Assembly: GCF_003010915.2 (NCBI RefSeq)
Contig: NZ_CP028426.1
Coordinates: 992,001 to 1,056,000 of the forward strand
Source of the DNA: Gulosibacter molinativorax
GTDB lineage: Bacteria; Actinomycetota; Actinomycetes; Actinomycetales; Microbacteriaceae
Direction of reading: 5' to 3'
Length of the DNA stretch: 64,000 nucleotides
Position 1 is the first letter of the stretch. The number at the start of each line of letters is the position of its first letter. The notes under the pieces are model-generated. The model was not told where the DNA came from and searched no databases. It saw only the letters and a list, made by a program, of their open reading frames with translations. Made by a program: the position numbers and the translations under genes. Positions 1 through 64,000 of the stretch are shown here, piece after piece.

Positions 1-642
1 GCCAAGGCGTCCCACCGGGATAAACGCGCGCAGTGCGTCCTCGCCGATCACATCACCACGGGCCTGCGCCGCTCGAGACATAGGAGTATCGATCGCGCCA
101 GGAGCAATAGAGTTGGCGGTGATCCCTGACTTACCGTAGTCCCAGGCAATCCCCTTGGTCAGTGCTATTACGCCACACTTGGACGCAGCGTAATGTGCCT
201 GCTGCGGTGCCCCGTGCTGACCTGCCTGGGAGGAGATCGTTACGACCCTCCCCCACCCCTGCTCGACCATGTCGGGCATCGCGGACTGGATAACGTTGAA
301 AGTCCCCGTCAGGTTGACAGCCAAGGTCTTCTCCCATAGCGCCTGTGAGATGTCTTGGAAGTGATCATGCGGAGCGATTCCTGCGCTCGTGACCACGATT
401 CCGACTCCCCCAAGTTCGGCTCGGGCCGTTGCCAAAGCGGCATCAACAGCCCCACGGTCTGACACGTCAACTCCTATTCCAACCGCTTGCGCTCCGATAC
501 GCCGTATTGCTTTCGCCGTCGCGTCAACCGCTTCTGCGTTGAGGTCAAGGGCTATGATCCTGTGTCCGGCATCCGCGAGTGAGTGTGCGATAGCCAATCC
601 CATCCCTGATCCGGCACCCGTAACAACTGCAACTCGATTCAC
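1..642 (-). CDS. SDR family NAD(P)-dependent oxidoreductase, C-terminus cut by window edge
   Basis: A short-chain dehydrogenase/reductase of the FabG type. The first 214 codons are inside the window and about 30-40 residues should lie beyond base 1. The translation opens with the cofactor loop TGAGSGMG, followed by a D-L-N motif after beta-2 that would suit NAD, an AG turn in TSAGIAPHD, the catalytic serine in TISSQAG, and the YAASK catalytic pair. The start is a GTG at 642, preceded by AAAGGACAG as ribosome binding site. The substrate cannot be told from sequence. It lies left of the accessory genes, and whether it is chromosomal or mobile is unclear. Confidence 0.85.
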   Translation of the reverse strand, partial: MNRVAVVTGAGSGMGLAIAHSLADAGHRIIALDLNAEAVDATAKAIRRIGAQAVGIGVDVSDRGAVDAALATARAELGGVGIVVTSAGIAPHDHFQDISQALWEKTLAVNLTGTFNVIQSAMPDMVEQGWGRVVTISSQAGQHGAPQQAHYAASKCGVIALTKGIAWDYGKSGITANSIAPGAIDTPMSRAAQARGDVIGEDALRAFIPVGRLG

Positions 643-1005
643 TACTCTGTCCTTTCGAAAACCTGGCTTACTCAGGAACCGATGCCTAACCCGCTGCACC
701 ACGCAGCCGAAAGCCCGATACATCCTGAGTCCTCGTTTAATGCTGTACCGCTTCACATCCCAGGTTACTTCATTCATGAAGTTGAGGAGCTGAGGATTCG
801 GCTTCTTCAGCAACCATCGGTCAGCGCAGATTGGGATGGTGGAATCAGCGTGGCTGAACGGGTTGATAGAAGCGTAAGCGCCGCCCTGAACCCGCCTGAC
901 CCGCCGCCTGTCCACTTGTACCAAAGTTATACAGCGTAGGCCCAGGGCGGCACACCCATGGCACCCGAATCTCACAGGTCAGGATCGGCAGGACAGAATA
1001 GGAAC
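643..1005. other. intergenic, no gene recognised
   Basis: This stretch of about 360 bp lies between the divergent SDR and Pr6Pr genes. A plus-strand reading frame of 85 codons (682-939) exists, but it has no ribosome binding site and no family resemblance that I recognise. It may be a decayed fragment. No attachment repeat matching the integrase end of the mobile element was found here by eye. Confidence 0.5.
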
Positions 1006-1683
1006 ATGCAATCAGAGACCCCTCGTGCGCGTGTCCTGCCCGTCACTGCCCGCGTTTGGTACGCCCTGGTCGCAGCGGTGGTGCTCGCGTCGATCACGAT
1101 CCAGGTGGTGCTCCTGTTCACCGGCGGCGCCGACTCCAACTCCGGTGAGACCGGGGACGTTGCGAGTGTCGGTACCCGGCTGGTCCGGCTGTTCATGTTC
1201 TTCACCATCGACAGCAACATCGTCGTCTTCATCACCTCTCTCCTCCTGATCGAAAACCCGTTGAGGGGCGGCTTCTGGTGGGAGGCCTTGCGGCTCAACG
1301 CGCTCATCGCGATCACTGTGACCGGCATCGTCTACGCGGTGCTGCTCGCGCCGAACATCCACATCGACGGATGGGCATTGGCGACCATGATCGGCCTTCA
1401 TATCGTCTCCCCGATTGGATTCGTAGGAGCTTGGCTTATCTTCGGGCCGCGCCCGCGCATCAGCTGGGCCGTTGTGCCAGCAGCTTTCGTTCTCCCCGCA
1501 GTGTGGATCGCCGTCACGTTCATCCGCGGGGCGATCGTCAGCTGGTATCCCTATCCGTTCCTCGACGTCGGACAGATCGGGCTTCCCGCCGCGCTGTTGA
1601 ACGCCCTCCTCATCCTGGCCGCGGCCGCGCTGCTCGCCGTCCTCTATCGAGTCATCGACGCGAGGATCCGGAGTGTGTTCTAG
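1006..1683 (+). CDS. Pr6Pr family integral membrane protein
   Basis: A predicted 225-residue protein with about six transmembrane segments. It resembles the Pr6Pr (FAR-17a/AIG1-like) membrane proteins of actinobacteria, including the typical motif SWYPYPFLDV near residue 180 and the FTIDSNI stretch after the first extracellular loop. The biochemical role of the family is unknown. The ATG at 1006 follows AGGA and precedes a short charged N-terminus and the first hydrophobic helix. An upstream GTG would add 16 residues but has no ribosome binding site. The 3' end of this gene is duplicated in diverged form at 8044-8117. Confidence 0.75.
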   Translation: MQSETPRARVLPVTARVWYALVAAVVLASITIQVVLLFTGGADSNSGETGDVASVGTRLVRLFMFFTIDSNIVVFITSLLLIENPLRGGFWWEALRLNALIAITVTGIVYAVLLAPNIHIDGWALATMIGLHIVSPIGFVGAWLIFGPRPRISWAVVPAAFVLPAVWIAVTFIRGAIVSWYPYPFLDVGQIGLPAALLNALLILAAAALLAVLYRVIDARIRSVF

Positions 1684-1755
1684 TCTCCGGAACGCCCGAT
1701 GCGGCAGCGGAGTCCGCGCGCGACGATCTGCCCGTGTGCAGTGTCGAGGTTTGAA
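1609..1755. repeat. left copy of a diverged 147-bp junction repeat
   Basis: It holds the last 25 codons of the Pr6Pr gene, its stop codon and about 75 bp matching the 3' end of the DNA-alkylation-repeat gene. The same arrangement, roughly 70% identical by eye, is found at 8044-8190. The two copies bracket the two-component/ABC island. Confidence 0.75.
1680..1755 (-). pseudogene. 3' stub of a DNA-alkylation-repeat protein gene
   Basis: Read on the minus strand this encodes QIVARGLRCRIGRSGD-stop. It aligns with the C-terminus of the intact DNA-alkylation-repeat protein at 8114-8881 (RIVSRGLRSLRRHSGD). No upstream part of the gene remains here. The stub is convergent with the intact Pr6Pr gene, exactly as the intact gene is convergent with the Pr6Pr stub at the other junction. 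Confidence 0.7.
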
Positions 1756-1900
1756 GCTCGGGTGGAGCACTCTCTACCTCTCTCGAGGATCAAAGTGCGC
1801 CCTGGCTTCCACAGCCGATGAAATGGATCCTTCATAGGGGGGCGGACCGGAACGTATTGGACACCGTCCGCCCCTCCTTCTTCTGATGGCCCTGTCAGGG

Positions 1901-2569
1901 TCAGGTGTTCTCGACCCAGCATGCGGCGATGTCTTCCTCGTTCTCCTGCCCGTTTGGCGTGAACTGCTTGCCACCGTTTTGTTCCAGATCAGCGAGGAAC
2001 CCGTCGTAGCTGGTGTCTGAGGGGACAAGGTCGCGGTCGATGAGGCAGGCGAGCACGGCGCGCTGCACGGTGTCACCGTCAAGCCCCCCTGCCTGCTGTC
2101 CACCGTTGAGATAGGAGTAGATCTCATTGATGAAGGCGCTGGTCTTCTCGTAGCATTCCCGATCGGCTTGCTGCCGCAGTTCGCCTGCGGCTTTCTGCTC
2201 GTCTACGGTGCCCTCTGTCTCCGCTTCGCCTTGAATGAGGACGTCGGTTCCGTTGTAGATCACTTCGACTTCATAGCCCTTCGCGACCAGGCAGGCTTTG
2301 TACTGGTTGTTGGCTTCTTTCCAGTCGTCCTCGCTGATCTGACCGGACTCCCGCGCCTCTTGGAGGACTTCTCTCTGGAAATCCGACTGCGCGTTCGCGA
2401 GACCGTCAGAGATGAGCAGATCCAGGGTGCTCGTGTTGCCTCCGTCGATTACGTTGGCATCCGGCGATGCCGGCGCAGGGTCTGTCTCTGTGCTCGCGCA
2501 CCCGGTGATCAGCAGGGCACCGGCAAGCGCGAGGATGGTCGCGAAGCGACGGCGGTAATGGGTTTTCAT
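1901..2569 (-). CDS. secreted lipoprotein of unknown function
   Basis: A 222-residue protein starting MKTHYRRRFAT, with a hydrophobic segment ending in the lipobox LITGC at about residues 19-23, so it should be lipid-anchored outside the membrane. The mature part is acidic and contains two cysteines in a repeated context (YKACLVAKGY and RECYEKT), plus ACLIDRD and AACWVENT near the end. It belongs to no family I recognise by name. The start is set by a strong GGAGGA site 8 nt upstream; a longer frame to 2629 would bury the signal peptide. It is the last gene of the island and may share the envelope-related role of the ABC and kinase genes upstream. Confidence 0.7.
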   Translation of the reverse strand: MKTHYRRRFATILALAGALLITGCASTETDPAPASPDANVIDGGNTSTLDLLISDGLANAQSDFQREVLQEARESGQISEDDWKEANNQYKACLVAKGYEVEVIYNGTDVLIQGEAETEGTVDEQKAAGELRQQADRECYEKTSAFINEIYSYLNGGQQAGGLDGDTVQRAVLACLIDRDLVPSDTSYDGFLADLEQNGGKQFTPNGQENEEDIAACWVENT

Positions 2570-2652
2570 CAGATTCCTCCAAGACGAGTGGGGCTGGCGC
2601 GCTGCTGAGGTGCGTTGCACCAGCCCCACTCATGCGAATGGTCGGCTGCGGC

Positions 2653-2970
2653 CTACCAGCGGGCGGTGACTTCGTAGGCGCGCGTTCCGGCGGTGTAGTT
2701 CACGGACACGGCCCGCTTGTACACCTGGCCCGAGACGTAGTACTTCTTGCCGCCGATGTACCGATCGACCTCCGCGTACGCGTACCCGCAGGGGTTGTTC
2801 GCGTAGGCGTAGCCGCTCCACTGCGACGTCGAGCCGCACGTCGCGGCCTGCGCGGCCGGAGCCGCAACGAGCTGCGCGGTAGCGACGCCGCCCGTCGCGA
2901 GCGCCCCGGCCAGGAGGACGGTGCTGAGCTTGCGGCCGATCTTGGTCTTGTTGATGCTCAAAGAGGACAT
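2653..2970 (-). CDS. small secreted aromatic-rich protein, possible exported peptide
   Basis: A 105-residue precursor with a basic N-terminus (INKTKIGRK), a hydrophobic stretch and a signal peptidase site after APAAQA-A. The predicted mature chain is about 63 residues, starts TCGSTSQW, and has two cysteines (TCG and NPCG) plus many Tyr, Trp and Gly residues (GYAYANNPCGYAYAEV). It lies directly downstream of an FtsX-like ABC permease gene, an arrangement known for lactococcin-972-type bacteriocins, but the mature sequence lacks that family's typical motifs. The ATG at 2970 was chosen because it is followed at once by the signal peptide. Confidence 0.65.
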   Translation of the reverse strand: MSSLSINKTKIGRKLSTVLLAGALATGGVATAQLVAAPAAQAATCGSTSQWSGYAYANNPCGYAYAEVDRYIGGKKYYVSGQVYKRAVSVNYTAGTRAYEVTARW

Positions 2971-3035
2971 GGGTTTTCCGTTCCTTGTTTTCAGCGACTC
3001 CACGGTGGAGACGCCGCCCGCTCGTTGCCCATCGG

Positions 3036-4139
3036 CTACCGGCCCTTGAAGTACGCGAATAGTCGCTCTTCGCGCACCACAAGGGCTGCCGCTAGTGCTC
3101 CGAGAATCGCCCCAGACACTGTCAGGGCGGGGGTCAATGAGGCGGTAAGAATCACTGGGAGGTGATCTGTGTACGCCAGATTCCGCGTGATGTAGGCGAT
3201 CACGGGAATGGAGGTCACCGCTCCGGCTGCTGACCAGGCGAGAGTCTCCAGAAGCAGGACGGAGGCCTGGTCGAGTCTGCGGACGCCTGCGTGGAGAGCG
3301 GCGGCTGTCTCAAGTCGTCGAGTCCACCCGGCGATGAACCCGATGACGAAACTGAGGAGGAATGCGGCAACAGGAAACAGCGCGCTGATCCGTTCCGCGT
3401 ACCCGATGGTGGGATCGCCCGCGACGCCGAGCACGGTGTTGTGTTGCGATATCCTCGGTCCGCTATCTGGAAGGGAAGAGTCAGCGGCGATGGTCGTGTA
3501 GAGCAGATCCCGTGTTGCCTGGGTTACGGGGTAGGCGTCGATCCAGCACTCATCGAACAGGGTCTGCTCCGGGGAGGTGGGGGTGATCGCCGCGTACCCC
3601 ATTCCGCGGGGTCTACCGTCGTCGGGGAACTCGTATGTGCCGCCAAGCACGGTCGGCCCTTGAGCGGTGTGAAAAGGATCGCCCGTGTTGAGACCGAGGG
3701 AAGATGCGAGTTCCGCAGGCAGCAGAAGGCCTGGATATTCTTGTCCGGTCGCATCGGGAAGCATCGTCGCAAAGCCGGGGGTCGACACGAAGGCTGTGAG
3801 CGGGTTTTGCGGGATTCCAGCAACAGCTAACGGTGTCTCTTCCTGCGTGATCGCGCCCGCAGCTCTGATCCCTTCCACTTCGCTGAGTGCGTCGCAGACT
3901 CGTCCGTCGATGCTGTGTTCTGCGGTGAGGATCGTTATGGAGGCTCCGCGAACTCGAAAGTCGTTTGCTGCGGTGATCGCTCCGGTCATTGCAGTCGTAT
4001 CGAGCGTGGCGAGCGCCCCGGAGATCGCCGCGATGACGACGGCGAGGATTCCGGCTTTCGCGGTGCCTGATGCGAGGTTCCGGCCTGCTTCCCGGACGAT
4101 CTCACGAAACCTCATCCGGCTCCAGCCCCGGGTCCTCAC
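3036..4139 (-). CDS. FtsX-like ABC transporter permease
   Basis: A 367-residue membrane protein with one N-terminal transmembrane helix (residues about 25-45), a large extracytoplasmic domain of the MacB-core type, and three C-terminal helices (about 255-365). This is the layout of FtsX-like permeases that act mechanically on envelope substrates. The GTG start overlaps the stop of the ATPase gene by 4 nt, so the two are translationally coupled. The ATPase is interrupted by a stop codon, so the permease may have no working partner unless readthrough occurs or another ATPase substitutes. Confidence 0.8.
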   Translation of the reverse strand: MRTRGWSRMRFREIVREAGRNLASGTAKAGILAVVIAAISGALATLDTTAMTGAITAANDFRVRGASITILTAEHSIDGRVCDALSEVEGIRAAGAITQEETPLAVAGIPQNPLTAFVSTPGFATMLPDATGQEYPGLLLPAELASSLGLNTGDPFHTAQGPTVLGGTYEFPDDGRPRGMGYAAITPTSPEQTLFDECWIDAYPVTQATRDLLYTTIAADSSLPDSGPRISQHNTVLGVAGDPTIGYAERISALFPVAAFLLSFVIGFIAGWTRRLETAAALHAGVRRLDQASVLLLETLAWSAAGAVTSIPVIAYITRNLAYTDHLPVILTASLTPALTVSGAILGALAAALVVREERLFAYFKGR

Positions 4140-4738
4140 GCGGCCCGCCCGAGGTCGATGATGTCGGTGCAGGCATCGCGAGTGCGCGCATCGTGGGTGG
4201 CAACCACGATGATGGTTCCCTCAGTAGCGATGTTGGCGAGCGCGTCGCTCACCGTTGCCGCGGTGCGCTGGTCGAGTTGCGCCGTCGGTTCGTCCACGAG
4301 GAGCAGTGCAGGGGCGGCAGCGATGCCGCGCGCCAGCATGAGACGCTGCCCCTCACCACCGGAGAGTTCCCGGAACTGCCGGCGTCAGGCATGGGTGAGG
4401 CCGAACCGGGCAAGTAGCGCATGAGCCTTTTCGTCAGCCACCTCGCGCGTATCTCCTCGCGCAAGGAAAGCGAGCGCCACATGGTCGAGTGCGGTGCGTC
4501 GGGCGACGCCGTGCGGGTTCTGGAAGATCCACCCGATGCGTTCGATGTCGTCGCGCTCGATCGTTCCGGTGGTTGGGGATATCCATCCAGCGATGATCCC
4601 GAGCAGGGTTGACTTCCCCGAGCCGGAGGGTCCGGTCAGTGCGTACACCCGTCCGGGCTCGAGCTTTGCTGTGACGCGCTCAAACAGGAATGGATGCCCG
4701 TCAAAACGGTGGCCGAGATCGCTGAGCGTTACGAGCAT
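4136..4738 (-). pseudogene. ABC transporter ATP-binding protein, interrupted by an in-frame TGA
   Basis: The 201-codon frame contains Walker A (GPSGSGKST, about residue 37), the Q-loop (FQNPHG), the signature LSGGEGQR, Walker B (LLLVDEP) and the H-loop (THD). All parts stay in one frame, but codon 118 is TGA, at about 4385-4387, between the Q-loop and the signature motif. A single C-to-T (CGA to TGA) or G-to-A (TGG to TGA) change would explain it. The gene overlaps the adaptor gene by 10 nt and the permease gene by 4 nt. Either it is a fresh nonsense mutation, a sequencing error, or it is read through. Confidence 0.85.
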
Positions 4739-5844
4739 GATGATCCCCTCGGCGCTCGTGCAGCGATCGCTTCACTGGTGGGGGTCTGTTCAAAGGTGAT
4801 GTAGCTGCGCCCCAGTTTCGACGCGACGACGGTGACCGGGATGCTGTCTTCAGCGGAGGCGTCTGCCTCAGATGCGCTGAAGAGCACACAACCTGTGTTC
4901 TCGCCAGTCATTGCAACCGCCGCAGGCGGAACCGGGTACACGGTGACGGATGATACGAGGACGAGGTCGGCCTGCAAAGAGGAGTCGTCCGGGCTCTGCG
5001 CGTAGCGTTTGAACTCATCGGTCTCGGCGAGTGCGGCGAGCCCATCGGAAGTGATCTGCCCGGACTCGTCGATCGGGATATCCGTCGCGCCGACGATCAG
5101 TTTCCGTTCGCCGGGCACCAAGTCTGCGGGATAGCTCTTGACGGCTGCGCGCAGCAGCGGGTTCGCGAGGGTCACCAGCGCTTCGCCCTGGGCAACAGAT
5201 TGTCCGAGACGGATGGCACAGGTGTCCGACATGATCTCGATAGCGGGCAGCCAGAGCACCTGCGCGAGCGACAACTCGCCGTACACGGTGTCGCCGCCGA
5301 GGCTCTCCACGAGCGCATCCCACGCGGTCCAGGTCTGCCAGTCGAATCGTCCTGTCTCGGTGACCTCGTAGCCCAGTCTGGAAAGTTCTCGTTGCAGCGC
5401 CGCGACGTCTGTTCCTGAGTTGTCGAAGGCCAGGTCGCGCCAGAGCGGAGTTTCTGTGCGGAGGTTTACCAGCAACGTACGATCTACTACGAAAGTGCTG
5501 GTACCAGAGCGGATTGCAGTGCCGGCTCCGCATGCGGTGCTTGTGAGTATGCCCGTGGCCGGAGAATTGATCGAGGTATCTTCACCGAGGGTTGCAGAGA
5601 GGTCGACTGATCGTGTGTCGGTCATCTCCTCGGCGATCAGGGTCACCTCCGTGGGCTCCTCCGCTACCGCAAGAGACGCCGGGATCGGTCGGTACAAGGC
5701 GAACGAAACGATCGACGCCACCACCGCCGACATCGCAAGGCACAGCAGCAACAGTGTCGCGCCGAGCCTCGGGCCCGTACGCCGATTCGTCTCGGCCGGT
5801 ACGGTGCCTTCCCCCGTCGTGGGGTCAGCGGTGACGTCGGGCAT
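4729..5844 (-). CDS. peptidoglycan-binding, membrane-fusion-type adaptor protein
   Basis: A 371-residue protein with an N-terminal membrane anchor (about residues 28-52), then an extracytoplasmic region with a lipoyl/barrel-like hairpin (SINSPATGILTS and later GQSVAQGEALVTL). Between these lies a peptidoglycan_binding_1-like segment (GTDVAALQRELSRLGYEV, about residue 145). Such adaptors link an FtsX-type ABC transporter to the cell wall in actinobacteria. The gene overlaps the ATPase start by 10 nt. An 18-bp direct repeat about 85 bp upstream probably binds the response regulator encoded next door. Confidence 0.75.
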   Translation of the reverse strand: MPDVTADPTTGEGTVPAETNRRTGPRLGATLLLLCLAMSAVVASIVSFALYRPIPASLAVAEEPTEVTLIAEEMTDTRSVDLSATLGEDTSINSPATGILTSTACGAGTAIRSGTSTFVVDRTLLVNLRTETPLWRDLAFDNSGTDVAALQRELSRLGYEVTETGRFDWQTWTAWDALVESLGGDTVYGELSLAQVLWLPAIEIMSDTCAIRLGQSVAQGEALVTLANPLLRAAVKSYPADLVPGERKLIVGATDIPIDESGQITSDGLAALAETDEFKRYAQSPDDSSLQADLVLVSSVTVYPVPPAAVAMTGENTGCVLFSASEADASAEDSIPVTVVASKLGRSYITFEQTPTSEAIAARAPRGSSCS

Positions 5845-5927
5845 GCCGGTTACTCCTCGTCCGCACCGTCAGAAGGGTGCCTACTGCGACTATGGAGCGA
5901 AGCCGGTCACGTCAGTGTGACGCCGAT

Positions 5928-5945
5928 TGTCACCTTTCTGTCACC
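5928..5945 (-). promoter_or_regulatory. direct-repeat operator GGTGACA-N4-GGTGACA (minus strand)
   Basis: Two perfect GGTGACA heptamers are spaced 11 bp start to start, one helical turn, as OmpR-family regulators prefer. The site lies 84 bp upstream of the adaptor-ATPase-permease operon. The identical 18-mer occurs at 7902-7919 beside the response-regulator gene, and the following TCGGCG is shared as well. Confidence 0.6.
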
Positions 5946-6000
5946 AGGCGAGCAGGGGTTGCAGAGCCACCCGTGCCGCCGGAACGAGCGGGAGCCGGAA

Positions 6001-7194
6001 TCAATGCTGCGGGAGCAACAGCAGGACGCGTAGCCCGCCGCCTGTGCGCGGAATGAGCTCGAGAGAGCCGCGGTGTAAGGATGTGATGCTCTCGACGAGC
6101 GCAAGCCCAAGCCCTGTGCCTGCTTCGCTGCCGTCGTCGTTGCGGAGCCGGGATCGTTCACCTCGGTGGAACGGCTCAGTCAACCGTCCGACGGTCGTCG
6201 AGTCGAAGCTGTCGGCACCGGAGTTTGTGATCTCGAATCGGACGCACTCGGAATCAGCACCGAGTTCGATACGCACGAAGCCGCCGGGAGTGTTATGGCG
6301 AATCGCGTTACCCACCAGATTCGCAAACAAGGTGCGCAGCAGCGGCTTGTTCGCGTTCATGACCAGGGGGCGTTCCGGCAGCAGGGTCTCAACGGTGAGT
6401 TGGGTCTGCTCTCCCAAGCTGGAACTCTCACGCACCACCTCGGGTATGAGCGCCACGATATCGACCTCTTGCTGGGGCAGCTCCGCGTCGGCACGACACT
6501 GCGCCACAATCAGTAGCGCTCCCACGAGTTCTTCCATGCGTCGGTTCGATGCCAGTACGCTTTCGACCTCAGGCAGGAGGTCCTCCGGTACGCGTTCCTG
6601 TCTCACGGCAAGCTGCAGTGCCATCCGCGATGTCGCCAACGGTGTACGAAACTCGTGCGATGCGTTGGCGATGAACGCTTCCTGCCGAGTGAACGCGTTC
6701 TCCAACCGTGCGACCATGCTGTCGATGGCGGTGCCAAGCTGCTTGATTTCATCATCTGGTCCGGGAAGAGCGAGCCGTTGTGACAGGTCACGCTCCGTAA
6801 TCGCGTTCGTTGCCTCCGTCACGCGCGCGATACGTCTACTTGCCTGCCGTGACACCAGCCATGCTCCGAGAATGGCGAGCACTACGAACACGAGCAGCAG
6901 CGCACCAGACCACAGCTGAACTCCTCTGAGTACCTCTGCGACGATCGGATCAGCCTGCATCCATCGCGGCCCGTGCTGCAATACAGCAGTGCCGTCGTCG
7001 TCGGTCGGAGTGCCACCGGATACCTCGCCGACATCGGAAATCATGTTGTCTTGCACCGTCACCGCTTCTGAGAGCAGTGCTTGGAGCACGACATACTGCA
7101 CAACAAGCAGCGTGACGCCGCCGACCAGCATCACGGTCGCGATCATGACGGTGAGCTGCGTCCGGTAGCTCAGTTTCGCCCACAGCTTGCGCAC
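6001..7194 (-). CDS. sensor histidine kinase with HAMP domain
   Basis: A 397-residue kinase with a transmembrane helix at about 15-38, a short extracytoplasmic loop, a second helix at about 93-113, then a HAMP domain. The dimerisation/phosphoacceptor box is NASHEFRTPLA (His near residue 180), and the ATPase domain has an N box (LVGNAIRHN), GTGLGLAL and a final catalytic fold. The GTG start lies 1 nt after the response-regulator stop, so the pair is co-translated. The small sensor loop suits detection of membrane stress or a membrane-embedded ligand. It probably controls the neighbouring adaptor/ABC operon. Confidence 0.9.
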   Translation of the reverse strand: MRKLWAKLSYRTQLTVMIATVMLVGGVTLLVVQYVVLQALLSEAVTVQDNMISDVGEVSGGTPTDDDGTAVLQHGPRWMQADPIVAEVLRGVQLWSGALLLVFVVLAILGAWLVSRQASRRIARVTEATNAITERDLSQRLALPGPDDEIKQLGTAIDSMVARLENAFTRQEAFIANASHEFRTPLATSRMALQLAVRQERVPEDLLPEVESVLASNRRMEELVGALLIVAQCRADAELPQQEVDIVALIPEVVRESSSLGEQTQLTVETLLPERPLVMNANKPLLRTLFANLVGNAIRHNTPGGFVRIELGADSECVRFEITNSGADSFDSTTVGRLTEPFHRGERSRLRNDDGSEAGTGLGLALVESITSLHRGSLELIPRTGGGLRVLLLLPQH

Positions 7195-7195
7195 G

Positions 7196-7858
7196 TCACA
7201 CCACCCGATATCCGACGCCGTGCTCCGTGGCGATCCGCTCGTGTCCGAGCTTTTTTCGCAACGAATGGATCACTGTTTTCACCACGGCTTCATCGGTGCC
7301 GTGCTGGTCACCCCATACCGCGTCGAACAGTGAGACGGAACGCACGGCCTCGCCTCTGGCTTTGACGAGTTCCGCGAGCACTGAGAACTCTTTCGGCCGC
7401 AGATGCAGCGGAAGCTGGTCGCACCAGACGCGCCGCGATCCTGGTTCCAGTCTGATTCCGGCGTGCTCGTAGCCACCGCTGGGAGAGCGCAATCGCCGCC
7501 GGATGGCTGTGAGGCGCGCAAGCAGTACCTCGTAGTCGAACGGTTTGGCCAAGTAGTCGTCGGCTCCGAGATTGAGTCCAGTGACCTCATCGGTGATCTC
7601 GGCGGCTGCGGTGAGCATGAGCACCCGCACTGGGCTCCCTCGATCCCGCAAGGTGCGCGCCACGATATCACCATGCAGAATCGGAAGATCCCGGTCAAGG
7701 ACAAGGATTTCGTAGCAGCCAGCTTCCAGATAGTTCAGCGCGCTCGCCCCGTCGTGCACGACGTCGACCAGGTAGCCTTCCCCTGTCAGCCCACGCTGTA
7801 GCAGCTCAGCCAGTCTCACCTCATCCTCCACGACGAGGATCCGCGTGCCGCTACCCAT
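7196..7858 (-). CDS. OmpR/PhoB-family response regulator
   Basis: A 220-residue two-domain regulator. The receiver begins RILVVEDEVRL, with the acceptor aspartate in LVLDRDLP, the switch Thr/Ala region (LMLTAAAE) and the conserved lysine in YLAKPFDYEVL. The C-terminal winged helix has LRPKEFSVLAEL and the recognition helix in VVKTVIHSLRKKLG. The ATG at 7858 opens the receiver directly; a frame to 7888 would add ten residues. Its likely targets are the two GGTGACA direct repeats in the island. Confidence 0.9.
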   Translation of the reverse strand: MGSGTRILVVEDEVRLAELLQRGLTGEGYLVDVVHDGASALNYLEAGCYEILVLDRDLPILHGDIVARTLRDRGSPVRVLMLTAAAEITDEVTGLNLGADDYLAKPFDYEVLLARLTAIRRRLRSPSGGYEHAGIRLEPGSRRVWCDQLPLHLRPKEFSVLAELVKARGEAVRSVSLFDAVWGDQHGTDEAVVKTVIHSLRKKLGHERIATEHGVGYRVV

Positions 7859-7901
7859 TGTCACCGCTCCTCGAAGTCCAACACCCATTCTCCCGAGTCT
7901 T

Positions 7902-7919
7902 GGTGACAGAAAGGTGACA
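7902..7919 (+). promoter_or_regulatory. direct-repeat operator GGTGACA-N4-GGTGACA
   Basis: Identical to the site at 5928-5945 but in inverted orientation. It lies 44 bp upstream of the response-regulator start and may serve autoregulation of the two-component operon. Confidence 0.6.
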
Positions 7920-8043
7920 GTCGGCGGATCAAACCCGGCGCTCGGCTGCTGGGGTGGGCTGAACTGCCCCGACGCTCACGCATCTGCGTGCACATGCCGC
8001 TCGCTCAGGTCGCGGTCTGGCCGGGCCGTCCGAGCCCGTTCCT

Positions 8044-8117
8044 TCATCCTCATCGCGGCGGTGCTCATCGCCGCTTTCCCCCGAGTCATCATCACGAGAA
8101 TCCGGAGTGTTTTCTAG
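8044..8117 (+). pseudogene. 3' stub of a Pr6Pr membrane protein gene
   Basis: The frame encodes FILIAAVLIAAFPRVIITRIRSVF-stop in two blocks that align with the C-terminus of the intact Pr6Pr protein (LLILAAAALLAVLYRV and RIRSVF). Nothing upstream in this frame resembles the rest of the gene, and there is no start signal. Confidence 0.7.
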
Positions 8118-8190
8118 TCGCCGGAATGTCTGCGGAGTGAGCGGAGGCCGCGCGACACGATGCGCTCGGTAGGCGGTGTCGGGCTTTCAA
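8044..8190. repeat. right copy of the diverged 147-bp junction repeat
   Basis: It contains a Pr6Pr 3' stub followed by the 3' end of the intact DNA-alkylation-repeat gene. It is the partner of 1609-1755. Confidence 0.75.
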
Positions 8191-8881
8191 GGCGCCATCG
8201 TTCGGCGAGTGCGATCGCCCAGTCTGGGCGGGTCTTGGATGCGTCGTTGATCCAGTTCGCGACGGAGTCCTGTACATAGCGTGAGGGGTCGGATCGCAAC
8301 GGTTCCAGGATCACGAGTCCAAGGTCGGGGTCAGTTTTCAGAGTGTCGATGCGCTTGGCCCACACGCCCCGGGGCCGGAGGGTTTCGCTCGCAAACCGAC
8401 GGATGCGCTCGGACGGGTCGCCCGTGAGCTCGGCGAGCGCGTGCAGGCTCGCGTGCAGTTGCTCGGCGAGCGCGGGCCGGATCGCCATCCATGCCCATTC
8501 GCGCACGCCGAAGTGCGGGTCGTCCGCGGCGGGCCGCATGATGCGGATCAGCGCACCTGGCTTCTCCGCACGGTGCGCTGCTGCAAGCGCGAACCAGCCC
8601 CAGCCGCGGACGGTGTCCGAGGGGTGCCGGGTAAGTTCGACACACGCGTCGTGCGTGAGGTGCGATTGGAGTGCGGCGCCGATGGTTTGCATGCGGGTGA
8701 GGATGCCGAGCGATCCCGCTTCCTGCGCCGCATCGCGCAAGTCCGCTGGCGCGGATGGGAGGACGTGTTGCAGGAGCTGTCCGTGGTCGACCTTGAGGAT
8801 CTCGGTGAGGGTGCGCGCCTCGGCGCGTCCTGATTGCACGGCTTCGGCATGCGCATCGTCTGGGCTTGCTTGCGTCGTCAT
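8114..8881 (-). CDS. DNA-alkylation-repeat (AlkD-like HEAT repeat) protein
   Basis: A 255-residue all-helical protein with repeated HEAT-like units containing Trp-rich helices (VRGWGWFALAAAHRAEKP, REWAWMAIRP, VQDSVANWINDASK), typical of the DNA-alkylation-repeat family. Known AlkD enzymes excise bulky or charged alkylated bases. Other members, including short actinobacterial ones, have no proven activity. The ATG overlaps the stop of the marR gene by 4 nt, so it is the second gene of a marR operon. Confidence 0.75.
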   Translation of the reverse strand: MTTQASPDDAHAEAVQSGRAEARTLTEILKVDHGQLLQHVLPSAPADLRDAAQEAGSLGILTRMQTIGAALQSHLTHDACVELTRHPSDTVRGWGWFALAAAHRAEKPGALIRIMRPAADDPHFGVREWAWMAIRPALAEQLHASLHALAELTGDPSERIRRFASETLRPRGVWAKRIDTLKTDPDLGLVILEPLRSDPSRYVQDSVANWINDASKTRPDWAIALAERWRLESPTPPTERIVSRGLRSLRRHSGD

Positions 8882-9357
8882 GGGATCGCCGCGAGGTTGC
8901 GTTGCATGGCGGTGAGGGTCGTGATCGTTGCGGAGGTGTCGTCGCGCGCAACGCCCCGCACGATGTCGGTCAGCCAGCTCGCGTATTGCGGGGCGAGCGT
9001 GTCGATGAGCTGTTGCCCCGCTGTGGTGATGTGCAAGGTGAGCGATCGGCGGTCGCGCTGGTCTGCACCGCGGGAGAGGAGGCCGGCGGTGACGAGTCCG
9101 TCGGTCAGGCCGGTGATGGTCGCGCGGGTGACGCCGATGCGGTCTGCGATGCGGGCGGGTGTCGATCCGGGTGTCTCGGCCACGGCGAGGAGGACCGCGA
9201 GGCGTCCTTCTGAGAGGCCGTACTCGTTCAAGAGGGCGGCGCAGGCGGTGTCGATCATGCGGGCGGTGGTGAGCAGTCCGAGGACGAGGTCAGCGGATCC
9301 TCCTCCCCCGGTTCGGTCGTGGAGCAGTTGATGCTTCGCATCCAGTACACTTGTCAT
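8878..9357 (-). CDS. MarR family transcriptional regulator
   Basis: A 159-residue winged-helix regulator. The DNA-binding part reads ARIADRIGVTRATITGLTDGLV (in two helices), followed by the wing SRGADQRDRRSLTLHIT, which is the classical MarR DxRxx motif. Flanking helices form the dimer. It is translationally coupled to the downstream DNA-alkylation-repeat gene and probably represses its own operon. A longer open frame exists upstream but belongs to the antisense of the neighbouring region; the ATG at 9357 fits the family length. Confidence 0.85.
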   Translation of the reverse strand: MTSVLDAKHQLLHDRTGGGGSADLVLGLLTTARMIDTACAALLNEYGLSEGRLAVLLAVAETPGSTPARIADRIGVTRATITGLTDGLVTAGLLSRGADQRDRRSLTLHITTAGQQLIDTLAPQYASWLTDIVRGVARDDTSATITTLTAMQRNLAAIP

Positions 9358-9673
9358 AAGGCACCATACTATCAGGGGCCATACCACCTCGGATGCAAGA
9401 GGTGTGGGCGAGCTGGTTGGCCTCGTGAGAGGCATGCGGGAGCTGCTCTGGGCTGCGCTGCGGGCTGGCTGTACGGGGCTCTGAGTGTGGGCGCTGCGAG
9501 AGGTCATGCGTGGGGCGGGCGGTGAGTGCTGGATTCGGGTAGCGGGCTGCGTCCGAGGGCTGACGGTACGCTGGGCGCGGTAGGAGGGGTCTCCCGGGGT
9601 CCGGCCGCCGCGCGGGGCGGCTCTGCTCCGGCATGCTCCCACCGTCTGCCGGGTTCCCTGTGATCGGGCCGGC
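9358..9673. other. intergenic, no gene recognised
   Basis: A GC-rich gap between the marR promoter and the fic stop codon. The marR side carries two GTATGG blocks (about 9364-9384, minus strand) that could belong to a promoter/operator. No gene or RNA is evident. This may be the left border region of the conjugative element. Confidence 0.4.
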
Positions 9674-10480
9674 TCAGAATCCGAGGGTGTGGTCCTCGGG
9701 GCTGCCGTGGTCGTAGGGGCGGCGGGTCGGGGTGGGGTACGCTCCCCCGCCGGGCTGCTGCGGGGGTTGCATCGGTGGCGCGTGCGGGGCGGGAGTGCCG
9801 GGCGGCGGCATCTCGCGCATGCGCTGCCGAAGATGCTCTGCGGGGTCGGTGTCGTGCAACGGGTGGACGATGTTGCGGAGGACGTGTTGCAGGGCGTCGG
9901 GCTCGAGCCGGAACGCGTCGATGGTTGCATCGACGAGGACGGGTGCAAGTACTTGCGTCCATTCGATCTGGTATCCGGCGCGCGCCGCAATCTGTTGCAG
10001 GTAGAGGCGGCTCGTGCGTCCGTTCCCCTCGAGGTGGGGGTGGATCATGAGCAACCCGGTGAAGGTCTGAGTGAGCGCGTCCAGGAACTCGCCGCGCGGC
10101 GCGCCCTGGAAGCGTGCGGGGTCGCCGAGGTTGTCGTGCACGAGCGCGAGGAGCCTGTCGATGTCTTCCGGATCCGCGAAACGGCTGTCACCTTTGAGGG
10201 TCGTGACGACTCTCGGGAGGCCAGCCCATTCGTAGACGCCTTGGAACAGCCAGCGATGCAGTGCGTGATAGTGGCCGGGGGTGAAGGTCTGGTCGACGTG
10301 GGTGGGGTCGTGGATGAGTTGGGCGGCGCGGATGGTGGTCAGGCGGCGTTCGATGCGTTCGAGTTCGTCGGGGTCGTGGATCTCTCGCCCGGCGGTGGTC
10401 GTGTCGTGGAGGATGTTGCGCAGGCACTCTTCGTACTGGCCGGGCCACCAGTAGTCGCCCCAGTTCTCGAACAGGGTCAC
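9674..10480 (-). CDS. fic: Fic/DOC family toxin, probable adenylyltransferase
   Basis: A 268-residue Fic-domain protein. The active-site loop HPHLEGNGRTSR (about residue 155) matches HPFxxGNGRxxR, with the catalytic His and the phosphate-binding GNGR intact, so it should AMPylate a hydroxyl side chain of a target protein. The upstream flap region contains VVTTLKGDSRFADP, suitable for target docking. The C-terminal 45 residues are a proline-rich tail of low complexity. The gene follows a small antitoxin gene by 15 nt, the class I Fic arrangement. The start is a GTG at 10480. Confidence 0.85.
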   Translation of the reverse strand: MTLFENWGDYWWPGQYEECLRNILHDTTTAGREIHDPDELERIERRLTTIRAAQLIHDPTHVDQTFTPGHYHALHRWLFQGVYEWAGLPRVVTTLKGDSRFADPEDIDRLLALVHDNLGDPARFQGAPRGEFLDALTQTFTGLLMIHPHLEGNGRTSRLYLQQIAARAGYQIEWTQVLAPVLVDATIDAFRLEPDALQHVLRNIVHPLHDTDPAEHLRQRMREMPPPGTPAPHAPPMQPPQQPGGGAYPTPTRRPYDHGSPEDHTLGF

Positions 10481-10495
10481 CGCGTGCCGCCCGGG

Positions 10496-10693
10496 TCAGC
10501 TGTGCGCGGGGGCGTCCTGCTCGTGCATGAGCGTGTACGCGGTATGAGGGTCGAGTTCTCCGGTGGCGACGCGTTCGAGGACGTCCATCTCCGTAGCGGT
10601 GACGTGCTGTCCTTCAACGGCCCAGGACGCGCGGATGTTCGCCAGCTCTGCCCGCTGCGTGGCGGTGAGCGCGGTGCGCGCGGTAGTGGCCAT
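10496..10693 (-). CDS. VbhA-like antitoxin of the Fic toxin
   Basis: A 65-residue helical protein carrying the Fic inhibitory motif (S/T)xxxE(G/N) as SWAVEG at residues 23-28. Its glutamate would block ATP binding in the toxin, as in VbhA. The C-terminal half (EMDVLERVATGELDP) looks like the antitoxin-VbhA tail. The ATG follows GAGGAG by 8 nt. A GGGCACCT box lies 46 bp upstream, so the pair seems to belong to the element's shared regulon. Confidence 0.8.
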   Translation of the reverse strand: MATTARTALTATQRAELANIRASWAVEGQHVTATEMDVLERVATGELDPHTAYTLMHEQDAPAHS

Positions 10694-10740
10694 GATCAAC
10701 TCCTCGGTATCTATTCTACTGTTCGGTACTGACACTGGGA

Positions 10741-10748
10741 AGGTGCCC
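10741..10748 (-). promoter_or_regulatory. GGGCACCT leader motif (copy 1)
   Basis: The octamer lies 47 bp before the antitoxin start on the minus strand. It belongs to a family of identical boxes in leaders of the conjugative element. Confidence 0.45.
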
Positions 10749-10770
10749 GGAGTTCTCCGCCGATGTTCGG

Positions 10771-11256
10771 TCAGTCTGTGGTGCGGACAGGGGTGCCCGG
10801 TTCGATGGCGTCGAGCGCACCTGCGATCGTTTCGAGGAGTGCGTCGACGTCGCCCGGCGAGTCCCAGCGGGGGCAGTCGTCTGGGTCGGGCGTGATGCAG
10901 ACGGAAAGGGTGTCCGTGGCGAGGATGCGACCGTCTCGGATCCAGGCGATATCGATGGGGAAGCTCATGCCTGCCATCCATACTCGCTGCGGGCCCGCCG
11001 GGTCGAAGGGGAAGAGCATCCCGGTGCCGGGTTCAAGGCTCGCGCGCCCTGCGAGGCCGGTGCGCTGCTGCTCTGACGTCTCCGCGAGCTCGACGGTGAG
11101 CTCGAGATCGCCGCCGATATCAAGGCGAGCCTGGTTCGGGGACGAGACCGAACAGCCTATGGTGACCATCACGACCCCGCAGATGACGGTGGCGGCGAGG
11201 AGCGCGGCCGGGAGCGTTTGCGGGCGAAGGCGGGCGGGGCGGGGCGAGCGGTACAT
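10771..11256 (-). CDS. DUF192 family secreted protein/lipoprotein
   Basis: A 161-residue protein with an N-terminal hydrophobic segment ending in TIGC (about residue 35), a plausible lipobox. The mature region is a DUF192 domain: ELAETSEQQRTGLAGR, then GTGMLFPF, VWMAGMSFPIDIAWI and a GRI element. The family is widespread and extracytoplasmic in many bacteria, with no known biochemical role. A GAGGAG site precedes the ATG. It stands first among a string of minus-strand accessory genes of the mobile element. Confidence 0.75.
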   Translation of the reverse strand: MYRSPRPARLRPQTLPAALLAATVICGVVMVTIGCSVSSPNQARLDIGGDLELTVELAETSEQQRTGLAGRASLEPGTGMLFPFDPAGPQRVWMAGMSFPIDIAWIRDGRILATDTLSVCITPDPDDCPRWDSPGDVDALLETIAGALDAIEPGTPVRTTD

Positions 11257-11310
11257 GTACGGTTCTCCTCAAGGTTGTGCGGAGAGGTGTCCTCGCCCCG
11301 CCACCGTCAC

Positions 11311-11673
11311 TTATTCGGTGACGTCGTGCTCGACCCATTCCTTGGTGCCGGAGCGGATGCGGCGTCCGGCACGGTAGGTGTGGGTTTCGGCCCAGAAGTC
11401 GTCGTGGAGGCCTTCTTCCTCGATGCGGACCTCATCCGGGATCAGGCGGGAGAGGATGCGGGCGAGGGTCGCGAGCCCCTCGATCTGGTAGGAGTGGTGG
11501 TAGCAGCCCAGGCGGATATCTCCCAGGGTGCCGCTGTCGTCGACCCAGACGCTGATATCGGGATCTGGCAGGTCGAACGCTTCGGCGAGCCGCTGCAGTT
11601 GCGCGGCGATGCGTTCGGCCTCGGCGTGGCTTTCGGGCAGACGGTCGACGGTGATGATGGTGTCCATGCTCAC
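11311..11673 (-). CDS. small acidic protein of unknown function
   Basis: A 120-residue soluble acidic protein without recognisable motif. Its N-terminal half is helical (ESHAEAERIAAQLQRLAEAF) and is followed by a probable beta region (DISVWVDDSGTLGDIRLG). It starts with GTG at 11673, with AAAGGAAC 10 nt upstream; an in-frame ATG lies two codons later. It is in the same orientation as the following small genes and is probably part of one leftward transcript. Confidence 0.55.
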   Translation of the reverse strand: MSMDTIITVDRLPESHAEAERIAAQLQRLAEAFDLPDPDISVWVDDSGTLGDIRLGCYHHSYQIEGLATLARILSRLIPDEVRIEEEGLHDDFWAETHTYRAGRRIRSGTKEWVEHDVTE

Positions 11674-11713
11674 GGGTGTGTTCCTTTCGCGGGCGCGTGC
11701 TGGGGTGGTGGGG

Positions 11714-12055
11714 TTATCGTGCGGCGGGGCAGTCGTGCAGGCGGGCCTGTTCGGTGATCCAGGCGGCGACGATGGCGGGGTCGGCGTCGATGGTGAGGCC
11801 GGAGCAGATCGTCTCGCAGCCTCCGTCGATGTCGAGCCACCAGTCGAGGGGGCCGTTGTCTGGGTCGGGGTCGACGCCTGCGGTATCGGCCGGGTCGCCG
11901 GGGTCGGTGCCGCGGGTGCCGAGTTCGATGTGGAGGGCGAAGGTGCCGCCCATGTCCGCTTCGAGTTCCACGGGGAACGGGAGGAGGGCGGCGACGGCGA
12001 TGGTGTGTGCGTCGACGCGGGCGATGTTGTCTTCGTGGTCGGTGGTCGTGGTCAT
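11714..12055 (-). CDS. small acidic protein of unknown function
   Basis: A strongly acidic 113-residue protein rich in Asp (for example PDPDNGPLDWWLDIDGG). It has no transmembrane segment and no known family. The ATG at 12055 follows AGGAG. A longer frame upstream is the shadow of the next gene. Acidic small proteins in the leading region of conjugative elements are sometimes DNA mimics that block host defences; that is only a guess here. Confidence 0.6.
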   Translation of the reverse strand: MTTTTDHEDNIARVDAHTIAVAALLPFPVELEADMGGTFALHIELGTRGTDPGDPADTAGVDPDPDNGPLDWWLDIDGGCETICSGLTIDADPAIVAAWITEQARLHDCPAAR

Positions 12056-12057
12056 GA

Positions 12058-12714
12058 TTACTCCTGGGGTTCGGTGGTGAGGGCGGTGTGGGAGAGGTCG
12101 AAGCCTTGCCAGGGGCTGCGGCCGGGAACGTGGCGGGTGCCGTACGGTTGGCGTTCGGTGATGATCGGGGCGCCGGGCAGCTGCCACTCGGCGGGATAGT
12201 GCTCGTCGATCCATGCCCGGTACTTCTTCGTCGGCCGGTTCTGGTCGTCGGTCTTCGCGATGCTGGCGGGGATGACGGGGAGGGTCCGCCAGCCGGGCCA
12301 GGCGTGGTCGTGCCAGGCCTCGACGATGGTGGCTTCGTTGCCGTCGAGGTGCCAGCGGCACGGCGCGCAAATCCCGCGCGTGAGGAGTCCGCCGACGCAG
12401 GAGCAGTCCTCGCGGTAGTGAGTGCAGCGCAGGTCGACGTCGAAGATACGCAGTTCGTGCCCGACGGTGGCGGTGTTGGCCTCAGCTGTCGTGTAGCCGG
12501 GGTGCCACATGTGGGAGCGTTGCAGGCATCCGAAGTTCCCGTGCTCGAACACCCATCGCTCGAATGCGGCGGTGAGGTCATCGGGTGCGTAGTAGTCGGC
12601 GGTGAAGTGCAGGGGCGCGCCTTCCCAGGCGGGAGCCTGCTGTACGTCGGCCTCATGGATCATCGCGTCGAGGTCAAAGGCGAGTTGCCCGCCGGGAGCT
12701 GTCCGGGCGTTCAT
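12058..12714 (-). CDS. conserved mobile-element protein with a Cys/His cluster (DUF6349-like)
   Basis: A 218-residue protein with a Cys/His-rich middle (CTHYREDCSCVGGLLTRG followed by CAPCRWH), which probably binds zinc. It has aromatic-rich flanks (WHDHAWPGW and KKYRAWIDEHYPAEW). It resembles proteins annotated as DUF6349 on actinobacterial mobile elements, recalled rather than searched. It sits 2 nt upstream of the next gene in a tight minus-strand cluster and overlaps its upstream neighbour by 4 nt. Confidence 0.6.
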   Translation of the reverse strand: MNARTAPGGQLAFDLDAMIHEADVQQAPAWEGAPLHFTADYYAPDDLTAAFERWVFEHGNFGCLQRSHMWHPGYTTAEANTATVGHELRIFDVDLRCTHYREDCSCVGGLLTRGICAPCRWHLDGNEATIVEAWHDHAWPGWRTLPVIPASIAKTDDQNRPTKKYRAWIDEHYPAEWQLPGAPIITERQPYGTRHVPGRSPWQGFDLSHTALTTEPQE

Positions 12715-13034
12715 GCTGCCGCTCCGGTCTGGGTGAGCGCGTGCCGGGCGGCGGCTTCCAGCATCGACAGCAGTTCCGAGGTGCCGGTCAGGTCGCGGAT
12801 CGTCTCGACGTCGTAGCGGAGCATCGTGTCTCTCGCGATCTGCGCGGCTCGCTCTTCCCGCACGGCGGCATCGGCGAGGTGGGTGAGGTAGGCGCGGATG
12901 CCGTCTTCGATGAACGCGGCGAGCTGCTCGTAGTCTTCGATGATCGGTTCGTACGCGCCGGTGTCGGGGCTGGGGTGGTCGGCGAGGTAGGCGGTCTCGG
13001 CGACCTGCCGGGCGATAGCGGTGGTGCTGGTCAT
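12711..13034 (-). CDS. small helical protein of unknown function
   Basis: A 107-residue, mostly helical acidic protein (DYEQLAAFIEDGIRAYLTHLADAAV and VETIRDLTGTSELLSMLEAAAR, in part). It overlaps both neighbours by 4 nt (ATGA), so it is translationally coupled in the cluster. No family is recognised. Confidence 0.6.
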   Translation of the reverse strand: MTSTTAIARQVAETAYLADHPSPDTGAYEPIIEDYEQLAAFIEDGIRAYLTHLADAAVREERAAQIARDTMLRYDVETIRDLTGTSELLSMLEAAARHALTQTGAAA

Positions 13035-13420
13035 GGCTGCTCCTGGAACAGGTGGTCGAACAGGGTGGTCGGGGCGTTGTGGAAGTGGTCGGCGAGGTAG
13101 GTCTTCACATCGCCCCAGAGGTCGTGCCGGTCGCTGTCGTATTCGCGTTCGCATGCCCAGGTGAGGTCGGTGAGGAACTCCTGCTGGCGTGCGGGGGTGG
13201 AGAACTTCTCGTCGTAGAAGCCGTGCCGGTTGTAGTGGGCGATGAATCCGAAGTAGCCGTGGTTGTGGAGGCCTTCGTAGAGCGCCTGCGTGAACTGGTG
13301 TTCGGGGTATCCGGCGTCGATGAAGCGGATCAGGGCGTTCACGAAGTGGGCTTTCTTCTCGGGGGTGCCGGTGGGCCAGCCGGAGTCGGTGAACTGTTCC
13401 GGCTGGTAGCGGGCGGTCAT
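13031..13420 (-). CDS. small protein of unknown function
   Basis: A 129-residue protein rich in His, Phe and Tyr (LHNHGYFGFIAHYNRHGFYD). It has a Trp-Cys element (LTWACEREYDSD) and a helical C-terminus. Coupled by ATGA overlaps on both sides. The sequence looks conserved and structured, but I recognise no family. Confidence 0.6.
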   Translation of the reverse strand: MTARYQPEQFTDSGWPTGTPEKKAHFVNALIRFIDAGYPEHQFTQALYEGLHNHGYFGFIAHYNRHGFYDEKFSTPARQQEFLTDLTWACEREYDSDRHDLWGDVKTYLADHFHNAPTTLFDHLFQEQP

Positions 13421-13773
13421 CGTGCCGCCTCCGCACGGCTCGCGGGGTGGATGGTGAAGTCGAACGGCATCGTGGTGGTGCTGTAGATGTCGTAGCCTTC
13501 GCTGCCTTCGGCGGACTCCCAGTGGTCGATGCTCAGTTCCCCGTCGAGGTAGAGGACGGTGACGAACAGGCCGAGTTCGCTGTAGCTCCAGGTGCGGCGC
13601 ACATCATCGTTCCCGTCCGGGGAGAGGTCAGTGGGGGCGTCGCACCAGGCCTCGATCAGCTTTTGGGCGTCGTCGTGGGCGAGGAGCCAGCCGTCAGCGA
13701 AGATGTAATCGTCGATATCGGCGTCGAGGGTGATCGGTGCGGGGAGCGGGTAGCCGCTGATGGTGATCTTCAT
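13417..13773 (-). CDS. small acidic protein of unknown function
   Basis: A 118-residue acidic beta-rich protein (TLDADIDDYIFADGWLLAHD, ELGLFVTVLYLDGELSIDHW). The ATG at 13773 follows GGAGGG. Its composition is similar to that of its neighbours. It could be an anti-defence or regulatory factor of the leading region, but nothing in the sequence proves this. Confidence 0.6.
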   Translation of the reverse strand: MKITISGYPLPAPITLDADIDDYIFADGWLLAHDDAQKLIEAWCDAPTDLSPDGNDDVRRTWSYSELGLFVTVLYLDGELSIDHWESAEGSEGYDIYSTTTMPFDFTIHPASRAEAAR

Positions 13774-13775
13774 GG

Positions 13776-14009
13776 TCAGTTGCCCTCCTGTTCGGCTTCG
13801 TCGGCGGCGATGAGATCGGGCACGGAGACGGTGAGCGGGTTGACGGGTTCCCACTGCTGGGTGGCGGGGGTGAACTGGCCGAGTTCGATGCGCGGGTTCC
13901 CGTCGATGGTGTAGGAGAACAGCTGCCCGTACTCGACGCCGGTCTGCTCGGACGTGTCGCCCAGGTCGAGGTCGGTGGGGCGTCCGCCGTGGTCGAGAGT
14001 GAGTCGCAT
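13776..14009 (-). CDS. small acidic protein of unknown function
   Basis: A 77-residue acidic protein beginning MRLTLDHGGRPTDLDLGD, with predicted beta strands and an acidic tail (DEAEQEGN). AAAGGAAC lies 8 nt before the ATG at 14009. Three bases separate it from the next gene. Confidence 0.55.
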   Translation of the reverse strand: MRLTLDHGGRPTDLDLGDTSEQTGVEYGQLFSYTIDGNPRIELGQFTPATQQWEPVNPLTVSVPDLIAADEAEQEGN

Positions 14010-14035
14010 GAGAAAGTTCCTTTTCTTGAGGGGTG

Positions 14036-14347
14036 TTAGAGCGCGGTCCACGCGCCGGTGGCGGGGTCGCGGTACTGGATGGTGACGGCTCCGGCGTTGG
14101 GGGTGCCGTAGCAGTCGAGGGGCTGGAAATCGGCCTCGCCGACGTAGGCTTCGGCGTCGCTGTCGTCGAGGAAGCGGCCGTGATAGTAGACGTAGCCGTC
14201 GTCGTCGAGCATCCGGAACGCCTCCCCCTCCCCCGCTTCCAGACGGGTAAGGATGCTGGAGCGGGCGGTGCGGGGGCCTTGGACGTCCACGCCGTAGCCT
14301 TCTTCGTGCTTGCCGGTGATGAAGTCGCGGGTGATGAGGAACGCCAT
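14036..14347 (-). CDS. small protein of unknown function
   Basis: A 103-residue acidic protein (MAFLITRDFITGKHEEGYGV, then LDDDGYVYYHGRFLDDSD). AGGAG precedes the ATG by 8 nt. It shares the orientation and tight spacing of the cluster. No family is recognised. Confidence 0.55.
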   Translation of the reverse strand: MAFLITRDFITGKHEEGYGVDVQGPRTARSSILTRLEAGEGEAFRMLDDDGYVYYHGRFLDDSDAEAYVGEADFQPLDCYGTPNAGAVTIQYRDPATGAWTAL

Positions 14348-14360
14348 CGGGGTCTCCTGT

Positions 14361-14618
14361 TCAGCGGGTGGTGGATTTGAGGGCGAGGATGCGGTCGGGG
14401 CGCAGGCCTGCCCAGTGGTCGATGAGCTTCCCGGTGTCGTCGGTGACGGTGACGATGGGGGCGCTCTGGTAGCCGTGCTCGGTGATGAGGTCTCGGATCG
14501 GGCCGGTCTCGGGCAGTGGGGTGCTGTCGTGGGGGATGCCGGAGTGGGTGAGGAACTGCTCGGTTCGCTCGCAGTTCACACAGTCCGGGAGGGTGTGGAT
14601 CGTGACGGTGAGGTTCAT
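14361..14618 (-). CDS. glutaredoxin/NrdH-like redox protein
   Basis: An 85-residue thioredoxin-fold protein. The active site is CVNC in LPDCVNCERTEQFL (residues about 13-16), followed by the TAP-like segment SAPIVTVTDDTG that binds the thiol partner and a final helix. It is shorter and more acidic than housekeeping NrdH. The ATG at 14618 follows AGGAG. It is the first gene after the structured leader element at 14673-14763 and is probably the promoter-proximal gene of this cluster. Confidence 0.7.
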   Translation of the reverse strand: MNLTVTIHTLPDCVNCERTEQFLTHSGIPHDSTPLPETGPIRDLITEHGYQSAPIVTVTDDTGKLIDHWAGLRPDRILALKSTTR

Positions 14619-14672
14619 GGTGGGCTCCTGTGTTCCTTTCACTGCTTCTCGGATCCGAGGGGGCGGGGGTGA

Positions 14673-14763
14673 CTTGTCAAGGCCGAAGAACGAAAAGTCT
14701 CCGAACCACGGCCACGCCCGCTCGTGATCTGCTCAGCGGAGAGTTTTCGTGTGCCTTGACAAG
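14673..14763 (-). ncRNA. structured leader element, copy 1 (long covarying hairpin)
   Basis: The ends form a perfect 11-bp inverted repeat (CTTGTCAAGGC / GCCTTGACAAG). Inside follow a conserved asymmetric internal loop (CGAAGAA opposite TGT), six further pairs (CGAAAA/TTTTCG), a G-G mismatch and a 6-bp stem. A second copy at 16673-16756 keeps the loops but exchanges base pairs in the inner stem. The element lies 54 nt upstream of the glutaredoxin-like gene. It could be a 5'-leader RNA or a DNA site; the strand is inferred. Confidence 0.55.
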
Positions 14764-14897
14764 GTGCGCCCGGCCCCGCACACTCCCCTCCGTTGGGTGC
14801 CGGCGAAGCCGACGCCCGTGATCTGGTCGTGGCCGCGCAGCGGCCTCCGCTGAACCGGCCACGCTTCCCGGATGCGGCTCCTCGCCCGCACGAACCC

Positions 14898-14930
14898 AGG
14901 GTGGCCGCCGCACCGCACGGCGACCACCCT
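14898..14930 (-). terminator. hairpin after the dprA-like gene
   Basis: AGGGTGGCCGCCG and CGGCGACCACCCT pair with one mismatch around a 7-nt loop, just after the dprA-like stop codon. There is no U tract, so if it terminates it does so weakly or with Rho. Confidence 0.45.
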
Positions 14931-14935
14931 GCGGC

Positions 14936-16123
14936 TCAGGTGTCTGCGCCGTGGCGGGTGAGCAGCGTCTGGGTGGTGTCGCTGCGGACGCTGTCGAAGA
15001 GGGAGTAGAAGGCGTCCTGGACGGTGCGCGCCGCCTGGGTGAGGGCGTCCTGGACTTCCTCGTCGCTGAGCGCGAGCAACATGCGCCGCTGCGCGGGGGT
15101 GAGGTGCGGGTCGTCTTCCCAGTCCGCTTTGAGCGCGGTCAGACTGTCCAGCGCGGGATAGTCGCTGCGCTCCGGAGTCACAGTGTTCGTGTGCTCGAGG
15201 GCGATCACGTCAGCGGGGCCGGTGACGAGGCTCGCACCGTGGTCGCGGATCAGCAGGTGGCATCCGGTGGAGGCGGCGCTGGTGACCGGGCCGGGAACGA
15301 CGCCGAGGGGCGTGCCGAGTTCGGCGGCGTACTCGGCGAGGCGCAGGGTTCCGGAGCGGGCACCGGCTTCGACGATCACGATGCGGTGCGTGAGGGCTGC
15401 GAGCAGACGCGAGCGGCGCTGGAACCGCCACCGGGTCGGCGCGAGGGTCGGCGGGGCTTCGGAGAGGAGGAGACCTCCGGCTCGCACGATCCGGTCGAAC
15501 AGGTCGTGATGCCCTGACGGGTAAGGGCGGTCGAGGCCTCCGGCGAGTACCGCGATCGTCTTTCCGCCTGCGGTGAGGGCCGCGCGGTGTGCGTCGGCGG
15601 CGATGCCGTAACTGCCGGAGGCGACGATCACATCCCCGTGAGCTACAAGACCTTCCGTGAGTTCCGTGGCGACGTACGCTCCGTAGCCGGTGGCGGCACG
15701 GGCACCGCAGATGCCGGTGAGCCCGGGCTCGGTGAGGAGCTCGTGGTCGCCGCGTGCGAACAGAACGATCGGGGCGGCATCTCCGAGATCATTCACCTGG
15801 TGCGGCCAGCAGTGGTCTGCGGGGGTGATGACAGAGAGGTCGGCGTCGCGTATCGCCTGGAGGATCCCGGTGGTGTGCTCGGTCGTGAGCAGAGGAACGG
15901 CGCGGTCTCTGAGGCGGGTGAGGACGGCGAAGTCCGTGTGCGGGAGGCTTGCGGCGTCGGTGAAGAGGAGGCGCAGCAGGGTGATGGCACCGTGGGTGCG
16001 GATGAGCCTGCCGAGGTCAATGTTTCCAGGTTCGATAGCGGCGGCGAGCAGAACGCGGGCGGTGCGCTCGGGGTCGACGCTGAACGGGATGCTGGCCGGG
16101 TCGGGTGCGGGTATGGAGGTCAT
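14936..16123 (-). CDS. DprA/Smf-family DNA-processing protein on the mobile element
   Basis: A 395-residue protein with the DprA Rossmann core (GICGARAATGYGAYVA, then ASGSYGIAADAHRAAL, GGLDRPYPSGHHDLF and ARSGTLRLAEYAAELG). The C-terminus (about 330-395) departs from the usual winged helix. Chromosomal DprA loads RecA on incoming single-stranded DNA, so a DprA on a conjugative element may protect or process the transferred strand. The ATG at 16123 follows AGGAACC; a frame to 16177 adds 18 unlikely residues. It is flanked by the two structured hairpin elements. Confidence 0.8.
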   Translation of the reverse strand: MTSIPAPDPASIPFSVDPERTARVLLAAAIEPGNIDLGRLIRTHGAITLLRLLFTDAASLPHTDFAVLTRLRDRAVPLLTTEHTTGILQAIRDADLSVITPADHCWPHQVNDLGDAAPIVLFARGDHELLTEPGLTGICGARAATGYGAYVATELTEGLVAHGDVIVASGSYGIAADAHRAALTAGGKTIAVLAGGLDRPYPSGHHDLFDRIVRAGGLLLSEAPPTLAPTRWRFQRRSRLLAALTHRIVIVEAGARSGTLRLAEYAAELGTPLGVVPGPVTSAASTGCHLLIRDHGASLVTGPADVIALEHTNTVTPERSDYPALDSLTALKADWEDDPHLTPAQRRMLLALSDEEVQDALTQAARTVQDAFYSLFDSVRSDTTQTLLTRHGADT

Positions 16124-16197
16124 GACGGTTCCTGTCTGTCGGAATGCTGGTGGGGCGGGCCGGGGCGGTGTCGCCACGGCCCGGGAATGGTGCGGGG

Positions 16198-16578
16198 TTA
16201 GTCGCGGGCGGCGGCGCAGTCAGCAGCCCACGACGTCCACTCGGCAGCGGCTGCGGCGACCTCCTCGACCACTCGGGCGTGGAGGTCGGCGAGGACGTTC
16301 CGGTTGAAACGCGCGGTGGAGGCCGGGGCACCGTCGATGGCGGGGAGGGTGCGGGTGTCGCTGTCGGCTCCGAAGCTGAGCGACATGCGGCGGGTGTACC
16401 CGTCGGCGTGCTGCCGGGTCGCGGTGGCTCGGTAGCCTCGCCCCTTCCAGTGGCTGGTGGAGATGTCCAGCTCGATCCGGGAGCCGTCCTCCCGCTCCAC
16501 GACGGTCGTGGTGCTGTGGAGTGTGCGACCGTCTGCGGAGGGGGTCGGGCGGGTGAACGCGATCGTGGTCGTGGTCAT
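16198..16578 (-). CDS. small protein of unknown function
   Basis: A 126-residue protein, beta-rich at first (TTTVVEREDGSRIELDIS) and helical at the end (LHARVVEEVAAAAAEWTSWA). No family is recognised. The ATG at 16578 comes 94 nt after the second structured element, mirroring the glutaredoxin-like gene and its leader. It precedes the dprA-like gene by about 75 nt. Confidence 0.55.
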   Translation of the reverse strand: MTTTTIAFTRPTPSADGRTLHSTTTVVEREDGSRIELDISTSHWKGRGYRATATRQHADGYTRRMSLSFGADSDTRTLPAIDGAPASTARFNRNVLADLHARVVEEVAAAAAEWTSWAADCAAARD

Positions 16579-16672
16579 GGTGGTTCCTTCGATTCCGGAT
16601 TGGGGCCGGGCGGCTGGTTCCGCCTCGTGGTGCCCCTTCCTGCTTTTCCGGACTCGTGGGCGGGGGTGCTGT

Positions 16673-16756
16673 GTCAAGGCCGAAGAACGAAAAGTCCTCG
16701 TTCAACGGCCACGCCTGTGGGGTGAGACTCGGGGAGGAGTTTTCGTGTGCCTTGAC
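16673..16756 (-). ncRNA. structured leader element, copy 2 (long covarying hairpin)
   Basis: The outer arms are GTCAAGGC/GCCTTGAC. The same internal loop CGAAGAA/TGT, the same six pairs CGAAAA/TTTTCG and the same G-G mismatch follow. The next stem is TCCTC/GAGGA, where copy 1 has TCTCCG/CGGAGA, so base pairs changed together. The apical region keeps ACGGCCACGCC. Confidence 0.55.
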
Positions 16757-17010
16757 GCGGCGCCCACGGCCACGAACACTGGCATCCTCGGACGCTCACC
16801 GCGATGATTGGGGTGGCGCGTTTACATTCATCCGCTGGCCTGTTCCATACCAACAAAGTCATAATCCTGCGCCGCGTCACCCGCGATCGGTAGAGTCGGT
16901 GGGGTGACGTTTCCCTCCTTCATCGATCTGCTGAGCTGGCTTGAAACGCGTCGCGTCTCCGACGTATCGCTCGGCTATCTGATGGGGCTGAGCCGGCGGC
17001 CACGGTCGCG

Positions 17011-17961
17011 GTGCCCCTCCGTTTCCTGACGGAGCAGCACTTCTCAGCGCACACCCGCAGACTTGGCAAAGTTGTCACAGTGGTGCTGGTCGAGCGGGGT
17101 GCGGGAACGCTGACACATCGGCATGGCCGTCATGAAGTGCGCGCAGGAGACATGGCGGTGTTCGAGCCTGAGGCGGAGTTCCATTACACCCCTTCTCGCC
17201 CGTTACGCATCAGCATGATGATGATCGATCAAGACCTGTTGCTGGATGCAGTGGCGTGGCGGCACGCACGCCGTTCTCTGGCAGGACGGGCGCGGGTACG
17301 AGCGATTGCGGTGGCGCTGAGCCGACCGATCATTGTCCTGCACCCCAGCAGGTCAGAAGCGGGCAGAGTGAAGCGAATCTTCCATGCCGCGATGCGTCTC
17401 CAAGGCCAGGACGGGCAGAGCCTGGATCGGAATCCGTTTCCCCGCATGCTGACACTCACGACACAGCTCATGGAAATCGTCGACCCGCTGGTAGTCCGCG
17501 ACCACCCTCATCGCCTGTTCGCTGAACAGCTACGGGCGGCTGCCACCCTGGAGATACCTGACGCACAACATCCCGGTGTGCGTCGGGCCCTGGAGTTCAT
17601 CGCGACGCGCCCGCCCGCGGAGTGGACGTTGCCGCGCTTGGCAGAAGCAGCGATGTTGTCGCCGGGCTACTTCGCACGGATCTTCGCTGAAGAGGTGGGC
17701 ACCTCACCACGGCAATTCCTATCTGAACGGCGCCTCACGGAGTTCATCGTTCTCATCCACTCGTCCACACTCACGGTGAGTCAAGCGGCTCGGAAGGTGG
17801 GGTGGGCCTCCCCCAGCCATGCCATCGCCGCCTACCGAAAACACGCCGGCGCGACACCGGCGAAAGCACGTGCAAAGAGGGAATCGGATGCCGGTGGAGC
17901 GACAGTTCTTCCCGATGAGTCGTCAATTCCGCCGCCTGGTATTGAGCTGCCGCAACTCTGA
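17011..17961 (+). CDS. AraC family transcriptional regulator
   Basis: A 316-residue regulator with an N-terminal cupin-like domain (GTLTHRHGRHEVRAGDMAVF) and a C-terminal pair of helix-turn-helix units (LPRLAEAAMLSPGYFARIF and TVSQAARKVGWASPSHAIAA), which match the AraC consensus. The GTG at 17011 has no clear ribosome binding site. An overlapping frame from a GTG at 16904, preceded by TAGAGT with a leaderless-type spacing, encodes an N-terminal-looking stretch and runs into a stop at 17028, so a frameshift in the true N-terminus is possible. It separates the minus-strand accessory genes from the plus-strand transfer genes and may control either. Confidence 0.8.
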   Translation: MPLRFLTEQHFSAHTRRLGKVVTVVLVERGAGTLTHRHGRHEVRAGDMAVFEPEAEFHYTPSRPLRISMMMIDQDLLLDAVAWRHARRSLAGRARVRAIAVALSRPIIVLHPSRSEAGRVKRIFHAAMRLQGQDGQSLDRNPFPRMLTLTTQLMEIVDPLVVRDHPHRLFAEQLRAAATLEIPDAQHPGVRRALEFIATRPPAEWTLPRLAEAAMLSPGYFARIFAEEVGTSPRQFLSERRLTEFIVLIHSSTLTVSQAARKVGWASPSHAIAAYRKHAGATPAKARAKRESDAGGATVLPDESSIPPPGIELPQL

Positions 17962-18218
17962 CCGATAGTGGTGAGTATCCCCCACCAGTGTCTACCGGGG
18001 CGGATCACCGCAATACGACACCGAGTGGAATAGCCGGTGCACCTGACGGGACAGGGAGGACGCGGAAGTTCGTGCTCCGGCCTACCGGAAGGACGATGTA
18101 ATGACTCTCTGGCTTGAAACGCCGCCGTTCAGACGGTTTACGGTCGTGTGCCGAGGGGGCAGGGAGCGTGTCGAACATCTCCTTCATCCTGGCACAGGCT
18201 GCAACGTTCGGAGCAGCC

Positions 18219-19097
18219 GTGAGTGAGCAGGCGCGGGGACCGGATCTATTGGGCGCGGCTCTCGACTACGCGCGCGCCGGGGTTCCCGTGTTCCCGTGCG
18301 TGCCGTTGGGGAAAGCGCCGCTGACCCATCAAGGGTTCAAGGATGCCAGCACGAGTCCGGCGCAGATCCACCGCTGGTGGCAGTGGCAGCCGGAGGCGAA
18401 CATCGCCCTGGTCACTGGGGCGGCACGATCCCGTATCGACATCCTCGACATCGACGTGCATCCCGGCGGTGACGGGTTCGCGGCGCTCGAGCAGGTGGAG
18501 CAGGCGGGGCTGATCGACTCGTGGCAGCGGATCGTGCGCTCGCCGTCTGGGGGCCTGCACGTCGTGTTCCCCTCGAACCCGTCGCCCGAGCAGCGCAGCT
18601 GGGCGGTGCCGACCGCGCACGTCGATTTCCTCGCGAACGGCAGTTACGTCCTCGCTCCCCCGTCCCGGGTACGTACCCGTGACGGGTCGGTGCGCTCCTA
18701 CGAGGTGGTCGCCACCGGAGCGCGTCCGGCTCCAGTGGCGGGGTGGCGGCTGGAATCGGTACTCCGGCCCGCCCGCACGGTGCAGCTCGAGGCGACAGCG
18801 GGGCCGCAGCGCTCCGGGCAGGGGCCGCGATGGGATGCGGAACGTTTGGCGGACTGGATGGCAGGGCGGCCGGAGGGGAATCGGAACCGGTCGCTGTTCT
18901 GGGCCGCGTGCCGCCTCGCAGAGACCGGGACGGTGTCGACGCAACAGTGGGAGACCCTCGCGCAGGGCGCTGTCCGGGCGGGGCTGCAGGAGCTTGAGGC
19001 GGTGCGCACGATCCAGTCCGCGCAGCGCTCCACCCGACTCGCGGCCCCCGTAGCCAGCGGCGGGGTGGGTGCCGGAGAGCAACGGATCGCGTTATGA
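18219..19097 (+). CDS. bifunctional primase/polymerase (prim-pol) domain protein
   Basis: A protein of about 292 residues with a prim-pol (AEP superfamily) domain: AGVPVFPCVPLGKAPL, WWQWQPEANIALVTG, the metal-binding DIDVHPGGDG (its two aspartates bind metal) and GGLHVVF. It should prime replication of the element or of the transferred strand. The helicase half found in larger relatives is absent. Two GTG starts, 18168 and 18219, both have ribosome binding sites; the later one fits the family N-terminus. It is coupled to the next gene by a 4-nt overlap. Confidence 0.75.
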   Translation: MSEQARGPDLLGAALDYARAGVPVFPCVPLGKAPLTHQGFKDASTSPAQIHRWWQWQPEANIALVTGAARSRIDILDIDVHPGGDGFAALEQVEQAGLIDSWQRIVRSPSGGLHVVFPSNPSPEQRSWAVPTAHVDFLANGSYVLAPPSRVRTRDGSVRSYEVVATGARPAPVAGWRLESVLRPARTVQLEATAGPQRSGQGPRWDAERLADWMAGRPEGNRNRSLFWAACRLAETGTVSTQQWETLAQGAVRAGLQELEAVRTIQSAQRSTRLAAPVASGGVGAGEQRIAL

Positions 19098-20023
19098 CCG
19101 CGGTGGTGCAGGGGCAGCAACCATCCGGGAGGTGGGCGGTCGGTGTCGCCCGGGCTGGCACCGCGCTGATCGACGTGTGCGCGTTCTGGCTGTCGGCGAC
19201 CACGCTCACCGATCTCGCCCGACGTGCCGGGATCGACCCGGTGCAGGCCTGGATGTGGCCGGTGATCGTCGACGGCATGATCGTCGTCGCCACGGTCGCG
19301 ATCGTCGCCCTGGCGCGGCACGGCCCCCGCGCGACCCTGTACCCGTGGGCGCTGTTGATCGCGGGGGCTGCGGTGTCGGTGACCGCGAACTGCATGCATG
19401 CGCTGGTCGCCACCGATTCCGACCTTCCGCCGATCCTGGCCGCATCGGTCGCCGCGGTGCCACCGCTGGTACTGCTGGCTGCCACGCACCTCACGGTGCA
19501 GCTCGGCCGACGCCTCACCACCGCACCGTCAACCACCACACCCGACCATCCGGTATCGCCGACAGGTGCGGTCGCTCTGTCTGTCGAGAGCACGAGCAAG
19601 GTGGCACCTCCCGTGAACGCCTCGGTAGCAGTGAGCGCTGACGCCCGCGGAGCGAGGCCCGATCACCCTGTATCTGCGGCTGCAGCAACGACTCCGCCCG
19701 CATCCGGCCCAGGAGCTGACTCGCTCACGGCGACCGAGCCTGCCGCCGACCGCGAGAGCCCCGAGACGCCACCACCTGCGCAGGGAGCGACTGCCGACGC
19801 GACGCGCCCCGGCGGCGGGTCGGGCTCGGATGCAAGAGACCAGGCCGTGGAACAGGCGATCCGATGGTCTCGGGAGGGGATCTCCAACCGGACGATCGCC
19901 TCCCGGCTCGGCGTGCATCCCTCCACCGTCGGCCGATGGCTGGCCCCCGCCACCGCGCCCGATCCCGCAGAGGAACTACGACCCGACCCCGATCCGCCCG
20001 CCCCGACTGAGGAGGAACCATGA
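19094..20023 (+). CDS. DUF2637-type membrane protein with C-terminal helix-turn-helix
   Basis: A 309-residue protein. Residues about 20-145 hold four transmembrane segments and resemble DUF2637 proteins (WLSATTLTDLARRAGI, PVIVDGMIVVATVA, SVTANCMHAL), known from actinobacterial integrative elements. A long Pro/Ala/Thr-rich linker follows. Residues about 248-285 form a resolvase-like helix-turn-helix (AIRWSREGISNRTIASRLGV, HPSTVGRWL). It may tether element DNA to the membrane. It overlaps both neighbours by 4 nt. Confidence 0.7.
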   Translation: MTAVVQGQQPSGRWAVGVARAGTALIDVCAFWLSATTLTDLARRAGIDPVQAWMWPVIVDGMIVVATVAIVALARHGPRATLYPWALLIAGAAVSVTANCMHALVATDSDLPPILAASVAAVPPLVLLAATHLTVQLGRRLTTAPSTTTPDHPVSPTGAVALSVESTSKVAPPVNASVAVSADARGARPDHPVSAAAATTPPASGPGADSLTATEPAADRESPETPPPAQGATADATRPGGGSGSDARDQAVEQAIRWSREGISNRTIASRLGVHPSTVGRWLAPATAPDPAEELRPDPDPPAPTEEEP

Positions 20024-20442
20024 CCGACCCTGACATCAACGACCCCCACGCGACCCGGCCCGCGGAGACCGCAACCTCTCCCCCTGCTGCAGGTGAGAGG
20101 CCGGAGCAGGACCCGGAGAGCTCATGGATGCTGCGACGCCACTTCGATCCATCGCTGAACCCGGACGATCCCCTCGAGGAAACGGTGGCCGGTACCGCTG
20201 GCGACGATCCGCGCGCCCGCATCGAGTGGGTTCGCCCCACCGACTTGTTCGCACGAGTCTCCGCACGGGTGGGCGAGCGCGGGGTGGAGTGGAACAAGCG
20301 CGCGCACGAGTGGGCACGGGAGAACGCCCGCGCCACCATCGCCGACTCTCGCGCAGCCGGTGCGCGACTTGGCCACTCGATCACCGCGCGTCTGACCCGC
20401 ACCGGGGCAGAACCTGCAGCACCGGAAACGGTTCGCCTGTGA
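20020..20442 (+). CDS. hypothetical protein of the mobile element
   Basis: A 140-residue protein with a disordered acidic N-terminal half and a basic amphipathic C-terminal half (RGVEWNKRAHEWARENARAT). It shows no known domain. The ATG overlaps the preceding gene by 4 nt. It is probably an accessory replication or transfer factor of the element. Confidence 0.55.
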   Translation: MTDPDINDPHATRPAETATSPPAAGERPEQDPESSWMLRRHFDPSLNPDDPLEETVAGTAGDDPRARIEWVRPTDLFARVSARVGERGVEWNKRAHEWARENARATIADSRAAGARLGHSITARLTRTGAEPAAPETVRL

Positions 20443-20504
20443 ACGGCACCTGACCCCGCCCCTCCCTGGCCCGGCACTCTCGCAGGGCTTGGGAGGGAGC
20501 ACCG

Positions 20505-20512
20505 GGGCACCT
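20505..20512 (+). promoter_or_regulatory. GGGCACCT leader motif (copy 2)
   Basis: It lies 23 bp before the gene at 20536. Here the adjacent CCTCCC can pair with GGGAGG of the ribosome binding site, across a 5-nt loop. Confidence 0.45.
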
Positions 20513-20535
20513 CCCCGCAAGGGAGGAGCGAGACC

Positions 20536-21369
20536 ATGACCACGACACAGCACCCACCGCACCTGGAGCCGCACCCGCCGGAGTTCACCACCCCGGAGGG
20601 GCTCCGACGCCTGCTGCTGCGGCTCCACGAGGCCGGCCCCCACGCGTGGCAGCAGGATCGTGAGGCGGCGGCACTGCTGGAGTATGTGATCGAGAAGTAC
20701 GGGCGGCTGGCCCGCAAATGGCACCGTGACCCCGCCGACGCCGGGTACGCGGCGTTCGTGGCGATGCGCTCTCGCGGCGTGATCACCGCGACCGACCCGT
20801 GGGGTGTGATCACCCGGGCTGTGCAGCGCAGTATCGTGTCCGAGACCATGGGCGACCGGCTGCTGATCTCCGCCGCACGCGCCCGCAAGGGCGGCACCTT
20901 CATCGATGCACCCACCCGCGCCGGTGACCGCGACTGGCTCTACGACCGGGCACCACTCCCCGACGAAGACGAGTCCGAGGATCCCTGCGACGAGGAGGTG
21001 CTGCGGCTCCGGGAAGCGATCGCCGACATCGTCGACCTCCTGATCGGTCTGGGCTGGCCGGGCGAAGCGACCGACATCGCCGTCGACTACATCCTGTCCC
21101 GCACCGGAGATGCGGGCAGCCTCAAGAACGCCCGCGAGATCCTCCGCAAAGAGACGGACATGCCCGCCCGATTCGGGCTCCCCACTGCGTGCTGGCCAGG
21201 ACTCCTCCGCGTCCTCCTGGGAGGAAAGACGCAGCCCGGGCGGCCCACCCGCAAAGGAGTCCTCATCCGGCTCCTCAACTACGACACTATCGACACCCTC
21301 CTCGAGGACGATGACCTCATCGTCGAGATCGCCCTCGCCGCCCCCGGATCAGGGGGTCGAGATGGGTGA
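20536..21369 (+). CDS. hypothetical protein, weakly sigma-factor-like
   Basis: A 277-residue protein. Residues about 60-105 (DAGYAAFVAMRSRGV, DPWGVITRAVQRSIVSE) recall the layout of sigma-70 region 2, and residues about 150-260 are helical. No catalytic motif is visible and the resemblance is only visual. The ATG follows GGGAGGAG. The gene overlaps the ParB-like gene by 8 nt. Confidence 0.55.
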   Translation: MTTTQHPPHLEPHPPEFTTPEGLRRLLLRLHEAGPHAWQQDREAAALLEYVIEKYGRLARKWHRDPADAGYAAFVAMRSRGVITATDPWGVITRAVQRSIVSETMGDRLLISAARARKGGTFIDAPTRAGDRDWLYDRAPLPDEDESEDPCDEEVLRLREAIADIVDLLIGLGWPGEATDIAVDYILSRTGDAGSLKNAREILRKETDMPARFGLPTACWPGLLRVLLGGKTQPGRPTRKGVLIRLLNYDTIDTLLEDDDLIVEIALAAPGSGGRDG

Positions 21370-22405
21370 GAACTACTTCGAGACCGCCCGCGACATCAAT
21401 GATCTCGTGCTGGGGCACCGTATCCGCAGTGACTACGGCGACCTGCGTGCGCTCACCGAGTCGATCCGGCTGATCGGGTTCGTGCAGCCCATCACGATCA
21501 CCCCCACCGGCGCGGTCGTCTCTGGAGGTCGACGCCTGCAAGCCGCCCGCGCCCTGGGGCTGCGCACCGTGGATGTGTGGGTGCGCACCGATATCACCAG
21601 CGAGCTCGAGCTGCTGCTGGCCGAGCAGCAGGAGAACGAGAACCGCAAGCCCTACACCCGCATCGAGCAGGCCCGGTTCTTCGACCAGTTGCGGCGGATC
21701 TTCGCCGAGGACGCGGCACTGCGGCAGCAGGCGACCCGCTTCGGCGCACCACCTGGTGCACCAGATTCTGGTGCACCGGCACCATCTGCCACTGGGCGGC
21801 GCACGCACGCGTCCGAGCGGGCGGCGCTGGTGGTCACCGGCCGCCGCTCCGACTACACCCTCGGGCATATCGTGGAGCTGCTGCAGTTGCAGGCCGACCC
21901 GGACCAGTCGGAGCGCGTGCGGCGAGCCGTCGAGGAGGCGATCTCCCGCATCGACCCGTACGGGCCGGTCGAACCGAACTATCTGCGGGTGAAGACCGTG
22001 CAGGACACCGAGCGGCTGCAGCTCATCGCAGGTGACGACTCACTCCCGGCACCAGCGCGGGATCTCGCGCATCGGGAGCTGCAGGCTCTGCCTGTCACCG
22101 GGAAGCCGTCACAGGTGAGAGAAGCAGCCCGGCAAGCCCTCCGCCGGGTCACCGCCGCCGAGCAGTCGCCACCTGGCGAACCAACCAGGGTGGTCGATGG
22201 GCGCCGCCAGGCGGCGATCCGCATCTACTCGCCGCGCGCGCTGACGGGGATGGTCGCCGAGCTGGACTCCTGGTGGCTGCACTACGACCCGTCCGAGGTG
22301 GCGCGGACCCTCACGGACGAGCAATGGGAGCAGCTCACCGACTGGGTGCAGCACACCGTCGGCTTCCTCGAGGAAGCCACCCGGCTTCGTAGCGCCGCCG
22401 CCTGA
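21362..22405 (+). CDS. ParB/Spo0J-like nuclease-domain protein
   Basis: A 347-residue protein with an N-terminal ParB domain: LVLGHRIRSDYGDLRALTES, then GFVQPITITPTG, SGGRRLQAARALG and EQQENENRKPYTRIE, the last matching the ENxxRxxxxP(I/Y) motif with a helix-turn-helix beyond. The middle contains GRRSDYTLGHIVELLQLQ. It may assist partition of the excised element or regulate it. No parA gene is nearby. The ATG at 21362 overlaps the preceding gene. Confidence 0.75.
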   Translation: MGENYFETARDINDLVLGHRIRSDYGDLRALTESIRLIGFVQPITITPTGAVVSGGRRLQAARALGLRTVDVWVRTDITSELELLLAEQQENENRKPYTRIEQARFFDQLRRIFAEDAALRQQATRFGAPPGAPDSGAPAPSATGRRTHASERAALVVTGRRSDYTLGHIVELLQLQADPDQSERVRRAVEEAISRIDPYGPVEPNYLRVKTVQDTERLQLIAGDDSLPAPARDLAHRELQALPVTGKPSQVREAARQALRRVTAAEQSPPGEPTRVVDGRRQAAIRIYSPRALTGMVAELDSWWLHYDPSEVARTLTDEQWEQLTDWVQHTVGFLEEATRLRSAAA

Positions 22406-22436
22406 CCCGTCCGCCGCTCGCCGGGTGGAAGTGGCC

Positions 22437-22444
22437 GGGCACCT
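22437..22444 (+). promoter_or_regulatory. GGGCACCT leader motif (copy 3)
   Basis: Preceded by CCGGGTGGAAG, it lies only 6 bp before the ATG at 22451, where no ordinary ribosome binding site is seen. The arrangement closely matches copy 4. Confidence 0.5.
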
Positions 22445-22450
22445 GCGGGT

Positions 22451-23113
22451 ATGGAACCCTCAGCTCGACGCCGCTTCATGATCGTCGTCATCACCGCAGG
22501 CACGATCGGCCTGCTGCTGATCGGCGTCGGCATCTACGGGCTCATCCGCGGCCCCGGCACCTCCGCTGACCCTTCCGACCCTTCCGAGACCTCCGCACCG
22601 CGAAGCACCGACCCCGGTAGGGGGTCGGATGCGCTCCCCATGGTGAGAGGGTCTGCGGATCCGGTCGACTACGCGCGGGAGATCGCTCAGGCATTGTTCA
22701 CCTGGGATACCTCCTCCGGCATCGACCACTCCGACTACCTCCAAGTGCTCGCCGACGAAGCCGCACCAGCCGGAGAAGAGGGCAATGGGCTGGTCGCTGA
22801 CCTGGGCAACTACTTCCCCACCCAGGAGCAGTGGCGGCAGCTGCTGGGCTACGAGACCCGGCAGCAGCTCACCATCGACAGCGCCGAAGTACCGGGATCG
22901 TGGGCGCAGATCCTCGAGGACGCCTCCGGCCAGTTGGCCGAGGGAACGGTCGCGGTGACCATCCGCGGAGAACGGCACCGCTCCGGGGTGTGGAACGGGG
23001 AAGACGCTTCCTCGAGTCACGAGGTCGCGTTCACCGTGTTCGTGCTCTGCCCGCCCGAGGCCGACCGCTGCCACCTGCTGCGCCTGTCCGGCCTGGGCAC
23101 ACCTCTGGAGTAG
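22451..23113 (+). CDS. TcpC-like conjugation membrane protein
   Basis: A 220-residue protein with one N-terminal transmembrane helix (about 9-32), a proline/serine linker and an extracytoplasmic domain (about 70-220) with alternating helices and strands. This is the layout of TcpC/VirB8-like bitopic subunits of Gram-positive conjugation machines. The domain assignment rests on topology and position, not on a signature. It starts the type IV secretion gene run. Confidence 0.6.
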   Translation: MEPSARRRFMIVVITAGTIGLLLIGVGIYGLIRGPGTSADPSDPSETSAPRSTDPGRGSDALPMVRGSADPVDYAREIAQALFTWDTSSGIDHSDYLQVLADEAAPAGEEGNGLVADLGNYFPTQEQWRQLLGYETRQQLTIDSAEVPGSWAQILEDASGQLAEGTVAVTIRGERHRSGVWNGEDASSSHEVAFTVFVLCPPEADRCHLLRLSGLGTPLE

Positions 23114-23117
23114 GGCG

Positions 23118-24290
23118 ATGAAGAAGCTCGCGCTCCTGCTCGCCGGGGTCCTATTCGCGGGCCCGGTGACGGTGCTGGTCGCTCCCGCGCTGATCGCGAA
23201 CCCTGCCGTGCTGCAAGCTGCGGCCTGCACCGTATCGTCGCTGACCGTGGTCGCCGAGGTGCCCGACGAGCTCGTGGCGACCACCCGTGACGGTGTCCAG
23301 GTCGTCCTGAACAAGACGCAGCTCACCCACGCGCGCACCGTGATCCAGATCGGCGCGAGCATCGACGAGGTGGGCCGAGAGGGCGTGATCATCGCGCTGA
23401 TGGCGGGGCTGACGGAGTCCCGGATGCGGATGCTCGCCAATACCGTCTACCCGGAATCGGCCGACTACCCGAACGACGGGGTGGGGTCGGATCATGACAG
23501 CCTCGGGATCTTCCAGATGCGCCCGCAGGCCGGGTGGGGCACTGTCGCACAGCTGATGAGCGTCACCTATCAGGCGCAGGCGTTCTACGGCGGCCCGAAC
23601 GGCCCGAACTATCCCTCCCCGCGGGGGCTTCTCGACATCCCGAACTGGCAGCAGCTCACCCGGGGCGAGGTCGCGCAAGCGGTTGAGGTGAGTGCGTTCC
23701 CGGATCGGTACGCGAACTGGGAGCCGGTCGCCGAGGCGATCCTCACCGCTCTCACGGTTCCCTCCTCCGGCGGTGGCGGGGAGGCTCCGGCGTCCGGGGA
23801 TATCGCACCCACGACGCGGATCGTGGTGCCGATGCCCGAGGGCAGCTACGTCAAGACCAGCCCGTTCGGGATGCGCGAGGATCCGCTGCAGCCGGGCCTG
23901 TTCCGTATGCACTACGGCATCGACTTCGCCGCGCCCGACGGCACGCCGATCTTGTCGATGGCCGATGGGGTGGTGCTGTGGGCCGGGAACCGGCCCGGGT
24001 GGAACAACATCCTCGTCATCGAGCACAACATCGCGGGCGCAAAGGTCGTCACCCTGTACGCGCACATGTGGGATCACGGCTATCACGTCCGCACCGGGGA
24101 CCGCGTCAGCGCGGGCCAGCACGTCGCCGACGTCGGTTCCGAAGGCTACTCGACTGGCCCGCACCTGCACTTCGAGGTGCATCCCGGCGGGTGGGAATCC
24201 CCCGCGGTCGATCCGGACGCGTGGCTTTCCGAGCACGGCGCCGAGGGCGTCACCGACCCGTCAACGAGTGTGCGGAGCTGCACCCGATGA
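23118..24290 (+). CDS. VirB1-like peptidoglycan hydrolase with M23 peptidase domain
   Basis: A 390-residue exported protein with a signal peptide (residues 1-35), a lysozyme-like/SLT-type region at about 75-205 (MAGLTESRMRMLANT, SLGIFQMRPQAGWGT) and a C-terminal LytM/M23 metallopeptidase at about 245-380. The zinc ligands are visible in HYGIDFAAPDG and HLHFEVHPGG. It would open the peptidoglycan for the conjugation channel. It lies 4 nt after the TcpC-like gene in the transfer operon. Confidence 0.85.
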   Translation: MKKLALLLAGVLFAGPVTVLVAPALIANPAVLQAAACTVSSLTVVAEVPDELVATTRDGVQVVLNKTQLTHARTVIQIGASIDEVGREGVIIALMAGLTESRMRMLANTVYPESADYPNDGVGSDHDSLGIFQMRPQAGWGTVAQLMSVTYQAQAFYGGPNGPNYPSPRGLLDIPNWQQLTRGEVAQAVEVSAFPDRYANWEPVAEAILTALTVPSSGGGGEAPASGDIAPTTRIVVPMPEGSYVKTSPFGMREDPLQPGLFRMHYGIDFAAPDGTPILSMADGVVLWAGNRPGWNNILVIEHNIAGAKVVTLYAHMWDHGYHVRTGDRVSAGQHVADVGSEGYSTGPHLHFEVHPGGWESPAVDPDAWLSEHGAEGVTDPSTSVRSCTR

Positions 24291-24318
24291 ACCCCGACCA
24301 CGAATACGGAGGGCGCTG

Positions 24319-24582
24319 ATGGACGTGTACCCGGACTTCAGCGCGACCAGCGGCGCCGGCCTCCAGGCCGTTCTCGGCGCACTGCTGACGGTCGTGCTGG
24401 TCGTGGCCGTGCTGATGATCCTCGTCAGTGCGATCGCCTGGGCCGTCGCGTCCTCCCACGGCAGCCACACCGGTGTCGCGAAAGCGAAAGCCGGTCTCTT
24501 CGTGGGGATCGCCGCGGCCGCCCTCGCAGGGGCGGGTGTCGCCTGGCTGAACTTCCTGATCCGCGTCGGCAGCAACCTGTAG
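24319..24582 (+). CDS. DUF6112-like small membrane protein (possible pilin-like subunit)
   Basis: An 87-residue protein with two hydrophobic helices (about 18-45 and 58-80), the topology of VirB2/TrbC-type subunits. It is a paralogue of the product of 24721-25035 (both read VLMILVSAIAWAV- or LALIISAIVWAV-like, then a small loop and KAGLFVG/KTGVLIA). I recall such proteins as DUF6112. The ATG at 24319 follows GGAGGGC. Confidence 0.65.
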   Translation: MDVYPDFSATSGAGLQAVLGALLTVVLVVAVLMILVSAIAWAVASSHGSHTGVAKAKAGLFVGIAAAALAGAGVAWLNFLIRVGSNL

Positions 24583-24653
24583 CCCGCACCCTCCGGGTTC
24601 CCTTCTGCAGGCAGCGGCGCTCAGCCCGAGCACTCGGCCGGGTGGAAGCGGGA

Positions 24654-24661
24654 GGGCACCT
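24654..24661 (+). promoter_or_regulatory. GGGCACCT leader motif (copy 4)
   Basis: Preceded by CCGGGTGGAAG as in copy 3. It lies 59 bp before the ATG at 24721. Confidence 0.5.
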
Positions 24662-24720
24662 CTCGGCATGCGGCCCCGACCAGGGGCACGCACGCTCGAT
24701 CCCACCGCCCGGAGGCACCC

Positions 24721-25035
24721 ATGACTCTTACCGAATCCGCCCTGTTCCTCGCATCCCTGCCCGCGCAGGTCGACATCACCCCGAACGACTCCGGCCTGCC
24801 GGGGATCGCGCAGCTGCGCACCATCGTCGGCGCGGTGATGACCATCGGACTGGTGCTGGCCGTGCTTGCCCTCATCATCTCCGCGATCGTGTGGGCCGTC
24901 GGCTCGAACTCCTCCAACCCCCACCTCGCAGGCCGGGGCAAGACGGGCGTGCTCATCGCCTGCGCGGCCGCGGTGATCTGCGGCGGCGCAGTCACCTTCG
25001 TGAACTTCTTCTGGAACGTCGGCCAGTCCGTATAG
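24721..25035 (+). CDS. DUF6112-like small membrane protein (paralogue)
   Basis: A 104-residue protein with a longer N-terminus (possible cleaved leader ending near LPAQV) and two transmembrane helices (about 38-62 and 77-99). It is related to the 87-residue protein upstream, so the pair may be a tandem duplication of a pilin-like channel subunit. The ATG follows GGAGGCACCC. Confidence 0.65.
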   Translation: MTLTESALFLASLPAQVDITPNDSGLPGIAQLRTIVGAVMTIGLVLAVLALIISAIVWAVGSNSSNPHLAGRGKTGVLIACAAAVICGGAVTFVNFFWNVGQSV

Positions 25036-25071
25036 CACCGCACACCCGAACGAAACGGAAGGAGAGGGCGG

Positions 25072-26505
25072 ATGAGCCTGTGCGATGTGCCGGTGCTGTC
25101 GACGGTGTGCGACGTCGTCGGCGACACGGCAAGTTCCCTGGTGACCGCACCGTTCGAGTGGCTGGCGCAGGCCATCGGCTCCACCGCGGCCCTCATGTTC
25201 GAGGGCGTGTGGGCGGTGTTCGACCAGACCACCCTCGTCGACGTCAGCAGCCCAGGCTACGTCGGCGTGTACAACATCCTCTTCGGAGTCGCGGTGTTCT
25301 TCATGCTCGGCTTCTTCCTCATCCAGCTCATCACCGGACTCGTCCGCCGTGACCCGGGCGCGCTCAGTCGCGCAGCGCTCGGGCTCGCGAAATCCGTGCT
25401 CGGCAGCTTCCTCGTGATCGGCCTCACCGGGCTACTGCTGGAGATCGTCGACCAGCTGTGCATCGGCATCATTCACGCCACAGGCAACACCCTCGAGGAC
25501 ATGGGCCTCAAGATCGGGGTCCTTGTCGCCGGGCTCACCGGCCTCACGATCGCCTCCCCCGGTGTGGGTGCGATCGTGATGATCTTCTTCGGGGCGCTCG
25601 CGATCGCTGCCGCCGCGATCGTGTGGTTCTCCCTCCTGATCCGCAAAGCCCTCCTGCTCGTCGCGATCGTCCTCGCCCCCATCGCCCTGTCCGGGGCGGC
25701 ATGGGACGTGACGCGCGGCTGGTTCGGGAAATGGATCGGGTTCGTGATCGCCCTGATCGCCTCCAAGCTCGTCATCACCGTCGTGTTCCTCGTCGCGATC
25801 ACTCAGGTCAACGCCCCCATCGACTTCGACCTCGCCGCCCTGTCAGATCCGATCGCAGGGATCGTGCTCATGGCGATCGCCGGATTCGCGCCGTACATGA
25901 CGTACAAGTTCGTGTCGTTCCTCGGCTTCGACCTGTACCAGTCGATGAGCGCCGAGCAGGAAGCGAAACAAGCTCTCAACCGCCCAGTGCCCCTTCCCAC
26001 CACGCCGAAGAACGCCTCACCGGACTCCGTGCTGAATGACAACGGCGGAAGCCCACCGCCGGGCGGAGGCCCACCAGGTGGAGGCCCACCGGGAGGCGGC
26101 CCTCCACCACCAGGCGGTGCGGCGCAGGGAAGCGCCGCAGGGACCGGGACGGGAGCAGCTGCAGGCAGCGGGGCTGCAGGCGGAAGTGCCGCAGCTGGTG
26201 GAGGAGCGGCGGCGGGCGGTGCCGCAGCAGCCGGACCTGCCGCCGCGGTGATCGTAGGCGCACAGGTCGTCAAGGCCACCGCCGAAGCCGGCCCAAAGCT
26301 CGGCAACGCGATCGGCGGAGCCGCCACCAACCATGCCGGGGCCGCGCAAGAATCCACGACCCCGCCACCGCCGTCAACACCCACGGTGCCTGCCGCTCCG
26401 CCAGCACGACACGGAGATGCCCCGGGCGGGCAGCAGCCCCCGCCACCACCGAAAACGTCCCCGCCGCCGGAGACCCCACCGCCAGCACCGTCCGTGAAGC
26501 CGTGA
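25072..26505 (+). CDS. VirB6/TrbL-like conjugation channel protein
   Basis: A 477-residue polytopic protein. Residues about 1-300 carry six or more transmembrane helices with conserved Gly/Asp patterns (FFLIQLITGLVRRDPGALSR; ALLLVAIVLAPIALSGAAWD), as in TrbL/VirB6 proteins. The last 170 residues are a Pro/Gly/Ala-rich tail of low complexity, probably extracytoplasmic or disordered. GGAAGGAGAGG precedes the ATG. It lies in the transfer operon between the small membrane proteins and the SCO6880 gene. Confidence 0.8.
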   Translation: MSLCDVPVLSTVCDVVGDTASSLVTAPFEWLAQAIGSTAALMFEGVWAVFDQTTLVDVSSPGYVGVYNILFGVAVFFMLGFFLIQLITGLVRRDPGALSRAALGLAKSVLGSFLVIGLTGLLLEIVDQLCIGIIHATGNTLEDMGLKIGVLVAGLTGLTIASPGVGAIVMIFFGALAIAAAAIVWFSLLIRKALLLVAIVLAPIALSGAAWDVTRGWFGKWIGFVIALIASKLVITVVFLVAITQVNAPIDFDLAALSDPIAGIVLMAIAGFAPYMTYKFVSFLGFDLYQSMSAEQEAKQALNRPVPLPTTPKNASPDSVLNDNGGSPPPGGGPPGGGPPGGGPPPPGGAAQGSAAGTGTGAAAGSGAAGGSAAAGGGAAAGGAAAAGPAAAVIVGAQVVKATAEAGPKLGNAIGGAATNHAGAAQESTTPPPPSTPTVPAAPPARHGDAPGGQQPPPPPKTSPPPETPPPAPSVKP

Positions 26506-26518
26506 GAGAGGAATCGTG

Positions 26519-27967
26519 ATGAGTGACGAGTTCGAGCTCCACCCCGTCAAGTTCTCCCGCGTCTCCCGGCGAGGCATGCTCCTGGGCCTGACCGGGCCGC
26601 AGCTAGTGACCGCAAGCATCGCGGTGACGATCCTCGTGTCAGCCCTCTACTTCGGCGGCGGCGAAGCAATCACCTGGACAAGCCCCGCCTGGGCATCGGT
26701 CGTGGCACTCACCTGGGTACCCGTCGCGGGCAGGCCCGCGATCGACTGGCTCCCCGTCACCGGGCACTGGGCGGCACGCGTCGCCGCGAAGCAGACCGTC
26801 TACCGCAAACGCGTCACCAAACCCCGGCCCGCCGGAACGCTTGCGCTCCCCGGCGACGCAGCGAGCCTGCGCATGCACTTCGACCCAGACAGCGGAGCCG
26901 TCATGGTGCACGATCCGCACCGGGCGACCCTCACCGCCGTGCTCGAGGTCAGCCACCCCGCGTTCGTGCTCCTCGACCCCGGCGAGCAAGAGCGCCGCGT
27001 GCACGCCTGGGGTCGCGTGCTCGCCACCGCGTGCCGGTCAAACCACGTAGCCAGACTGCAAGTTCTCGAGCGGACGCTTCCCGACTCGGGCACCGGGCTC
27101 ACACAGTGGTGGAGCAGTCACGGTCATAACGACGGTTCCTGGGTCGCGGGCGTCTATCAAGACCTCATCGACCGTGCAGGCCCGGCTGGGGAACGCCACG
27201 TCACCACCATTTCCCTCGCGCTCGATATGAAGGCTGCCGCCCGCGCGATCCGCTCCGCCGGGCGCGGAATGAAAGGCGCTGCCGCGGTCCTCCGGCAGGA
27301 GATGACGACCCTCACCAGCGCCCTGCGCACTGCGGACCTGCGCCCCTCCCTCTGGTACGGGCCCGGGCAACTCGCCGTGATGCTCCGCACGGCCTACGAC
27401 CCGCAAGTCGCGGCCGCACTCGATCGCTCCGGCGATCTCGGCCAGGACCTCGCCACAGCGGGCCCGGTCGCTGTCGATGAGCGCTGGAGCAGGCTCCGTA
27501 CGGACAGCGCTTTCCACGCCGTGCTCTGGGTGTCAGATTGGCCCAGATCCCAGGTCTACCCAGGTTTTCTTGCTCCGCTGATGCTCTCCAGCGGGATCCG
27601 CCGCAGCTTCTCCCTGATCTGCGACCCGATCCGCTCGGACCAGGCCGCTCGGAGCATCCGTAAGCTCCGCACCGAGTATGTCTCCGACGCCGCGCAGCGC
27701 GCGAAGGTCGGGCAGATCGAAGATGCTCAGCAGACCGCCGAGTACCAGGACGTGCTGCGGCAGGAGTCCGACTTGATCGCCGGTCACGGCGTCCTCCGCT
27801 ACACCGGCCTCATCACTGTCTCCGCTGACTCCGAAGCGGAACTCGAGCGCGCCACCGCTGCGATCCAGCAAGCGGCGATCCAAGCTTCCCTTGAGACCCG
27901 ACTCCTCGTGGGCCAGCAGGCCGGAGCCTTTACGGCCTCGGCGCTGCCGCTGTGTCGCGGCATCTAG
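26519..27967 (+). CDS. SCO6880 family conjugation protein
   Basis: A 482-residue protein with two N-terminal transmembrane helices (VirB3/PrgI-like, about 25-65) and a large cytosolic region (MHFDPDSGAVMVHDPHRATL, TTISLALDMKAAARAI, VWVSDWPRSQVYPGFLAPLM). It matches the SCO6880 family, a regular part of actinobacterial type IV secretion clusters that usually directly precedes the VirB4-like ATPase. Here the ATPase is 5.3 kb further on because a defence operon lies between. The ATG at 26519 follows GAGAGGAATC. Confidence 0.85.
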   Translation: MSDEFELHPVKFSRVSRRGMLLGLTGPQLVTASIAVTILVSALYFGGGEAITWTSPAWASVVALTWVPVAGRPAIDWLPVTGHWAARVAAKQTVYRKRVTKPRPAGTLALPGDAASLRMHFDPDSGAVMVHDPHRATLTAVLEVSHPAFVLLDPGEQERRVHAWGRVLATACRSNHVARLQVLERTLPDSGTGLTQWWSSHGHNDGSWVAGVYQDLIDRAGPAGERHVTTISLALDMKAAARAIRSAGRGMKGAAAVLRQEMTTLTSALRTADLRPSLWYGPGQLAVMLRTAYDPQVAAALDRSGDLGQDLATAGPVAVDERWSRLRTDSAFHAVLWVSDWPRSQVYPGFLAPLMLSSGIRRSFSLICDPIRSDQAARSIRKLRTEYVSDAAQRAKVGQIEDAQQTAEYQDVLRQESDLIAGHGVLRYTGLITVSADSEAELERATAAIQQAAIQASLETRLLVGQQAGAFTASALPLCRGI

Positions 27968-28540
27968 GGAGAGAACAACCAGGGGCGTCTCGTCTACGAA
28001 TTCGTAGCCTGCGTTCATTCGGAAGAAAACGAGTGGTCTTCCGTGAGGGAATCGGGCTGACTGTCAGGTTCTGTGTCATTGTGGACAGCCAAAAAGGGGA
28101 GAAGTTCCGCAATTACCAGACACCTAGGGTAAGCGTGGGGTGTGATTCCTTGAATGTTGGCGGCTTTCTGGGATTCTGAGAGTGCTGGTGGGTCTTTTTA
28201 CGCCTGAGCGCTCTCTCTGGGGTTTGGTGGCTTCGGGTTACCATTCAGAACAAAACGCGGCGGTGCGCGGGGTACTGCCTGGGGAGAACGGTGTGCGGAA
28301 GCTAGCGAACCTTTATCAACTGTCGTGAATGAGGAACATGAGAGTCTCTTCGTGTCACCTGGTCAGCGTGTCTTGGGCATCGGGAATTCGTTCTAGTCGG
28401 GGTGTGAGATCGCTAGGCTGAACAGAGTAGAGATGTGAGGCTCCGATGTACTGGGTCGTGTTGAGATCGGTGCCGCGCATGTCGGGAATGTCAGTGGTGT
28501 GTGGTTCCCTCAGAGTCCACGAAGTGTAGAAGGAGAAGGC
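27968..28540. other. AT-richer intergenic region upstream of the defence operon
   Basis: 573 bp without a supported gene; base composition is visibly poorer in GC than in the flanks. It holds the end of the transfer operon, the left junction of the cargo and presumably the promoter of the defence operon. A possible -10 hexamer is TAGGCT near 28411. A 60-75-codon frame here has no ribosome binding site. Confidence 0.45.
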
Positions 28541-29395
28541 ATGGGTTCCACAGTTCAGGATGTGTGCATTCCGGAACGGTTTTCATACGCGATAGACCAG
28601 CACTTGGTCTTTAACTACACCGGCGTGCAAGCGTGGCCGCTGGTGCTCGGGATTTTCGGGCGTCCTGGTGACGGGAAAAGTTTCCAGGTTCGCACGCATC
28701 TCGAACGTCGAGGCGTCCTCCCAGTTTCGATTAATGCTGCCGATCTGGAAAGCGACCGGGCGGGGATGCCGGGAAAGCTTGTCCTTGAAACGTATGAGGA
28801 TGCTGGCCATCGGATCGACGAGGGCACACCGACGGTATTGGTGGTCGATGACTTTGATACGACCGTCGGCGAGTGGGCGCAGAGCACCACGACGGTGAAC
28901 CATCAGCAAGTATTGGCGCAACTCATGCACCTGGCAGACAGCCCTACCCGTGCAGGTGATCGGTCGCTGCGCCGGGTGCCGGTGATCATCACAGGTAACG
29001 ACCTCTCAAAAGTGTATCCGCCATTGCGTCGCCCCGGCCGGATGCGTGCATTCCCTTGGCTCCCGACCACAGAAGAACGTGCCCACATCGTCACGGGCAT
29101 CTTAGGAACCATGCTCTCGCCGTCTGAGATCAGCGAGCTGTTGGGAGAGCTGGAGGAGGCTCCGATCGCGTTCTTCTCCGATCTGCTCGTGGAGATTCTC
29201 GCCGAGTCTTCGGACGCGGAGGTACGCCGCCATGCTGCTTCTCTACCTCGTCTGATCCTCCCGAGGAGTGCGGAACGTGAGGAGCTTGAACGTGTGCTCC
29301 CCACGGGGCGCTTGGAAGGGGCGCAGGTGAAGGCTCTCGCTTTGCATGTCTGGCACCAGCGCATGCTTGCCACCCAATCGTACGTCGGGGAATGA
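28541..29395 (+). CDS. Rubisco-activase-like AAA+ ATPase of a putative defence system
   Basis: A 284-residue AAA+ ATPase with Walker A GRPGDGKS (about residues 40-47), Walker B VLVVDDFD (about 98-105), sensor 1 IITGND (about 149-154) and arginines in RRPGRM (about 163-168). The order and wording (LVLGIFGRPGDGKSFQ, LESDRAGMPGKL, LMHLADSPT, VPVIITGNDLSKVYPPL) closely follow Rubisco activase, although no Rubisco gene is present. Rca-type rings remodel a partner protein. The likely partner is the next gene or a TIR protein. AAGGAG precedes the ATG. Confidence 0.8.
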   Translation: MGSTVQDVCIPERFSYAIDQHLVFNYTGVQAWPLVLGIFGRPGDGKSFQVRTHLERRGVLPVSINAADLESDRAGMPGKLVLETYEDAGHRIDEGTPTVLVVDDFDTTVGEWAQSTTTVNHQQVLAQLMHLADSPTRAGDRSLRRVPVIITGNDLSKVYPPLRRPGRMRAFPWLPTTEERAHIVTGILGTMLSPSEISELLGELEEAPIAFFSDLLVEILAESSDAEVRRHAASLPRLILPRSAEREELERVLPTGRLEGAQVKALALHVWHQRMLATQSYVGE

Positions 29396-29405
29396 GGAAG
29401 CGACG

Positions 29406-29927
29406 ATGAGCACGTTCACCTACTCATATGCGTACACGCGTTCGCAGGCGCTGGTCGACCAAGTGGAGGTCTTGTTTTCGGGAGCGGGAATTCCGTCGGG
29501 TTCTACGGCGAAAGTCTGTCACGGGGTGCAGGAGAAATGGCTTGCCGCCGTCGGCCTCTACCTCTTGAAGAATGGTCAGCGCGTGTACGAGATCGAGGCC
29601 GTAATTAACTGGTCGGCCCATTCGGGGAACCCCACACTGAACTTCTCGACTGATCTTCCCGGATGGGAGGGCAAAGCCTCGCCTGAAGCTGCAATCTTAG
29701 GGGCTAGGTTCGCAGCAAAAGCCCAATCAGAAGGATTGGACCCACGATACTGGGTGCGATTTATCCCTGCGATCCAGAACGATCCTGCCCTTCATCAGCG
29801 TTTGTGCCCGGAGGTAGGGGTCAGCTATGGAAGTAGTGTGCCGGGATGGGCAAAGTCTCCCACGGAAGTGAAGCTGAGTCTGCAAGACCTCAGCGAAGTC
29901 GGTATGGCCGAACGTAGCGCCCTTTAG
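29406..29927 (+). CDS. conserved partner protein of the AAA+/TIR operon, family unknown
   Basis: A 173-residue soluble protein. It starts MSTFTYSYAYTRSQALVDQV and contains EKWLAAVGLYLLKNGQRVYE, INWSAHSGN, DLPGWEGKASPEA, RYWVRFIPAI and RLCPEVGVSYGSSVPGW. The N-terminal T-Y-S-Y-x-x-T-R pattern and the length recall bacterial HORMA proteins, which act with AAA+ remodellers in CBASS; this is a visual similarity only. It is a plausible sensor or adaptor acted on by the ATPase. The ATG follows GAGGAAG, 10 nt after the ATPase stop. Confidence 0.7.
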   Translation: MSTFTYSYAYTRSQALVDQVEVLFSGAGIPSGSTAKVCHGVQEKWLAAVGLYLLKNGQRVYEIEAVINWSAHSGNPTLNFSTDLPGWEGKASPEAAILGARFAAKAQSEGLDPRYWVRFIPAIQNDPALHQRLCPEVGVSYGSSVPGWAKSPTEVKLSLQDLSEVGMAERSAL

Positions 29928-29941
29928 CGGAAGGAAACGTC

Positions 29942-30490
29942 ATGGCACGCAAGATTTTCATCTCATTCCACCAGGCAGATGAGATCCAAGCGAACATCTG
30001 GATTCGGCGGTTCAGCCAGTACTTTAGTGAGATACGAAGTCTCGGATTACACGAACTCGGGGACGACTTCACTGAGCACATCGAAAGCGGTGACAGTGAG
30101 TACGTGATGCGTCGAATTCGAGAGGACAAGATCGCCGGCACTTCCTGCACCGTGGTGCTCCTGGGCCAGTGCACTTGGGCGAGGAGATATGTGGACTGGG
30201 AAATCGCTGCCACGCTCCGCAATTTCACGGACAGCCAGCGTGGAGGTTTGATCGGAGTGCAATTGCCCGGTACTCAGAACTTGGCAATGCCGAAGCTCCC
30301 GCCAAGGCTCGCATTGAATCTGGCGCAAGAAGACGGCGTCGACACTGGGTACGCGAGGGTCTACCCACCAGCTCCGAGCGATGGCACGATTGTGCGATGG
30401 GTGGATGACGCTGTCGCCAGGCGCAACGACATGGATCCGGCTACCGGGTCGACCTCTGATCTGATGATCAACAACCGTTCCTGCCCCTAG
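29942..30490 (+). CDS. ThsB-like TIR-domain protein
   Basis: A 182-residue protein made mainly of one TIR-like domain. It opens with KIFISFHQADE, like the ThsB/MTH538 group. It has VMRRIREDKIAGTSCTVVLL as the third strand and RRYVDWEIAATL, where the Trp-Glu pair carries the probable NADase/cyclase glutamate (about residue 87). ThsB proteins make cADPR-like signals from NAD on phage infection. The C-terminal 40 residues are probably disordered. It lies 14 nt after the partner gene, with GGAAGGAAACG as ribosome binding site. Confidence 0.8.
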   Translation: MARKIFISFHQADEIQANIWIRRFSQYFSEIRSLGLHELGDDFTEHIESGDSEYVMRRIREDKIAGTSCTVVLLGQCTWARRYVDWEIAATLRNFTDSQRGGLIGVQLPGTQNLAMPKLPPRLALNLAQEDGVDTGYARVYPPAPSDGTIVRWVDDAVARRNDMDPATGSTSDLMINNRSCP

Positions 30491-30531
30491 TCGCTTCACA
30501 CTTGGCCGAGTCCTGATTGAAGGAGAGTTTC

Positions 30532-31743
30532 ATGGCTGTGGCACCGCCCATCCTCGACGTTTTCGCGGTCTGGCACCCCGAAGAGTTCGGTGGAGAGCAA
30601 CTCTTCACGCGACTTGATGACCATTACCATTCCCCGGCGTTTTCCGGTCTCGCTGGCGGTGCGGTAGAAGTGTATGCGCGGAGCGCACCATGGGGCGCGG
30701 ACGGCGCTCCGCGCCCGTTGGGGATTAGTGACGAACTCGCCCCCGGTATTGTGGCCGCCCACCGCAACGTCATCATCGTGTACGTCGGTGCCGAGCTCGC
30801 GACCGCATTCAAGAATGATCCAGCATGGGGGCGCTACATCAGGGAGATTGTCGAACTGGGCGCGCGTGAACAAGTCAAGGTCTACACCGTCCTCAAAGAG
30901 GGTTTCGACCTGGCGAGTTCGAGGATCGGGGAACTCCTCGGTGATACACAAGCGCTTACCGGAGCGTTGCTCCACGAACAGGGAAGTCTCGGCCGGGAAG
31001 TGAGCCAAGCGATCACGCAGTGGATCACCGGTACGTCTCAGATTCGCGTGTTCATTAGCCACACGAAACACTCCTCACTGGTTGAAACTGACGCAAATAG
31101 TGGCGCGAACATCGCTCAGAGAGTACGTGATGTGATTCGCAGGACGCATTTGGATGATTTCTTTGACGCGCAAGACATCCAGGCTGGTGATGATTGGGAG
31201 GCTGTTCTCGATGGCAACGCTGAAGGGTCCGCACTGTTGATGGTTCGTACCGATAAGTACGCGGGGCGTGAATGGACGCAACGGGAAGTACTTACCGCGA
31301 AAACCGCTGACGTGCCGATCGTGTGTCTCCATGCGCTGACCGGTGGGGAAGACCGCGGCTCTTTCCTCATGGATCATGTTCCCTCGGTGCCCTGCAGTCT
31401 TGAAAGCCCAGAAGGGGGAATCGTTGCCGCTCTAAATAGCCTCGTTGATGAAGCCCTGAAACGTGCCTTGTGGGAAGCTCAACGGGTGTACCACGAGAGC
31501 GACGGGTTTGATTGGCTGCCGGTGCATGCGCCGGAACCGGTGACACTCACGCAGTGGCTCCGCGTGCATCAACGAGAAGACCCAGGGGACGAGCACGTCT
31601 GGATTATGCACCCGGACCCACCCTTAGGGCCGCAGGAACGTGACGTGGTGAAATCACTCTGTTCTCTTGCCGGGTTTACCGATTCGGTCGAGATTCTCAC
31701 ACCGAGGACTTTTGCCACCCGAGGAGGAGTACTGCCGTCGTGA
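30532..31743 (+). CDS. TIR protein with an additional N-terminal alpha/beta domain
   Basis: A 403-residue protein. Residues about 170-300 are a TIR domain: IRVFISHTK, then RTHLDDFFDAQDIQAGDDWE, SALLMVRTDKYAGREWTQRE (catalytic-type Glu near 250) and VPIVCLHAL. Residues 1-165 form another alpha/beta unit (PILDVFAVWHPEEFGGEQLF, NVIIVYVGAEL) that looks like a degenerate TIR or receptor domain. Residues 300-403 are of unknown type. It may be a second NAD-consuming effector or a sensor pairing with the ThsB-like protein. The ATG at 30532 follows AAGGAGAG. Confidence 0.8.
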   Translation: MAVAPPILDVFAVWHPEEFGGEQLFTRLDDHYHSPAFSGLAGGAVEVYARSAPWGADGAPRPLGISDELAPGIVAAHRNVIIVYVGAELATAFKNDPAWGRYIREIVELGAREQVKVYTVLKEGFDLASSRIGELLGDTQALTGALLHEQGSLGREVSQAITQWITGTSQIRVFISHTKHSSLVETDANSGANIAQRVRDVIRRTHLDDFFDAQDIQAGDDWEAVLDGNAEGSALLMVRTDKYAGREWTQREVLTAKTADVPIVCLHALTGGEDRGSFLMDHVPSVPCSLESPEGGIVAALNSLVDEALKRALWEAQRVYHESDGFDWLPVHAPEPVTLTQWLRVHQREDPGDEHVWIMHPDPPLGPQERDVVKSLCSLAGFTDSVEILTPRTFATRGGVLPS

Positions 31744-32564
31744 ACGAACCCTCCCTGATCGCCCGCGACGCTCTCGCCCACCGACGCATCGCCCTCTCTG
31801 TCTCTGAGAGCGCAGACCTTCCCGCTTTAGGACTCTCCGAACGACATTGCCGCATGGTCGTCGCTGAAACCGCGAGGGCCGTGTTCCTTGGCGGTGGCAC
31901 CATTGTCTACGGCGGACACCTGGAAGAGACCGGGTATACCCAGATCCTGCTCGATGAGATTCAACGATTCAGAGACCGGACGGCCTCATTGGAAATCGTG
32001 CTTGCAGAACCAGTCGCCCGACACACTCCAATAGAACGGCTCGAACAGGTCGTACAACGCCTGGGCGAGTTCGGGAAGCTGACATGCATCGACCGCGCCG
32101 GGAACCCTCTCTCGCTTCGAAATATCGAACAGGCGCATGATGCTGCTGGCGACGCAGCCGCTTTCACCGCGATGCGGACGCACATCGCTGAAAACACTGA
32201 TGCGCGGGTCGTTGTTGGGGGCAAACTACAAGGCTATGCGGGGCAAGAGCCGGGGACAATCGAGGAAGCGCGGCTGAGCATCGCAGCGGGCGCAGAGCTA
32301 TTCGTTGCTGGAGGGTACGGGGGTGCTGCGGCGCTACTGGTGACGGAAATACTCGGCGAGAAACCGACTTGGATGCCAGAACGCTTCCCCGCAAATTCCG
32401 AGAACGCTGAGGTGCAGCGCGCGCTGGCACGGTTCCGCTCCGAATGGGACAAGCGGCCCGCATCAACACATCAGGTAGATGCTCAGGTCCTGTCCGCCAC
32501 CCACCGTCCGGCAGACATTGCAACGGTCCTGTCCCGGGCGCTGGCCCGCAGGTCGACAGCGTGA
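31740..32564 (+). CDS. SLOG-domain nucleotide-binding protein
   Basis: A 274-residue Rossmann-like protein of the SLOG/LOG superfamily. Nucleotide-binding turns are ARAVFLGGGTIVYGGHLE (about 45-62), ARVVVGGKLQGYAGQEPGTIEEA (in two parts, about 155-180) and FVAGGYGGAAALLV (about 188-200). In Thoeris, the SLOG domain of ThsA binds the cADPR-type product of ThsB. Here the SLOG is a stand-alone gene coupled by a GTGA overlap to the large TIR gene, so it may sense or process the TIR product. No SIR2 or membrane effector is fused to it. Confidence 0.75.
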   Translation: MNEPSLIARDALAHRRIALSVSESADLPALGLSERHCRMVVAETARAVFLGGGTIVYGGHLEETGYTQILLDEIQRFRDRTASLEIVLAEPVARHTPIERLEQVVQRLGEFGKLTCIDRAGNPLSLRNIEQAHDAAGDAAAFTAMRTHIAENTDARVVVGGKLQGYAGQEPGTIEEARLSIAAGAELFVAGGYGGAAALLVTEILGEKPTWMPERFPANSENAEVQRALARFRSEWDKRPASTHQVDAQVLSATHRPADIATVLSRALARRSTA

Positions 32565-33311
32565 AGAGCTCGTCGTCGACGACGTGTTGACGAGGTTCAG
32601 GCGCAAGGCCTCGCCGTGACTCGATGCGTGAAAGGGCCCGTGGCGTATCAGGCTATGGCGGGCTAATCGGGGTGATAGCGTCGAACGATCTCGCAGGCGC
32701 GTCTTGTGCTGCTTGGTTATCGCCCCGTTCGTAATCATGATACTCACAAGCCTGCTGGTCGAGAGAGCGTTAGCCAGTTCGTGGCATGTTGAACCGACAA
32801 TTTATCGATAATTCCTCCATGCCAGAGATGACCGCGAACTTACCCGTTTTGGAGGGTAGCGCGGAAGCCGCGAACTTCATTGATGCTCATGCCGTGTGCT
32901 AACTCATGTGCTACCGACGCTGTGGAGTCGAGAATCACGGTGTAGTCATCCACAGGTGGGCCTCGCAGAAATGGCGGAATCACGCGGTGGAACGCTGGTT
33001 CACGATCCCAATCGCGAGGGAGAACGGATCAGTTCAGGTCCCCTACTTGCCGGAGCTCGACGGCTTGCTAGAACGCGTCCGGATACCGGCCTCAGAGATC
33101 CACTCAGCACTCCTCAGTCCCGTGACATGCATCGACATGCGTCGACTCAGATCGAAGTGCTTCTGGATGCGAGGTCTGTCCGCCAAGTCAAAGTCGCAGC
33201 TAGCTCAGTTCGCAACTGCGCCCGCTTCGACGTATACGTGAGCTGGCCAGGATAGAGGGAGGCCGGGGGCACCTCGTGTGAGCACTTGTTGTTCTCACGG
33301 AAGGCCCTTGT
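32565..33311. other. intergenic region, right flank of the defence operon
   Basis: About 750 bp without a supported gene. It contains a 14-bp perfect palindrome CGTCGTCGACGACG at 32571-32584, just after the SLOG stop, possibly part of a terminator. It also has the AT-rich palindrome TTATCGATAA at 32802-32811. Overlapping frames at 32896-33255 have no ribosome binding sites and are probably debris of an insertion. Confidence 0.45.
33267..33274 (+). promoter_or_regulatory. GGGCACCT leader motif (copy 5)
   Basis: It lies 37 bp before the VirB4-like gene. This marks the return to backbone genes after the cargo, since the defence operon itself lacks the motif. Confidence 0.5.
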
Positions 33312-34787
33312 ATGCCACTCCCCGATTCTGGTCCGCTGCACGCGTCACCCTTGATCTCTCCCCCAAAGGAGCGGCGCCGAGTTCGTTCGGCCCGTCGACG
33401 GGCTGCAGCTCAGATACGTCTGCAGGCCGACAACTCGCGTCGAGCTGCGGCGCGCGCTCAGGCCGAAGCGGAACGTGAAGAAGCTCGCTCCACTCAGTAT
33501 CTGCCTCGCGCCGGCGACCCGGGCCCGGCGGCGTTACGGTCCTGGGGCCGTTTCAATGTTCCAACGCATCAAGACACGTCCGCAGCGCTCGCGGGCGCGT
33601 ACCCGTTCCTCGCGGAAGGTGGCCTGGGCAGCGAGGGGGTGTTCGTTGGTCAGGATTTGTACTCGGCAGCGTCGTTCGTGTTCGACCCGTGGCGGCTGTA
33701 CCAGCAGGGTCTGATCACCGCCCCGAACACGGTGCTGGCGGGAATCGTCGGCTCAGGGAAGTCAGCACTAGCGAAGAGCCTCTACACGCGCTCGATCGCG
33801 TTCGGGCGGCGCGTGTATGTGGTGGCAGACCCGAAAGGTGAGCACACGAACGTCGCCGAGGCGGTCGGGGGCCGGGCGATCCGGCTCGGGCATGGACTCC
33901 CGGCACGGCTGAACCCGCTGGATGCGGGCTACCGGGCGGCGGGCCTCTCAGATGCCGAGTGGGTGACCCAGGTCTCGGCTCGCCGCCGGGATCTCGTCGG
34001 CGCGCTCGCGGAGACGGTGCTGGATCGTCCGTTGTCGCCGGTGGAGCACACGGCGATTGATATCGCGTTGCGTGCTGCGGTGGCGTCATCGGAGGTGCCG
34101 ATCCTGCCGATGGTCGTCGAGCGCATGCTCACACCCGACACGAGAGAAGATACGCGTCTCGAGGAAGACGGGCGGATGGTCGCCCACGCGCTCCGGCGGC
34201 TCGTCTACGGGGATCTGAAGGGCATGTTCGATGCCCCGTCGACGGTGGTGTTCGATCCGTCGCTGCCGATGCTGTCGCTGGATCTGTCACGGGTGTCGGA
34301 GTCGAACACGTTGATGTCGGTTCTGATGACGTGCTGCTCAGCGTGGATGGAGTCCGCGCTGCAGGACCCCGCGGGCGGGCAGCGGTGGATGGTGTACGAC
34401 GAGGCGTGGCGGCTGATCGGGCACGCCGCGCTGCTGCGGCGGATGGATGCGCAGTGGCGGCTGGCACGGCATTTCGGGATCGCGAACCTGCTGATCGTGC
34501 ACAAGGTCACCGATCTTGAGACTGGCGGGGATCAGGGGTCGATGCTGCGGGCGCTCGCGTCGAGCTTGCTGGCGAACTCCGAGACCAGGATCGTGTACCG
34601 GCAGGAGTCGGATCAGATCGAGGCGACCGGGCGGCTGCTCGGGATGACCGGAACAGAGCGTTCACTGCTGCCCGGGCTCGGCACCGGGCAGGGCCTGTGG
34701 AAGATCAAGGAGAGATCTTTCGTCGTCCAGCATCAACTGCATCCAGCGGAACTGGAGATGTTCGATACCCGCGCCAGGATGGGCTGA
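33312..34787 (+). CDS. VirB4-like conjugation ATPase
   Basis: A 491-residue cytosolic ATPase with a basic, helical N-terminus (about 20-60). Walker A is GIVGSGKSAL (about 144-152), the region VVADPKGEH follows, and Walker B is WMVYDEAWRLI (about 355). Next come the RHFGIANLLIVHKVTDL motif and EATGRLLGMTGTERSLLPGL, typical of VirB4/TraC ATPases. It lacks the N-terminal domain of full VirB4, which in this family is provided by the SCO6880 protein. It powers assembly and transfer. Confidence 0.85.
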   Translation: MPLPDSGPLHASPLISPPKERRRVRSARRRAAAQIRLQADNSRRAAARAQAEAEREEARSTQYLPRAGDPGPAALRSWGRFNVPTHQDTSAALAGAYPFLAEGGLGSEGVFVGQDLYSAASFVFDPWRLYQQGLITAPNTVLAGIVGSGKSALAKSLYTRSIAFGRRVYVVADPKGEHTNVAEAVGGRAIRLGHGLPARLNPLDAGYRAAGLSDAEWVTQVSARRRDLVGALAETVLDRPLSPVEHTAIDIALRAAVASSEVPILPMVVERMLTPDTREDTRLEEDGRMVAHALRRLVYGDLKGMFDAPSTVVFDPSLPMLSLDLSRVSESNTLMSVLMTCCSAWMESALQDPAGGQRWMVYDEAWRLIGHAALLRRMDAQWRLARHFGIANLLIVHKVTDLETGGDQGSMLRALASSLLANSETRIVYRQESDQIEATGRLLGMTGTERSLLPGLGTGQGLWKIKERSFVVQHQLHPAELEMFDTRARMG

Positions 34788-34792
34788 CCGCG

Positions 34793-35326
34793 ATGCCGAG
34801 GAAGCGGAGAAATCCGCAGAAATCCGGGCCTCTGCCCGTACCTGTGACTCTACCCCTGGTGGTCGCTGCTGTCCAGGAAGACGGGAGCATCATCGTCACT
34901 GTCGACGGGGTGATGCTCATGCAGGGCCCGATCGAGAGGGATGCGCTCGGGCGGGTGCTGTCGGCGATCGCGGAAGACAAACGGTCTCCGATCCGGGCGG
35001 AGGTGCACGAGGCGGACGGTCGCGTGTTCGCGGACATCATCACCCCGCCGCCGCCCAGGTCGCGGTTCGCGCCACCGCCCGCCACGTCTCCGGTGCCGCC
35101 GCCGGTGCCTGCGGTGCGGCGCCCAGCCCTGGTGGAGGTGGCCGGGCAGGGATTCGTGCCTGGTGAGGATGTGGCGGTGCTGGTGATCGTCGCGCATACC
35201 TCTGCCGCAGGTAACGGGCTCGCGCGGGCGATCCTGGAACAGGAGCGGCTCCCCGACGACGTGCGGGATGTGCTGCTGTTCGGGGAGGTGTCGGGAACGA
35301 TCGTCCGGCAGGGAGTGCGGCCATGA
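34793..35326 (+). CDS. hypothetical conjugation-cluster protein
   Basis: A 177-residue protein with a basic N-terminus, an acidic alpha/beta part (EDGSIIVTVDGVMLMQGPIE), a Pro-rich linker and a C-terminal domain (FVPGEDVAVLVIVAHTSAAG). It sits between the VirB4-like and coupling-protein genes and overlaps the latter by 4 nt. No family name is known to me. Its position suggests an accessory cytosolic transfer factor. Confidence 0.6.
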   Translation: MPRKRRNPQKSGPLPVPVTLPLVVAAVQEDGSIIVTVDGVMLMQGPIERDALGRVLSAIAEDKRSPIRAEVHEADGRVFADIITPPPPRSRFAPPPATSPVPPPVPAVRRPALVEVAGQGFVPGEDVAVLVIVAHTSAAGNGLARAILEQERLPDDVRDVLLFGEVSGTIVRQGVRP

Positions 35327-37080
35327 ACCGGGCTCAGGCGAGACCGGCCAACGATCATCTCCTGAACATCGGGATCGGACTGATGGTGGCCGGGTTCGCG
35401 TTCGCGCTGATCCTCCGCGCAGCCGGCACCGTCGCGGCCTGGCTTTCGGGTCTGCTGCTTCCCGAGGTGGGGTTGGCTGCGGGCTTGGGCGTCTTCACCG
35501 ACCCCCTGCATCCGGGACTGGCGTTCGGAGTTGATGAGCTGCATCCTGTGGTGTTCTGGCTCGTCGCTGCCGTCATGCTGACCGCGGTGATCTGGCCGGC
35601 GGTGTGGGGGTGGCTGCGGTGGCGGGCGAGAGCTGAGCACACCGACCCGCGACGCCTCAAGGGAACCGCGACCGGGGCCGAGGTCGCGCAGGCGGCGTCA
35701 GCGAAGTCGCTGGTGAAGCGGGCATCCACGTTCCGCCCCTCGCTGAAAGAGGCGACCGCGGCGGATGTCGGCTACCTGCTGGGCACGTCGCGGGGACGGC
35801 AGGTGTGGGCGACGGTGGAGGACTCGATGCTCGTGATCGGGCCGCCGAGATCCGGGAAAGGCATGCATCTGGTCCTGAATGCCATCTTGGATGCGCCCGG
35901 CGCAGTGATCACGACGAGCACCCGCCCAGACAATCTCACCGCGACGCTCACAGCCCGGAAAGAGAAGGGCCCGGTGGCCGTGTTCGATCCGCAACGGCTC
36001 GCACCCGGTATCCCGTCGGGGCTGCGATGGTCGCCGGTGCGGGGCTGCCAGGACCCGTTGACGGCGATGATCCGGGCGACCGGGCTGGCATCGGCGATCG
36101 GGTTCGGCGGGGTCGACAACGGTGGCTTCTGGGAGGGCAAGGCGCGCATGGCGATCCAGGCGCTCTTGCACGCCGCCGCCCTCGACGGGCGGGACGCGCG
36201 CACGGTCGCCCAGTGGGCGCAGTCTCCGACCACGGCCGGGGATGCGGTGCGGATCCTGCAATCCCATTCGGGGGCGGCGGATGGGTGGGCGGACTCGCTG
36301 GATTCGATGATCCAGTCCGATCCGCGCACCAGGGACTCGATCTGGCAGGGCGTCTCCCTCGCGTTCGGTGCCCTCGCCGACCCGCGGGTGCTCGAAGCGG
36401 TCACTCCGGGAGAGGACGAGCAGTTCGATCCGGAGAAGTTCCTCCTCGCCAAAGGCACCCTCTACCTCCTCGCCACCGGCGCCGGGGCGGGCGCCTCGGC
36501 TGCATTGGTCGCCGCGTTCATCGAGGACTTGGTGGAGACGGCGCGACGTATCGCCGCCCGCTCCCCCGGTGCGCGCCTGGATCCGCCGATGCTGATGGCG
36601 CTGGACGAGATCGGAAACCTCTCCCCCTTGCCTTCGCTGCCGACGCTGATGGCGGAGGGTGGTGGTACGGGGATTACGCCGATGCCGGTGCTGCAGTCGC
36701 TCGCGCAGGCGCGGGAGAAGTGGTCGGAGAACGCGGCGAACGCGATCTGGGATGCGTCGATCGTGAAGATCGTCCTCGGGGGCGCATCGAACAGCCGCGA
36801 CCTGCACGACCTGTCGCAGCTGGTCGGGGAACGTGACGAGGAGACCGACTCGGTCACCCAGGACGCCTATGGCGGGCATTCCTCGCAACGGTCGATCCGG
36901 CGTGTGCCGATCCTGCCCCCAGACGTGCTGCGCACCCTCCCGTTCGGGACCGGGGTGATCCTGCTGCGCACGACCCGCCCCATCGTCGCAGACCTCCGCC
37001 CCTGGACCGCACGGCCGGATGCGGCTGAGCTAAAGGCGGATCGCGCGCGCCTCGAAGAGCAACTGCAGCAGGGGGCCTGA
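35323..37080 (+). CDS. VirD4/TraG-like type IV coupling protein
   Basis: A 585-residue coupling protein with two N-terminal transmembrane helices (about 20-48 and 72-97). Walker A is GPPRSGKGMH (about 172-181), ISTSTRPDN-like text follows (here TTSTRPDN), and Walker B is PMLMALDEIGNL (about 420-431). LVGERDEETDSVTQDAYGGHSSQRS is found further on in two parts. It brings the DNA to the channel. It is the third ATPase-type gene of the transfer machine and overlaps the preceding gene by 4 nt. Confidence 0.9.
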   Translation: MNRAQARPANDHLLNIGIGLMVAGFAFALILRAAGTVAAWLSGLLLPEVGLAAGLGVFTDPLHPGLAFGVDELHPVVFWLVAAVMLTAVIWPAVWGWLRWRARAEHTDPRRLKGTATGAEVAQAASAKSLVKRASTFRPSLKEATAADVGYLLGTSRGRQVWATVEDSMLVIGPPRSGKGMHLVLNAILDAPGAVITTSTRPDNLTATLTARKEKGPVAVFDPQRLAPGIPSGLRWSPVRGCQDPLTAMIRATGLASAIGFGGVDNGGFWEGKARMAIQALLHAAALDGRDARTVAQWAQSPTTAGDAVRILQSHSGAADGWADSLDSMIQSDPRTRDSIWQGVSLAFGALADPRVLEAVTPGEDEQFDPEKFLLAKGTLYLLATGAGAGASAALVAAFIEDLVETARRIAARSPGARLDPPMLMALDEIGNLSPLPSLPTLMAEGGGTGITPMPVLQSLAQAREKWSENAANAIWDASIVKIVLGGASNSRDLHDLSQLVGERDEETDSVTQDAYGGHSSQRSIRRVPILPPDVLRTLPFGTGVILLRTTRPIVADLRPWTARPDAAELKADRARLEEQLQQGA

Positions 37081-37119
37081 CCTACTCTCCTGTTTCCGCG
37101 GTGCGGGGTGGGAGGTGCG

Positions 37120-37127
37120 GGGCACCT
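37120..37127 (+). promoter_or_regulatory. GGGCACCT leader motif (copy 6)
   Basis: It lies 48 bp before the SSB-like gene and is followed by GGCAGGTGGTGCC, a nearly palindromic AGGTG/CACCT echo. Confidence 0.5.
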
Positions 37128-37175
37128 GTGGGTGACGGCAGGTGGTGCCGTTTGATCTTGTGAGGAGTCCCCCTG

Positions 37176-37700
37176 ATGTCCGATCTTCATACCCAGCAGT
37201 CCTTGTCCGGGTTCATCGCGTCCGACCCGATACGCACTTACACCCGAAAAGGCGACGCCCGTTTCTACGCGAAGATCGGGCAGGAGCACTTCCGGGCCGA
37301 GACAGACGGGTCGTTCACGAAGCTGGAGACCACGTTCCACGACATGGTCCAGTACCGCAAGGCCGCCGAAGAGGCGTACGCGAGGTTCCGCAAGCATGAC
37401 TGGTTCATTGCCGAGGGCTATGTGAAGACCTACCGGGACAAGCTGGGCGCGGAGAAGGAGGAGTTCGTGGCGAAGAAGCTCGGCCACGACACCGCCCGCA
37501 CCGACTACGAGGTCGTCCGCAAGGAACCCACAAGTGCGGAGAAGGCGACCACGATCGCCGCCGCACTGCAGGCCGCGCAGGAATCCACGGATCAGGTTGT
37601 CGGCCACACCGACTCCGGGCCGGCGGTAGCGCCCACGGCGACGACGGCAACCATGACGGGGCCTCGGGAGCCTGCCCCTGCGGCCGCGGTCGGCCTCTGA
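37176..37700 (+). CDS. SSB-like single-stranded DNA-binding protein
   Basis: A 174-residue protein with an OB-fold-like N-terminal part (LSGFIASDPIRTYTRKGDAR, FYAKIGQ, TTFHDMVQYRKAAEEAYARF, DWFIAEGYVKTY). A helical acidic stretch and an Ala/Pro/Thr-rich tail follow. The arrangement matches SSB proteins of actinobacterial elements. It would coat single-stranded DNA in transfer. An ATG without a strong Shine-Dalgarno (TGAGGAG lies 9 nt upstream) starts the frame. Confidence 0.75.
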   Translation: MSDLHTQQSLSGFIASDPIRTYTRKGDARFYAKIGQEHFRAETDGSFTKLETTFHDMVQYRKAAEEAYARFRKHDWFIAEGYVKTYRDKLGAEKEEFVAKKLGHDTARTDYEVVRKEPTSAEKATTIAAALQAAQESTDQVVGHTDSGPAVAPTATTATMTGPREPAPAAAVGL

Positions 37701-37924
37701 CCGTACGCGGCCACGGCCTCTTCGACTGCTGGTGGCGGTGCTGCTCCTCCCCGCACCCCGGGCCGCACCGCCACCAGCTGCCTTCCTGCCGGTTCTGTGA
37801 TCCGCGAGGTGATCATGCGCTCTCTGAATGCGTTTCCCCTGACGGGTGCCCCTTTCTGCGTGTCGGGGCGCCCGCGTACACTGGAAGTGTCTAGTCCGCT
37901 CCCGCATACCGGGAGCAGTTGCTG

Positions 37925-40900
37925 ATGGCGCGTCGCAAGCGTCTCGACCCGGCCCTGTACGGTCAGGTCGAACTCGATCTTTGGGGGCTGGACGACACCA
38001 CTGCGCAGGAGACCGTCACGGTCGGCGCAGCCACCCCCGACCCTGTTCCGCCCGTATCGGACACGGCGGAGATGCCGGGGCAGATTGAGGAAGGAGCAGA
38101 CGATGACGCACTATCAAACGCTCGCACGCACCCATTGGACCCGGTACGCGCCGACGAGAGTCGAAGCGATCCCGAACCCGGACGAGTTCTTCCAGATGCT
38201 GGGCCAGCAGGTGCACGAGCAGGTGACCGAGCTGACCGTCCAGTTGGCGGGGCAGGACCGGGCCGGGGAGAGCTACCTGGAGAAGGTCGGACGGCTGGGC
38301 GCGGCGAGACTGCGGGCGGAGGAGATCGTCTTGACGGAGCTGGTGTGGATCAGCTCCCCGGAGACGAGCCCGGCCGAGGCGCGGGAAGCGTGGGAGCTGG
38401 ATCGGACCTCGGACTCCTGGCTGACCTCCTGGGCGGAACGGATTCAAGAATCCCCGGAGGATCAGATGCCCGCGACCGAGGAACTGGTCGACCTGGCAGC
38501 GGAGTGGATGCTGCCGGTGACATTCCTGCAGGCACTCCTGGAAGCGGAGTACCCGGCCCAGTTCCTCCGCGAGCACCAGGAGACCCTCGCCCAAGCGGCG
38601 GAACGCCGCTACCACCGCTCCTAAGCACCACCGCGGAACCCGCCACCCCAGGCACACCTGCCGGGGCGGCGGTATCCGCGGTGGCGTTTCAGCCTGGTAC
38701 GCAGGAGGATCTCGCGCCGTCGGGCGCGAAAGCCCGGTTCGAGGCCAACATCCATGCGATCCGCGTCGTCCGCACCCTCACCACGGAAGAGCGTCCAGCA
38801 ACCGTAGACGAGCAGCAACGGCTGGCTCGTTGGTCCAGCTGGGGTGCGATCCCGCAGGTGTTCGATGAGGAGAACACGGACTGGGTGACCGAGCGTGCCC
38901 TGCTGCGTGGGCTGCTGGACGAGCAGGAGTGGCGGGCTGCAGCGCGCACCACGATCAACGCCCACTACACCGATCCCGCCTATGTGCAGGAGATCTGGGA
39001 TGGCGTCGCTCGGCTCGGGTTCCAGGGCGGCACGGTGCTCGAGCCCGGGTCGGGGGCGGGCACGTTCATCGGGCTCGCCCCGGCCTCTGCCCGCATGGTC
39101 GGGGTCGAACTCGACCCGCTCACGGCCGCGATCTCTCAGGGCCTCTACCCTGGCGCGGATATCCGTGCCGAATCGTTCGCGGACACCAAAGCTCCGGCCG
39201 CATCGTTTGATGCTGCGGTGGGGAACGTGCCGTTCGCGGACGTCACTTTGCACGACCCAGTACATAATGCGTCGGGGCACTCGATGCACAACCATTTCAT
39301 CGTCAAAGCCCTGCACCTGACGCGGCCTGGCGGGGTGGTCGCGATGCTCACCTCGCATTGGACGATGGACGCGCAGAACCCGGCAGCGCGGCGGGAGATG
39401 AACGAGCTCGCCGACCTCCTCGGCGCCGTGCGACTCCCCACGGGCGCGCACCGGCGCGCAGCCGGCACTGAGGCACTCACCGATCTGCTGCTGTTCCGTC
39501 GCCGCGACCCCGGACAGGAGCCCGCGAGCGACGTGTGGGAGATGGTCACCCCCGTGACCATCGACGGGGAACGGGTGAAGATCAACACCTACTTCGCGGA
39601 CTACCGGCCCGATCATGTGCTCGGCGAGCTCCGGGTCGGGCAGGGCATGTACGGGAACCAGACGCTCCGCGTCACCGCCGACCTGACCGGCGTGCCCCGC
39701 CTGCTGCGCGACACACTCACCGAGATCACCACCTCCGCGACCGAGCGCGGCCTGACCTTCACCCCGCCCACGGCGGCGCAGGAGCAGGAACGTGCGGCCA
39801 GAGTCGCCGCCGACCCCGCCCTGTTCGACGGCTCCATCCAGACCACCCCCGACGGCGCCTTCCGGGTCGTGTCCAGTGGGGAGTCGCTGCCACTGAAAGT
39901 GCCCAAGTCCGCCGCCGTCGAGCTGCGGGCGCTGCTGACGTTGCGGGACGGCGCGATCGAGCTGCTCGAGATGGAGGCAGCCACCCGGGACGACACCGAC
40001 GAGATCGAGACCGCCCGCGCCCGGTTGCGTGACCAGTACGAGAGGTACGTGGCCCGGTATGGGCCGCTGAACCGCTACACGCTGCGCCGCACCGGCCGCA
40101 CCGACCCCGACACCGGGGAGGACACGCACGCGAGGATCGTGCCGACTCCGCTGCGGATTCTGCGCGGCGACCCGTTCGGGCCGCTCGTCGTCGCGCTCGA
40201 GGTGTTCGATGAGCAGGAGCAGACCGCGGCCGGCGCATCGATTCTCTCCGGCCGGGTCGTCGCCCCGACCCCGCCTGTGCGCGGTGTCGAGAGCCCGGCG
40301 GATGCGATCTCGGTGAGTCTCGACCGCACTGGCAGGGTCGATCTGGAGCTCATCGCCGAACTCCTCGGCACCGACGGGCCCGATGCGCGAGCCGCTCTTG
40401 CCGGGCATGTGTTCGAAGACCCCGCCACCGGGGACCTCATTCACGCCCCGGAGTACCTGTCGGGGAACGTGCGCATCAAGCTCGACGCCGCAGAGTCCGC
40501 GGTCAAGGAGCGTCCGGAGTTGCAGGGCAACGTCGACGCGCTGAAAGCGGTGCTGCCTGAGCCGTTGGGGGTGGATGAGATCGCGGCGCGGCTCGGAGCG
40601 GTATGGATCAGCGCCGCCACGCATGAGGAGTTCCTGCGGGAGATCCTGAAAGCCCCGGACGTGAAAGTGGAAAACCCGCTGCCGGGCATGTGGGAGGTGC
40701 GCGGCGGCAGACAGGGCATCCTCGCGACCAGCGAATGGGGCACCCAGCGGCGCCCCGCACCGGATCTGGTGCAGTCGGTGATGGAGCAGAAACGCATCCA
40801 GGTGTACGACGAGCACCGAGACCCAGACGGCACCACGGTGCGGATCTTCAACCCCGTCGAGACGACCGCGGCGCAGGAGAAGGCCGACCAGCTGCAGGAG

Positions 40901-43765
40901 CGGTTCTCGGAATGGGTGTGGGAGAACCCCGAACGCGCCCGACTCCTCGCCGATGAGTACAACCGCCGTTTCAACTCGATCGTGCTGCGCGATTACAGCA
41001 GCGCCGGCGAGTACCTCACCTTCCCCGGCATGGCCCGCAGCTTCACCCCGCGCCCGCATCAACGTGCTGCGGTCGCCCGCATGATCGCCGAGCCCGCCTG
41101 CGGCCTGTTCCACGAAGTCGGGGCTGGGAAGACCGCAGAAATGGTCGCCGGCGTCATGGAGATGCGGCGGATGGGCCTCATCCAGAAGCCCATGCTGGTC
41201 GTCCCGAATCACATGCTCGAGCAGTTCTCCCGCGAATGGTTACAGATCTACCCGCGGGCCAGGGTGCTCGCCGCGTCCAGTCAGGACCTCACCGCCGACC
41301 GGCGACGCCTGTTCGTCGCGAGGGCCGCCGCGAGCGACTGGGACGGCATCATCCTCACCCAGGGCGCGTTCGCGCGCATCCGCGTCGACCCCGCCACCGA
41401 ACGCGACTACATCGAGCAACAGGTCATCACCCTGAAGGCCGCCTACGACTCCGCGAAGGGTGAGGATCGGATGAGCGTGAAGCGCATCCAGAAGCGGCTC
41501 TTGCAGGCCGAGAACAAGCTCAAGGGGCTCGTGGACCGCGCCCGCGATCCGGGGATCACGTTCGAGGCGACCGGGGTGGACTATGTCGTCGTCGACGAGA
41601 TGCACATGTACAAGAACCTCGCCACCGAGTCCAATATCCGTGACGCCGCAATCGACGGTTCCGAGCGTGCCAGCGACCTGCACTTGAAGCTCGAATCGCT
41701 CCGGGGGCGCGGCCGCGACCGGGTTGTGACCGGGGCGACGGCGACCCCGATCGCGAACAGTGTGACCGAAGCGTATGTGATGCAGCGCTACCTGCGCCCT
41801 GACCTGCTGGAGGAAGCGGGCCTCGGGCACTTCGATGCGTGGGCGGCGACGTTCGGGGAGACCGTCACCGAGATGGAGATGTCTCCCACCGGCTCCTCGT
41901 TCCGGCTCAAGACCCGGTTCGCGCGTTTCCAGAACGTGCCCGAGATGCTGCGCCTGTGGTCGGTGTTCGCGGACGTGAAGACCGCCGAAGACCTCCAGCT
42001 GCCCGTGCCGGATATTCATGAGCGTGCCGATGGGAAGCGCGCCGCCGACACGGTGGTGCTCGCCCCCACCCGGGAGCTGCAGGCGTACATCGACGACATC
42101 GCTAAACGTGCCGCACGGATCCAGCACAAGCAGGTGCGCCCGGATGAGGACAACATGCTCAAGGTCTCCACCGACGGGCGCAAAGCCGCGCTCGATGTGC
42201 GCCTCGTCATCCCCGATACCCCGTCCGGGCCGTCCAAGGTCGATGTCGCCGCCGACATGGTCTACCGCGTCTGGGAGCAGCACCGCGGCCGGGAGTTCCT
42301 CGACCCCGCCTCCGGTGAGACCTCCCCGGTCCAAGGCGGGCTGCAGCTGGTGTTCTGCGACCTCGGCACCCCCAACAGAGACCGCTGGAACGTGTACGAC
42401 GAACTCCGCGCCCAGCTCGGCGCGCGGGGCCTGCCCGACGGCGCTGTCCGGTTCATGCACGAGGCGAAGACCGACACCGACAAGGCGCGCCTGTTCGCCG
42501 CCGCACGCTCCGGCCACATCGCGGTACTTGTCGGCTCCACCGAGAAGATGGGCGTCGGCACGAATGTGCAGTCGAGGGCGGTCGCTCTGCACCACCTCGA
42601 CTGCCCGTGGCGGCCGAGCGATATCGCGCAACGCGAGGGGCGGGTGATTCGGCAGGGCAATCAGAACGCTGAGGTGCTCATCACTCGGATCGTCACCGAG
42701 GGTTCCTTCGACTCGTACATGTGGCAGGGCATCGAACGCAAAGCGCGATTCATCGGGCAGATCATGCGCGGCAGTCTCGACGTGCGTGAGATCGAGGAGA
42801 TCGACTCCGCAGCCCTCTCCGCCGCTGAGGCGAAAGCGATCGCGTCAGGGAACCCGCTCATGCTCGAGAAGTCCATCGCGCAGAACGACTACACGAAGCT
42901 GCAACGTCTCGAACGCGCCCACTCCCGGAACCAGTCGATGCTGCTCCACACCCGCTCTCGCAGTATGGAGCTCATCATCAGTGCGGAGAGCGACGCTTCG
43001 GAACTCGAACGTGCGCTCCCCGGCATCCAAGACACCAGCGGCGACCGATTCCAGATGACCGTGAAGGACCGCGCCCACACATCCCGCGTCGACGCGGCAG
43101 AAGCGATCGCGTACTGGGCGCGCGAGCACAACCTGCAGTACCTGTCGAACTACGCCGAACGGAACCTCGGCTCTCTCGGCAGCATCTCCGGGTTCACGAT
43201 CAATGGCCGCGCCGTTTCATCACTCGGGCATGTCCAAGTGCAGTTCACGCTCGAACAGCTCCCCCGCACCAGCTTCTCCCTGCCCCGCGACCAAGTCCTC
43301 TCCGCCACCGTGGGGCTCGTGCAACGACTCGAGAACCGGGTCTCGCAACTTCCCAGCATCGTCGAAGGTCTCTATGAGGAGATCCGTCAAGAGCGGGAAT
43401 TGCTCGACGAAGCTGAGCAGCGCATCGGCCAGCCTTTCAAGCACACGGCCGCGCTCGAGGCCGCGAAAGCGCGACTCGACCGGGTCGAAGCCGAACTCAC
43501 TGAGCTGAGCACCGAAGCACAGAGCGAGGCCACCGAAGCGGACGCGCACACGGACGCCCTCCAGCCCGATCCTCCTCAGGCTGCGCAGAGCGGAAGCGAG
43601 TCGCCTCGCGTGCTCACCAAACAGGCAGTCCGGGACTTCCAGCCCTCCTTCGGTCCTCCCGCCACACCTCACACCCCGCCCGCCTCGGCGAGCGTCACGG
43701 TGACATCGCTGCTGCGAGAGGCATCGCGACCACCTAACACCGAACCCCCTGTGCCGTCGCTGTGA
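37925..43765 (+). CDS. giant N6-methylase/superfamily 2 helicase fusion protein
   Basis: An open frame of 1946 codons. From about residue 255 it is clearly coding: a class I methyltransferase (VLEPGSGAGTF near 370, GNVPF near 433), a DEAD-like helicase core (FHEVGAGKT near 1063, VVDEMHMYKN near 1224, VTGATATPIAN) and a helicase C domain (KMGVGTNVQSRAV, QREGRVIRQGNQ near 1568), then coiled coils. Such proteins are typical of large actinobacterial elements and could modify and unwind element DNA. Residues about 60-235 overlap another gene in a different frame and have non-coding-like third positions. The start may be 37925, or a GTG near 38681. Confidence 0.8.
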   Translation: MARRKRLDPALYGQVELDLWGLDDTTAQETVTVGAATPDPVPPVSDTAEMPGQIEEGADDDALSNARTHPLDPVRADESRSDPEPGRVLPDAGPAGARAGDRADRPVGGAGPGRGELPGEGRTAGRGETAGGGDRLDGAGVDQLPGDEPGRGAGSVGAGSDLGLLADLLGGTDSRIPGGSDARDRGTGRPGSGVDAAGDIPAGTPGSGVPGPVPPRAPGDPRPSGGTPLPPLLSTTAEPATPGTPAGAAVSAVAFQPGTQEDLAPSGAKARFEANIHAIRVVRTLTTEERPATVDEQQRLARWSSWGAIPQVFDEENTDWVTERALLRGLLDEQEWRAAARTTINAHYTDPAYVQEIWDGVARLGFQGGTVLEPGSGAGTFIGLAPASARMVGVELDPLTAAISQGLYPGADIRAESFADTKAPAASFDAAVGNVPFADVTLHDPVHNASGHSMHNHFIVKALHLTRPGGVVAMLTSHWTMDAQNPAARREMNELADLLGAVRLPTGAHRRAAGTEALTDLLLFRRRDPGQEPASDVWEMVTPVTIDGERVKINTYFADYRPDHVLGELRVGQGMYGNQTLRVTADLTGVPRLLRDTLTEITTSATERGLTFTPPTAAQEQERAARVAADPALFDGSIQTTPDGAFRVVSSGESLPLKVPKSAAVELRALLTLRDGAIELLEMEAATRDDTDEIETARARLRDQYERYVARYGPLNRYTLRRTGRTDPDTGEDTHARIVPTPLRILRGDPFGPLVVALEVFDEQEQTAAGASILSGRVVAPTPPVRGVESPADAISVSLDRTGRVDLELIAELLGTDGPDARAALAGHVFEDPATGDLIHAPEYLSGNVRIKLDAAESAVKERPELQGNVDALKAVLPEPLGVDEIAARLGAVWISAATHEEFLREILKAPDVKVENPLPGMWEVRGGRQGILATSEWGTQRRPAPDLVQSVMEQKRIQVYDEHRDPDGTTVRIFNPVETTAAQEKADQLQERFSEWVWENPERARLLADEYNRRFNSIVLRDYSSAGEYLTFPGMARSFTPRPHQRAAVARMIAEPACGLFHEVGAGKTAEMVAGVMEMRRMGLIQKPMLVVPNHMLEQFSREWLQIYPRARVLAASSQDLTADRRRLFVARAAASDWDGIILTQGAFARIRVDPATERDYIEQQVITLKAAYDSAKGEDRMSVKRIQKRLLQAENKLKGLVDRARDPGITFEATGVDYVVVDEMHMYKNLATESNIRDAAIDGSERASDLHLKLESLRGRGRDRVVTGATATPIANSVTEAYVMQRYLRPDLLEEAGLGHFDAWAATFGETVTEMEMSPTGSSFRLKTRFARFQNVPEMLRLWSVFADVKTAEDLQLPVPDIHERADGKRAADTVVLAPTRELQAYIDDIAKRAARIQHKQVRPDEDNMLKVSTDGRKAALDVRLVIPDTPSGPSKVDVAADMVYRVWEQHRGREFLDPASGETSPVQGGLQLVFCDLGTPNRDRWNVYDELRAQLGARGLPDGAVRFMHEAKTDTDKARLFAAARSGHIAVLVGSTEKMGVGTNVQSRAVALHHLDCPWRPSDIAQREGRVIRQGNQNAEVLITRIVTEGSFDSYMWQGIERKARFIGQIMRGSLDVREIEEIDSAALSAAEAKAIASGNPLMLEKSIAQNDYTKLQRLERAHSRNQSMLLHTRSRSMELIISAESDASELERALPGIQDTSGDRFQMTVKDRAHTSRVDAAEAIAYWAREHNLQYLSNYAERNLGSLGSISGFTINGRAVSSLGHVQVQFTLEQLPRTSFSLPRDQVLSATVGLVQRLENRVSQLPSIVEGLYEEIRQERELLDEAEQRIGQPFKHTAALEAAKARLDRVEAELTELSTEAQSEATEADAHTDALQPDPPQAAQSGSESPRVLTKQAVRDFQPSFGPPATPHTPPASASVTVTSLLREASRPPNTEPPVPSL
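38103..38624 (+). CDS. nested gene of unknown function inside the helicase frame
   Basis: A 173-residue protein starting MTHYQTLARTHWTRYAPTRV and continuing with EFFQMLGQQVHEQVTELTVQ. It is helical and acidic, without known motif. A strong GGAAGGAG site lies 6 nt before the ATG, and the frame shows the high-GC third positions expected of real genes here, unlike the helicase frame through the same bases. It is therefore likely expressed. It either overlaps the N-terminal linker of the helicase, or the helicase proper starts after it. Confidence 0.7.
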   Translation: MTHYQTLARTHWTRYAPTRVEAIPNPDEFFQMLGQQVHEQVTELTVQLAGQDRAGESYLEKVGRLGAARLRAEEIVLTELVWISSPETSPAEAREAWELDRTSDSWLTSWAERIQESPEDQMPATEELVDLAAEWMLPVTFLQALLEAEYPAQFLREHQETLAQAAERRYHRS

Positions 43766-43837
43766 TCCAACCCCCGTGGGGCGATATGGGCCTGGTGACT
43801 GTGCGAGGCGCCGTAGGCGATGTCGTTGGGAAGGACG

Positions 43838-43845
43838 GGGCACCT
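43838..43845 (+). promoter_or_regulatory. GGGCACCT leader motif (copy 7)
   Basis: Preceded by TTGGGAAGGAC, it lies 35 bp before the DUF4913 gene. Confidence 0.5.
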
Positions 43846-43880
43846 TCCTGCGTATCCGCTTGTGTGCGAGGAGGACCGGC

Positions 43881-44477
43881 ATGACTGACGACGCGTTCGA
43901 CCCAGACGATATCCCGGAGCTTGACCAGCCCGAGCCCGAACCTTTCAAGCGGGCTGAGCCGCCGGTCCCGGAACCGACATTTCAGCCGCCGGCTCCTCCG
44001 CCATCGCCCGTGAACTGGAACCTCATCACCGCGCACCAGGCCGAAGAGGAATGGATGCTCCTGAACGGGTGGGTGAACTGGCTCCGAGCCAGTTATGGAC
44101 TCCCCGCGGCGACGATCCCTCCAATGTGGCACCGGCACTGGGAACTCATTTGGGAGCTCTCCGCTCTCCACACGCATTGGCTCACCTGCTACCATCCGAC
44201 CCGGGATGGTTCGGCACCGCTGCTGTGGCACGCTGACTTCGCCGCAGCGTGCACCCGACTGAAGAACTGGGTCACGATTAACGGTAGCAAGCTCGACCGA
44301 GACCGTCCGACACGGCAGACCACATGGCCGGGTGAAGACCCCGCCGACGACGGCCACGAGGAGATGATCGTGGATCGTGACGAGGACTTCGTCAACTTCG
44401 TGGTCGCCGACGTGCAGCAGCGTGCAGCCGCCGAGGCAGCGAAAGAGGCAGCTCGCGCAGCACAGCGTCACACCTGA
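43881..44477 (+). CDS. DUF4913 domain protein
   Basis: A 198-residue protein with a proline/glutamate-rich N-terminus and a DUF4913 domain at about 45-150. The diagnostic pattern is WVNWLRASYGL, PPMWHRHWELIWELSALHTHW and LLWHADFAAACTRLKNW. The family is found on actinobacterial mobile elements, and its function is unknown. It is the last plus-strand gene of the transfer region. The start at 43881 follows GAGGAGGA. Confidence 0.8.
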   Translation: MTDDAFDPDDIPELDQPEPEPFKRAEPPVPEPTFQPPAPPPSPVNWNLITAHQAEEEWMLLNGWVNWLRASYGLPAATIPPMWHRHWELIWELSALHTHWLTCYHPTRDGSAPLLWHADFAAACTRLKNWVTINGSKLDRDRPTRQTTWPGEDPADDGHEEMIVDRDEDFVNFVVADVQQRAAAEAAKEAARAAQRHT

Positions 44478-44508
44478 TACTGGTACCCCATCATCGGCCT
44501 GCATGGCG

Positions 44509-44724
44509 TCAGGCCGCCTCCCGCCCTCTTCTCTCTGCCTTGTCGGCTACGATCTGACTGGAATCTGGGGAAAGGAGCTCGTCGAGGATCTGTGCACTGC
44601 GCGGATTGACCTTCGTTTCGGGTTCAAGGTAGTGCATGCGCGTGATCTCGTGAGAGCTGTCGTTCCCAATCTCCTTCAGCACGGTACTCAGTCGTCTTCG
44701 GAGGTTGTTCGCCGTGTGCGGCAT
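44509..44724 (-). pseudogene. C-terminal remnant of a second tyrosine integrase
   Basis: A 71-codon frame reads TANNLRRRLSTVLKEIGND and then SSHEITRMHYLEPETKVN and ILDELLS. The first part resembles the segment before the HxxR box of tyrosine integrases. The second resembles the end, with the HY nucleophile region and the C-terminal VNPxTAxILD tail. The catalytic core between them (about 60 residues) is missing, as after an internal deletion. It lies directly downstream of the intact integrase. Confidence 0.55.
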
Positions 44725-44745
44725 ACCATTCCTGGTGCTGACCGA

Positions 44746-46068
44746 TCATCCGTCGATACCGGCGAACACTTTGTTGAGCGCTTCGGCCGCGACTTCGACG
44801 ATGAGTTCGGGGCGCTTTGCGTAGTGCCCTTCGGTGATCGCCTCGTCACTGTGCCCGAGTAGGTCGCGGGCAACCTCGACGCCGGCCGTGTCCGAAACAG
44901 CCGCAGCGACAGCCTTGCGGAGGCTGCGAAATGTGAGGTGCTCGGCGTCGACCCCGATAGCCAGCAGCTCGGGCTCGAACTCGCGGCGGAACATCCGCAG
45001 CAGCTCGCCGATTGCACTAGCGTCACGCGGACGGCCGCGCTCGGACGTGATCAGCACATCATCTGGATTTCGCTCAGGGTCGGGAACGTGGTTCGCGACG
45101 AGTTCGCTCAGAACCTTCGTTGCGAACTGCGGAACGCGAACCCAACGCTTCTGTCTCTCGGCCTTAGGCGAGTCCTGACGGAACAGCCCGCGGGACTTCG
45201 TGCGAACCATCGTCCCGCCGACCCACACAAGCGCCTCCATCGTCAGACTTCCATCCGGCTGCTCCACCGCCTCGAACTTCACGTCTTGGAAGCGGATCGC
45301 GATCGGTTCTGCGGTTCTTTCGGAGGTTCCGAGCGTGATGAGGATGTAGTCGGCGAGTAGTTTATAGTTGGGCCGTCGGCCCACCGGGTAGCGTGCTCGG
45401 TGCCGTTCGGGCCACACCTCACGGATGAGGTGGAGGATGTATTTGACCTGCACCGCGTCGAGTTCGAAGTACACTGTGTCCGGTTCGTCCGCTCGCCGGG
45501 TCGCACGGATCGGGTTCGCCACGACGACCGCTCCGTACCGTGTCTGCTGGATCGACCCGGCAGCCGAGAAGTGCCCCTGCTGGATTGCCCAGTCGAACAT
45601 CAGCGACATCACGTTGCGAACCTTGTTCGCGGTCATCACCGACTTCTCGCGTGCGATGTCTATAAGCAACCCGTCTGCGCGATCGACGGTGATCTCAGCA
45701 ATGGGGATCGCACCAGCACGTGGAACGATATGCGCACGGATCACGGATGCGTAGCCGTCAACAGTCTGTTCGCGGCGCTGACGCAGTACCCGTGGATCGT
45801 CATCGTGATACGCAACCTTCAGCCATGAGGTCGCCAGTTCAGAGACCGTCAGGATCTGCGTTCGCGGTGCCAGGACTCGACCCACCGCGACATCGGCGGA
45901 CGCCCGCAACGCAGCCAAGGCTTCATCCTCAGTTGCTCCGCTACCGTTTGGACGGTGCTCCTTGCCGCTACCGTCATGAACCCGCGCCCGCGCGACAATG
46001 AGGCCACTCGACTCGACGGTGTAGGTCACCTTGCCGAGTTCGCCGAGCGCTCGCTTTGGCCGGCCCAT
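44746..46068 (-). CDS. int: tyrosine site-specific integrase of the element
   Basis: A 440-residue tyrosine recombinase with an N-terminal arm-type domain, a SAM-like core-binding domain (about 75-165) and a catalytic domain. Catalytic arginine I is in LGTSERTAEPIAIR and arginine II in LTFRSLRKAVAAAV, where the usual histidine of HxxR appears to be Arg. The third His is in LLGHSDEAIT and the nucleophile tyrosine in GHYAKR. It would insert and excise the element. It shares one base with the stop of the excisionase gene and is transcribed into the element. Confidence 0.85.
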   Translation of the reverse strand: MGRPKRALGELGKVTYTVESSGLIVARARVHDGSGKEHRPNGSGATEDEALAALRASADVAVGRVLAPRTQILTVSELATSWLKVAYHDDDPRVLRQRREQTVDGYASVIRAHIVPRAGAIPIAEITVDRADGLLIDIAREKSVMTANKVRNVMSLMFDWAIQQGHFSAAGSIQQTRYGAVVVANPIRATRRADEPDTVYFELDAVQVKYILHLIREVWPERHRARYPVGRRPNYKLLADYILITLGTSERTAEPIAIRFQDVKFEAVEQPDGSLTMEALVWVGGTMVRTKSRGLFRQDSPKAERQKRWVRVPQFATKVLSELVANHVPDPERNPDDVLITSERGRPRDASAIGELLRMFRREFEPELLAIGVDAEHLTFRSLRKAVAAAVSDTAGVEVARDLLGHSDEAITEGHYAKRPELIVEVAAEALNKVFAGIDG

Positions 46069-46292
46069 CAGTCGCCCGCCCTATCTGTCGGCGCAATGAT
46101 CCGCGCGGCGATGAACGCCTCGACGTCCTCATGGCGGTATCGGACGTTGTGCGATGACAGTGCGACGAAGGGCAGCCCGAGACCTCGGCTCCGGGCGCGC
46201 TCGGTTCGCCAATCAGCAAGAGTCCTGATCGGGATGCCTGTGTATTCTGCAAGCTCACTCGGGGTCCAGAGTCGGGGGCGGTCGTCGTTCAT
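46068..46292 (-). CDS. excisionase-like helix-turn-helix protein
   Basis: A 74-residue MerR/AlpA-type DNA-binding protein: LWTPSELAEYTGIPIRTLADW forms the helix-turn-helix and NVRYRHEDVEAFIAAR the wing and last helix. It is probably the recombination directionality factor for the integrase, with which it shares the TGATG junction. The ATG at 46292 was chosen for family length; the frame is open to 46412. A near-perfect palindrome lies about 130 bp upstream. Confidence 0.7.
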   Translation of the reverse strand: MNDDRPRLWTPSELAEYTGIPIRTLADWRTERARSRGLGLPFVALSSHNVRYRHEDVEAFIAARIIAPTDRAGD

Positions 46293-46419
46293 GCAAGGCA
46301 GGTGCACCGCACCTCCCATGGACCCCCAGCGACGCCCGTAGGATGGTCTGTATTCGAGTAAACGGACGGGTTTTCGGACGGCCGCAGTAGCGACCAGCTC
46401 CATGCTCAACATCGTACTT

Positions 46420-46435
46420 CCCTGTATTTACAGGG
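46420..46435. promoter_or_regulatory. palindrome upstream of the excisionase-integrase operon
   Basis: CCCTGTA-TT-TACAGGG has perfect 7-bp arms. It could be an operator for a repressor, or an integrase/excisionase binding site near the attachment site. Confidence 0.45.
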
Positions 46436-46540
46436 GAGAAGGATGCTACAGAACGCCCTCTGGCTTTCAGGCCCTCAAGCCCGAGCTGTACTTCGGCGTG
46501 TAGTCGACGCTAGGAGCGGCGAACTCGCACCTCCAATGAA

Positions 46541-46580
46541 AGGCGCCGCCTGTGAGTGAATCCACTCGCAGGTGGCGCCT
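46541..46580 (-). terminator. terminator of glnE (probably bidirectional)
   Basis: AGGCGCCGCCTGTGAGTG pairs with CACTCGCAGGTGGCGCCT (two non-Watson-Crick positions) around a 4-nt loop. T-rich sequence follows on the minus strand (TTTCATT) and on the plus strand (TTCATTTT). It lies about 55 bp after the glnE stop. Confidence 0.75.
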
Positions 46581-46633
46581 CGTTCATTTTGAGCGCGAAT
46601 TCGACCCGGCCGTGATGAGGAAACGGCGGGGAC

Positions 46634-49600
46634 CTACTCATCCCCGTAGAACAGCGTCTCGAACACCGAGCGTGAGCGCCGCGTGGCGGTGAGGTAGTCG
46701 TTCTCGAGTTCGACGCCGTGCCCGGCCTCGTAGCCGAGCAGCCTCGCGACGCCATCGAGCGCCTCCGGGTCACCGGGCAGCACATCGGTCTGGGCATTCG
46801 AGTACAGGTAGACGGCCGAGCGGATACGCGTCGCGAGTGTCCACGCGTGCTCGAGGATCGCGGCGTCCTCGTCGCCCACGAGCCCGTGCTGCTGGGCAGC
46901 CTCGAGCGCGGTGAGTGTCGACGTGGTCCGCAGATCCGGGATGTCGTGCGCGTGGTCGAGCTGCAACACCTGCACGAGCCATTCGACGTCCGATAGCGAG
47001 CCGCGACCAAGCTTGAGGTGCCGCTTGGGGTCGGCACCCCGGGGCAGCCGCTCGCTTTCCATTCGAGCCTTCAGCCGGCGAATTTCGGTGAGCTCCGATG
47101 GCTCGAGGCCGCGGCTGCGGTACCTCGTGCGGTCGGCGATTTCCATGAACCGGTCGAGCAGGTCATCGTCGCCGGCGACTCGGCTCGCCCGCAGGAGCGC
47201 CTGCGCCTCCCAGCTCAGCGACCACTTCGAGTAGTAGGCGTCATACGCCGAGAGCGACCGCGCGAGCGGGCCTGACTTACCCTCGGGACGAAGCCCCGCA
47301 TCCAAATCGATCGGCATGCGATTGTCGTCAAGGATGGTGCCGATGCGCTGCACGAGCTTGCGGGCGAGCGTGCTCGCCTCGTCCGCGGGCCGCTCCCCCG
47401 GGTCGAAGACGTAGAGGACATCGAGATCCGAACCGAACCCAAGCTCGGCACCGCCGAAGCGGCCCATCCCGATCACGCCGAACGACGGGTAGTCAACGTC
47501 CTCATCGATGATTCGGATCGCTTTCTCGGCGGAGCGAATCGTGACGGTCGAGATATCGGTCAGGCCCTTCGCGAGGCCGCGCATATCCGTGAGCCCAATC
47601 ACGCCGCCGATAGCGAGGCGCAGCACCTCGCGGCGCCGGACCCCGCGGATGACGCGCCCGAGCGCGACCTCATCCCGGTAGCGAGAGAGCGCCCCGCCGA
47701 TCTCCCGCTCGAGCGCCTCGACCGACGAGGGCCGCAGCTGCTCTTCGCCGTCGAGCCAGATGACGGCCTCGGGGAACAGCTCGAGGAATGTCGCGCAGAA
47801 CTCGCTGCTCGAGAGGATGTCGCACAAGCGGCGTGCGGCGAGGTTGGAGTCGCGCAGCAGGCGCAGATACCAGGATGCATCCCCGAGTTGTTCCGAGAGC
47901 TTGCGGAACGCGAGCAGCCCCTGATCGGGATTCGCGCCCTCGGTAAACCACTCGAGCAGGACGGGAAGCAGGTGCTTCATCATCGTCGAGCGCCGCGATA
48001 CGCCGCTGATGAGGGCCCGGATGTGGTTGAGAGCGCCCCGCGGGTCGCGGTAGCCGATCGCGCGCAGACGCGCCGCGGCCTGATCGCTCGTGAGCTGATA
48101 GCTCTCCGCCGGGAGCGTGGCGACCGCCGTAAGTAGCGGTCGGTAGAAGACCTTCTCGTGGATGCCGCGGACACGACGGCGCACCGTGGCGACCTGCTCG
48201 AGGAGGTCTTTTGGCTGCATCCTGACGGCGCGGCCGAGGATGCGCTGCTCCTCCGGATCGTTCGGGAAGAGGTGGGTGCGTTGCATGTGCCGCAGCTGCA
48301 CCCGGTGCTCGATGAGTCGCAGGAACCGGTAGTAATTCGTGAACTCGGCGCCGTCGTCGCGCCCGATATGTCCCTCCGCGGCGAGCGCCGTCAACGCGTC
48401 GAGGGTCGACTGCACGCGCACGGACTCGTCGGCCTGGCCGTGCACGAGCTGGAGGAGCTGAACTGTGAACTCAACGTCGCGGAGCCCACCCGGCCCGAGC
48501 TTCAGCTCACGATCGACCTCATCCTTCGGGATGTGGCTGATCACCCGGGCGCGCATCTTCTGCACCTGCAGGACGAAGTCATCCCGCCCGGCGGCGCCCC
48601 ACACCATCGGCGTGATGACGTCCGAGAACTGCTGGCCGAGCTCGGCATCGCCCGCGATGGGTCGCGCCTTCAGCAGCGCCATGAACTCCCAGTTCTCGGC
48701 CCAGCGCTTGTAATAGGTCGCGTAGCTGTCGATCGTGCGCACGAGCGCGCCGTCCTTGCCCTCGGGCCGCAGATTCGCGTCGACCTCCCAGAGCCCCGGC
48801 TCGACGCCGTAGTCGGAAATCACGTGCATGGTCTTGGACGCCATGCGGGTGGCGATCTCGATCACTCGTGCGGTCGCAAGCTCGGAGCCGTCGCGCGGCT
48901 CCGCCACGAACATCACGTCGACGTCCGAGATGTAGTTGATCTCGCGCGCCCCGCCCTTACCCATGCCGATCACCGCGAGGCGCACATCCCGCACCTGCTC
49001 GGTGGGAAACTTGCCGAAGCCCGCAGGTGGGGCGGCAATCTCCGCCCGTGCGACCGCGACGGCGGCGTCGAGGGCAGCACCCGCAAGATCCGAGAGGGCC
49101 GCAGCGACGCGGTGCAGCGAGACCTGCGCATCCTCGAGCCGCGCGTCGTAGAGCGCGATCTTGCCGAGCTCGGTCCGGTAGACCACGCGCAGCGCATTGG
49201 CCGCCTCGTCGCCGGTCATGCCAGCGAGGAGCTGCCCAGACTCGGGCTCAATCTGCGCTGCCACTGATTTACGGAGCCGCTCTTGAAGCGTCTCGGGGGA
49301 TGCGAGCAGGTGCGAGTCCTCGTGGACCTCGCGAAGCCGCTCCGGGTGGCGGATGAAGAAGCCTTCGGATGAGGTCGAGATCGCGAAGAGGGTGATGACC
49401 GTGCGGAAGAGATCGGGATCGTTCTTGAGGACGGGACCGTAGCTCGGCTGCCGGTGCACGAGCCGCAGCAGGGACTCGAGCGCGCCATCCGGGTCGGGAT
49501 CAATCGGCTCGAAGTAGCTCACGAGCGTCACCGGGTCGATGCCCAGGATGCCCGAGAGCTCTTCGAATCGGTCTGCCGCCGCGAGCGGCTTGCTAAACCC

Positions 49601-49636
49601 GACTCGAATCAGTCGCGTTCGAATTCCCTCACGCAA
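46634..49636 (-). CDS. glnE: bifunctional glutamine synthetase adenylyltransferase/deadenylylase
   Basis: A 1000-residue protein with the two nucleotidyltransferase halves of GlnE: GMGKGGAREINYISDVD (about residue 225, deadenylylase side) and GMGRFGGAELGFGSDLD (about 720, adenylylase side), separated by helical GlnD_UR_UTase regions. It controls glutamine synthetase by AMP addition to a tyrosine. The start is a TTG at 49636. The gene lies about 50 nt downstream of glnA2 in the same orientation, the usual actinobacterial order. It ends beside the mobile element. Confidence 0.95.
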   Translation of the reverse strand: MREGIRTRLIRVGFSKPLAAADRFEELSGILGIDPVTLVSYFEPIDPDPDGALESLLRLVHRQPSYGPVLKNDPDLFRTVITLFAISTSSEGFFIRHPERLREVHEDSHLLASPETLQERLRKSVAAQIEPESGQLLAGMTGDEAANALRVVYRTELGKIALYDARLEDAQVSLHRVAAALSDLAGAALDAAVAVARAEIAAPPAGFGKFPTEQVRDVRLAVIGMGKGGAREINYISDVDVMFVAEPRDGSELATARVIEIATRMASKTMHVISDYGVEPGLWEVDANLRPEGKDGALVRTIDSYATYYKRWAENWEFMALLKARPIAGDAELGQQFSDVITPMVWGAAGRDDFVLQVQKMRARVISHIPKDEVDRELKLGPGGLRDVEFTVQLLQLVHGQADESVRVQSTLDALTALAAEGHIGRDDGAEFTNYYRFLRLIEHRVQLRHMQRTHLFPNDPEEQRILGRAVRMQPKDLLEQVATVRRRVRGIHEKVFYRPLLTAVATLPAESYQLTSDQAAARLRAIGYRDPRGALNHIRALISGVSRRSTMMKHLLPVLLEWFTEGANPDQGLLAFRKLSEQLGDASWYLRLLRDSNLAARRLCDILSSSEFCATFLELFPEAVIWLDGEEQLRPSSVEALEREIGGALSRYRDEVALGRVIRGVRRREVLRLAIGGVIGLTDMRGLAKGLTDISTVTIRSAEKAIRIIDEDVDYPSFGVIGMGRFGGAELGFGSDLDVLYVFDPGERPADEASTLARKLVQRIGTILDDNRMPIDLDAGLRPEGKSGPLARSLSAYDAYYSKWSLSWEAQALLRASRVAGDDDLLDRFMEIADRTRYRSRGLEPSELTEIRRLKARMESERLPRGADPKRHLKLGRGSLSDVEWLVQVLQLDHAHDIPDLRTTSTLTALEAAQQHGLVGDEDAAILEHAWTLATRIRSAVYLYSNAQTDVLPGDPEALDGVARLLGYEAGHGVELENDYLTATRRSRSVFETLFYGDE

Positions 49637-49688
49637 TCGCGCTCACTCCCCCACGTGTCTCGCTTAGTACTTGCCTGCCGCTCGCCTG

Positions 49689-51014
49689 CTAGAGGTTGCG
49701 GGTGAGCTCGAAGTTCGTCACCTGGCGGCGGAAGCCAAGCCACTCCTCCTGCTTGTTCGTGAGGAAGTGGTCGAAGAGCTGTTCGCCGAGTGTCTCCGCG
49801 ACGAGCTCCGACTCCTCAGTCAGCGAAATCGCCTCATCGAGGTTCATCGGCAGGTTTTTGTAGCCGAGGACTTTCCGCTCGCGGTCGGAAAGATCCCGGA
49901 GGTCGCCCTCGATCTCGTCAGGAATCTCGTAGTTGTTCTCAATCCCCCGAAGCCCCGCCTCGAGTAGCAGCGCGTACACGAGATACGGGTTCGCGGCCGA
50001 GTCAATGCCGCGGTATTCGACGCGAGCCGAGCGCGACTTGTCGGGCTTGTAGGTCGGCACGCGCACGAGGGCCGAGGAGTTGTTGTGTCCCCAGCACACG
50101 TAGCTCGGCGCCTCGTCGCCGCCCCACAGGCGGCGGTAGGAGTTCACGTGCTGGCTCGTCACCGCGGTGATCTCGCGGGAGTGGTGCAGGAGGCCGGCGA
50201 TGAACTGCTGGCCGGTGCGCGAGAGCTGGTGCTTCGCCCCCGCCTCGTGGAAGACGTTGGTTGCCCCCTCGAATAGCGACATGTGGGTGTGCATCCCCGA
50301 GCCGGGCCACTTCGAGTGCGGCTTCGGCATGAACGTCGCATGGATGTTCTGCTCGGCGGCCGCCTCCTCGATCACGGTCCGGAAGGTAATGACGTTGTCG
50401 GCCATGGTTAGCGCATCCGCGTACCGCAGGTCGATCTCGTTCTGGCCCGGGCCCGCCTCGTGATGGCTGAACTCGACCGAGATGCCGAGCTCCTCGAGCA
50501 GTCGCACCGAACGTCGGCGGAAGAGATCAACGATGTCGCCCGGCACGTGGTCGAAGTAGCCCGCACGGTCGACCGGTTCCAGCCCATTCGGCCCGGGAGT
50601 GCGCGACTTCAAGAGGTAGAACTCGATCTCGGGGTGGATATAAAACGTGAATCCGAGGTCTCGGGCGCGGTCGAGGGTGCGGCGCAGCACCTGGCGGGGG
50701 TCGGCGGCCGCGGGCTGGCCATCCGGCGTCGTGATATCGCAGAACATGCGCGCCGTCTCGTCGTCGCCGTGCCACGGCAGGACTTGGAAGGTTGAGGGGT
50801 CGGGATGCAGGAGCATGTCGGCCTCGGTGCGACGCGTGAGGCCCTCGATCGCGGAGCCGTCGAAGCCCACGCCTTCGTTGAACGCGCCCTCGACCTCGGC
50901 AGGCGCGAGCGCGATCGACTTCAGCTTGCCGAGCACATCCGTAAACCACAGGCGGATGAACTTAATCCCGCGATCACTGATGGTTTGCAGCACATAGTCC
51001 TGTTGCTTATTCAT
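49689..51014 (-). CDS. glnA2: glutamine synthetase, GlnA2 type
   Basis: A 441-residue type I glutamine synthetase (about 30 residues shorter than GlnA1). It has a beta-grasp N-terminus (IKFIRLWFTDVLGKLKSIAL, GVGFDGSAIEG), metal- and glutamate-binding segments (EIEFYLL, HHEAGPGQNEIDLRY), the ATP motif FMPKPHSKWPGSGMHTHMSL (in two blocks) and ARVEYRGIDSAANPYL. A tyrosine lies in NNYEIPDE, near the position adenylylated in GlnA1; whether GlnE modifies it is unclear. It is co-oriented with glnE. Confidence 0.9.
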   Translation of the reverse strand: MNKQQDYVLQTISDRGIKFIRLWFTDVLGKLKSIALAPAEVEGAFNEGVGFDGSAIEGLTRRTEADMLLHPDPSTFQVLPWHGDDETARMFCDITTPDGQPAAADPRQVLRRTLDRARDLGFTFYIHPEIEFYLLKSRTPGPNGLEPVDRAGYFDHVPGDIVDLFRRRSVRLLEELGISVEFSHHEAGPGQNEIDLRYADALTMADNVITFRTVIEEAAAEQNIHATFMPKPHSKWPGSGMHTHMSLFEGATNVFHEAGAKHQLSRTGQQFIAGLLHHSREITAVTSQHVNSYRRLWGGDEAPSYVCWGHNNSSALVRVPTYKPDKSRSARVEYRGIDSAANPYLVYALLLEAGLRGIENNYEIPDEIEGDLRDLSDRERKVLGYKNLPMNLDEAISLTEESELVAETLGEQLFDHFLTNKQEEWLGFRRQVTNFELTRNL

Positions 51015-51064
51015 CGATGCGCTCCTATTCGTCGAGGTGTCTCCAGGCTACCGGCGCGCATCCC

Positions 51065-51070
51065 TAGAAT
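51065..51070 (+). promoter_or_regulatory. -10 box (TAGAAT) of panB, leaderless spacing
   Basis: TAGAAT ends 6 nt before the panB ATG, so transcription should start at or next to the start codon. Confidence 0.6.
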
Positions 51071-51076
51071 GTCTCT

Positions 51077-51928
51077 ATGACTGACACCCCAGCAGTAAAG
51101 AGAGTGCGCACGCGTCACTTCGCCCAGGCCAAGCGCGACGGCCACAAGATCTCCGGCCTCACGGCCTACGACGCGGCCAGCGCCAAGGTGTTTGACCAGG
51201 CCGGCATCGACTTCGTGCTGATCGGCGACTCGGCCGCCAACGTGATGCTCGGCTACGACACGACGCTGCCCATCAAGGTGGATGAGCTCATCACGATGTC
51301 GCGTTCGGTCGTGCGAGCGGTGGAACGCGCGTTCGTCATCGCGGACCTCCCCTTCGGCAGCTACGAGGTATCGCCGGAGCAGGCGCTCGAGACCTCGATT
51401 CGGTTCATGAAGGAATCCGAGGCGCACGCCGTCAAGCTCGAGGGCGGGGTGCGGGTCGAGTCGCACATTCGTCGCATCACCGAGTCGGGCATCCCCGTCT
51501 GCGCGCACATCGGGTTCACGCCGCAGTCTGAGCACAATCTCGGCGGACACATCATTCAGGGCCGCGGGGATGGCGCGGAGCAGCTCCTCGAGGATGCGCG
51601 AGCGATCGAGCGCGCGGGCGCCTTCATGGTCGTGCTTGAGATGGTGCCCTCGGACGTCGCGGCCCGAGTCACGGAAGAACTCTCGATCCCCACGATCAGT
51701 GTGGGCGCCGGGCCGCACTGCGACGGCCAGCTCACCGTCTGGACCGACACCTTCGGCTACGGCCAGGGCCGCCGACCGAAGTTCGTTCGCCAGTATGCCG
51801 ACCTCGCCGGCGTGCTCCGGGATGCGACCAAGCAGTACATCGACGACATTCAGTCGGGCGCGTACCCGAGCGAGGCGGAGTCCTACGAAAACACGCACCC
51901 CGACGGTAAGTCGCCTTTCGGGCCATAG
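51077..51928 (+). CDS. panB: 3-methyl-2-oxobutanoate hydroxymethyltransferase
   Basis: A 283-residue PanB, the first committed enzyme of pantothenate synthesis: it adds a hydroxymethyl group from 5,10-methylene-THF to ketoisovalerate. Typical segments are KISGLTAYDAASAKVFDQAG, VLIGDSAANVMLGYDTT, VRAVERAFVIADLPFGSYEV, VKLEGG, AHIGFTPQS and ISVGAGPHCDGQ. No panC or panD is adjacent. There is no ribosome binding site, and the -10 box lies directly before the ATG, so the mRNA is probably leaderless. Confidence 0.95.
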   Translation: MTDTPAVKRVRTRHFAQAKRDGHKISGLTAYDAASAKVFDQAGIDFVLIGDSAANVMLGYDTTLPIKVDELITMSRSVVRAVERAFVIADLPFGSYEVSPEQALETSIRFMKESEAHAVKLEGGVRVESHIRRITESGIPVCAHIGFTPQSEHNLGGHIIQGRGDGAEQLLEDARAIERAGAFMVVLEMVPSDVAARVTEELSIPTISVGAGPHCDGQLTVWTDTFGYGQGRRPKFVRQYADLAGVLRDATKQYIDDIQSGAYPSEAESYENTHPDGKSPFGP

Positions 51929-51960
51929 TCGCCTGACGGTGCTGAATCGCCTGACGAAGC

Positions 51961-52158
51961 TTAGTCGCCGTCGGCCTCGGCCTGCGCTTCTTCCTCGGCC
52001 CACTTTCGGGCGTTCTCGGCCAGCTTCTCGTTCGCGTGGGCAGCCGCCTCCGCGGTCGGGAACGGGCCGAGGCGCTCGGAAGCGATGGACTGCTTCCCCT
52101 TCTCGACCTCACCGGTGCGGGTGTTAAACCAGAATTCGTCTTCACGCTTGTCAGTCAT
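51961..52158 (-). CDS. small conserved SPOR-like protein
   Basis: A 65-residue acidic protein: DEFWFNTRTGEVEKGKQS followed by RLGPFPTAEAAAHANEKLAE. The pattern WFNTxTGEVE plus GPFxTxxEA is that of a small actinobacterial family usually found next to map. Its role is unknown. It is divergent from map, with the start codons only 12 nt apart, so the two promoters must overlap. Confidence 0.75.
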   Translation of the reverse strand: MTDKREDEFWFNTRTGEVEKGKQSIASERLGPFPTAEAAAHANEKLAENARKWAEEEAQAEADGD

Positions 52159-52163
52159 AGACT
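52158..52163 (+). promoter_or_regulatory. -10 box (TAGACT) of map, leaderless spacing
   Basis: TAGACT ends 7 nt before the map ATG and overlaps the start codon of the divergent small gene. Confidence 0.5.
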
Positions 52164-52170
52164 CGAGGGT

Positions 52171-53052
52171 ATGCCGAAAAACCCAGAAACTGGTCTGCTC
52201 GTTCCCGGAACTGTCACGCCGATGCGCCCCGTGCCGGCGCACATCGCGCGCCCGGAATACGTTGGCAAGGCCAACCCGAACGAACCGGACGGGACCGGCG
52301 ACCTGTACACCGAGGAAGAAATCGGGCGCGTCCGCCACGCGAGCCGGATTGCGGCCGCGTGCATGGAACACCTCGAGCAGTTCGTCAAGCCCGGCGTGAC
52401 GACCGAACAGCTCGATATCCACGCCCACGAGTTCCTGGTACAGCACGACGCCTACCCGTCGACGCTCGGCTATCGCGGCTTCACGAAGTCCTCCTGCACG
52501 TCGCTCAACGAGGTCATCTGCCACGGGATCCCCGATTCCACGGTGCTCGAAGACGGCGACATCTTGAACATCGACGTCACGGCGTTCGCCGAGGGGATGC
52601 ACGGCGACACGAACCGTATGTACCTCGTAGGCGACGTCGACGAGGAGTCGAGGCTCCTCGTCGAGCGTTCGCACGAGGCGATGATGCGTGGCATCAAGGC
52701 AGCGAAACCGGGCCGCGAGGTGAACGTCATCGGTCGCGTGATCGAAAAGTACGCCGGTCGCTTCGGCTACGAATCGGTGCACGACTACACCGGACACGGC
52801 GTCGGCCGAGCCTTCCACTCCGGCCTCATCATCCCCCACTATGACGCGCCGCACTTCAAGGACGTCATCCAGCCCGGCATGATCTTCACCGTCGAGCCGA
52901 TGCTCGTCACCGGCTCGCAAGACTGGGACCAGTGGGACGACGGCTGGACGGTCGTCACGAAGGACGGCTCGCGCTGCGCCCAGTTCGAGCACACGATCCT
53001 CATCACCGAGGACGGCTACGAGATCCTCACGCTGCCGCCCTCGCAGCTCTAA
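52171..53052 (+). CDS. map: methionine aminopeptidase type I
   Basis: A 293-residue MetAP that removes the initiator methionine. The metal ligands are visible: Asp in LNIDVTAF, Asp in MHGDTNRMYL, His in DYTGHGVGRAFHS, Glu in IFTVEPML and Glu in AQFEHTILIT. YRGFTKSSCTSLNEVICHGIP carries the substrate His. The N-terminal extension with PMRPVPAHIARPEYVGK resembles the actinobacterial MapB type, with its SH3-binding-like proline motif. The start follows GAGGGT closely but also a -10 box, so it may be leaderless. Confidence 0.95.
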   Translation: MPKNPETGLLVPGTVTPMRPVPAHIARPEYVGKANPNEPDGTGDLYTEEEIGRVRHASRIAAACMEHLEQFVKPGVTTEQLDIHAHEFLVQHDAYPSTLGYRGFTKSSCTSLNEVICHGIPDSTVLEDGDILNIDVTAFAEGMHGDTNRMYLVGDVDEESRLLVERSHEAMMRGIKAAKPGREVNVIGRVIEKYAGRFGYESVHDYTGHGVGRAFHSGLIIPHYDAPHFKDVIQPGMIFTVEPMLVTGSQDWDQWDDGWTVVTKDGSRCAQFEHTILITEDGYEILTLPPSQL

Positions 53053-53072
53053 TTTCATTCACGAACGCAATC

Positions 53073-53078
53073 TAGGCT
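53073..53078 (+). promoter_or_regulatory. -10 box (TAGGCT) of ppgK, leaderless spacing
   Basis: TAGGCT ends 7 nt before the ATG at 53086. No ribosome binding site is present. Confidence 0.55.
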
Positions 53079-53085
53079 CTTGCGT

Positions 53086-53868
53086 ATGGCGAAGAAGCAG
53101 GACCGTTACGCGGTAGGGATCGATATCGGGGGCACCGGAATTAAGGGTGCGCTCGTCGACCTGAAAAAGGGAGCGCTCGTCGGCGAGCGCAAGAAGGTGA
53201 AGACGCCAGAGGGCGCACCGATCGATGCGGTGAAGGCCGCGGTTCGGACGGTCTACGACGAGATTCTCGGTCAGCCGGAGGCCGAAGGGATCGACCCGCT
53301 CGTCGGCCTCTGCATGCCATCGGTGATCCGCCGCGGGGTCGCGTGGACCGCCGCGAATATCGCACAGGAGTGGGTGGGCTTCGATGCCCGCACCGCGTTC
53401 TCCGAGGTTATTGGCAAGAACGTTTCGCTGATGAACGACGCAGATGCGGCAGGTTACGGCGAGGTGCGCTACGGCGAGGCCGCGGACAACGTCGGTTCGG
53501 TGCTCGTGCTCACCCTTGGCACGGGTATCGGCTCTGCGCTCATCCACGACGGCCGGCTCTACCCGAACACCGAGCTCGGACACATGGAGCTCGACGGCCA
53601 CGAGGACTACGAGAAGTTCGCCTCGGCGAAGGTGCGCGAACGCGAGGAGCTCAGTTTCGAGGAGTGGGGCCGGCGGCTCTCGGCCTACTTCCAAAAGCTC
53701 CAGGTTCTGCTGCAACCGGATGAATTCATCATTTCGGGTGGGATCTCGAAGCAGGCGGATGATTTCATCCACCTCATCGAGGTAGACACGCCGGTGAAGG
53801 TCGCGAAGCTCAAGAACAACGCGGGGATCATCGGTGCGGCGCTCCTCGCCGTCGAGCGCTGGGACTAG
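53086..53868 (+). CDS. ppgK: polyphosphate glucokinase
   Basis: A 260-residue ROK-family kinase that phosphorylates glucose with polyphosphate or ATP. It has the phosphate-binding GIDIGGTGIKGALVDL near the start, CMPSVIRRGVAWTAANI, the catalytic base in NDADAAGYGE, TLGTGIGSALIHDG and the ELGHMELDGHEDYEKFASAK region typical of PpgK. Polyphosphate glucokinase is characteristic of actinobacteria. It follows map in the same direction with its own promoter. Confidence 0.95.
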   Translation: MAKKQDRYAVGIDIGGTGIKGALVDLKKGALVGERKKVKTPEGAPIDAVKAAVRTVYDEILGQPEAEGIDPLVGLCMPSVIRRGVAWTAANIAQEWVGFDARTAFSEVIGKNVSLMNDADAAGYGEVRYGEAADNVGSVLVLTLGTGIGSALIHDGRLYPNTELGHMELDGHEDYEKFASAKVREREELSFEEWGRRLSAYFQKLQVLLQPDEFIISGGISKQADDFIHLIEVDTPVKVAKLKNNAGIIGAALLAVERWD

Positions 53869-53906
53869 CACTGGGACCGGCGCCTAGTGTGACCCTTAGT
53901 GTGGCG

Positions 53907-53912
53907 TAGAAT
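53907..53912 (+). promoter_or_regulatory. -10 box (TAGAAT) of rnpB
   Basis: TAGAAT lies about 14 bp before the predicted 5' end of RNase P RNA. The -35 region is weak. Confidence 0.5.
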
Positions 53913-53925
53913 TGCAAGGATGAAT

Positions 53926-54268
53926 GGGTCGGCCAGACGGTCGCGCGCCGCGTAAGCGGCCCGAGGAACGTCCGGGCTCCATAGAGCAGGATGGTGGATA
54001 ACGTCCACCCGGGGTAACCCGCGAGCCAGTGCAACAGAAAGCAAACCGCCCGCAAGGGTAAGGGTGAAAGGGTGGGGTAAGAGCCCACCGAACGTCCGGT
54101 GACGGACGTTGCATGGTAAACCTCATCCGGAGCAAGGCCAACAGGGAACGTCGACGCTGCTCGCCGAGTTCCCGGGTGTGCTGCTAGAGCGGCGCGGTAA
54201 CGCGTCGCCGAGATAGATGGCCGTCACGGCATAGCCGTACAGAACCCGGCGTATCGGCCGGCCCACTC
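53926..54268 (+). ncRNA. rnpB: RNase P RNA (type A)
   Basis: The catalytic RNA of RNase P. It opens with GGTCGGCCAGACGGTCGC and GAGGAACGTCCGGGCTCC, the conserved P4 5' strand. It has CAGTGCAACAGAAAGCAAACCGCC (seen in two parts) and GGGTAAGGGTGAAAGGGTGG, and GGTAAACC further on. It ends with CAGAACCCGGC and CGGCCGGCCC, which pairs with the 5' GGTCGGCC to close P1. Ends are estimated from P1 pairing. The RNA matures tRNA 5' ends. Confidence 0.95.
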
Positions 54269-54337
54269 ATCCCGGTTCGATACGGCGCTGCGCGCCTACT
54301 CACCGGTCGGTGGCCGAGTAGCGCAGCGCATCGAGGC

Positions 54338-54787
54338 CTAGAACAGACCCAGAGCCTCGTCCGGAACCGGACCGCGGTACTGCTCCGGGTGATCCATGGC
54401 CAGGTTGGCCGCGGCATCCGCCCGCTTGTTTTCGGCACGCGGAATCCACGTGAATGTGACCGGGTTCTTCCCGATGAGCTCCCGCGCGGTCGCGGCGAGC
54501 TTCTGCATGTCCGGGTGCTTGATCTTCCAGCGACCCGACATCTGCTCAACGACGAGCTTCGAATCCATCCGCACATCCACGCTCGCCTGCGGATCGCGCG
54601 CGAATGCGGCTTCGAGGCCGATCACGAGCCCCGTGTATTCCGCGACGTTATTGGTGCACCTGCCGAGCGAGCGCGGAATGGTCTCGAGCACCTCACCGGT
54701 CGCGCCGTCAATCAGGATCGAGCCGGAACCGCCAGGCCCCGGGTTTCCGCGCGAGCCGCCGTCCGCCTCAACGATGAAGGTTGCCAC
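54338..54787 (-). CDS. RNase H family protein (RNase HI/reverse-transcriptase-like)
   Basis: A 149-residue RNase H-fold protein. Catalytic acidic residues are found in VEADGGSRGNPGPGGSG, NNVAEYTGLVIGLEAA and DVRMDSKLVVEQMSG, with a final Asp in NKRADAAANLA. It lacks the basic handle of E. coli RNase HI, as stand-alone actinobacterial proteins do. It should remove RNA from RNA-DNA hybrids. It shares one base with the upstream zinc-ribbon-like gene, hence one operon. Confidence 0.85.
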   Translation of the reverse strand: MATFIVEADGGSRGNPGPGGSGSILIDGATGEVLETIPRSLGRCTNNVAEYTGLVIGLEAAFARDPQASVDVRMDSKLVVEQMSGRWKIKHPDMQKLAATARELIGKNPVTFTWIPRAENKRADAAANLAMDHPEQYRGPVPDEALGLF

Positions 54788-55521
54788 TAAATCGCCGACC
54801 TTTCCGTGCGCACCAGAATGGCGTCCGTGTCCGGGCAGAACACGATCTCATCCGCCGGCGCCTTCGCGATGCGCGCGAGGTCGGCCATCTCGATGGTCTC
54901 CTGCGAGGCCGTCGATACCTTGCCGACGAGTTCGGCCGCGCCGATGCCGCCGCGCTTGCGACGGTCCTCGTAGAGCGCGACGAGGTCGGCGGGGAGCCCG
55001 TCGACGAGCGTCTTGCGGTCGGCAGCGATTTCCTTCGCCTCCGTGCGAAGGTTCTCTCGAGCGAGGTCGCGGCGCTCCAAGAGGTCGGCCGCGAGGGTCT
55101 CAATTTCTCGCATCGAGGCGAGCCTCTCGGCGTGCGCCGCGGTCAGTGCTTCGACGCGCTCGAGCTGCTCGAGTTCCTGATCGTCCAGGGTCTCCTGGCG
55201 CCGCGCGATCGTCGCGAGCTCGGCCTGGAGCGCCGCGATGTCCTTCGTCGACGACGCGTGCTGCAGCCGGTCCTCGTCACGCTTGCGACGCTCCGCGACC
55301 ATCCTCGAATCGTCCTGGATCGTCTTGAGCTCGGACTGCGCATCCTCGAGCTCGCCGAGCGCCTTCGCCGACGCGGCCCGACGGTCGCGGCGGTCCTGCT
55401 CGATCTCCACCAGGTGGAGCTGCTCTGGCATGTTCTTCGCGAGATGTTGGAGCCGCGCCTGGCGGGCATCCACCTGCGCTAATTCGAGCAGGCGCAGCTG
55501 CTCTTTCGGGTGTGCCTTCAT
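54787..55521 (-). CDS. coiled-coil protein of the C4 zinc-ribbon family, with the ribbon degenerate
   Basis: A 244-residue protein with a long coiled coil (about 5-175) and a C-terminal region equal in position to the C4-type zinc ribbon of actinobacterial homologues (RRKRGGIGAAELVGK, then EMADLARIAKAPADEIVFCP and ILVRT). Homologues carry two CxxC pairs here; this protein keeps only one cysteine, in VFCPDTDA. It is usually linked to Nif3 and RNase H genes, as here. The molecular role is unknown. Confidence 0.85.
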   Translation of the reverse strand: MKAHPKEQLRLLELAQVDARQARLQHLAKNMPEQLHLVEIEQDRRDRRAASAKALGELEDAQSELKTIQDDSRMVAERRKRDEDRLQHASSTKDIAALQAELATIARRQETLDDQELEQLERVEALTAAHAERLASMREIETLAADLLERRDLARENLRTEAKEIAADRKTLVDGLPADLVALYEDRRKRGGIGAAELVGKVSTASQETIEMADLARIAKAPADEIVFCPDTDAILVRTERSAI

Positions 55522-55539
55522 AGTCCTATTCTGTCTCCC

Positions 55540-56379
55540 CTACCGGGGCTGTTCGATCTGCCACGACCAGGGGTCCGTGTTTTGCGTAGAAACCCGCACG
55601 TCAATTTCCGGATGTGCCTCGCGAACCCGCATCGCCGCGCCCTCGAGCCAGAGGAACTCGCTCGCGAAATGTGCCGTGTCGACGAGGGCGGGCTTGCCGC
55701 CATTGAGCCTGGCCTGCTCGCGGGCCTCGGAGGCCGGGTGGTGCCGCAGATCGCTCGTGAGGTAAACATCCGCGCCCGTCACGAGCGGGTGGCTCAAGAA
55801 CGAATCGCCCGCTCCCGAACAGCACGCGACGCGCTGCACGAGCATGTCTGGGTCGCCGGCGACGCGCACCCCGCCCGCCGTGGCGGGGAAGAGCTCGGCG
55901 ACGCGGTCAGCGAACTCGCGCAGCGTTACGGCCTCGGGCAACTCCCCCACGAGCCCGATCCCGCGCTCTGGCTGGTCAGCGAGCGGTTCGAAGGGGATGC
56001 GGTGCTCCGCGCCCTGGGGCACGCCCAGTAGGTCGAAGATCGTTCCGGTTGGCCCTGTCTCGACGACGTCCGCGTTCGTGTGCGCGGAATGCAGGGCACA
56101 GCCACCGCGGATGAGCCGTGCGAGGAGTGCGCCCTTGTAGCGGTCCTCGGCGATAGAGGTCACGCCGCGCAGGAGGAGCGGATGGTGCGTGAAGAGCAGC
56201 TGGGCACCCCAGCCGAGCGCCTCATCTACTGTCGCGGCCACCGGGTCGACGGCGAAAAGGATGCGTTCGACCGGCGCGTCCGGATCCCCCGACGCCGTGC
56301 CCACCGAGTCCCAGGACTCCGCGCCCCGCGTCGGGTAGAGCGACTCGATTGTCGATTGCACATCACGCAGCGTGGTCAT
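55540..56379 (-). CDS. Nif3-like dinuclear metal centre protein
   Basis: A 279-residue Nif3/YbgI protein with the metal ligands in LFTHHPLLLRG and SAHTNADVVETGPTG, and later in DTAHFASEF with LWLEGAAM. SCCSGAGDSFL-like text (here ACCSGAGDSFLSH) forms the conserved middle motif. The hexameric toroid binds two metals; the in vivo role (possible GTP cyclohydrolase-like or metal chaperone) is debated. It lies 18 nt upstream of the zinc-ribbon-like gene in one operon. Confidence 0.9.
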   Translation of the reverse strand: MTTLRDVQSTIESLYPTRGAESWDSVGTASGDPDAPVERILFAVDPVAATVDEALGWGAQLLFTHHPLLLRGVTSIAEDRYKGALLARLIRGGCALHSAHTNADVVETGPTGTIFDLLGVPQGAEHRIPFEPLADQPERGIGLVGELPEAVTLREFADRVAELFPATAGGVRVAGDPDMLVQRVACCSGAGDSFLSHPLVTGADVYLTSDLRHHPASEAREQARLNGGKPALVDTAHFASEFLWLEGAAMRVREAHPEIDVRVSTQNTDPWSWQIEQPR

Positions 56380-56511
56380 GCAGCAACCCTACCGGTGACG
56401 AGCCGAGCGCCCGCGAAGTAGGCTGTGCTGATGGGTGCCGCGCCGGTTGACGTCCGAGCCCAGCCCGAATTACGCATCCGAAACGCATCCCAACTCGAAA
56501 GTATTGCCCTC

Positions 56512-57036
56512 GTGACTTCACCTCTCGAACAGGCCGCCGCTCGCATCGTCGAAATCCCGGACTACCCCGAGCCCGGGGTGATCTTTCGGGATGTCATGCC
56601 GCTGCTCAGTGACGCGGAGTGCCTCCGCACGGTGGTGACCGCGATGCTCGAGCCGTGGGGCGGCAAGTTTGACGTCGTGGCCGGAATCGAAGCTCGAGGC
56701 TTCCTTCTCGCGGGTGCGGCCGCGACGCTCGCGAATGTTGGGCTCGTGCCCATCCGCAAGGCAGGAAAACTCCCGCGACCCGCCGCATCCGTGACCTACA
56801 CGCTCGAGTACGGCACCGCCGAGATCGAGATTCAGGACGATATTGCCCCCGGCACGCGCGTGCTGCTGATGGATGACGTGCTCGCGACGGGCGGTACGCT
56901 CGGCGCCGCGGTCGAACTCGTGCGGAAGATCGGGGCCGAACCGATCGGATCGACCGTGCTCATGGAGCTCACGGAGCTTGGTGGGCGGGCGGTCGTGGGC
57001 GACGCGCATGACGTGCGCAGCCTGTTCGTGAATTAA
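56512..57036 (+). CDS. apt: adenine phosphoribosyltransferase
   Basis: A 174-residue purine salvage enzyme that makes AMP from adenine and PRPP. It has IPDYPEPGVIFRDVMPLL, GIEARGFLLAGAAA, RKAGKLPRPA and the PRPP loop VLLMDDVLATGGT. The GTG at 56512 gives the standard length; an upstream frame to 56425 is open but unlikely. It is divergent from the Nif3-like gene. Confidence 0.92.
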   Translation: MTSPLEQAAARIVEIPDYPEPGVIFRDVMPLLSDAECLRTVVTAMLEPWGGKFDVVAGIEARGFLLAGAAATLANVGLVPIRKAGKLPRPAASVTYTLEYGTAEIEIQDDIAPGTRVLLMDDVLATGGTLGAAVELVRKIGAEPIGSTVLMELTELGGRAVVGDAHDVRSLFVN

Positions 57037-57129
57037 TCTGCGACTCGCCCGAACTCTCCGAGAGTTGTGACGTCGTTTCAATGCAACAGGCATACACTTT
57101 CGACACGTAAGAGCGAAAGGAATCGCCTG

Positions 57130-57483
57130 ATGGGAATTCAAGAACGCAAAGCAGCTATTGAATTGCTGGCACAGATCATCGTCGATATTGACGAGCGACT
57201 GAAGCGCCACACGATGGCGGAGGAAAAGGGCACTCCGACGACCTCGACGCGTTTGTCGCACGATCTCGTGGTGATGCGCGATCGCATCACGATGGTTACG
57301 GGCGAGCTCCTCGAGCCGGCTACGTCGGCGCACATCAGCCGAGTCCTCGATCGCATCACGCGACCCCGGTATGAGGACTTCCCCCACCATTACAAAGAGC
57401 TAGACGATCTGAAGAAGAAGCTGGAACTGATCGTGAGCTATCTGCGGGTTATTTCGAACCGCAAGGAGTTCGAAGGGCTCTGA
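57130..57483 (+). CDS. small helical protein of unknown function
   Basis: A 117-residue charged, mainly helical protein (IELLAQIIVDIDERLKRH; DDLKKKLELIVSYLRVISN). No signal peptide or known motif is present. AAAGGAA precedes the ATG by 8 nt. A clear hairpin follows the stop, so it is a single-gene unit. Confidence 0.65.
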   Translation: MGIQERKAAIELLAQIIVDIDERLKRHTMAEEKGTPTTSTRLSHDLVVMRDRITMVTGELLEPATSAHISRVLDRITRPRYEDFPHHYKELDDLKKKLELIVSYLRVISNRKEFEGL

Positions 57484-57498
57484 TTCAGCGTGAAGGTT

Positions 57499-57538
57499 CT
57501 CGTCTCGTCACTCAATCCAGTTTGGGCGACGAGACGAG
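57499..57538 (+). terminator. terminator hairpin after the small gene
   Basis: CTCGTCTCGTC and GACGAGACGAG form a perfect 11-bp stem around an 18-nt loop, starting 16 bp after the stop codon. Confidence 0.65.
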
Positions 57539-57572
57539 TTGCTTTCCGTAGTCAGGGTTGCTTTCCGTAGTC
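57538..57572 (+). repeat. two tandem copies of GTTGCTTTCCGTAGTC
   Basis: Perfect 16-bp units at 57538-57553 and 57557-57572, separated by AGG, lie between the small gene and the SDR gene. Confidence 0.8.
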
Positions 57573-57651
57573 GAGGCAACCGGACCAGGGTGACGTGATT
57601 CCGCGACGTCGAATCCTCGCAGCGAGTCGTATCGTCGGGGCATTAGAGTCG

Positions 57652-57719
57652 TCGAGGGACCTGAGCGTTCGAGGGAACTGAGGCATCGAGTGACCTGGGC
57701 GATCGAGGCAACTGGGAGC
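57652..57719 (+). repeat. four 17-bp tandem repeats upstream of the SDR gene
   Basis: Units start at 57652, 57669, 57686 and 57703, with consensus TCGAGGGAMCTGRGNNN. They stop 6 bp before the ATG at 57726 and could act in the leader or as binding sites. Confidence 0.75.
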
Positions 57720-57725
57720 CGAGAA

Positions 57726-58463
57726 ATGATCGAGGGAAAAATTGCGCTGGTAACCGGTGCGGCATCGGGAATCGGTCGGGCGATCGCACGCAACTTGCAC
57801 GCATCCGGGGCACGGATCGTCGGCGTTGACCGCAACGAAGAAGGTCTCGCGGCGATCGCGGATGAACTCGGCGAGGGCACCGTCACCTACACGGTCGACC
57901 TCGCGAGCCACGACGCCATTCTTGCGATGCGTGACCAGCATGTCACCGAGGTTGGTCTCCCCGACATCATCGTGAACGCCGCGGGTTTCGATCGCGCCGA
58001 ACCCTTCATGGAGAACGACCCGGCCCTGTGGGAGTCGCTCATCGACGTCAACTACCTCGGACCAGTTCGCCTGACTCACGCGTTTCTCCAACCTATCCTT
58101 GCCGCCGAGGCAACGGTAAAGATCATCAACATCTCCTCCGACGCCGGTCGGGTCGGCAGCATGGGCGAGACCGTGTATGCGGGCACCAAGGGTGCGATCA
58201 TCGCGTTCACGAAGTCCCTCGCCCGAGAGATGGCCCGCCACGGCATCAACGTCAACTGCGTCGCGCCGGGCCCCACCGAGACGCCGCTCTTCGAGACGCT
58301 CCCGGAAAAGATCCGCACGGGTCTCATCAAAGCAATACCCTTCCGCCGCCTGGCACGCCCGGAAGAAATCGCGGCTGCGGTCCGCTTCTTCGTAGGTCCG
58401 GAATCTGACTACATCACCGGCCAGGTGCTGTCGGTCTCCGGCGGCCTGACGATGGCGGGTTAA
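57726..58463 (+). CDS. SDR family oxidoreductase (FabG/BadH-like)
   Basis: A 245-residue short-chain dehydrogenase with the cofactor loop TGAASGIGRAIA, an acidic D after beta-2 (VGVDRNEE, suggesting NAD), NAAG in VNAAGFDRA, the catalytic Ser in INISSDAGR, the YAGTKGAI pair, and PGPTETPL. Its closest look is to 3-oxoacyl-ACP or hydroxycyclohexanecarboxyl-CoA type reductases; the substrate is unknown. The ATG at 57726 is preceded by tandem repeats rather than a clear ribosome binding site. Confidence 0.85.
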   Translation: MIEGKIALVTGAASGIGRAIARNLHASGARIVGVDRNEEGLAAIADELGEGTVTYTVDLASHDAILAMRDQHVTEVGLPDIIVNAAGFDRAEPFMENDPALWESLIDVNYLGPVRLTHAFLQPILAAEATVKIINISSDAGRVGSMGETVYAGTKGAIIAFTKSLAREMARHGINVNCVAPGPTETPLFETLPEKIRTGLIKAIPFRRLARPEEIAAAVRFFVGPESDYITGQVLSVSGGLTMAG

Positions 58464-58473
58464 CGTTCGGCGC

Positions 58474-58500
58474 GCCAGGGCGTTCGTGACGAACCAGGAT
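58474..58500 (+). repeat. intergenic repeat GCCAGGGCGTTCGTGACGAACCAGG, copy split by the IS
   Basis: The element contains CCAGGGCGTTCGTGAC and GACGAACCAGG. Its continuation (GCTTGAACGCCATGGC) is found at 59746, on the other side of the insertion sequence. An uninterrupted homologue lies at 61865-61907. Confidence 0.7.
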
Positions 58501-58556
58501 TGGGCTGACCCCTCTTTCTAGGTCCATTCGTTATGTGAGTCCAACACCCCGCGATC

Positions 58557-58862
58557 ATGGGGAGAATGGATCACACGATGAGCAAGCAAAGAAAACGTCA
58601 CACCCCGGAGCAAATCGTCCGGAAACTGGGGCAAGCCGACCGGCTCCTTGGCGAGGGCAATACCGTCGCCGATGCCTGCCGCGAGCTCGGCGTCACGGAG
58701 CAAACCTATTTTCGGTGGCGAAACCAGTACGGCGGCATGAAAGCCGAAGACGCGAAACGGTTGAAAGAACTCGAGAAGCAGAATGCGACCTTGAAACGGT
58801 TGCTCGCTGAGGCTGAGCTCGAGAAGGCCGCGCTCAAGGAGTTGGCTGAGGGAAACTTTTAG
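58557..58862 (+). CDS. IS3-family transposase OrfA
   Basis: A 101-residue helix-turn-helix protein (PEQIVRKLGQADRLLGEGN, VADACRELGVTEQTYFRWRNQ) followed by a leucine-zipper-like coil (KRLKELEKQNATLKRLLAEA). It binds the IS ends. The start is uncertain, with ATG codons at 58557, 58566 and 58578. The stop overlaps the region where the -1 shift to OrfB must occur (ACTTTTAGG). Confidence 0.85.
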   Translation: MGRMDHTMSKQRKRHTPEQIVRKLGQADRLLGEGNTVADACRELGVTEQTYFRWRNQYGGMKAEDAKRLKELEKQNATLKRLLAEAELEKAALKELAEGNF

Positions 58863-59725
58863 GCCCGGGTAGACGGCGTGCCGCGATCGCGCACCTGATT
58901 CGCACCCTGCAGATCAGTGAGCGTAGGGCGTGCCGTCTGGCCGGGCTTTCCCGCTCCGCCTGGCGGCGGCCACTCAAAGGTGATACTCCAGCAGATCCCG
59001 ACCGGGCGCTTCGCGACTGGCTGCGGATGTTTGCGAAGAATCACCCGAGGTGGGGGTACCGTCGCGCGTATCACGATGCCCGCGGCGAGGGCTGGGACGT
59101 GAACCACAAGAAGGTGCAGCGTTTATGGCGTGAAGAAGGGCTCCGCGTGCCACAGAAGCGCAGGCGCAAGCGCATCGGGGCTTCAACTATCGAAGCGCCT
59201 GCCGCGACTGCGCCGGGCGTTGTCTGGGCGGTCGATTTCCAGTTCGATGTCGATGAGCGCGGCAAAGCGATCAAGATCTGCTCGATCGTAGACGAACACA
59301 CCCGCGAATGTTTGGGCGGTCTCGTGGAGCGGTCGATCACCGCCGAGCGATTCATCCGGCATCTCGAGGAACTCGTCGCCGTACACGGGGCACCAATGGT
59401 GCTGCGCAGTGACAACGGGCCGGAGTTCATCTCCGACGCCGTAGCAGAGTGGGCAGGCACAAGAACCGGATTGTCGTACATTCCACCGGGCCAGCCCTGG
59501 CGCAACGGATATGTAGAGTCGTTCAACTCGAGGCTCCGTGACGAGTGCTTGAACATCAACAGTTTCTACTCGCTGCTTCATGCTCGGGTCGTGATCAGCG
59601 ACTGGAAACACGAGTACAACCATGAGCGTCGGCATTCCTCGCTCGGATACCGGTCGCCGGTCGAGTACGCTCGATCTTGCACCCACCAGTTAGAAGAAAT
59701 CGACTCGCATACTGAGCGGACCTAA
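58862..59725 (+). CDS. IS3-family transposase OrfB (DDE integrase), reached by -1 frameshift
   Basis: The frame opens just before the OrfA stop and has no good start codon, so it is probably read by programmed -1 frameshifting as in other IS3 elements. It contains the HTH_21 part (LRDWLRMFAKNHPRWGYRRA) and the rve catalytic core. Asp is in VWAVDFQFDV, Asp in LRSDNGPEFI and Glu in GYVESFNSRLRDE. NHERRHSSLGYRSPVEY closes the domain. It appears intact. Confidence 0.85.
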   Translation, partial: GPGRRRAAIAHLIRTLQISERRACRLAGLSRSAWRRPLKGDTPADPDRALRDWLRMFAKNHPRWGYRRAYHDARGEGWDVNHKKVQRLWREEGLRVPQKRRRKRIGASTIEAPAATAPGVVWAVDFQFDVDERGKAIKICSIVDEHTRECLGGLVERSITAERFIRHLEELVAVHGAPMVLRSDNGPEFISDAVAEWAGTRTGLSYIPPGQPWRNGYVESFNSRLRDECLNINSFYSLLHARVVISDWKHEYNHERRHSSLGYRSPVEYARSCTHQLEEIDSHTERT

Positions 59726-59871
59726 CAACGGGGGCGGCCCAGGATGCTTGAACGCCATGGCTCGAACGGCCTCTTCGAAAAGCACGATCTCCCGTCCAAC
59801 CTGGGTCAATTCTCGCGATATGCTCGCCAGAACGAGCAATCTCGTTGCGAACGAGGAGAACAATTCCACAC

Positions 59872-61713
59872 ATGAAGCCGCCTGAAACAGCCGCTAATCC
59901 GGCGCTGAGCCCCTACCGGATCACCGGATGGATCCTGAGTTTCATCCTGACCATCGCACTCGCTGTTTCGGCGAATCTCCTCACCCCTGTGGCGGCCTTC
60001 GCCGCGACGGCTGACGAGTCCGGTGCCACTACTGACGCGGTCGCACCCGCAGACGAAGGCGCATCCCAGACCGGGACGGTAGAACCTGCCGGAACTGCGG
60101 AAGCAGTAGACCCGACCGAACCTGCTGGCACAGGCGATCCCGCTGTACCCGACACGACCGTTGATTCAGCAACCGTCGTGACCGAGTCGCCGGCACCGGT
60201 TAGCGGCGAAAACACCGAGCATTCGCCCGTGGAAGAACCGGAACCGCCGGTCGAAGAATCCTTCGCCACGACCTCTCCGACGGTTAGCGGAACGGCGGTC
60301 GTTGGATCGACGCTGACGGTCAGTCCAGGCGCGTGGAGTCCCGCAGCGGACTTCAGTTATCAATGGCTCCGGGGCGGAGTCGAAATCGCGGGTGCCGTCA
60401 ACTCCACATACAAACTCGTTGCAGCCGATTCGAACCAACAAATTTCAGTATCGGTGACCGGTACGCATCCTGGTTACACCACTGTGACGCTGGTGTCCTC
60501 CGCGGTTGGTCCCGTCACGCCAGGGACGCTGACGAAAACTACCCCGAAGATCACGGGCACGGTGCAGTCCGGCTCGACGCTGACTGCCACGGTGGGAACG
60601 TGGTCGGGTAGCCCGAAGCTGACGTATCAGTGGTTGCGCGGTGGCGTCGCCATCGCGGGCGCCACCAAGACGACGTACAAACTCACCTCCCTTGACGTCG
60701 GTAACACGATTACCTTCCGAGTGACCGCGTCCAAGACCGGGTACACCACAGTGTCGGCGTCCGCCGCGGTCAAGTGGAAGCTCACCGCTCCCACCCCCGT
60801 GATCTCGGGCACCACAACTGTCACACACACCCTCACGGCAAACCCGGGAACGTGGACGACGGGTACGACACGCAAGTACCAGTGGTACCGAAACGACGTG
60901 GCGATTTCCGGAGCGACGGGTTATACCTACAAGCTCACCGCGTCTGACGCTGGCAAGCAGATCAGCGTCAAGGTGACGGGATCGAAGACTGGCTACAACT
61001 CCGTCACCAAGACTTCGGCGAAGACTGTCGCGATCAAGAAGTCGACGCTGAAGACAAGTACGCCCACGATCACCGGCTACAAAGTCGTCACGCACACGCT
61101 GACAGCGAATCCCGGGACATGGTCATCGGGAACCACATTCAAATACCAGTGGTATCGCAACGATGCCGCGATTGCGGGAGCGACGAATTCGACCTACAAG
61201 CTCACCGCGTATGACGCGGGCAAGCAGATCAAAGTCAAGGTCACCGGCTCGAAATCTGGCTATAACACTGCAGCGAAGACCTCGGCGAAGACGATAGCGA
61301 TCAAGAAGGCAACGCTCAAAAAGAGTACGCCGACTATTTCCGGGAGCAAGATCGTCACGTACACACTGACGGCAAACACCGGCACGTGGTCATCCGGCAC
61401 CACATTCAAATACCAGTGGTACCGGAACGACGTCGCGATCTCCGGGGCGACCGGACCGAAGTACAAGCTCACTTCAGCGGATGCTGGCCAGCAGATCAAG
61501 GTGAAAGTAACCGGATCTAAGTCGGGTTACACGAGCGCCTCCGTGACGTCGGCGAAGACGACCACTGTTAAAGCGATGGTGTCGGGTTATGTGACGCCCG
61601 GCGCGTTCTGTAAGACCTCGCTCGCAGGGTCGTACGGCAAGACGAGTACTGGTGTGCTCATGAAATGCACGAAGACAACCACAGACACGCGGTACCGCTG
61701 GCGCAAGGCCTAG
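59872..61713 (+). CDS. secreted protein with five Ig-like repeats
   Basis: A 613-residue exported protein with a signal peptide (to about residue 45, ending PVAAFA-A) and a Glu/Pro/Thr-rich stalk (46-130). Five repeats of about 85 residues follow, each built on PTISG, TLTANPGTWSSG, KYQWYRNDVAI, GATxxTYKLT and QIKVKVTGSKSGY. The C-terminal domain has two cysteines (PGAFCKTSLAG, LMKCTKTTTDTRYRWRKA). It has no LPXTG motif or transmembrane anchor. It is probably an extracellular or wall-associated binding protein; repeats 3-5 are also similar at DNA level. Confidence 0.8.
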   Translation: MKPPETAANPALSPYRITGWILSFILTIALAVSANLLTPVAAFAATADESGATTDAVAPADEGASQTGTVEPAGTAEAVDPTEPAGTGDPAVPDTTVDSATVVTESPAPVSGENTEHSPVEEPEPPVEESFATTSPTVSGTAVVGSTLTVSPGAWSPAADFSYQWLRGGVEIAGAVNSTYKLVAADSNQQISVSVTGTHPGYTTVTLVSSAVGPVTPGTLTKTTPKITGTVQSGSTLTATVGTWSGSPKLTYQWLRGGVAIAGATKTTYKLTSLDVGNTITFRVTASKTGYTTVSASAAVKWKLTAPTPVISGTTTVTHTLTANPGTWTTGTTRKYQWYRNDVAISGATGYTYKLTASDAGKQISVKVTGSKTGYNSVTKTSAKTVAIKKSTLKTSTPTITGYKVVTHTLTANPGTWSSGTTFKYQWYRNDAAIAGATNSTYKLTAYDAGKQIKVKVTGSKSGYNTAAKTSAKTIAIKKATLKKSTPTISGSKIVTYTLTANTGTWSSGTTFKYQWYRNDVAISGATGPKYKLTSADAGQQIKVKVTGSKSGYTSASVTSAKTTTVKAMVSGYVTPGAFCKTSLAGSYGKTSTGVLMKCTKTTTDTRYRWRKA

Positions 61714-61748
61714 CCGAAGTGCCGTAACCGACGCACCAGTTGTGCCGG

Positions 61749-61793
61749 GTGATGCGCGGGCCTCCCTGCTGGGGGCTCGCGCATCACTATTTT
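61749..61793 (+). terminator. intrinsic terminator of the Ig-repeat protein gene
   Basis: GTGATGCGCG and CGCGCATCAC form a perfect 10-bp stem enclosing a further G/C-rich pairing, followed by TATTTT. Confidence 0.8.
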
Positions 61794-61864
61794 GCCGACA
61801 CAATGTGTGCGCGGCGAGCAAAGATGGCGGCACTGCCGGAAGACCCAGTGTCGACTTCCGTTGA

Positions 61865-61907
61865 GCCAGGGCATTCGTGACGAACCAGGGCGTTTGAACA
61901 CCATGGC
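61865..61907 (+). repeat. intergenic repeat, uninterrupted copy
   Basis: GCCAGGGCATTCGTGACG followed by AACCAGGGCGTTTGAACACC and ATGGC matches the split copy at 58474-58500 plus 59746-59761, with few changes. Confidence 0.7.
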
Positions 61908-61920
61908 GCATCAGCAACTA

Positions 61921-61949
61921 CCTGGTTCGTGACGTGTGCGCCCTGGCTC
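61921..61949 (-). repeat. intergenic repeat, inverted partial copy
   Basis: On the minus strand it reads GAGCCAGGGCGCACACGTC and ACGAACCAGG, an inverted relative of the copy at 61865. Confidence 0.55.
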
Positions 61950-62068
61950 GCGCGTGCTGCACCCTGGTTTGCACGGCCGAGATTGTCCGACTCGGCACTG
62001 TGATGTCACCACGGAAAACGAATGAGCCGGGACACAAGCTGTCGCACATGTCCCGACTCATCACAACG

Positions 62069-62142
62069 TGCGCCCTGAGGGACTCGAACCCCCGACCCTC
62101 TCGGTGTAAACGAGATGCTCTAACCAACTGAGCTAAAGGCGC
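62069..62142 (-). tRNA. tRNA-Val (anticodon TAC)
   Basis: A 74-nt cloverleaf. Acceptor GCGCCTT pairs with AGGGCGC (one G-U), the D arm is GCTC/GAGC, the anticodon stem TCTCG/CGAGA has loop TTTACAC, and the T arm has TTCGAGT. No CCA is encoded. The anticodon TAC reads GTA. A complete ISAs1 element has inserted 82 bp upstream of its 5' end. Confidence 0.95.
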
Positions 62143-62223
62143 CAACGCGCTCTCCGCATCCAATGTGGCGCGGTGGGCAACTCGGATACTTTAGCACCGA
62201 ATCGACGCCGCAACCAAATCAAC

Positions 62224-63497
62224 CAGGGCTCTTTCAAAGTCCTGGATGAGGCGTGCGCGCGGCGTGGCCGCTTTTAACCGATGAGAACTCCTGTTAATCC
62301 GGTGGTTACCACAACCGTTGGAACACAGGAGTTCTCACATGTCATCATCGTTGATCGACCTGATTTGCGCCACCACCACTGCTCCGACCGACTTCGAGGC
62401 TGTCCCCGAAATCGATTTCGAGGCCCTCCGCAATCTCCTCGCGACCACCCCAGACCCACGCTCCCGACGCGGCTGCCGGTACGAATTCGCGGAACTCCTC
62501 AGCATCTTCGTGGCCGCGGTACTCTGCGGCGCAAAATCCCTCACCATGATCACCGAATGGGCCGCCCACCAAGCCCAAACCCGGCCGTTCCCATCAGGAC
62601 GAACCCCCTCCCTCGCCACGATGCACCGCGTCGCGACCAGCGCCGACCCGGTCTGGCTCGACGAACACTTAGGCGCGTGGACCCGCAACCAGCACTCCGT
62701 CACCAGCAAGGTCGTCGCCATCGACGGCAAAGAAGTCCGCGGCGCGAAACACGCCAACGGGCAACGCGTGTTCCTGATGGCCGCGTTCGATCACGGTACC
62801 GGCTGTGTGATCGAGCAAGAACCCATCCCGGAGAAAACGAACGAGATCCCGCACTTCCCGATCCTGCTCGCCAGGCTCGGTGACCTGCAGGGGATGATCG
62901 TCACTGCGGACGCGCTCCACACCCAAACATCCCACGCACACTGGTTACACGAGCACGGCGCACACTATGTCTTCACCGTGAAATCGAACCAGCGAGCACT
63001 GCGCGATCGGATCATGCAGCAGAACTGGGCCCACCACCAACCCGGCTTTCTCGACACCGAGAAGAAACACGGCAGGATCACTCGCTGGGAAGCGACCTGC
63101 CTGCCCGCCCCGACGCGAATCAGGTTCCCGCACGCGGCACAAACAATGCGATTGACGCGCGACCGCACCAACCCCCGCACCCGCGAGTCCACGCGCGAGC
63201 ACGTGTTCGTGATCACCTCGCTGCCACCCGAACAGGCCAGCCCCGCCGCCCTAGCGAGCTACATTCGCGGGCATTGGGGTATCGAGAACCGGTTGCATTG
63301 GATCCGCGATACCGCCTACCGCGAAGATGCTTCCCAGGTCCGTACCGGCAACGCCGCGCACTTGATGGCCACGATCCGAAACCTAGCGATCACCGTGCAC
63401 CGTTTGGCTGGCGCGACGAACATCACCGCGGCCCTGCGCCATGCTGGCACACGCCCGAACACGATCAGAACCATCACCGGACTTTGAAAGAGCCCTG
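62224..63497 (+). mobile_element. complete ISAs1-family insertion sequence, 1274 bp
   Basis: The terminal inverted repeats are CAGGGCTCTTTCAAAGTCC at the left and its exact complement at the right. A perfect 9-bp target duplication CAAATCAAC lies at 62215-62223 and 63498-63506. One intact transposase gene is inside. Confidence 0.93.
62339..63487 (+). CDS. ISAs1-family transposase
   Basis: A 382-residue DDE transposase: N-terminal [20 protein letters not shown], then the catalytic [24 protein letters not shown] and YVFTVKSNQ, and the C-terminal [20 protein letters not shown] with the final Glu. All parts are in frame and the length is normal, so it is probably active. The ATG at 62339 lies 9 nt after CAGGAG. 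Confidence 0.9.
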
Positions 63498-63533
63498 CAA
63501 ATCAACAGTCGCGATGCACGAGCGCGACGAGAT

Positions 63534-64000
63534 CTAAACCCCGGCGGCCCACTCGAGCCCGTGCTCGTGCAATTCCATTGGCCGTTGTTCGCCTTCGGCA
63601 CAGGCCGCAGCGAGGATGCGCGACCCATCGGCTCGGATTGCCCAGGTGTGGCGACACGCCGTGCCCTTGTGACCGTCGAATGCGGCGCAGGTGCGCGCGA
63701 TGTGGCCGTGCGGCCAGTGGTCGGAGATCCCGAGTAACACGCCCTCGGGGTCAACCTCGCGCAACCACGCGGCCAGTGTCGGCGCAGCGTCGCAAGACGC
63801 CACGAGTAGCTGCACGCCAAGCTGATCGGCGCGCTGTGCGAGTTTTACTAGTTCGCTCACCTCACTGCCGCAGACGGGAGTGAATGCGGCGGGAATGAAT
63901 GCGAGCAGTCGGGGTGTACCGGGACCGAGTACGCGAATTCGGTCTCCCCGGTGTGTGGGGGCGTCGAGCGGCAAGTCTGCGGGGAGCGGGAGCGGAGTTG
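63534..64000 (-). CDS. peroxiredoxin-like protein, N-terminus cut by window edge
   Basis: An AhpC/TSA-family thioredoxin-fold protein, open to the right edge (start outside the window). The peroxidatic cysteine motif is FIPAAFTPVCGSEV, followed by the usual strand-helix pattern (LGVQLLVASCDAAPTLAAWL), and by GKGTACR-like text (HKGTACRHTWAI) with a second cysteine and the substrate-positioning Arg. It should reduce peroxides. It is less canonical than AhpE at the C-terminus. Confidence 0.75.
   Translation of the reverse strand, partial: TPLPLPADLPLDAPTHRGDRIRVLGPGTPRLLAFIPAAFTPVCGSEVSELVKLAQRADQLGVQLLVASCDAAPTLAAWLREVDPEGVLLGISDHWPHGHIARTCAAFDGHKGTACRHTWAIRADGSRILAAACAEGEQRPMELHEHGLEWAAGV

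Follow-up and report, generated by a model that had tools for sequence, protein, structure and literature searches.

What does a five-gene operon do that joins a AAA+ ATPase and a small partner protein to two TIR proteins and a SLOG protein, and is it one of the defence systems already described? The question is raised by a locus in 64,000 nucleotides of Gulosibacter molinativorax DNA, the whole stretch analysed and hereafter called the window. With a probability of about 0.6, we read it as a defence operon that is mobile and whose TIR/SLOG core is gated by a HORMA and AAA+ switch, that is, as a Thoeris-like variant, and it probably acts as an anti-phage alarm, unusually wired.

The operon, its cargo slot and its transfer

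The five plus-strand ORFs at 28541-32564 are intact and lie where the sequence-only reading had placed them (Table 1). They follow one another at gaps of 10, 14 and 41 nt and then with a 4-nt overlap, and a purine-rich stretch stands upstream of all five starts; scans for promoters and terminators returned nothing beyond the level of shuffled sequence. Domain matches, the existence of relatives and a dN/dS of 0.07-0.15 against Rhodococcus in four of the genes (SLOG was left out of this comparison) establish the operon as real and not a product of chance. That reading had assigned the domains as AAA+, partner, ThsB-like TIR, larger TIR and SLOG, correctly according to the Pfam and PDB matches, but had missed the HORMA likeness of the 173-aa protein and the status of the operon as cargo of a conjugative element.

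Table 1. Features of the operon and of the surrounding element, with positions in the window
Feature	Position	Strand	Size or evidence
SCO6880-family conjugation gene, intact, left slot edge	26516..27967	+	NCBIfam NF042935 8.5e-135, profile 6-476 of 477
Cargo slot	27968..33269	.	replaced by other cargo in near-identical element of G004
Rubisco-activase-like AAA+ ATPase, proposed HORMA remodeller	28541..29395	+	284 aa
Protein with predicted HORMA fold	29406..29927	+	173 aa
Small ThsB-type TIR protein, proposed signal maker	29942..30490	+	182 aa
Larger TIR protein	30532..31743	+	403 aa
Stand-alone LD_cluster2 SLOG protein, proposed ligand sensor	31740..32564	+	274 aa
VirB4-type conjugation ATPase, right slot edge	33312..34787	+	Pfam AAA_10 6e-7, above cut-off
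TraG/TraD-type coupling protein of element	35323..37080	+	PF12696 1.4e-27
Tyrosine integrase, probably of element	44746..46068	-	Phage_integrase 7.1e-7

The operon is cargo between two genes of an integrated conjugative element. Homology of the window to locus L035 of G004 (blastn) stops at 27967 and restarts at 33270, and the GC content of the slot is 0.584 vs 0.692 and 0.676 on its two flanks. The VirB4-type ATPase at its right edge also matches the NCBIfam CD1110 family (3e-21, below cut-off). An interrupted VirB4 gene, suspected from the flanking conjugation genes, was rejected: the SCO6880-family gene is complete, and in five further elements the two genes likewise stand separate. The repeats seen inside the slot resembled short matches arising by chance. 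A same-genus genome (G004) has a near-identical element whose slot holds a Thoeris type III system, named as such by NCBIfam; one slot thus carries this operon or Thoeris type III depending on the genome, which shows that defence modules are swapped at a single site.

Such a position could also mean that the operon protects its conjugative element from competing plasmids or elements and not from phages, the more so as genome G000 has SCO6880 loci at three other places, one of the three broken. We consider this distinctly unlikely, given that the same operon stands in a different setting in Rhodococcus and that the alternative cargo of the slot in G004 is named anti-phage by NCBIfam.

The operon is rare, being present in its own genome and in one of 396 genomes sampled from the order. 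All five genes, their order kept, occur in Rhodococcus, two Microbacteriaceae and one Demequina, so the conserved synteny expected by the sequence-only reading is borne out, and the lack of co-occurrence that it had put forward as counter-evidence was not found. Horizontal transfer is borne out as well, by the cargo slot of a conjugative element and by the unit 28436-32567 (+), which is common to Rhodococcus sp. HNM0563 at 89.5% nucleotide identity (blastn); because DNA homology to the 20.5-kb Rhodococcus locus spans this unit only and ends at both its edges, it is the operon itself that moves. Viral contigs carried none of the HORMA, AAA or larger-TIR profiles (two short peptide patterns each), and the AAA was not found in phage records.

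A predicted HORMA protein beside a Rubisco-activase-like ATPase

The ATPase matches Pfam AAA (1.3e-13) and keeps the motifs Walker A GRPGDGKS, Walker B VVDDFD, TGND and RRPGRM. Judged by sequence, it is Rubisco-activase-like: its nearest solved AAA+ is Rubisco activase (3t15 at 5e-36 by phmmer against the PDB; 6z1d at 1e-47 in the profile search, with the next family at 6.6e-12) and not Trip13, the E. coli form of which shares 25% identity over 150 aa (pairwise BLASTP 8e-6; hhalign probability 48%). The likeness extends to the common AAA+ domain sequence, whereas the gene neighbourhood differs and the adjoining scanned proteins hold no Rubisco family. A tie of the operon to Rubisco or carbon fixation, for which this nearest structure might speak, is extremely improbable, since TIR and SLOG neighbours are present at all six loci read and a Rubisco family at none of the 10 window proteins scanned (Pfam); a Rubisco or other metabolic operon was accordingly dropped on gene neighbourhood.

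The neighbouring 173-aa protein, which is without known sequence relatives, is predicted to adopt the HORMA fold. A search for its own family gave 64 proteins at E <=0.001, the top one probably being the protein itself or almost identical to it. When its predicted structure was compared with the PDB in two comparisons, all 50 matches listed were HORMA proteins (Mad2, Rev7, CBASS HORMA). The prediction could be mistaken, in which case the protein would be an adaptor unrelated to HORMA proteins, and the ATPase would act on the TIR proteins as a general remodeller. In favour of this, the structural model has moderate confidence with two stretches at pLDDT <50, the Foldseek superpositions are loose (TM-score 0.38-0.51, rmsd 5.9-9.2 A; 27 matches, E <=0.001), and five sequence tests for a match to a known HORMA family were all negative. 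Among these, the Pfam HORMA model was matched by none of 39 family members up to E 1 (the best Pfam match of any kind being PsbH, 8.1e-4, in two of the 39), a sequence comparison with the PDB gave nothing up to E 10, and hhalign of the family with six bacHORMA_1 proteins was equalled by 38 of 100 column shuffles. We regard a mistaken prediction as quite unlikely. A genome search with PF18138 gave no match anywhere, and its controls likewise gave none.

The TIR proteins encoded beside the predicted HORMA protein keep a C-terminal D-A-GST pattern in all six cases (five DPATGST, one DSAIGST). Of the five unlinked TIRs in the alignment four do not have it, and the fifth, from a Rhodococcus plasmid, has another insert there. 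A role of this pattern as closure motif is suggestive only.

The TIR/SLOG core and how it may be gated

The small TIR protein belongs to ThsB_TIR (PF08937, 4.5e-17, 62.7 bits vs a cut-off of 21.2), is matched in PADLOC by ThsB (5.8e-12) and by the candidate model PDC-M50B (8.3e-12), and resembles the ThsB1 structure 9b7d (7.8e-4); its Glu87, the candidate catalytic residue, is invariant in the eight TIRs aligned. The larger TIR protein consists of an alpha/beta N-terminal part, a TIR domain at about 170-310 and a C-terminal alpha/beta part; it matches TIR_2 at 8.8e-6 (26.7 bits, just below the 28-bit cut-off) and a PADLOC ThsB model at 5.7e-4, its comparison chiefly covering residues 167-316. 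For the SLOG protein, LD_cluster2 SLOG (PF18163, 5.7e-52) is the sole family above the Pfam cut-off, and its relatives are fused to a relative of the larger TIR protein in G055, G187 and G269.

Against this observed gene content and order, with its conservation, its transfer and its conserved candidate catalytic residues, we set a cycle of which we infer every functional step. The Rubisco-activase-like ring would maintain the HORMA protein in its open form, probably through a pull on the conserved peptide at its N terminus. Infection would bring a peptide or surplus partner, on which the HORMA protein would close; the closed form would then bind and activate the small ThsB-type TIR, which would convert NAD+ into a signal. 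This signal would be bound by the SLOG protein, which with the larger TIR protein, proposed as its partner because relatives of the two are fused, would destroy NAD+ or otherwise halt the cell. The ATPase would finally reset the HORMA protein and so set the threshold. An AAA+ protein and its partner had been proposed as the likely gate from the sequence, a proposal that is supported and refined, as a partner predicted to be a HORMA protein provides the gate with a mechanism, while the core also occurs without the gate.

Indeed, a core of ThsB-TIR, larger TIR and SLOG without HORMA or AAA lies on plasmids of Rhodococcus, Klebsiella, Pseudomonas and Priestia (three phyla), and the HORMA and AAA profiles had no match across the whole plasmid collection. 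As the core occurs on plasmids without them, these two genes are not essential to it, and Rubisco activase is a repair-type remodeller; the operon might hence be a Thoeris type III-like system whose two extra proteins are chaperones that help the TIR complex to assemble or stay stable, with no part in sensing or gating. We think this unlikely. In Mycobacterium deserti, the AAA-HORMA pair keeps the small TIR, and next to them lie another SLOG and a patatin (CBASS lipase model, 123 bits, under the 200-bit cut-off), while the larger TIR and the LD_cluster2 SLOG are absent; this swap of effectors is seen at a single locus, with about 200 nt between the TIR and the next ORF. Moreover, in type III CBASS activation is under the control of HORMA/AAA+ pairs (PMC9122588).

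Whether a HORMA/AAA+ checkpoint switch controls TIR-made, NAD+-derived signalling here and not a cGAS-like enzyme, with a Rubisco-activase-type ring replacing Trip13, is in our judgement an even bet. HORMA proteins and their ATPase drive mitotic and meiotic checkpoints, and the bacterial ones are known from CBASS. If true, the operon would represent a second bacterial immune lineage with HORMA switches and a second kind of AAA+ ring working on HORMA proteins, and AAA-HORMA-TIR would be a portable regulatory cassette plugging into different SLOG-linked effectors. Were a TIR system gated by HORMA, the switch would be a general immune module and not a CBASS part, with an ATPase that can come from a different AAA+ family; the model also offers a testable explanation of what keeps a TIR system inactive and what sets it off.

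Comparison with known systems

An already named system was considered and rejected: in agreement with the sequence-only reading, which knew of no described system of this kind, no system with this gene set was found in PADLOC, NCBIfam or the open-access literature searched. In PADLOC (up to E 1) the 173-aa and SLOG proteins had no match and the AAA matched mad8 only (0.042); in NCBIfam, every match of the five proteins is below cut-off.

Type III CBASS (CD-NTase, HORMA, Trip13, effector) is similar in that a predicted HORMA protein stands beside a AAA+ protein and adjoins a candidate signal-making enzyme, and in that the M. deserti patatin matches, below cut-off, a CBASS model. It differs in that none of the five operon proteins has a CD-NTase family (Pfam, up to E 1), the enzyme being a TIR, and in that the ATPase is Rubisco-activase-like rather than Trip13-type. 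With Thoeris type I, whose effector senses with a SLOG domain, the operon shares the ThsB-type TIR; in contrast, Pfam shows neither SIR2 nor any other effector domain in its SLOG protein, and the operon has two TIR proteins as well as the extra HORMA and AAA+.

Thoeris type III is paralleled in the small ThsB-type TIR (38% identity over 149 aa to the G004 protein), in a larger TIR protein with parts flanking the TIR and in a stand-alone SLOG protein. The Thoeris-related gene content that had been proposed is thereby upheld, with clear differences: the larger TIR reaches 33.0 bits against ThcB4 (NCBIfam, cut-off 220) over the TIR region only; the operon SLOG is of LD_cluster2, whereas ThcA of G004 is of LD_cluster3; the ThcA model (NCBIfam, cut-off 110 bits) has no match to the window SLOG up to E 1 and gives 19.1 bits with its Klebsiella relative; and the HORMA and AAA+ genes are extra. 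What marks an anti-phage system at the genomic level is present here: a conserved operon, horizontal transfer, and a defence-type cargo slot or neighbours.

Conservation and rarity of the operon

Reading the open reading frames (ORFs) of the window confirmed the positions that the sequence-only reading had given for the five plus-strand genes (see table), which are separated by 10, 14 and 41 nt, followed by a 4-nt overlap, with a purine-rich stretch upstream of each. The 173-residue product, for which structure prediction suggests a HORMA fold, found nothing useful in Pfam (best match 0.13). PADLOC called the small TIR ThsB-like (5.8e-12; its candidate model PDC-M50B also matched, at 8.3e-12) and the larger TIR weakly so (5.7e-4).

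Six loci with a predicted HORMA gene could be read together with their flanks, namely the window, L003 (Rhodococcus HNM0563), L004 (Microbacteriaceae PS02068), L005 (a Leifsonia MAG), L006 (Mycobacterium deserti) and L011 (G337, a Demequina). In all six the AAA, HORMA and TIR genes are adjacent, and in five the larger TIR and SLOG genes lie downstream; the Demequina proteins are 73, 69, 76, 54 and 47% identical to those of the window. Equal length of the longest contigs served as a proxy only for genes sharing one contig. By that measure, among HORMA relatives from protein-database matches, 30 of the 44 whose contigs reach 3 kb or more coincide with at least one AAA relative (120 of 336 listed), and 5 of all 64 HORMA relatives with a larger-TIR relative (120 of 597 listed). 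The five-gene system is rare: across overlapping genome samples, the HORMA profile matched 2/396 genomes of the order, including the window's own, and solely that genome in the class (1/394) and the phylum (1/396), as did the ATPase at 1e-20 (1/396 phylum genomes).

Coordinates and domain matches of the features discussed
Sequence	Feature	Position	Match
Window	Prim-Pol domain protein	18114-19097	
Window	M23 peptidase	23118-24290	
Window	SCO6880	26516-27967	
Window	Operon	28541-32564	
Window	AAA+ ATPase (first gene)		Pfam AAA, 1.3e-13
Window	Predicted HORMA protein	29406-29927	
Window	Small TIR, 182 aa	29942-30490	Pfam ThsB_TIR, 4.5e-17
Window	Larger TIR, 403 aa	30532-31743	Pfam TIR_2, 8.8e-6; 26.7 bits, below the 28-bit cut-off
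Window	SLOG protein, 274 aa	31740-32564	Pfam LD_cluster2 SLOG, 5.7e-52
Window	VirB4	33312-34787	
Window	1948-aa ORF	37919-43765	None in Pfam at 1e-5
Window	tRNA-Val	62068-62142	
Window	DDE transposase	62318-63487	
L006 (M. deserti)	AAA-HORMA-TIR, then LSDAT_prok SLOG, patatin and TPR-S genes	9128-15683	
L035 (G004:C21:24000-43900)	Thoeris type III system	8026-10488	ThcB4 and ThcA above curated cut-offs
L036	~260-aa gap ORF	7839-8627	None in Pfam
L037	~260-aa gap ORF	11205-11987	

A cargo slot in a conjugative element

An integrated conjugative element carries the operon: the SCO6880 gene lies on one side of it and VirB4 on the other, and genes for TraG and a tyrosine integrase come farther along. 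In G004, a genome of the same genus, the element is 90-94% identical in DNA to that of the window; the match ends at 27967 and resumes at 33270, with other cargo between. That cargo comprises a ThsB_TIR protein, ThcB4 (317 bits against a cut-off of 220), ThcA (147 bits against 110; Pfam LD_cluster3) and, on the opposite strand, a 529-aa ORF that resembles a membrane transporter and is without an NCBIfam match. A named Thoeris type III system fills the operon's slot in this near-identical element. The gap is about 0.8 kb in three further elements (two in the window's own genome, one in G004) and about 2 kb in G003. GC content is 58% within the window's cargo versus 69 and 68% beside it. DNA homology with the Rhodococcus locus spans 28436-32567 at 89.5%, with a dN/dS of 0.07-0.15 for the four operon genes compared; neighbours there include an MTES_1575 nuclease-helicase, a ResIII helicase, a UvrD-type helicase and an integrase fragment.

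The window's own genome (G000:C1) holds three more SCO6880 loci, near 415003, 462026 and 1680446, 68-72% identical in their main stretches, the last lying in two frames with an internal TGA in one. Similar-looking ORFs of about 260 aa occupy the gap of other elements (L036, L037), and none was called in the window's slot. The Prim-Pol protein and M23 peptidase are probably further parts of the element, which also contains the 1948-aa ORF; a DDE transposase lies near tRNA-Val.

Modularity of the gene set

In the 20-kb M. deserti locus, neither the larger TIR nor an LD_cluster2 SLOG was found at 1e-3. Its LSDAT-type SLOG (4.7e-61), patatin (7.7e-27; NCBIfam CBASS lipase at 123 bits, below the cut-off of 200) and TPR-S protein are a possible alternative effector set. 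Elsewhere, the larger TIR and an LD_cluster2-like SLOG are fused in single proteins of 729, 788 and 804 aa (G055, G187 and G269; loci L007, L018 and L019), these genomes and the window's own being the four of 297 with a match. Another TIR-like gene adjoins each fusion, and no AAA or HORMA gene was seen within the 15-19 kb read. The existence of such fusion proteins suggests that SLOG and larger TIR act in one complex.

Nine plasmid records match the larger TIR. Four of these, from three phyla, were read for neighbours (L020-L023: Rhodococcus jostii RHA1, Klebsiella, Pseudomonas veronii and Priestia), and in all four a ThsB_TIR protein adjoins it or lies two genes off. A SLOG gene comes next in Klebsiella, where Pfam identifies it, and in RHA1, where tblastn does; for P. 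veronii and Priestia it is presumed only because of the size and order of the genes. The annotation seen for these loci names no system. Together, plasmid and fusion loci show that a ThsB-TIR/TIR/SLOG core occurs in several phyla and that the HORMA-AAA pair has been added to it.

Proposed mechanism and relation to known systems

By phmmer against the PDB, the operon ATPase matches Rubisco activase 3t15 (5e-36) and two other activases (1e-34 and 3.5e-34), followed by a VCP-like protein (4.1e-10); with a profile built from 37 relatives, the same three activases score between 1e-47 and 5.5e-47 and the match after them 6.6e-12. Invariant in these relatives are the Walker A glycines and lysine, the Walker B aspartates, GND and the RRPGR arginines. 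Compared with Trip13 of a real CBASS system (L040; record NZ_CP054230, coordinates from PMC9122588), it shows 25% over 150 aa (E 8e-6, pairwise BLASTP) and an hhalign probability of 48%. The protein belongs to the activase type of AAA+ ATPases.

According to PMC9122588, cGAS-like activation in type III CBASS is under the control of HORMA proteins that bind peptides and of the AAA+ ATPase Trip13; the idea of a threshold switch comes from PMC7159879. By analogy, the HORMA protein would be kept open by the activase-like ring, and the small TIR would take the cyclase's place. Beyond analogy, such gating draws support from the small TIR accompanying AAA and HORMA in 6/6 loci and from the poorly ordered HORMA N-terminus being among the protein's most conserved parts. 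The title of a 2025 paper reports phage-capsid sensing by TIR-based systems (PMC12578639, in which a term search found neither HORMA nor SLOG); speculatively, then, a phage protein might be what the HORMA protein binds.

Searches of the open-access literature returned no paper combining Thoeris, SLOG, TIR and HORMA, none on Rubisco activase with a TIR domain and anti-phage activity, and none on Thoeris with ThcA. Thoeris type III, ThcB4 or type IV gave only one phage paper and one unrelated paper; Thoeris, AAA+, SLOG and operon gave one review, without HORMA in its retrieved text; and HORMA with Rubisco activase gave plant papers among the matches listed. Within the open-access literature, the five-gene set is provisionally absent from print. 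Set beside the known systems, the operon is probably a new, Thoeris-like form of TIR/SLOG immunity, and the predicted HORMA-gated cassette may be a general one.
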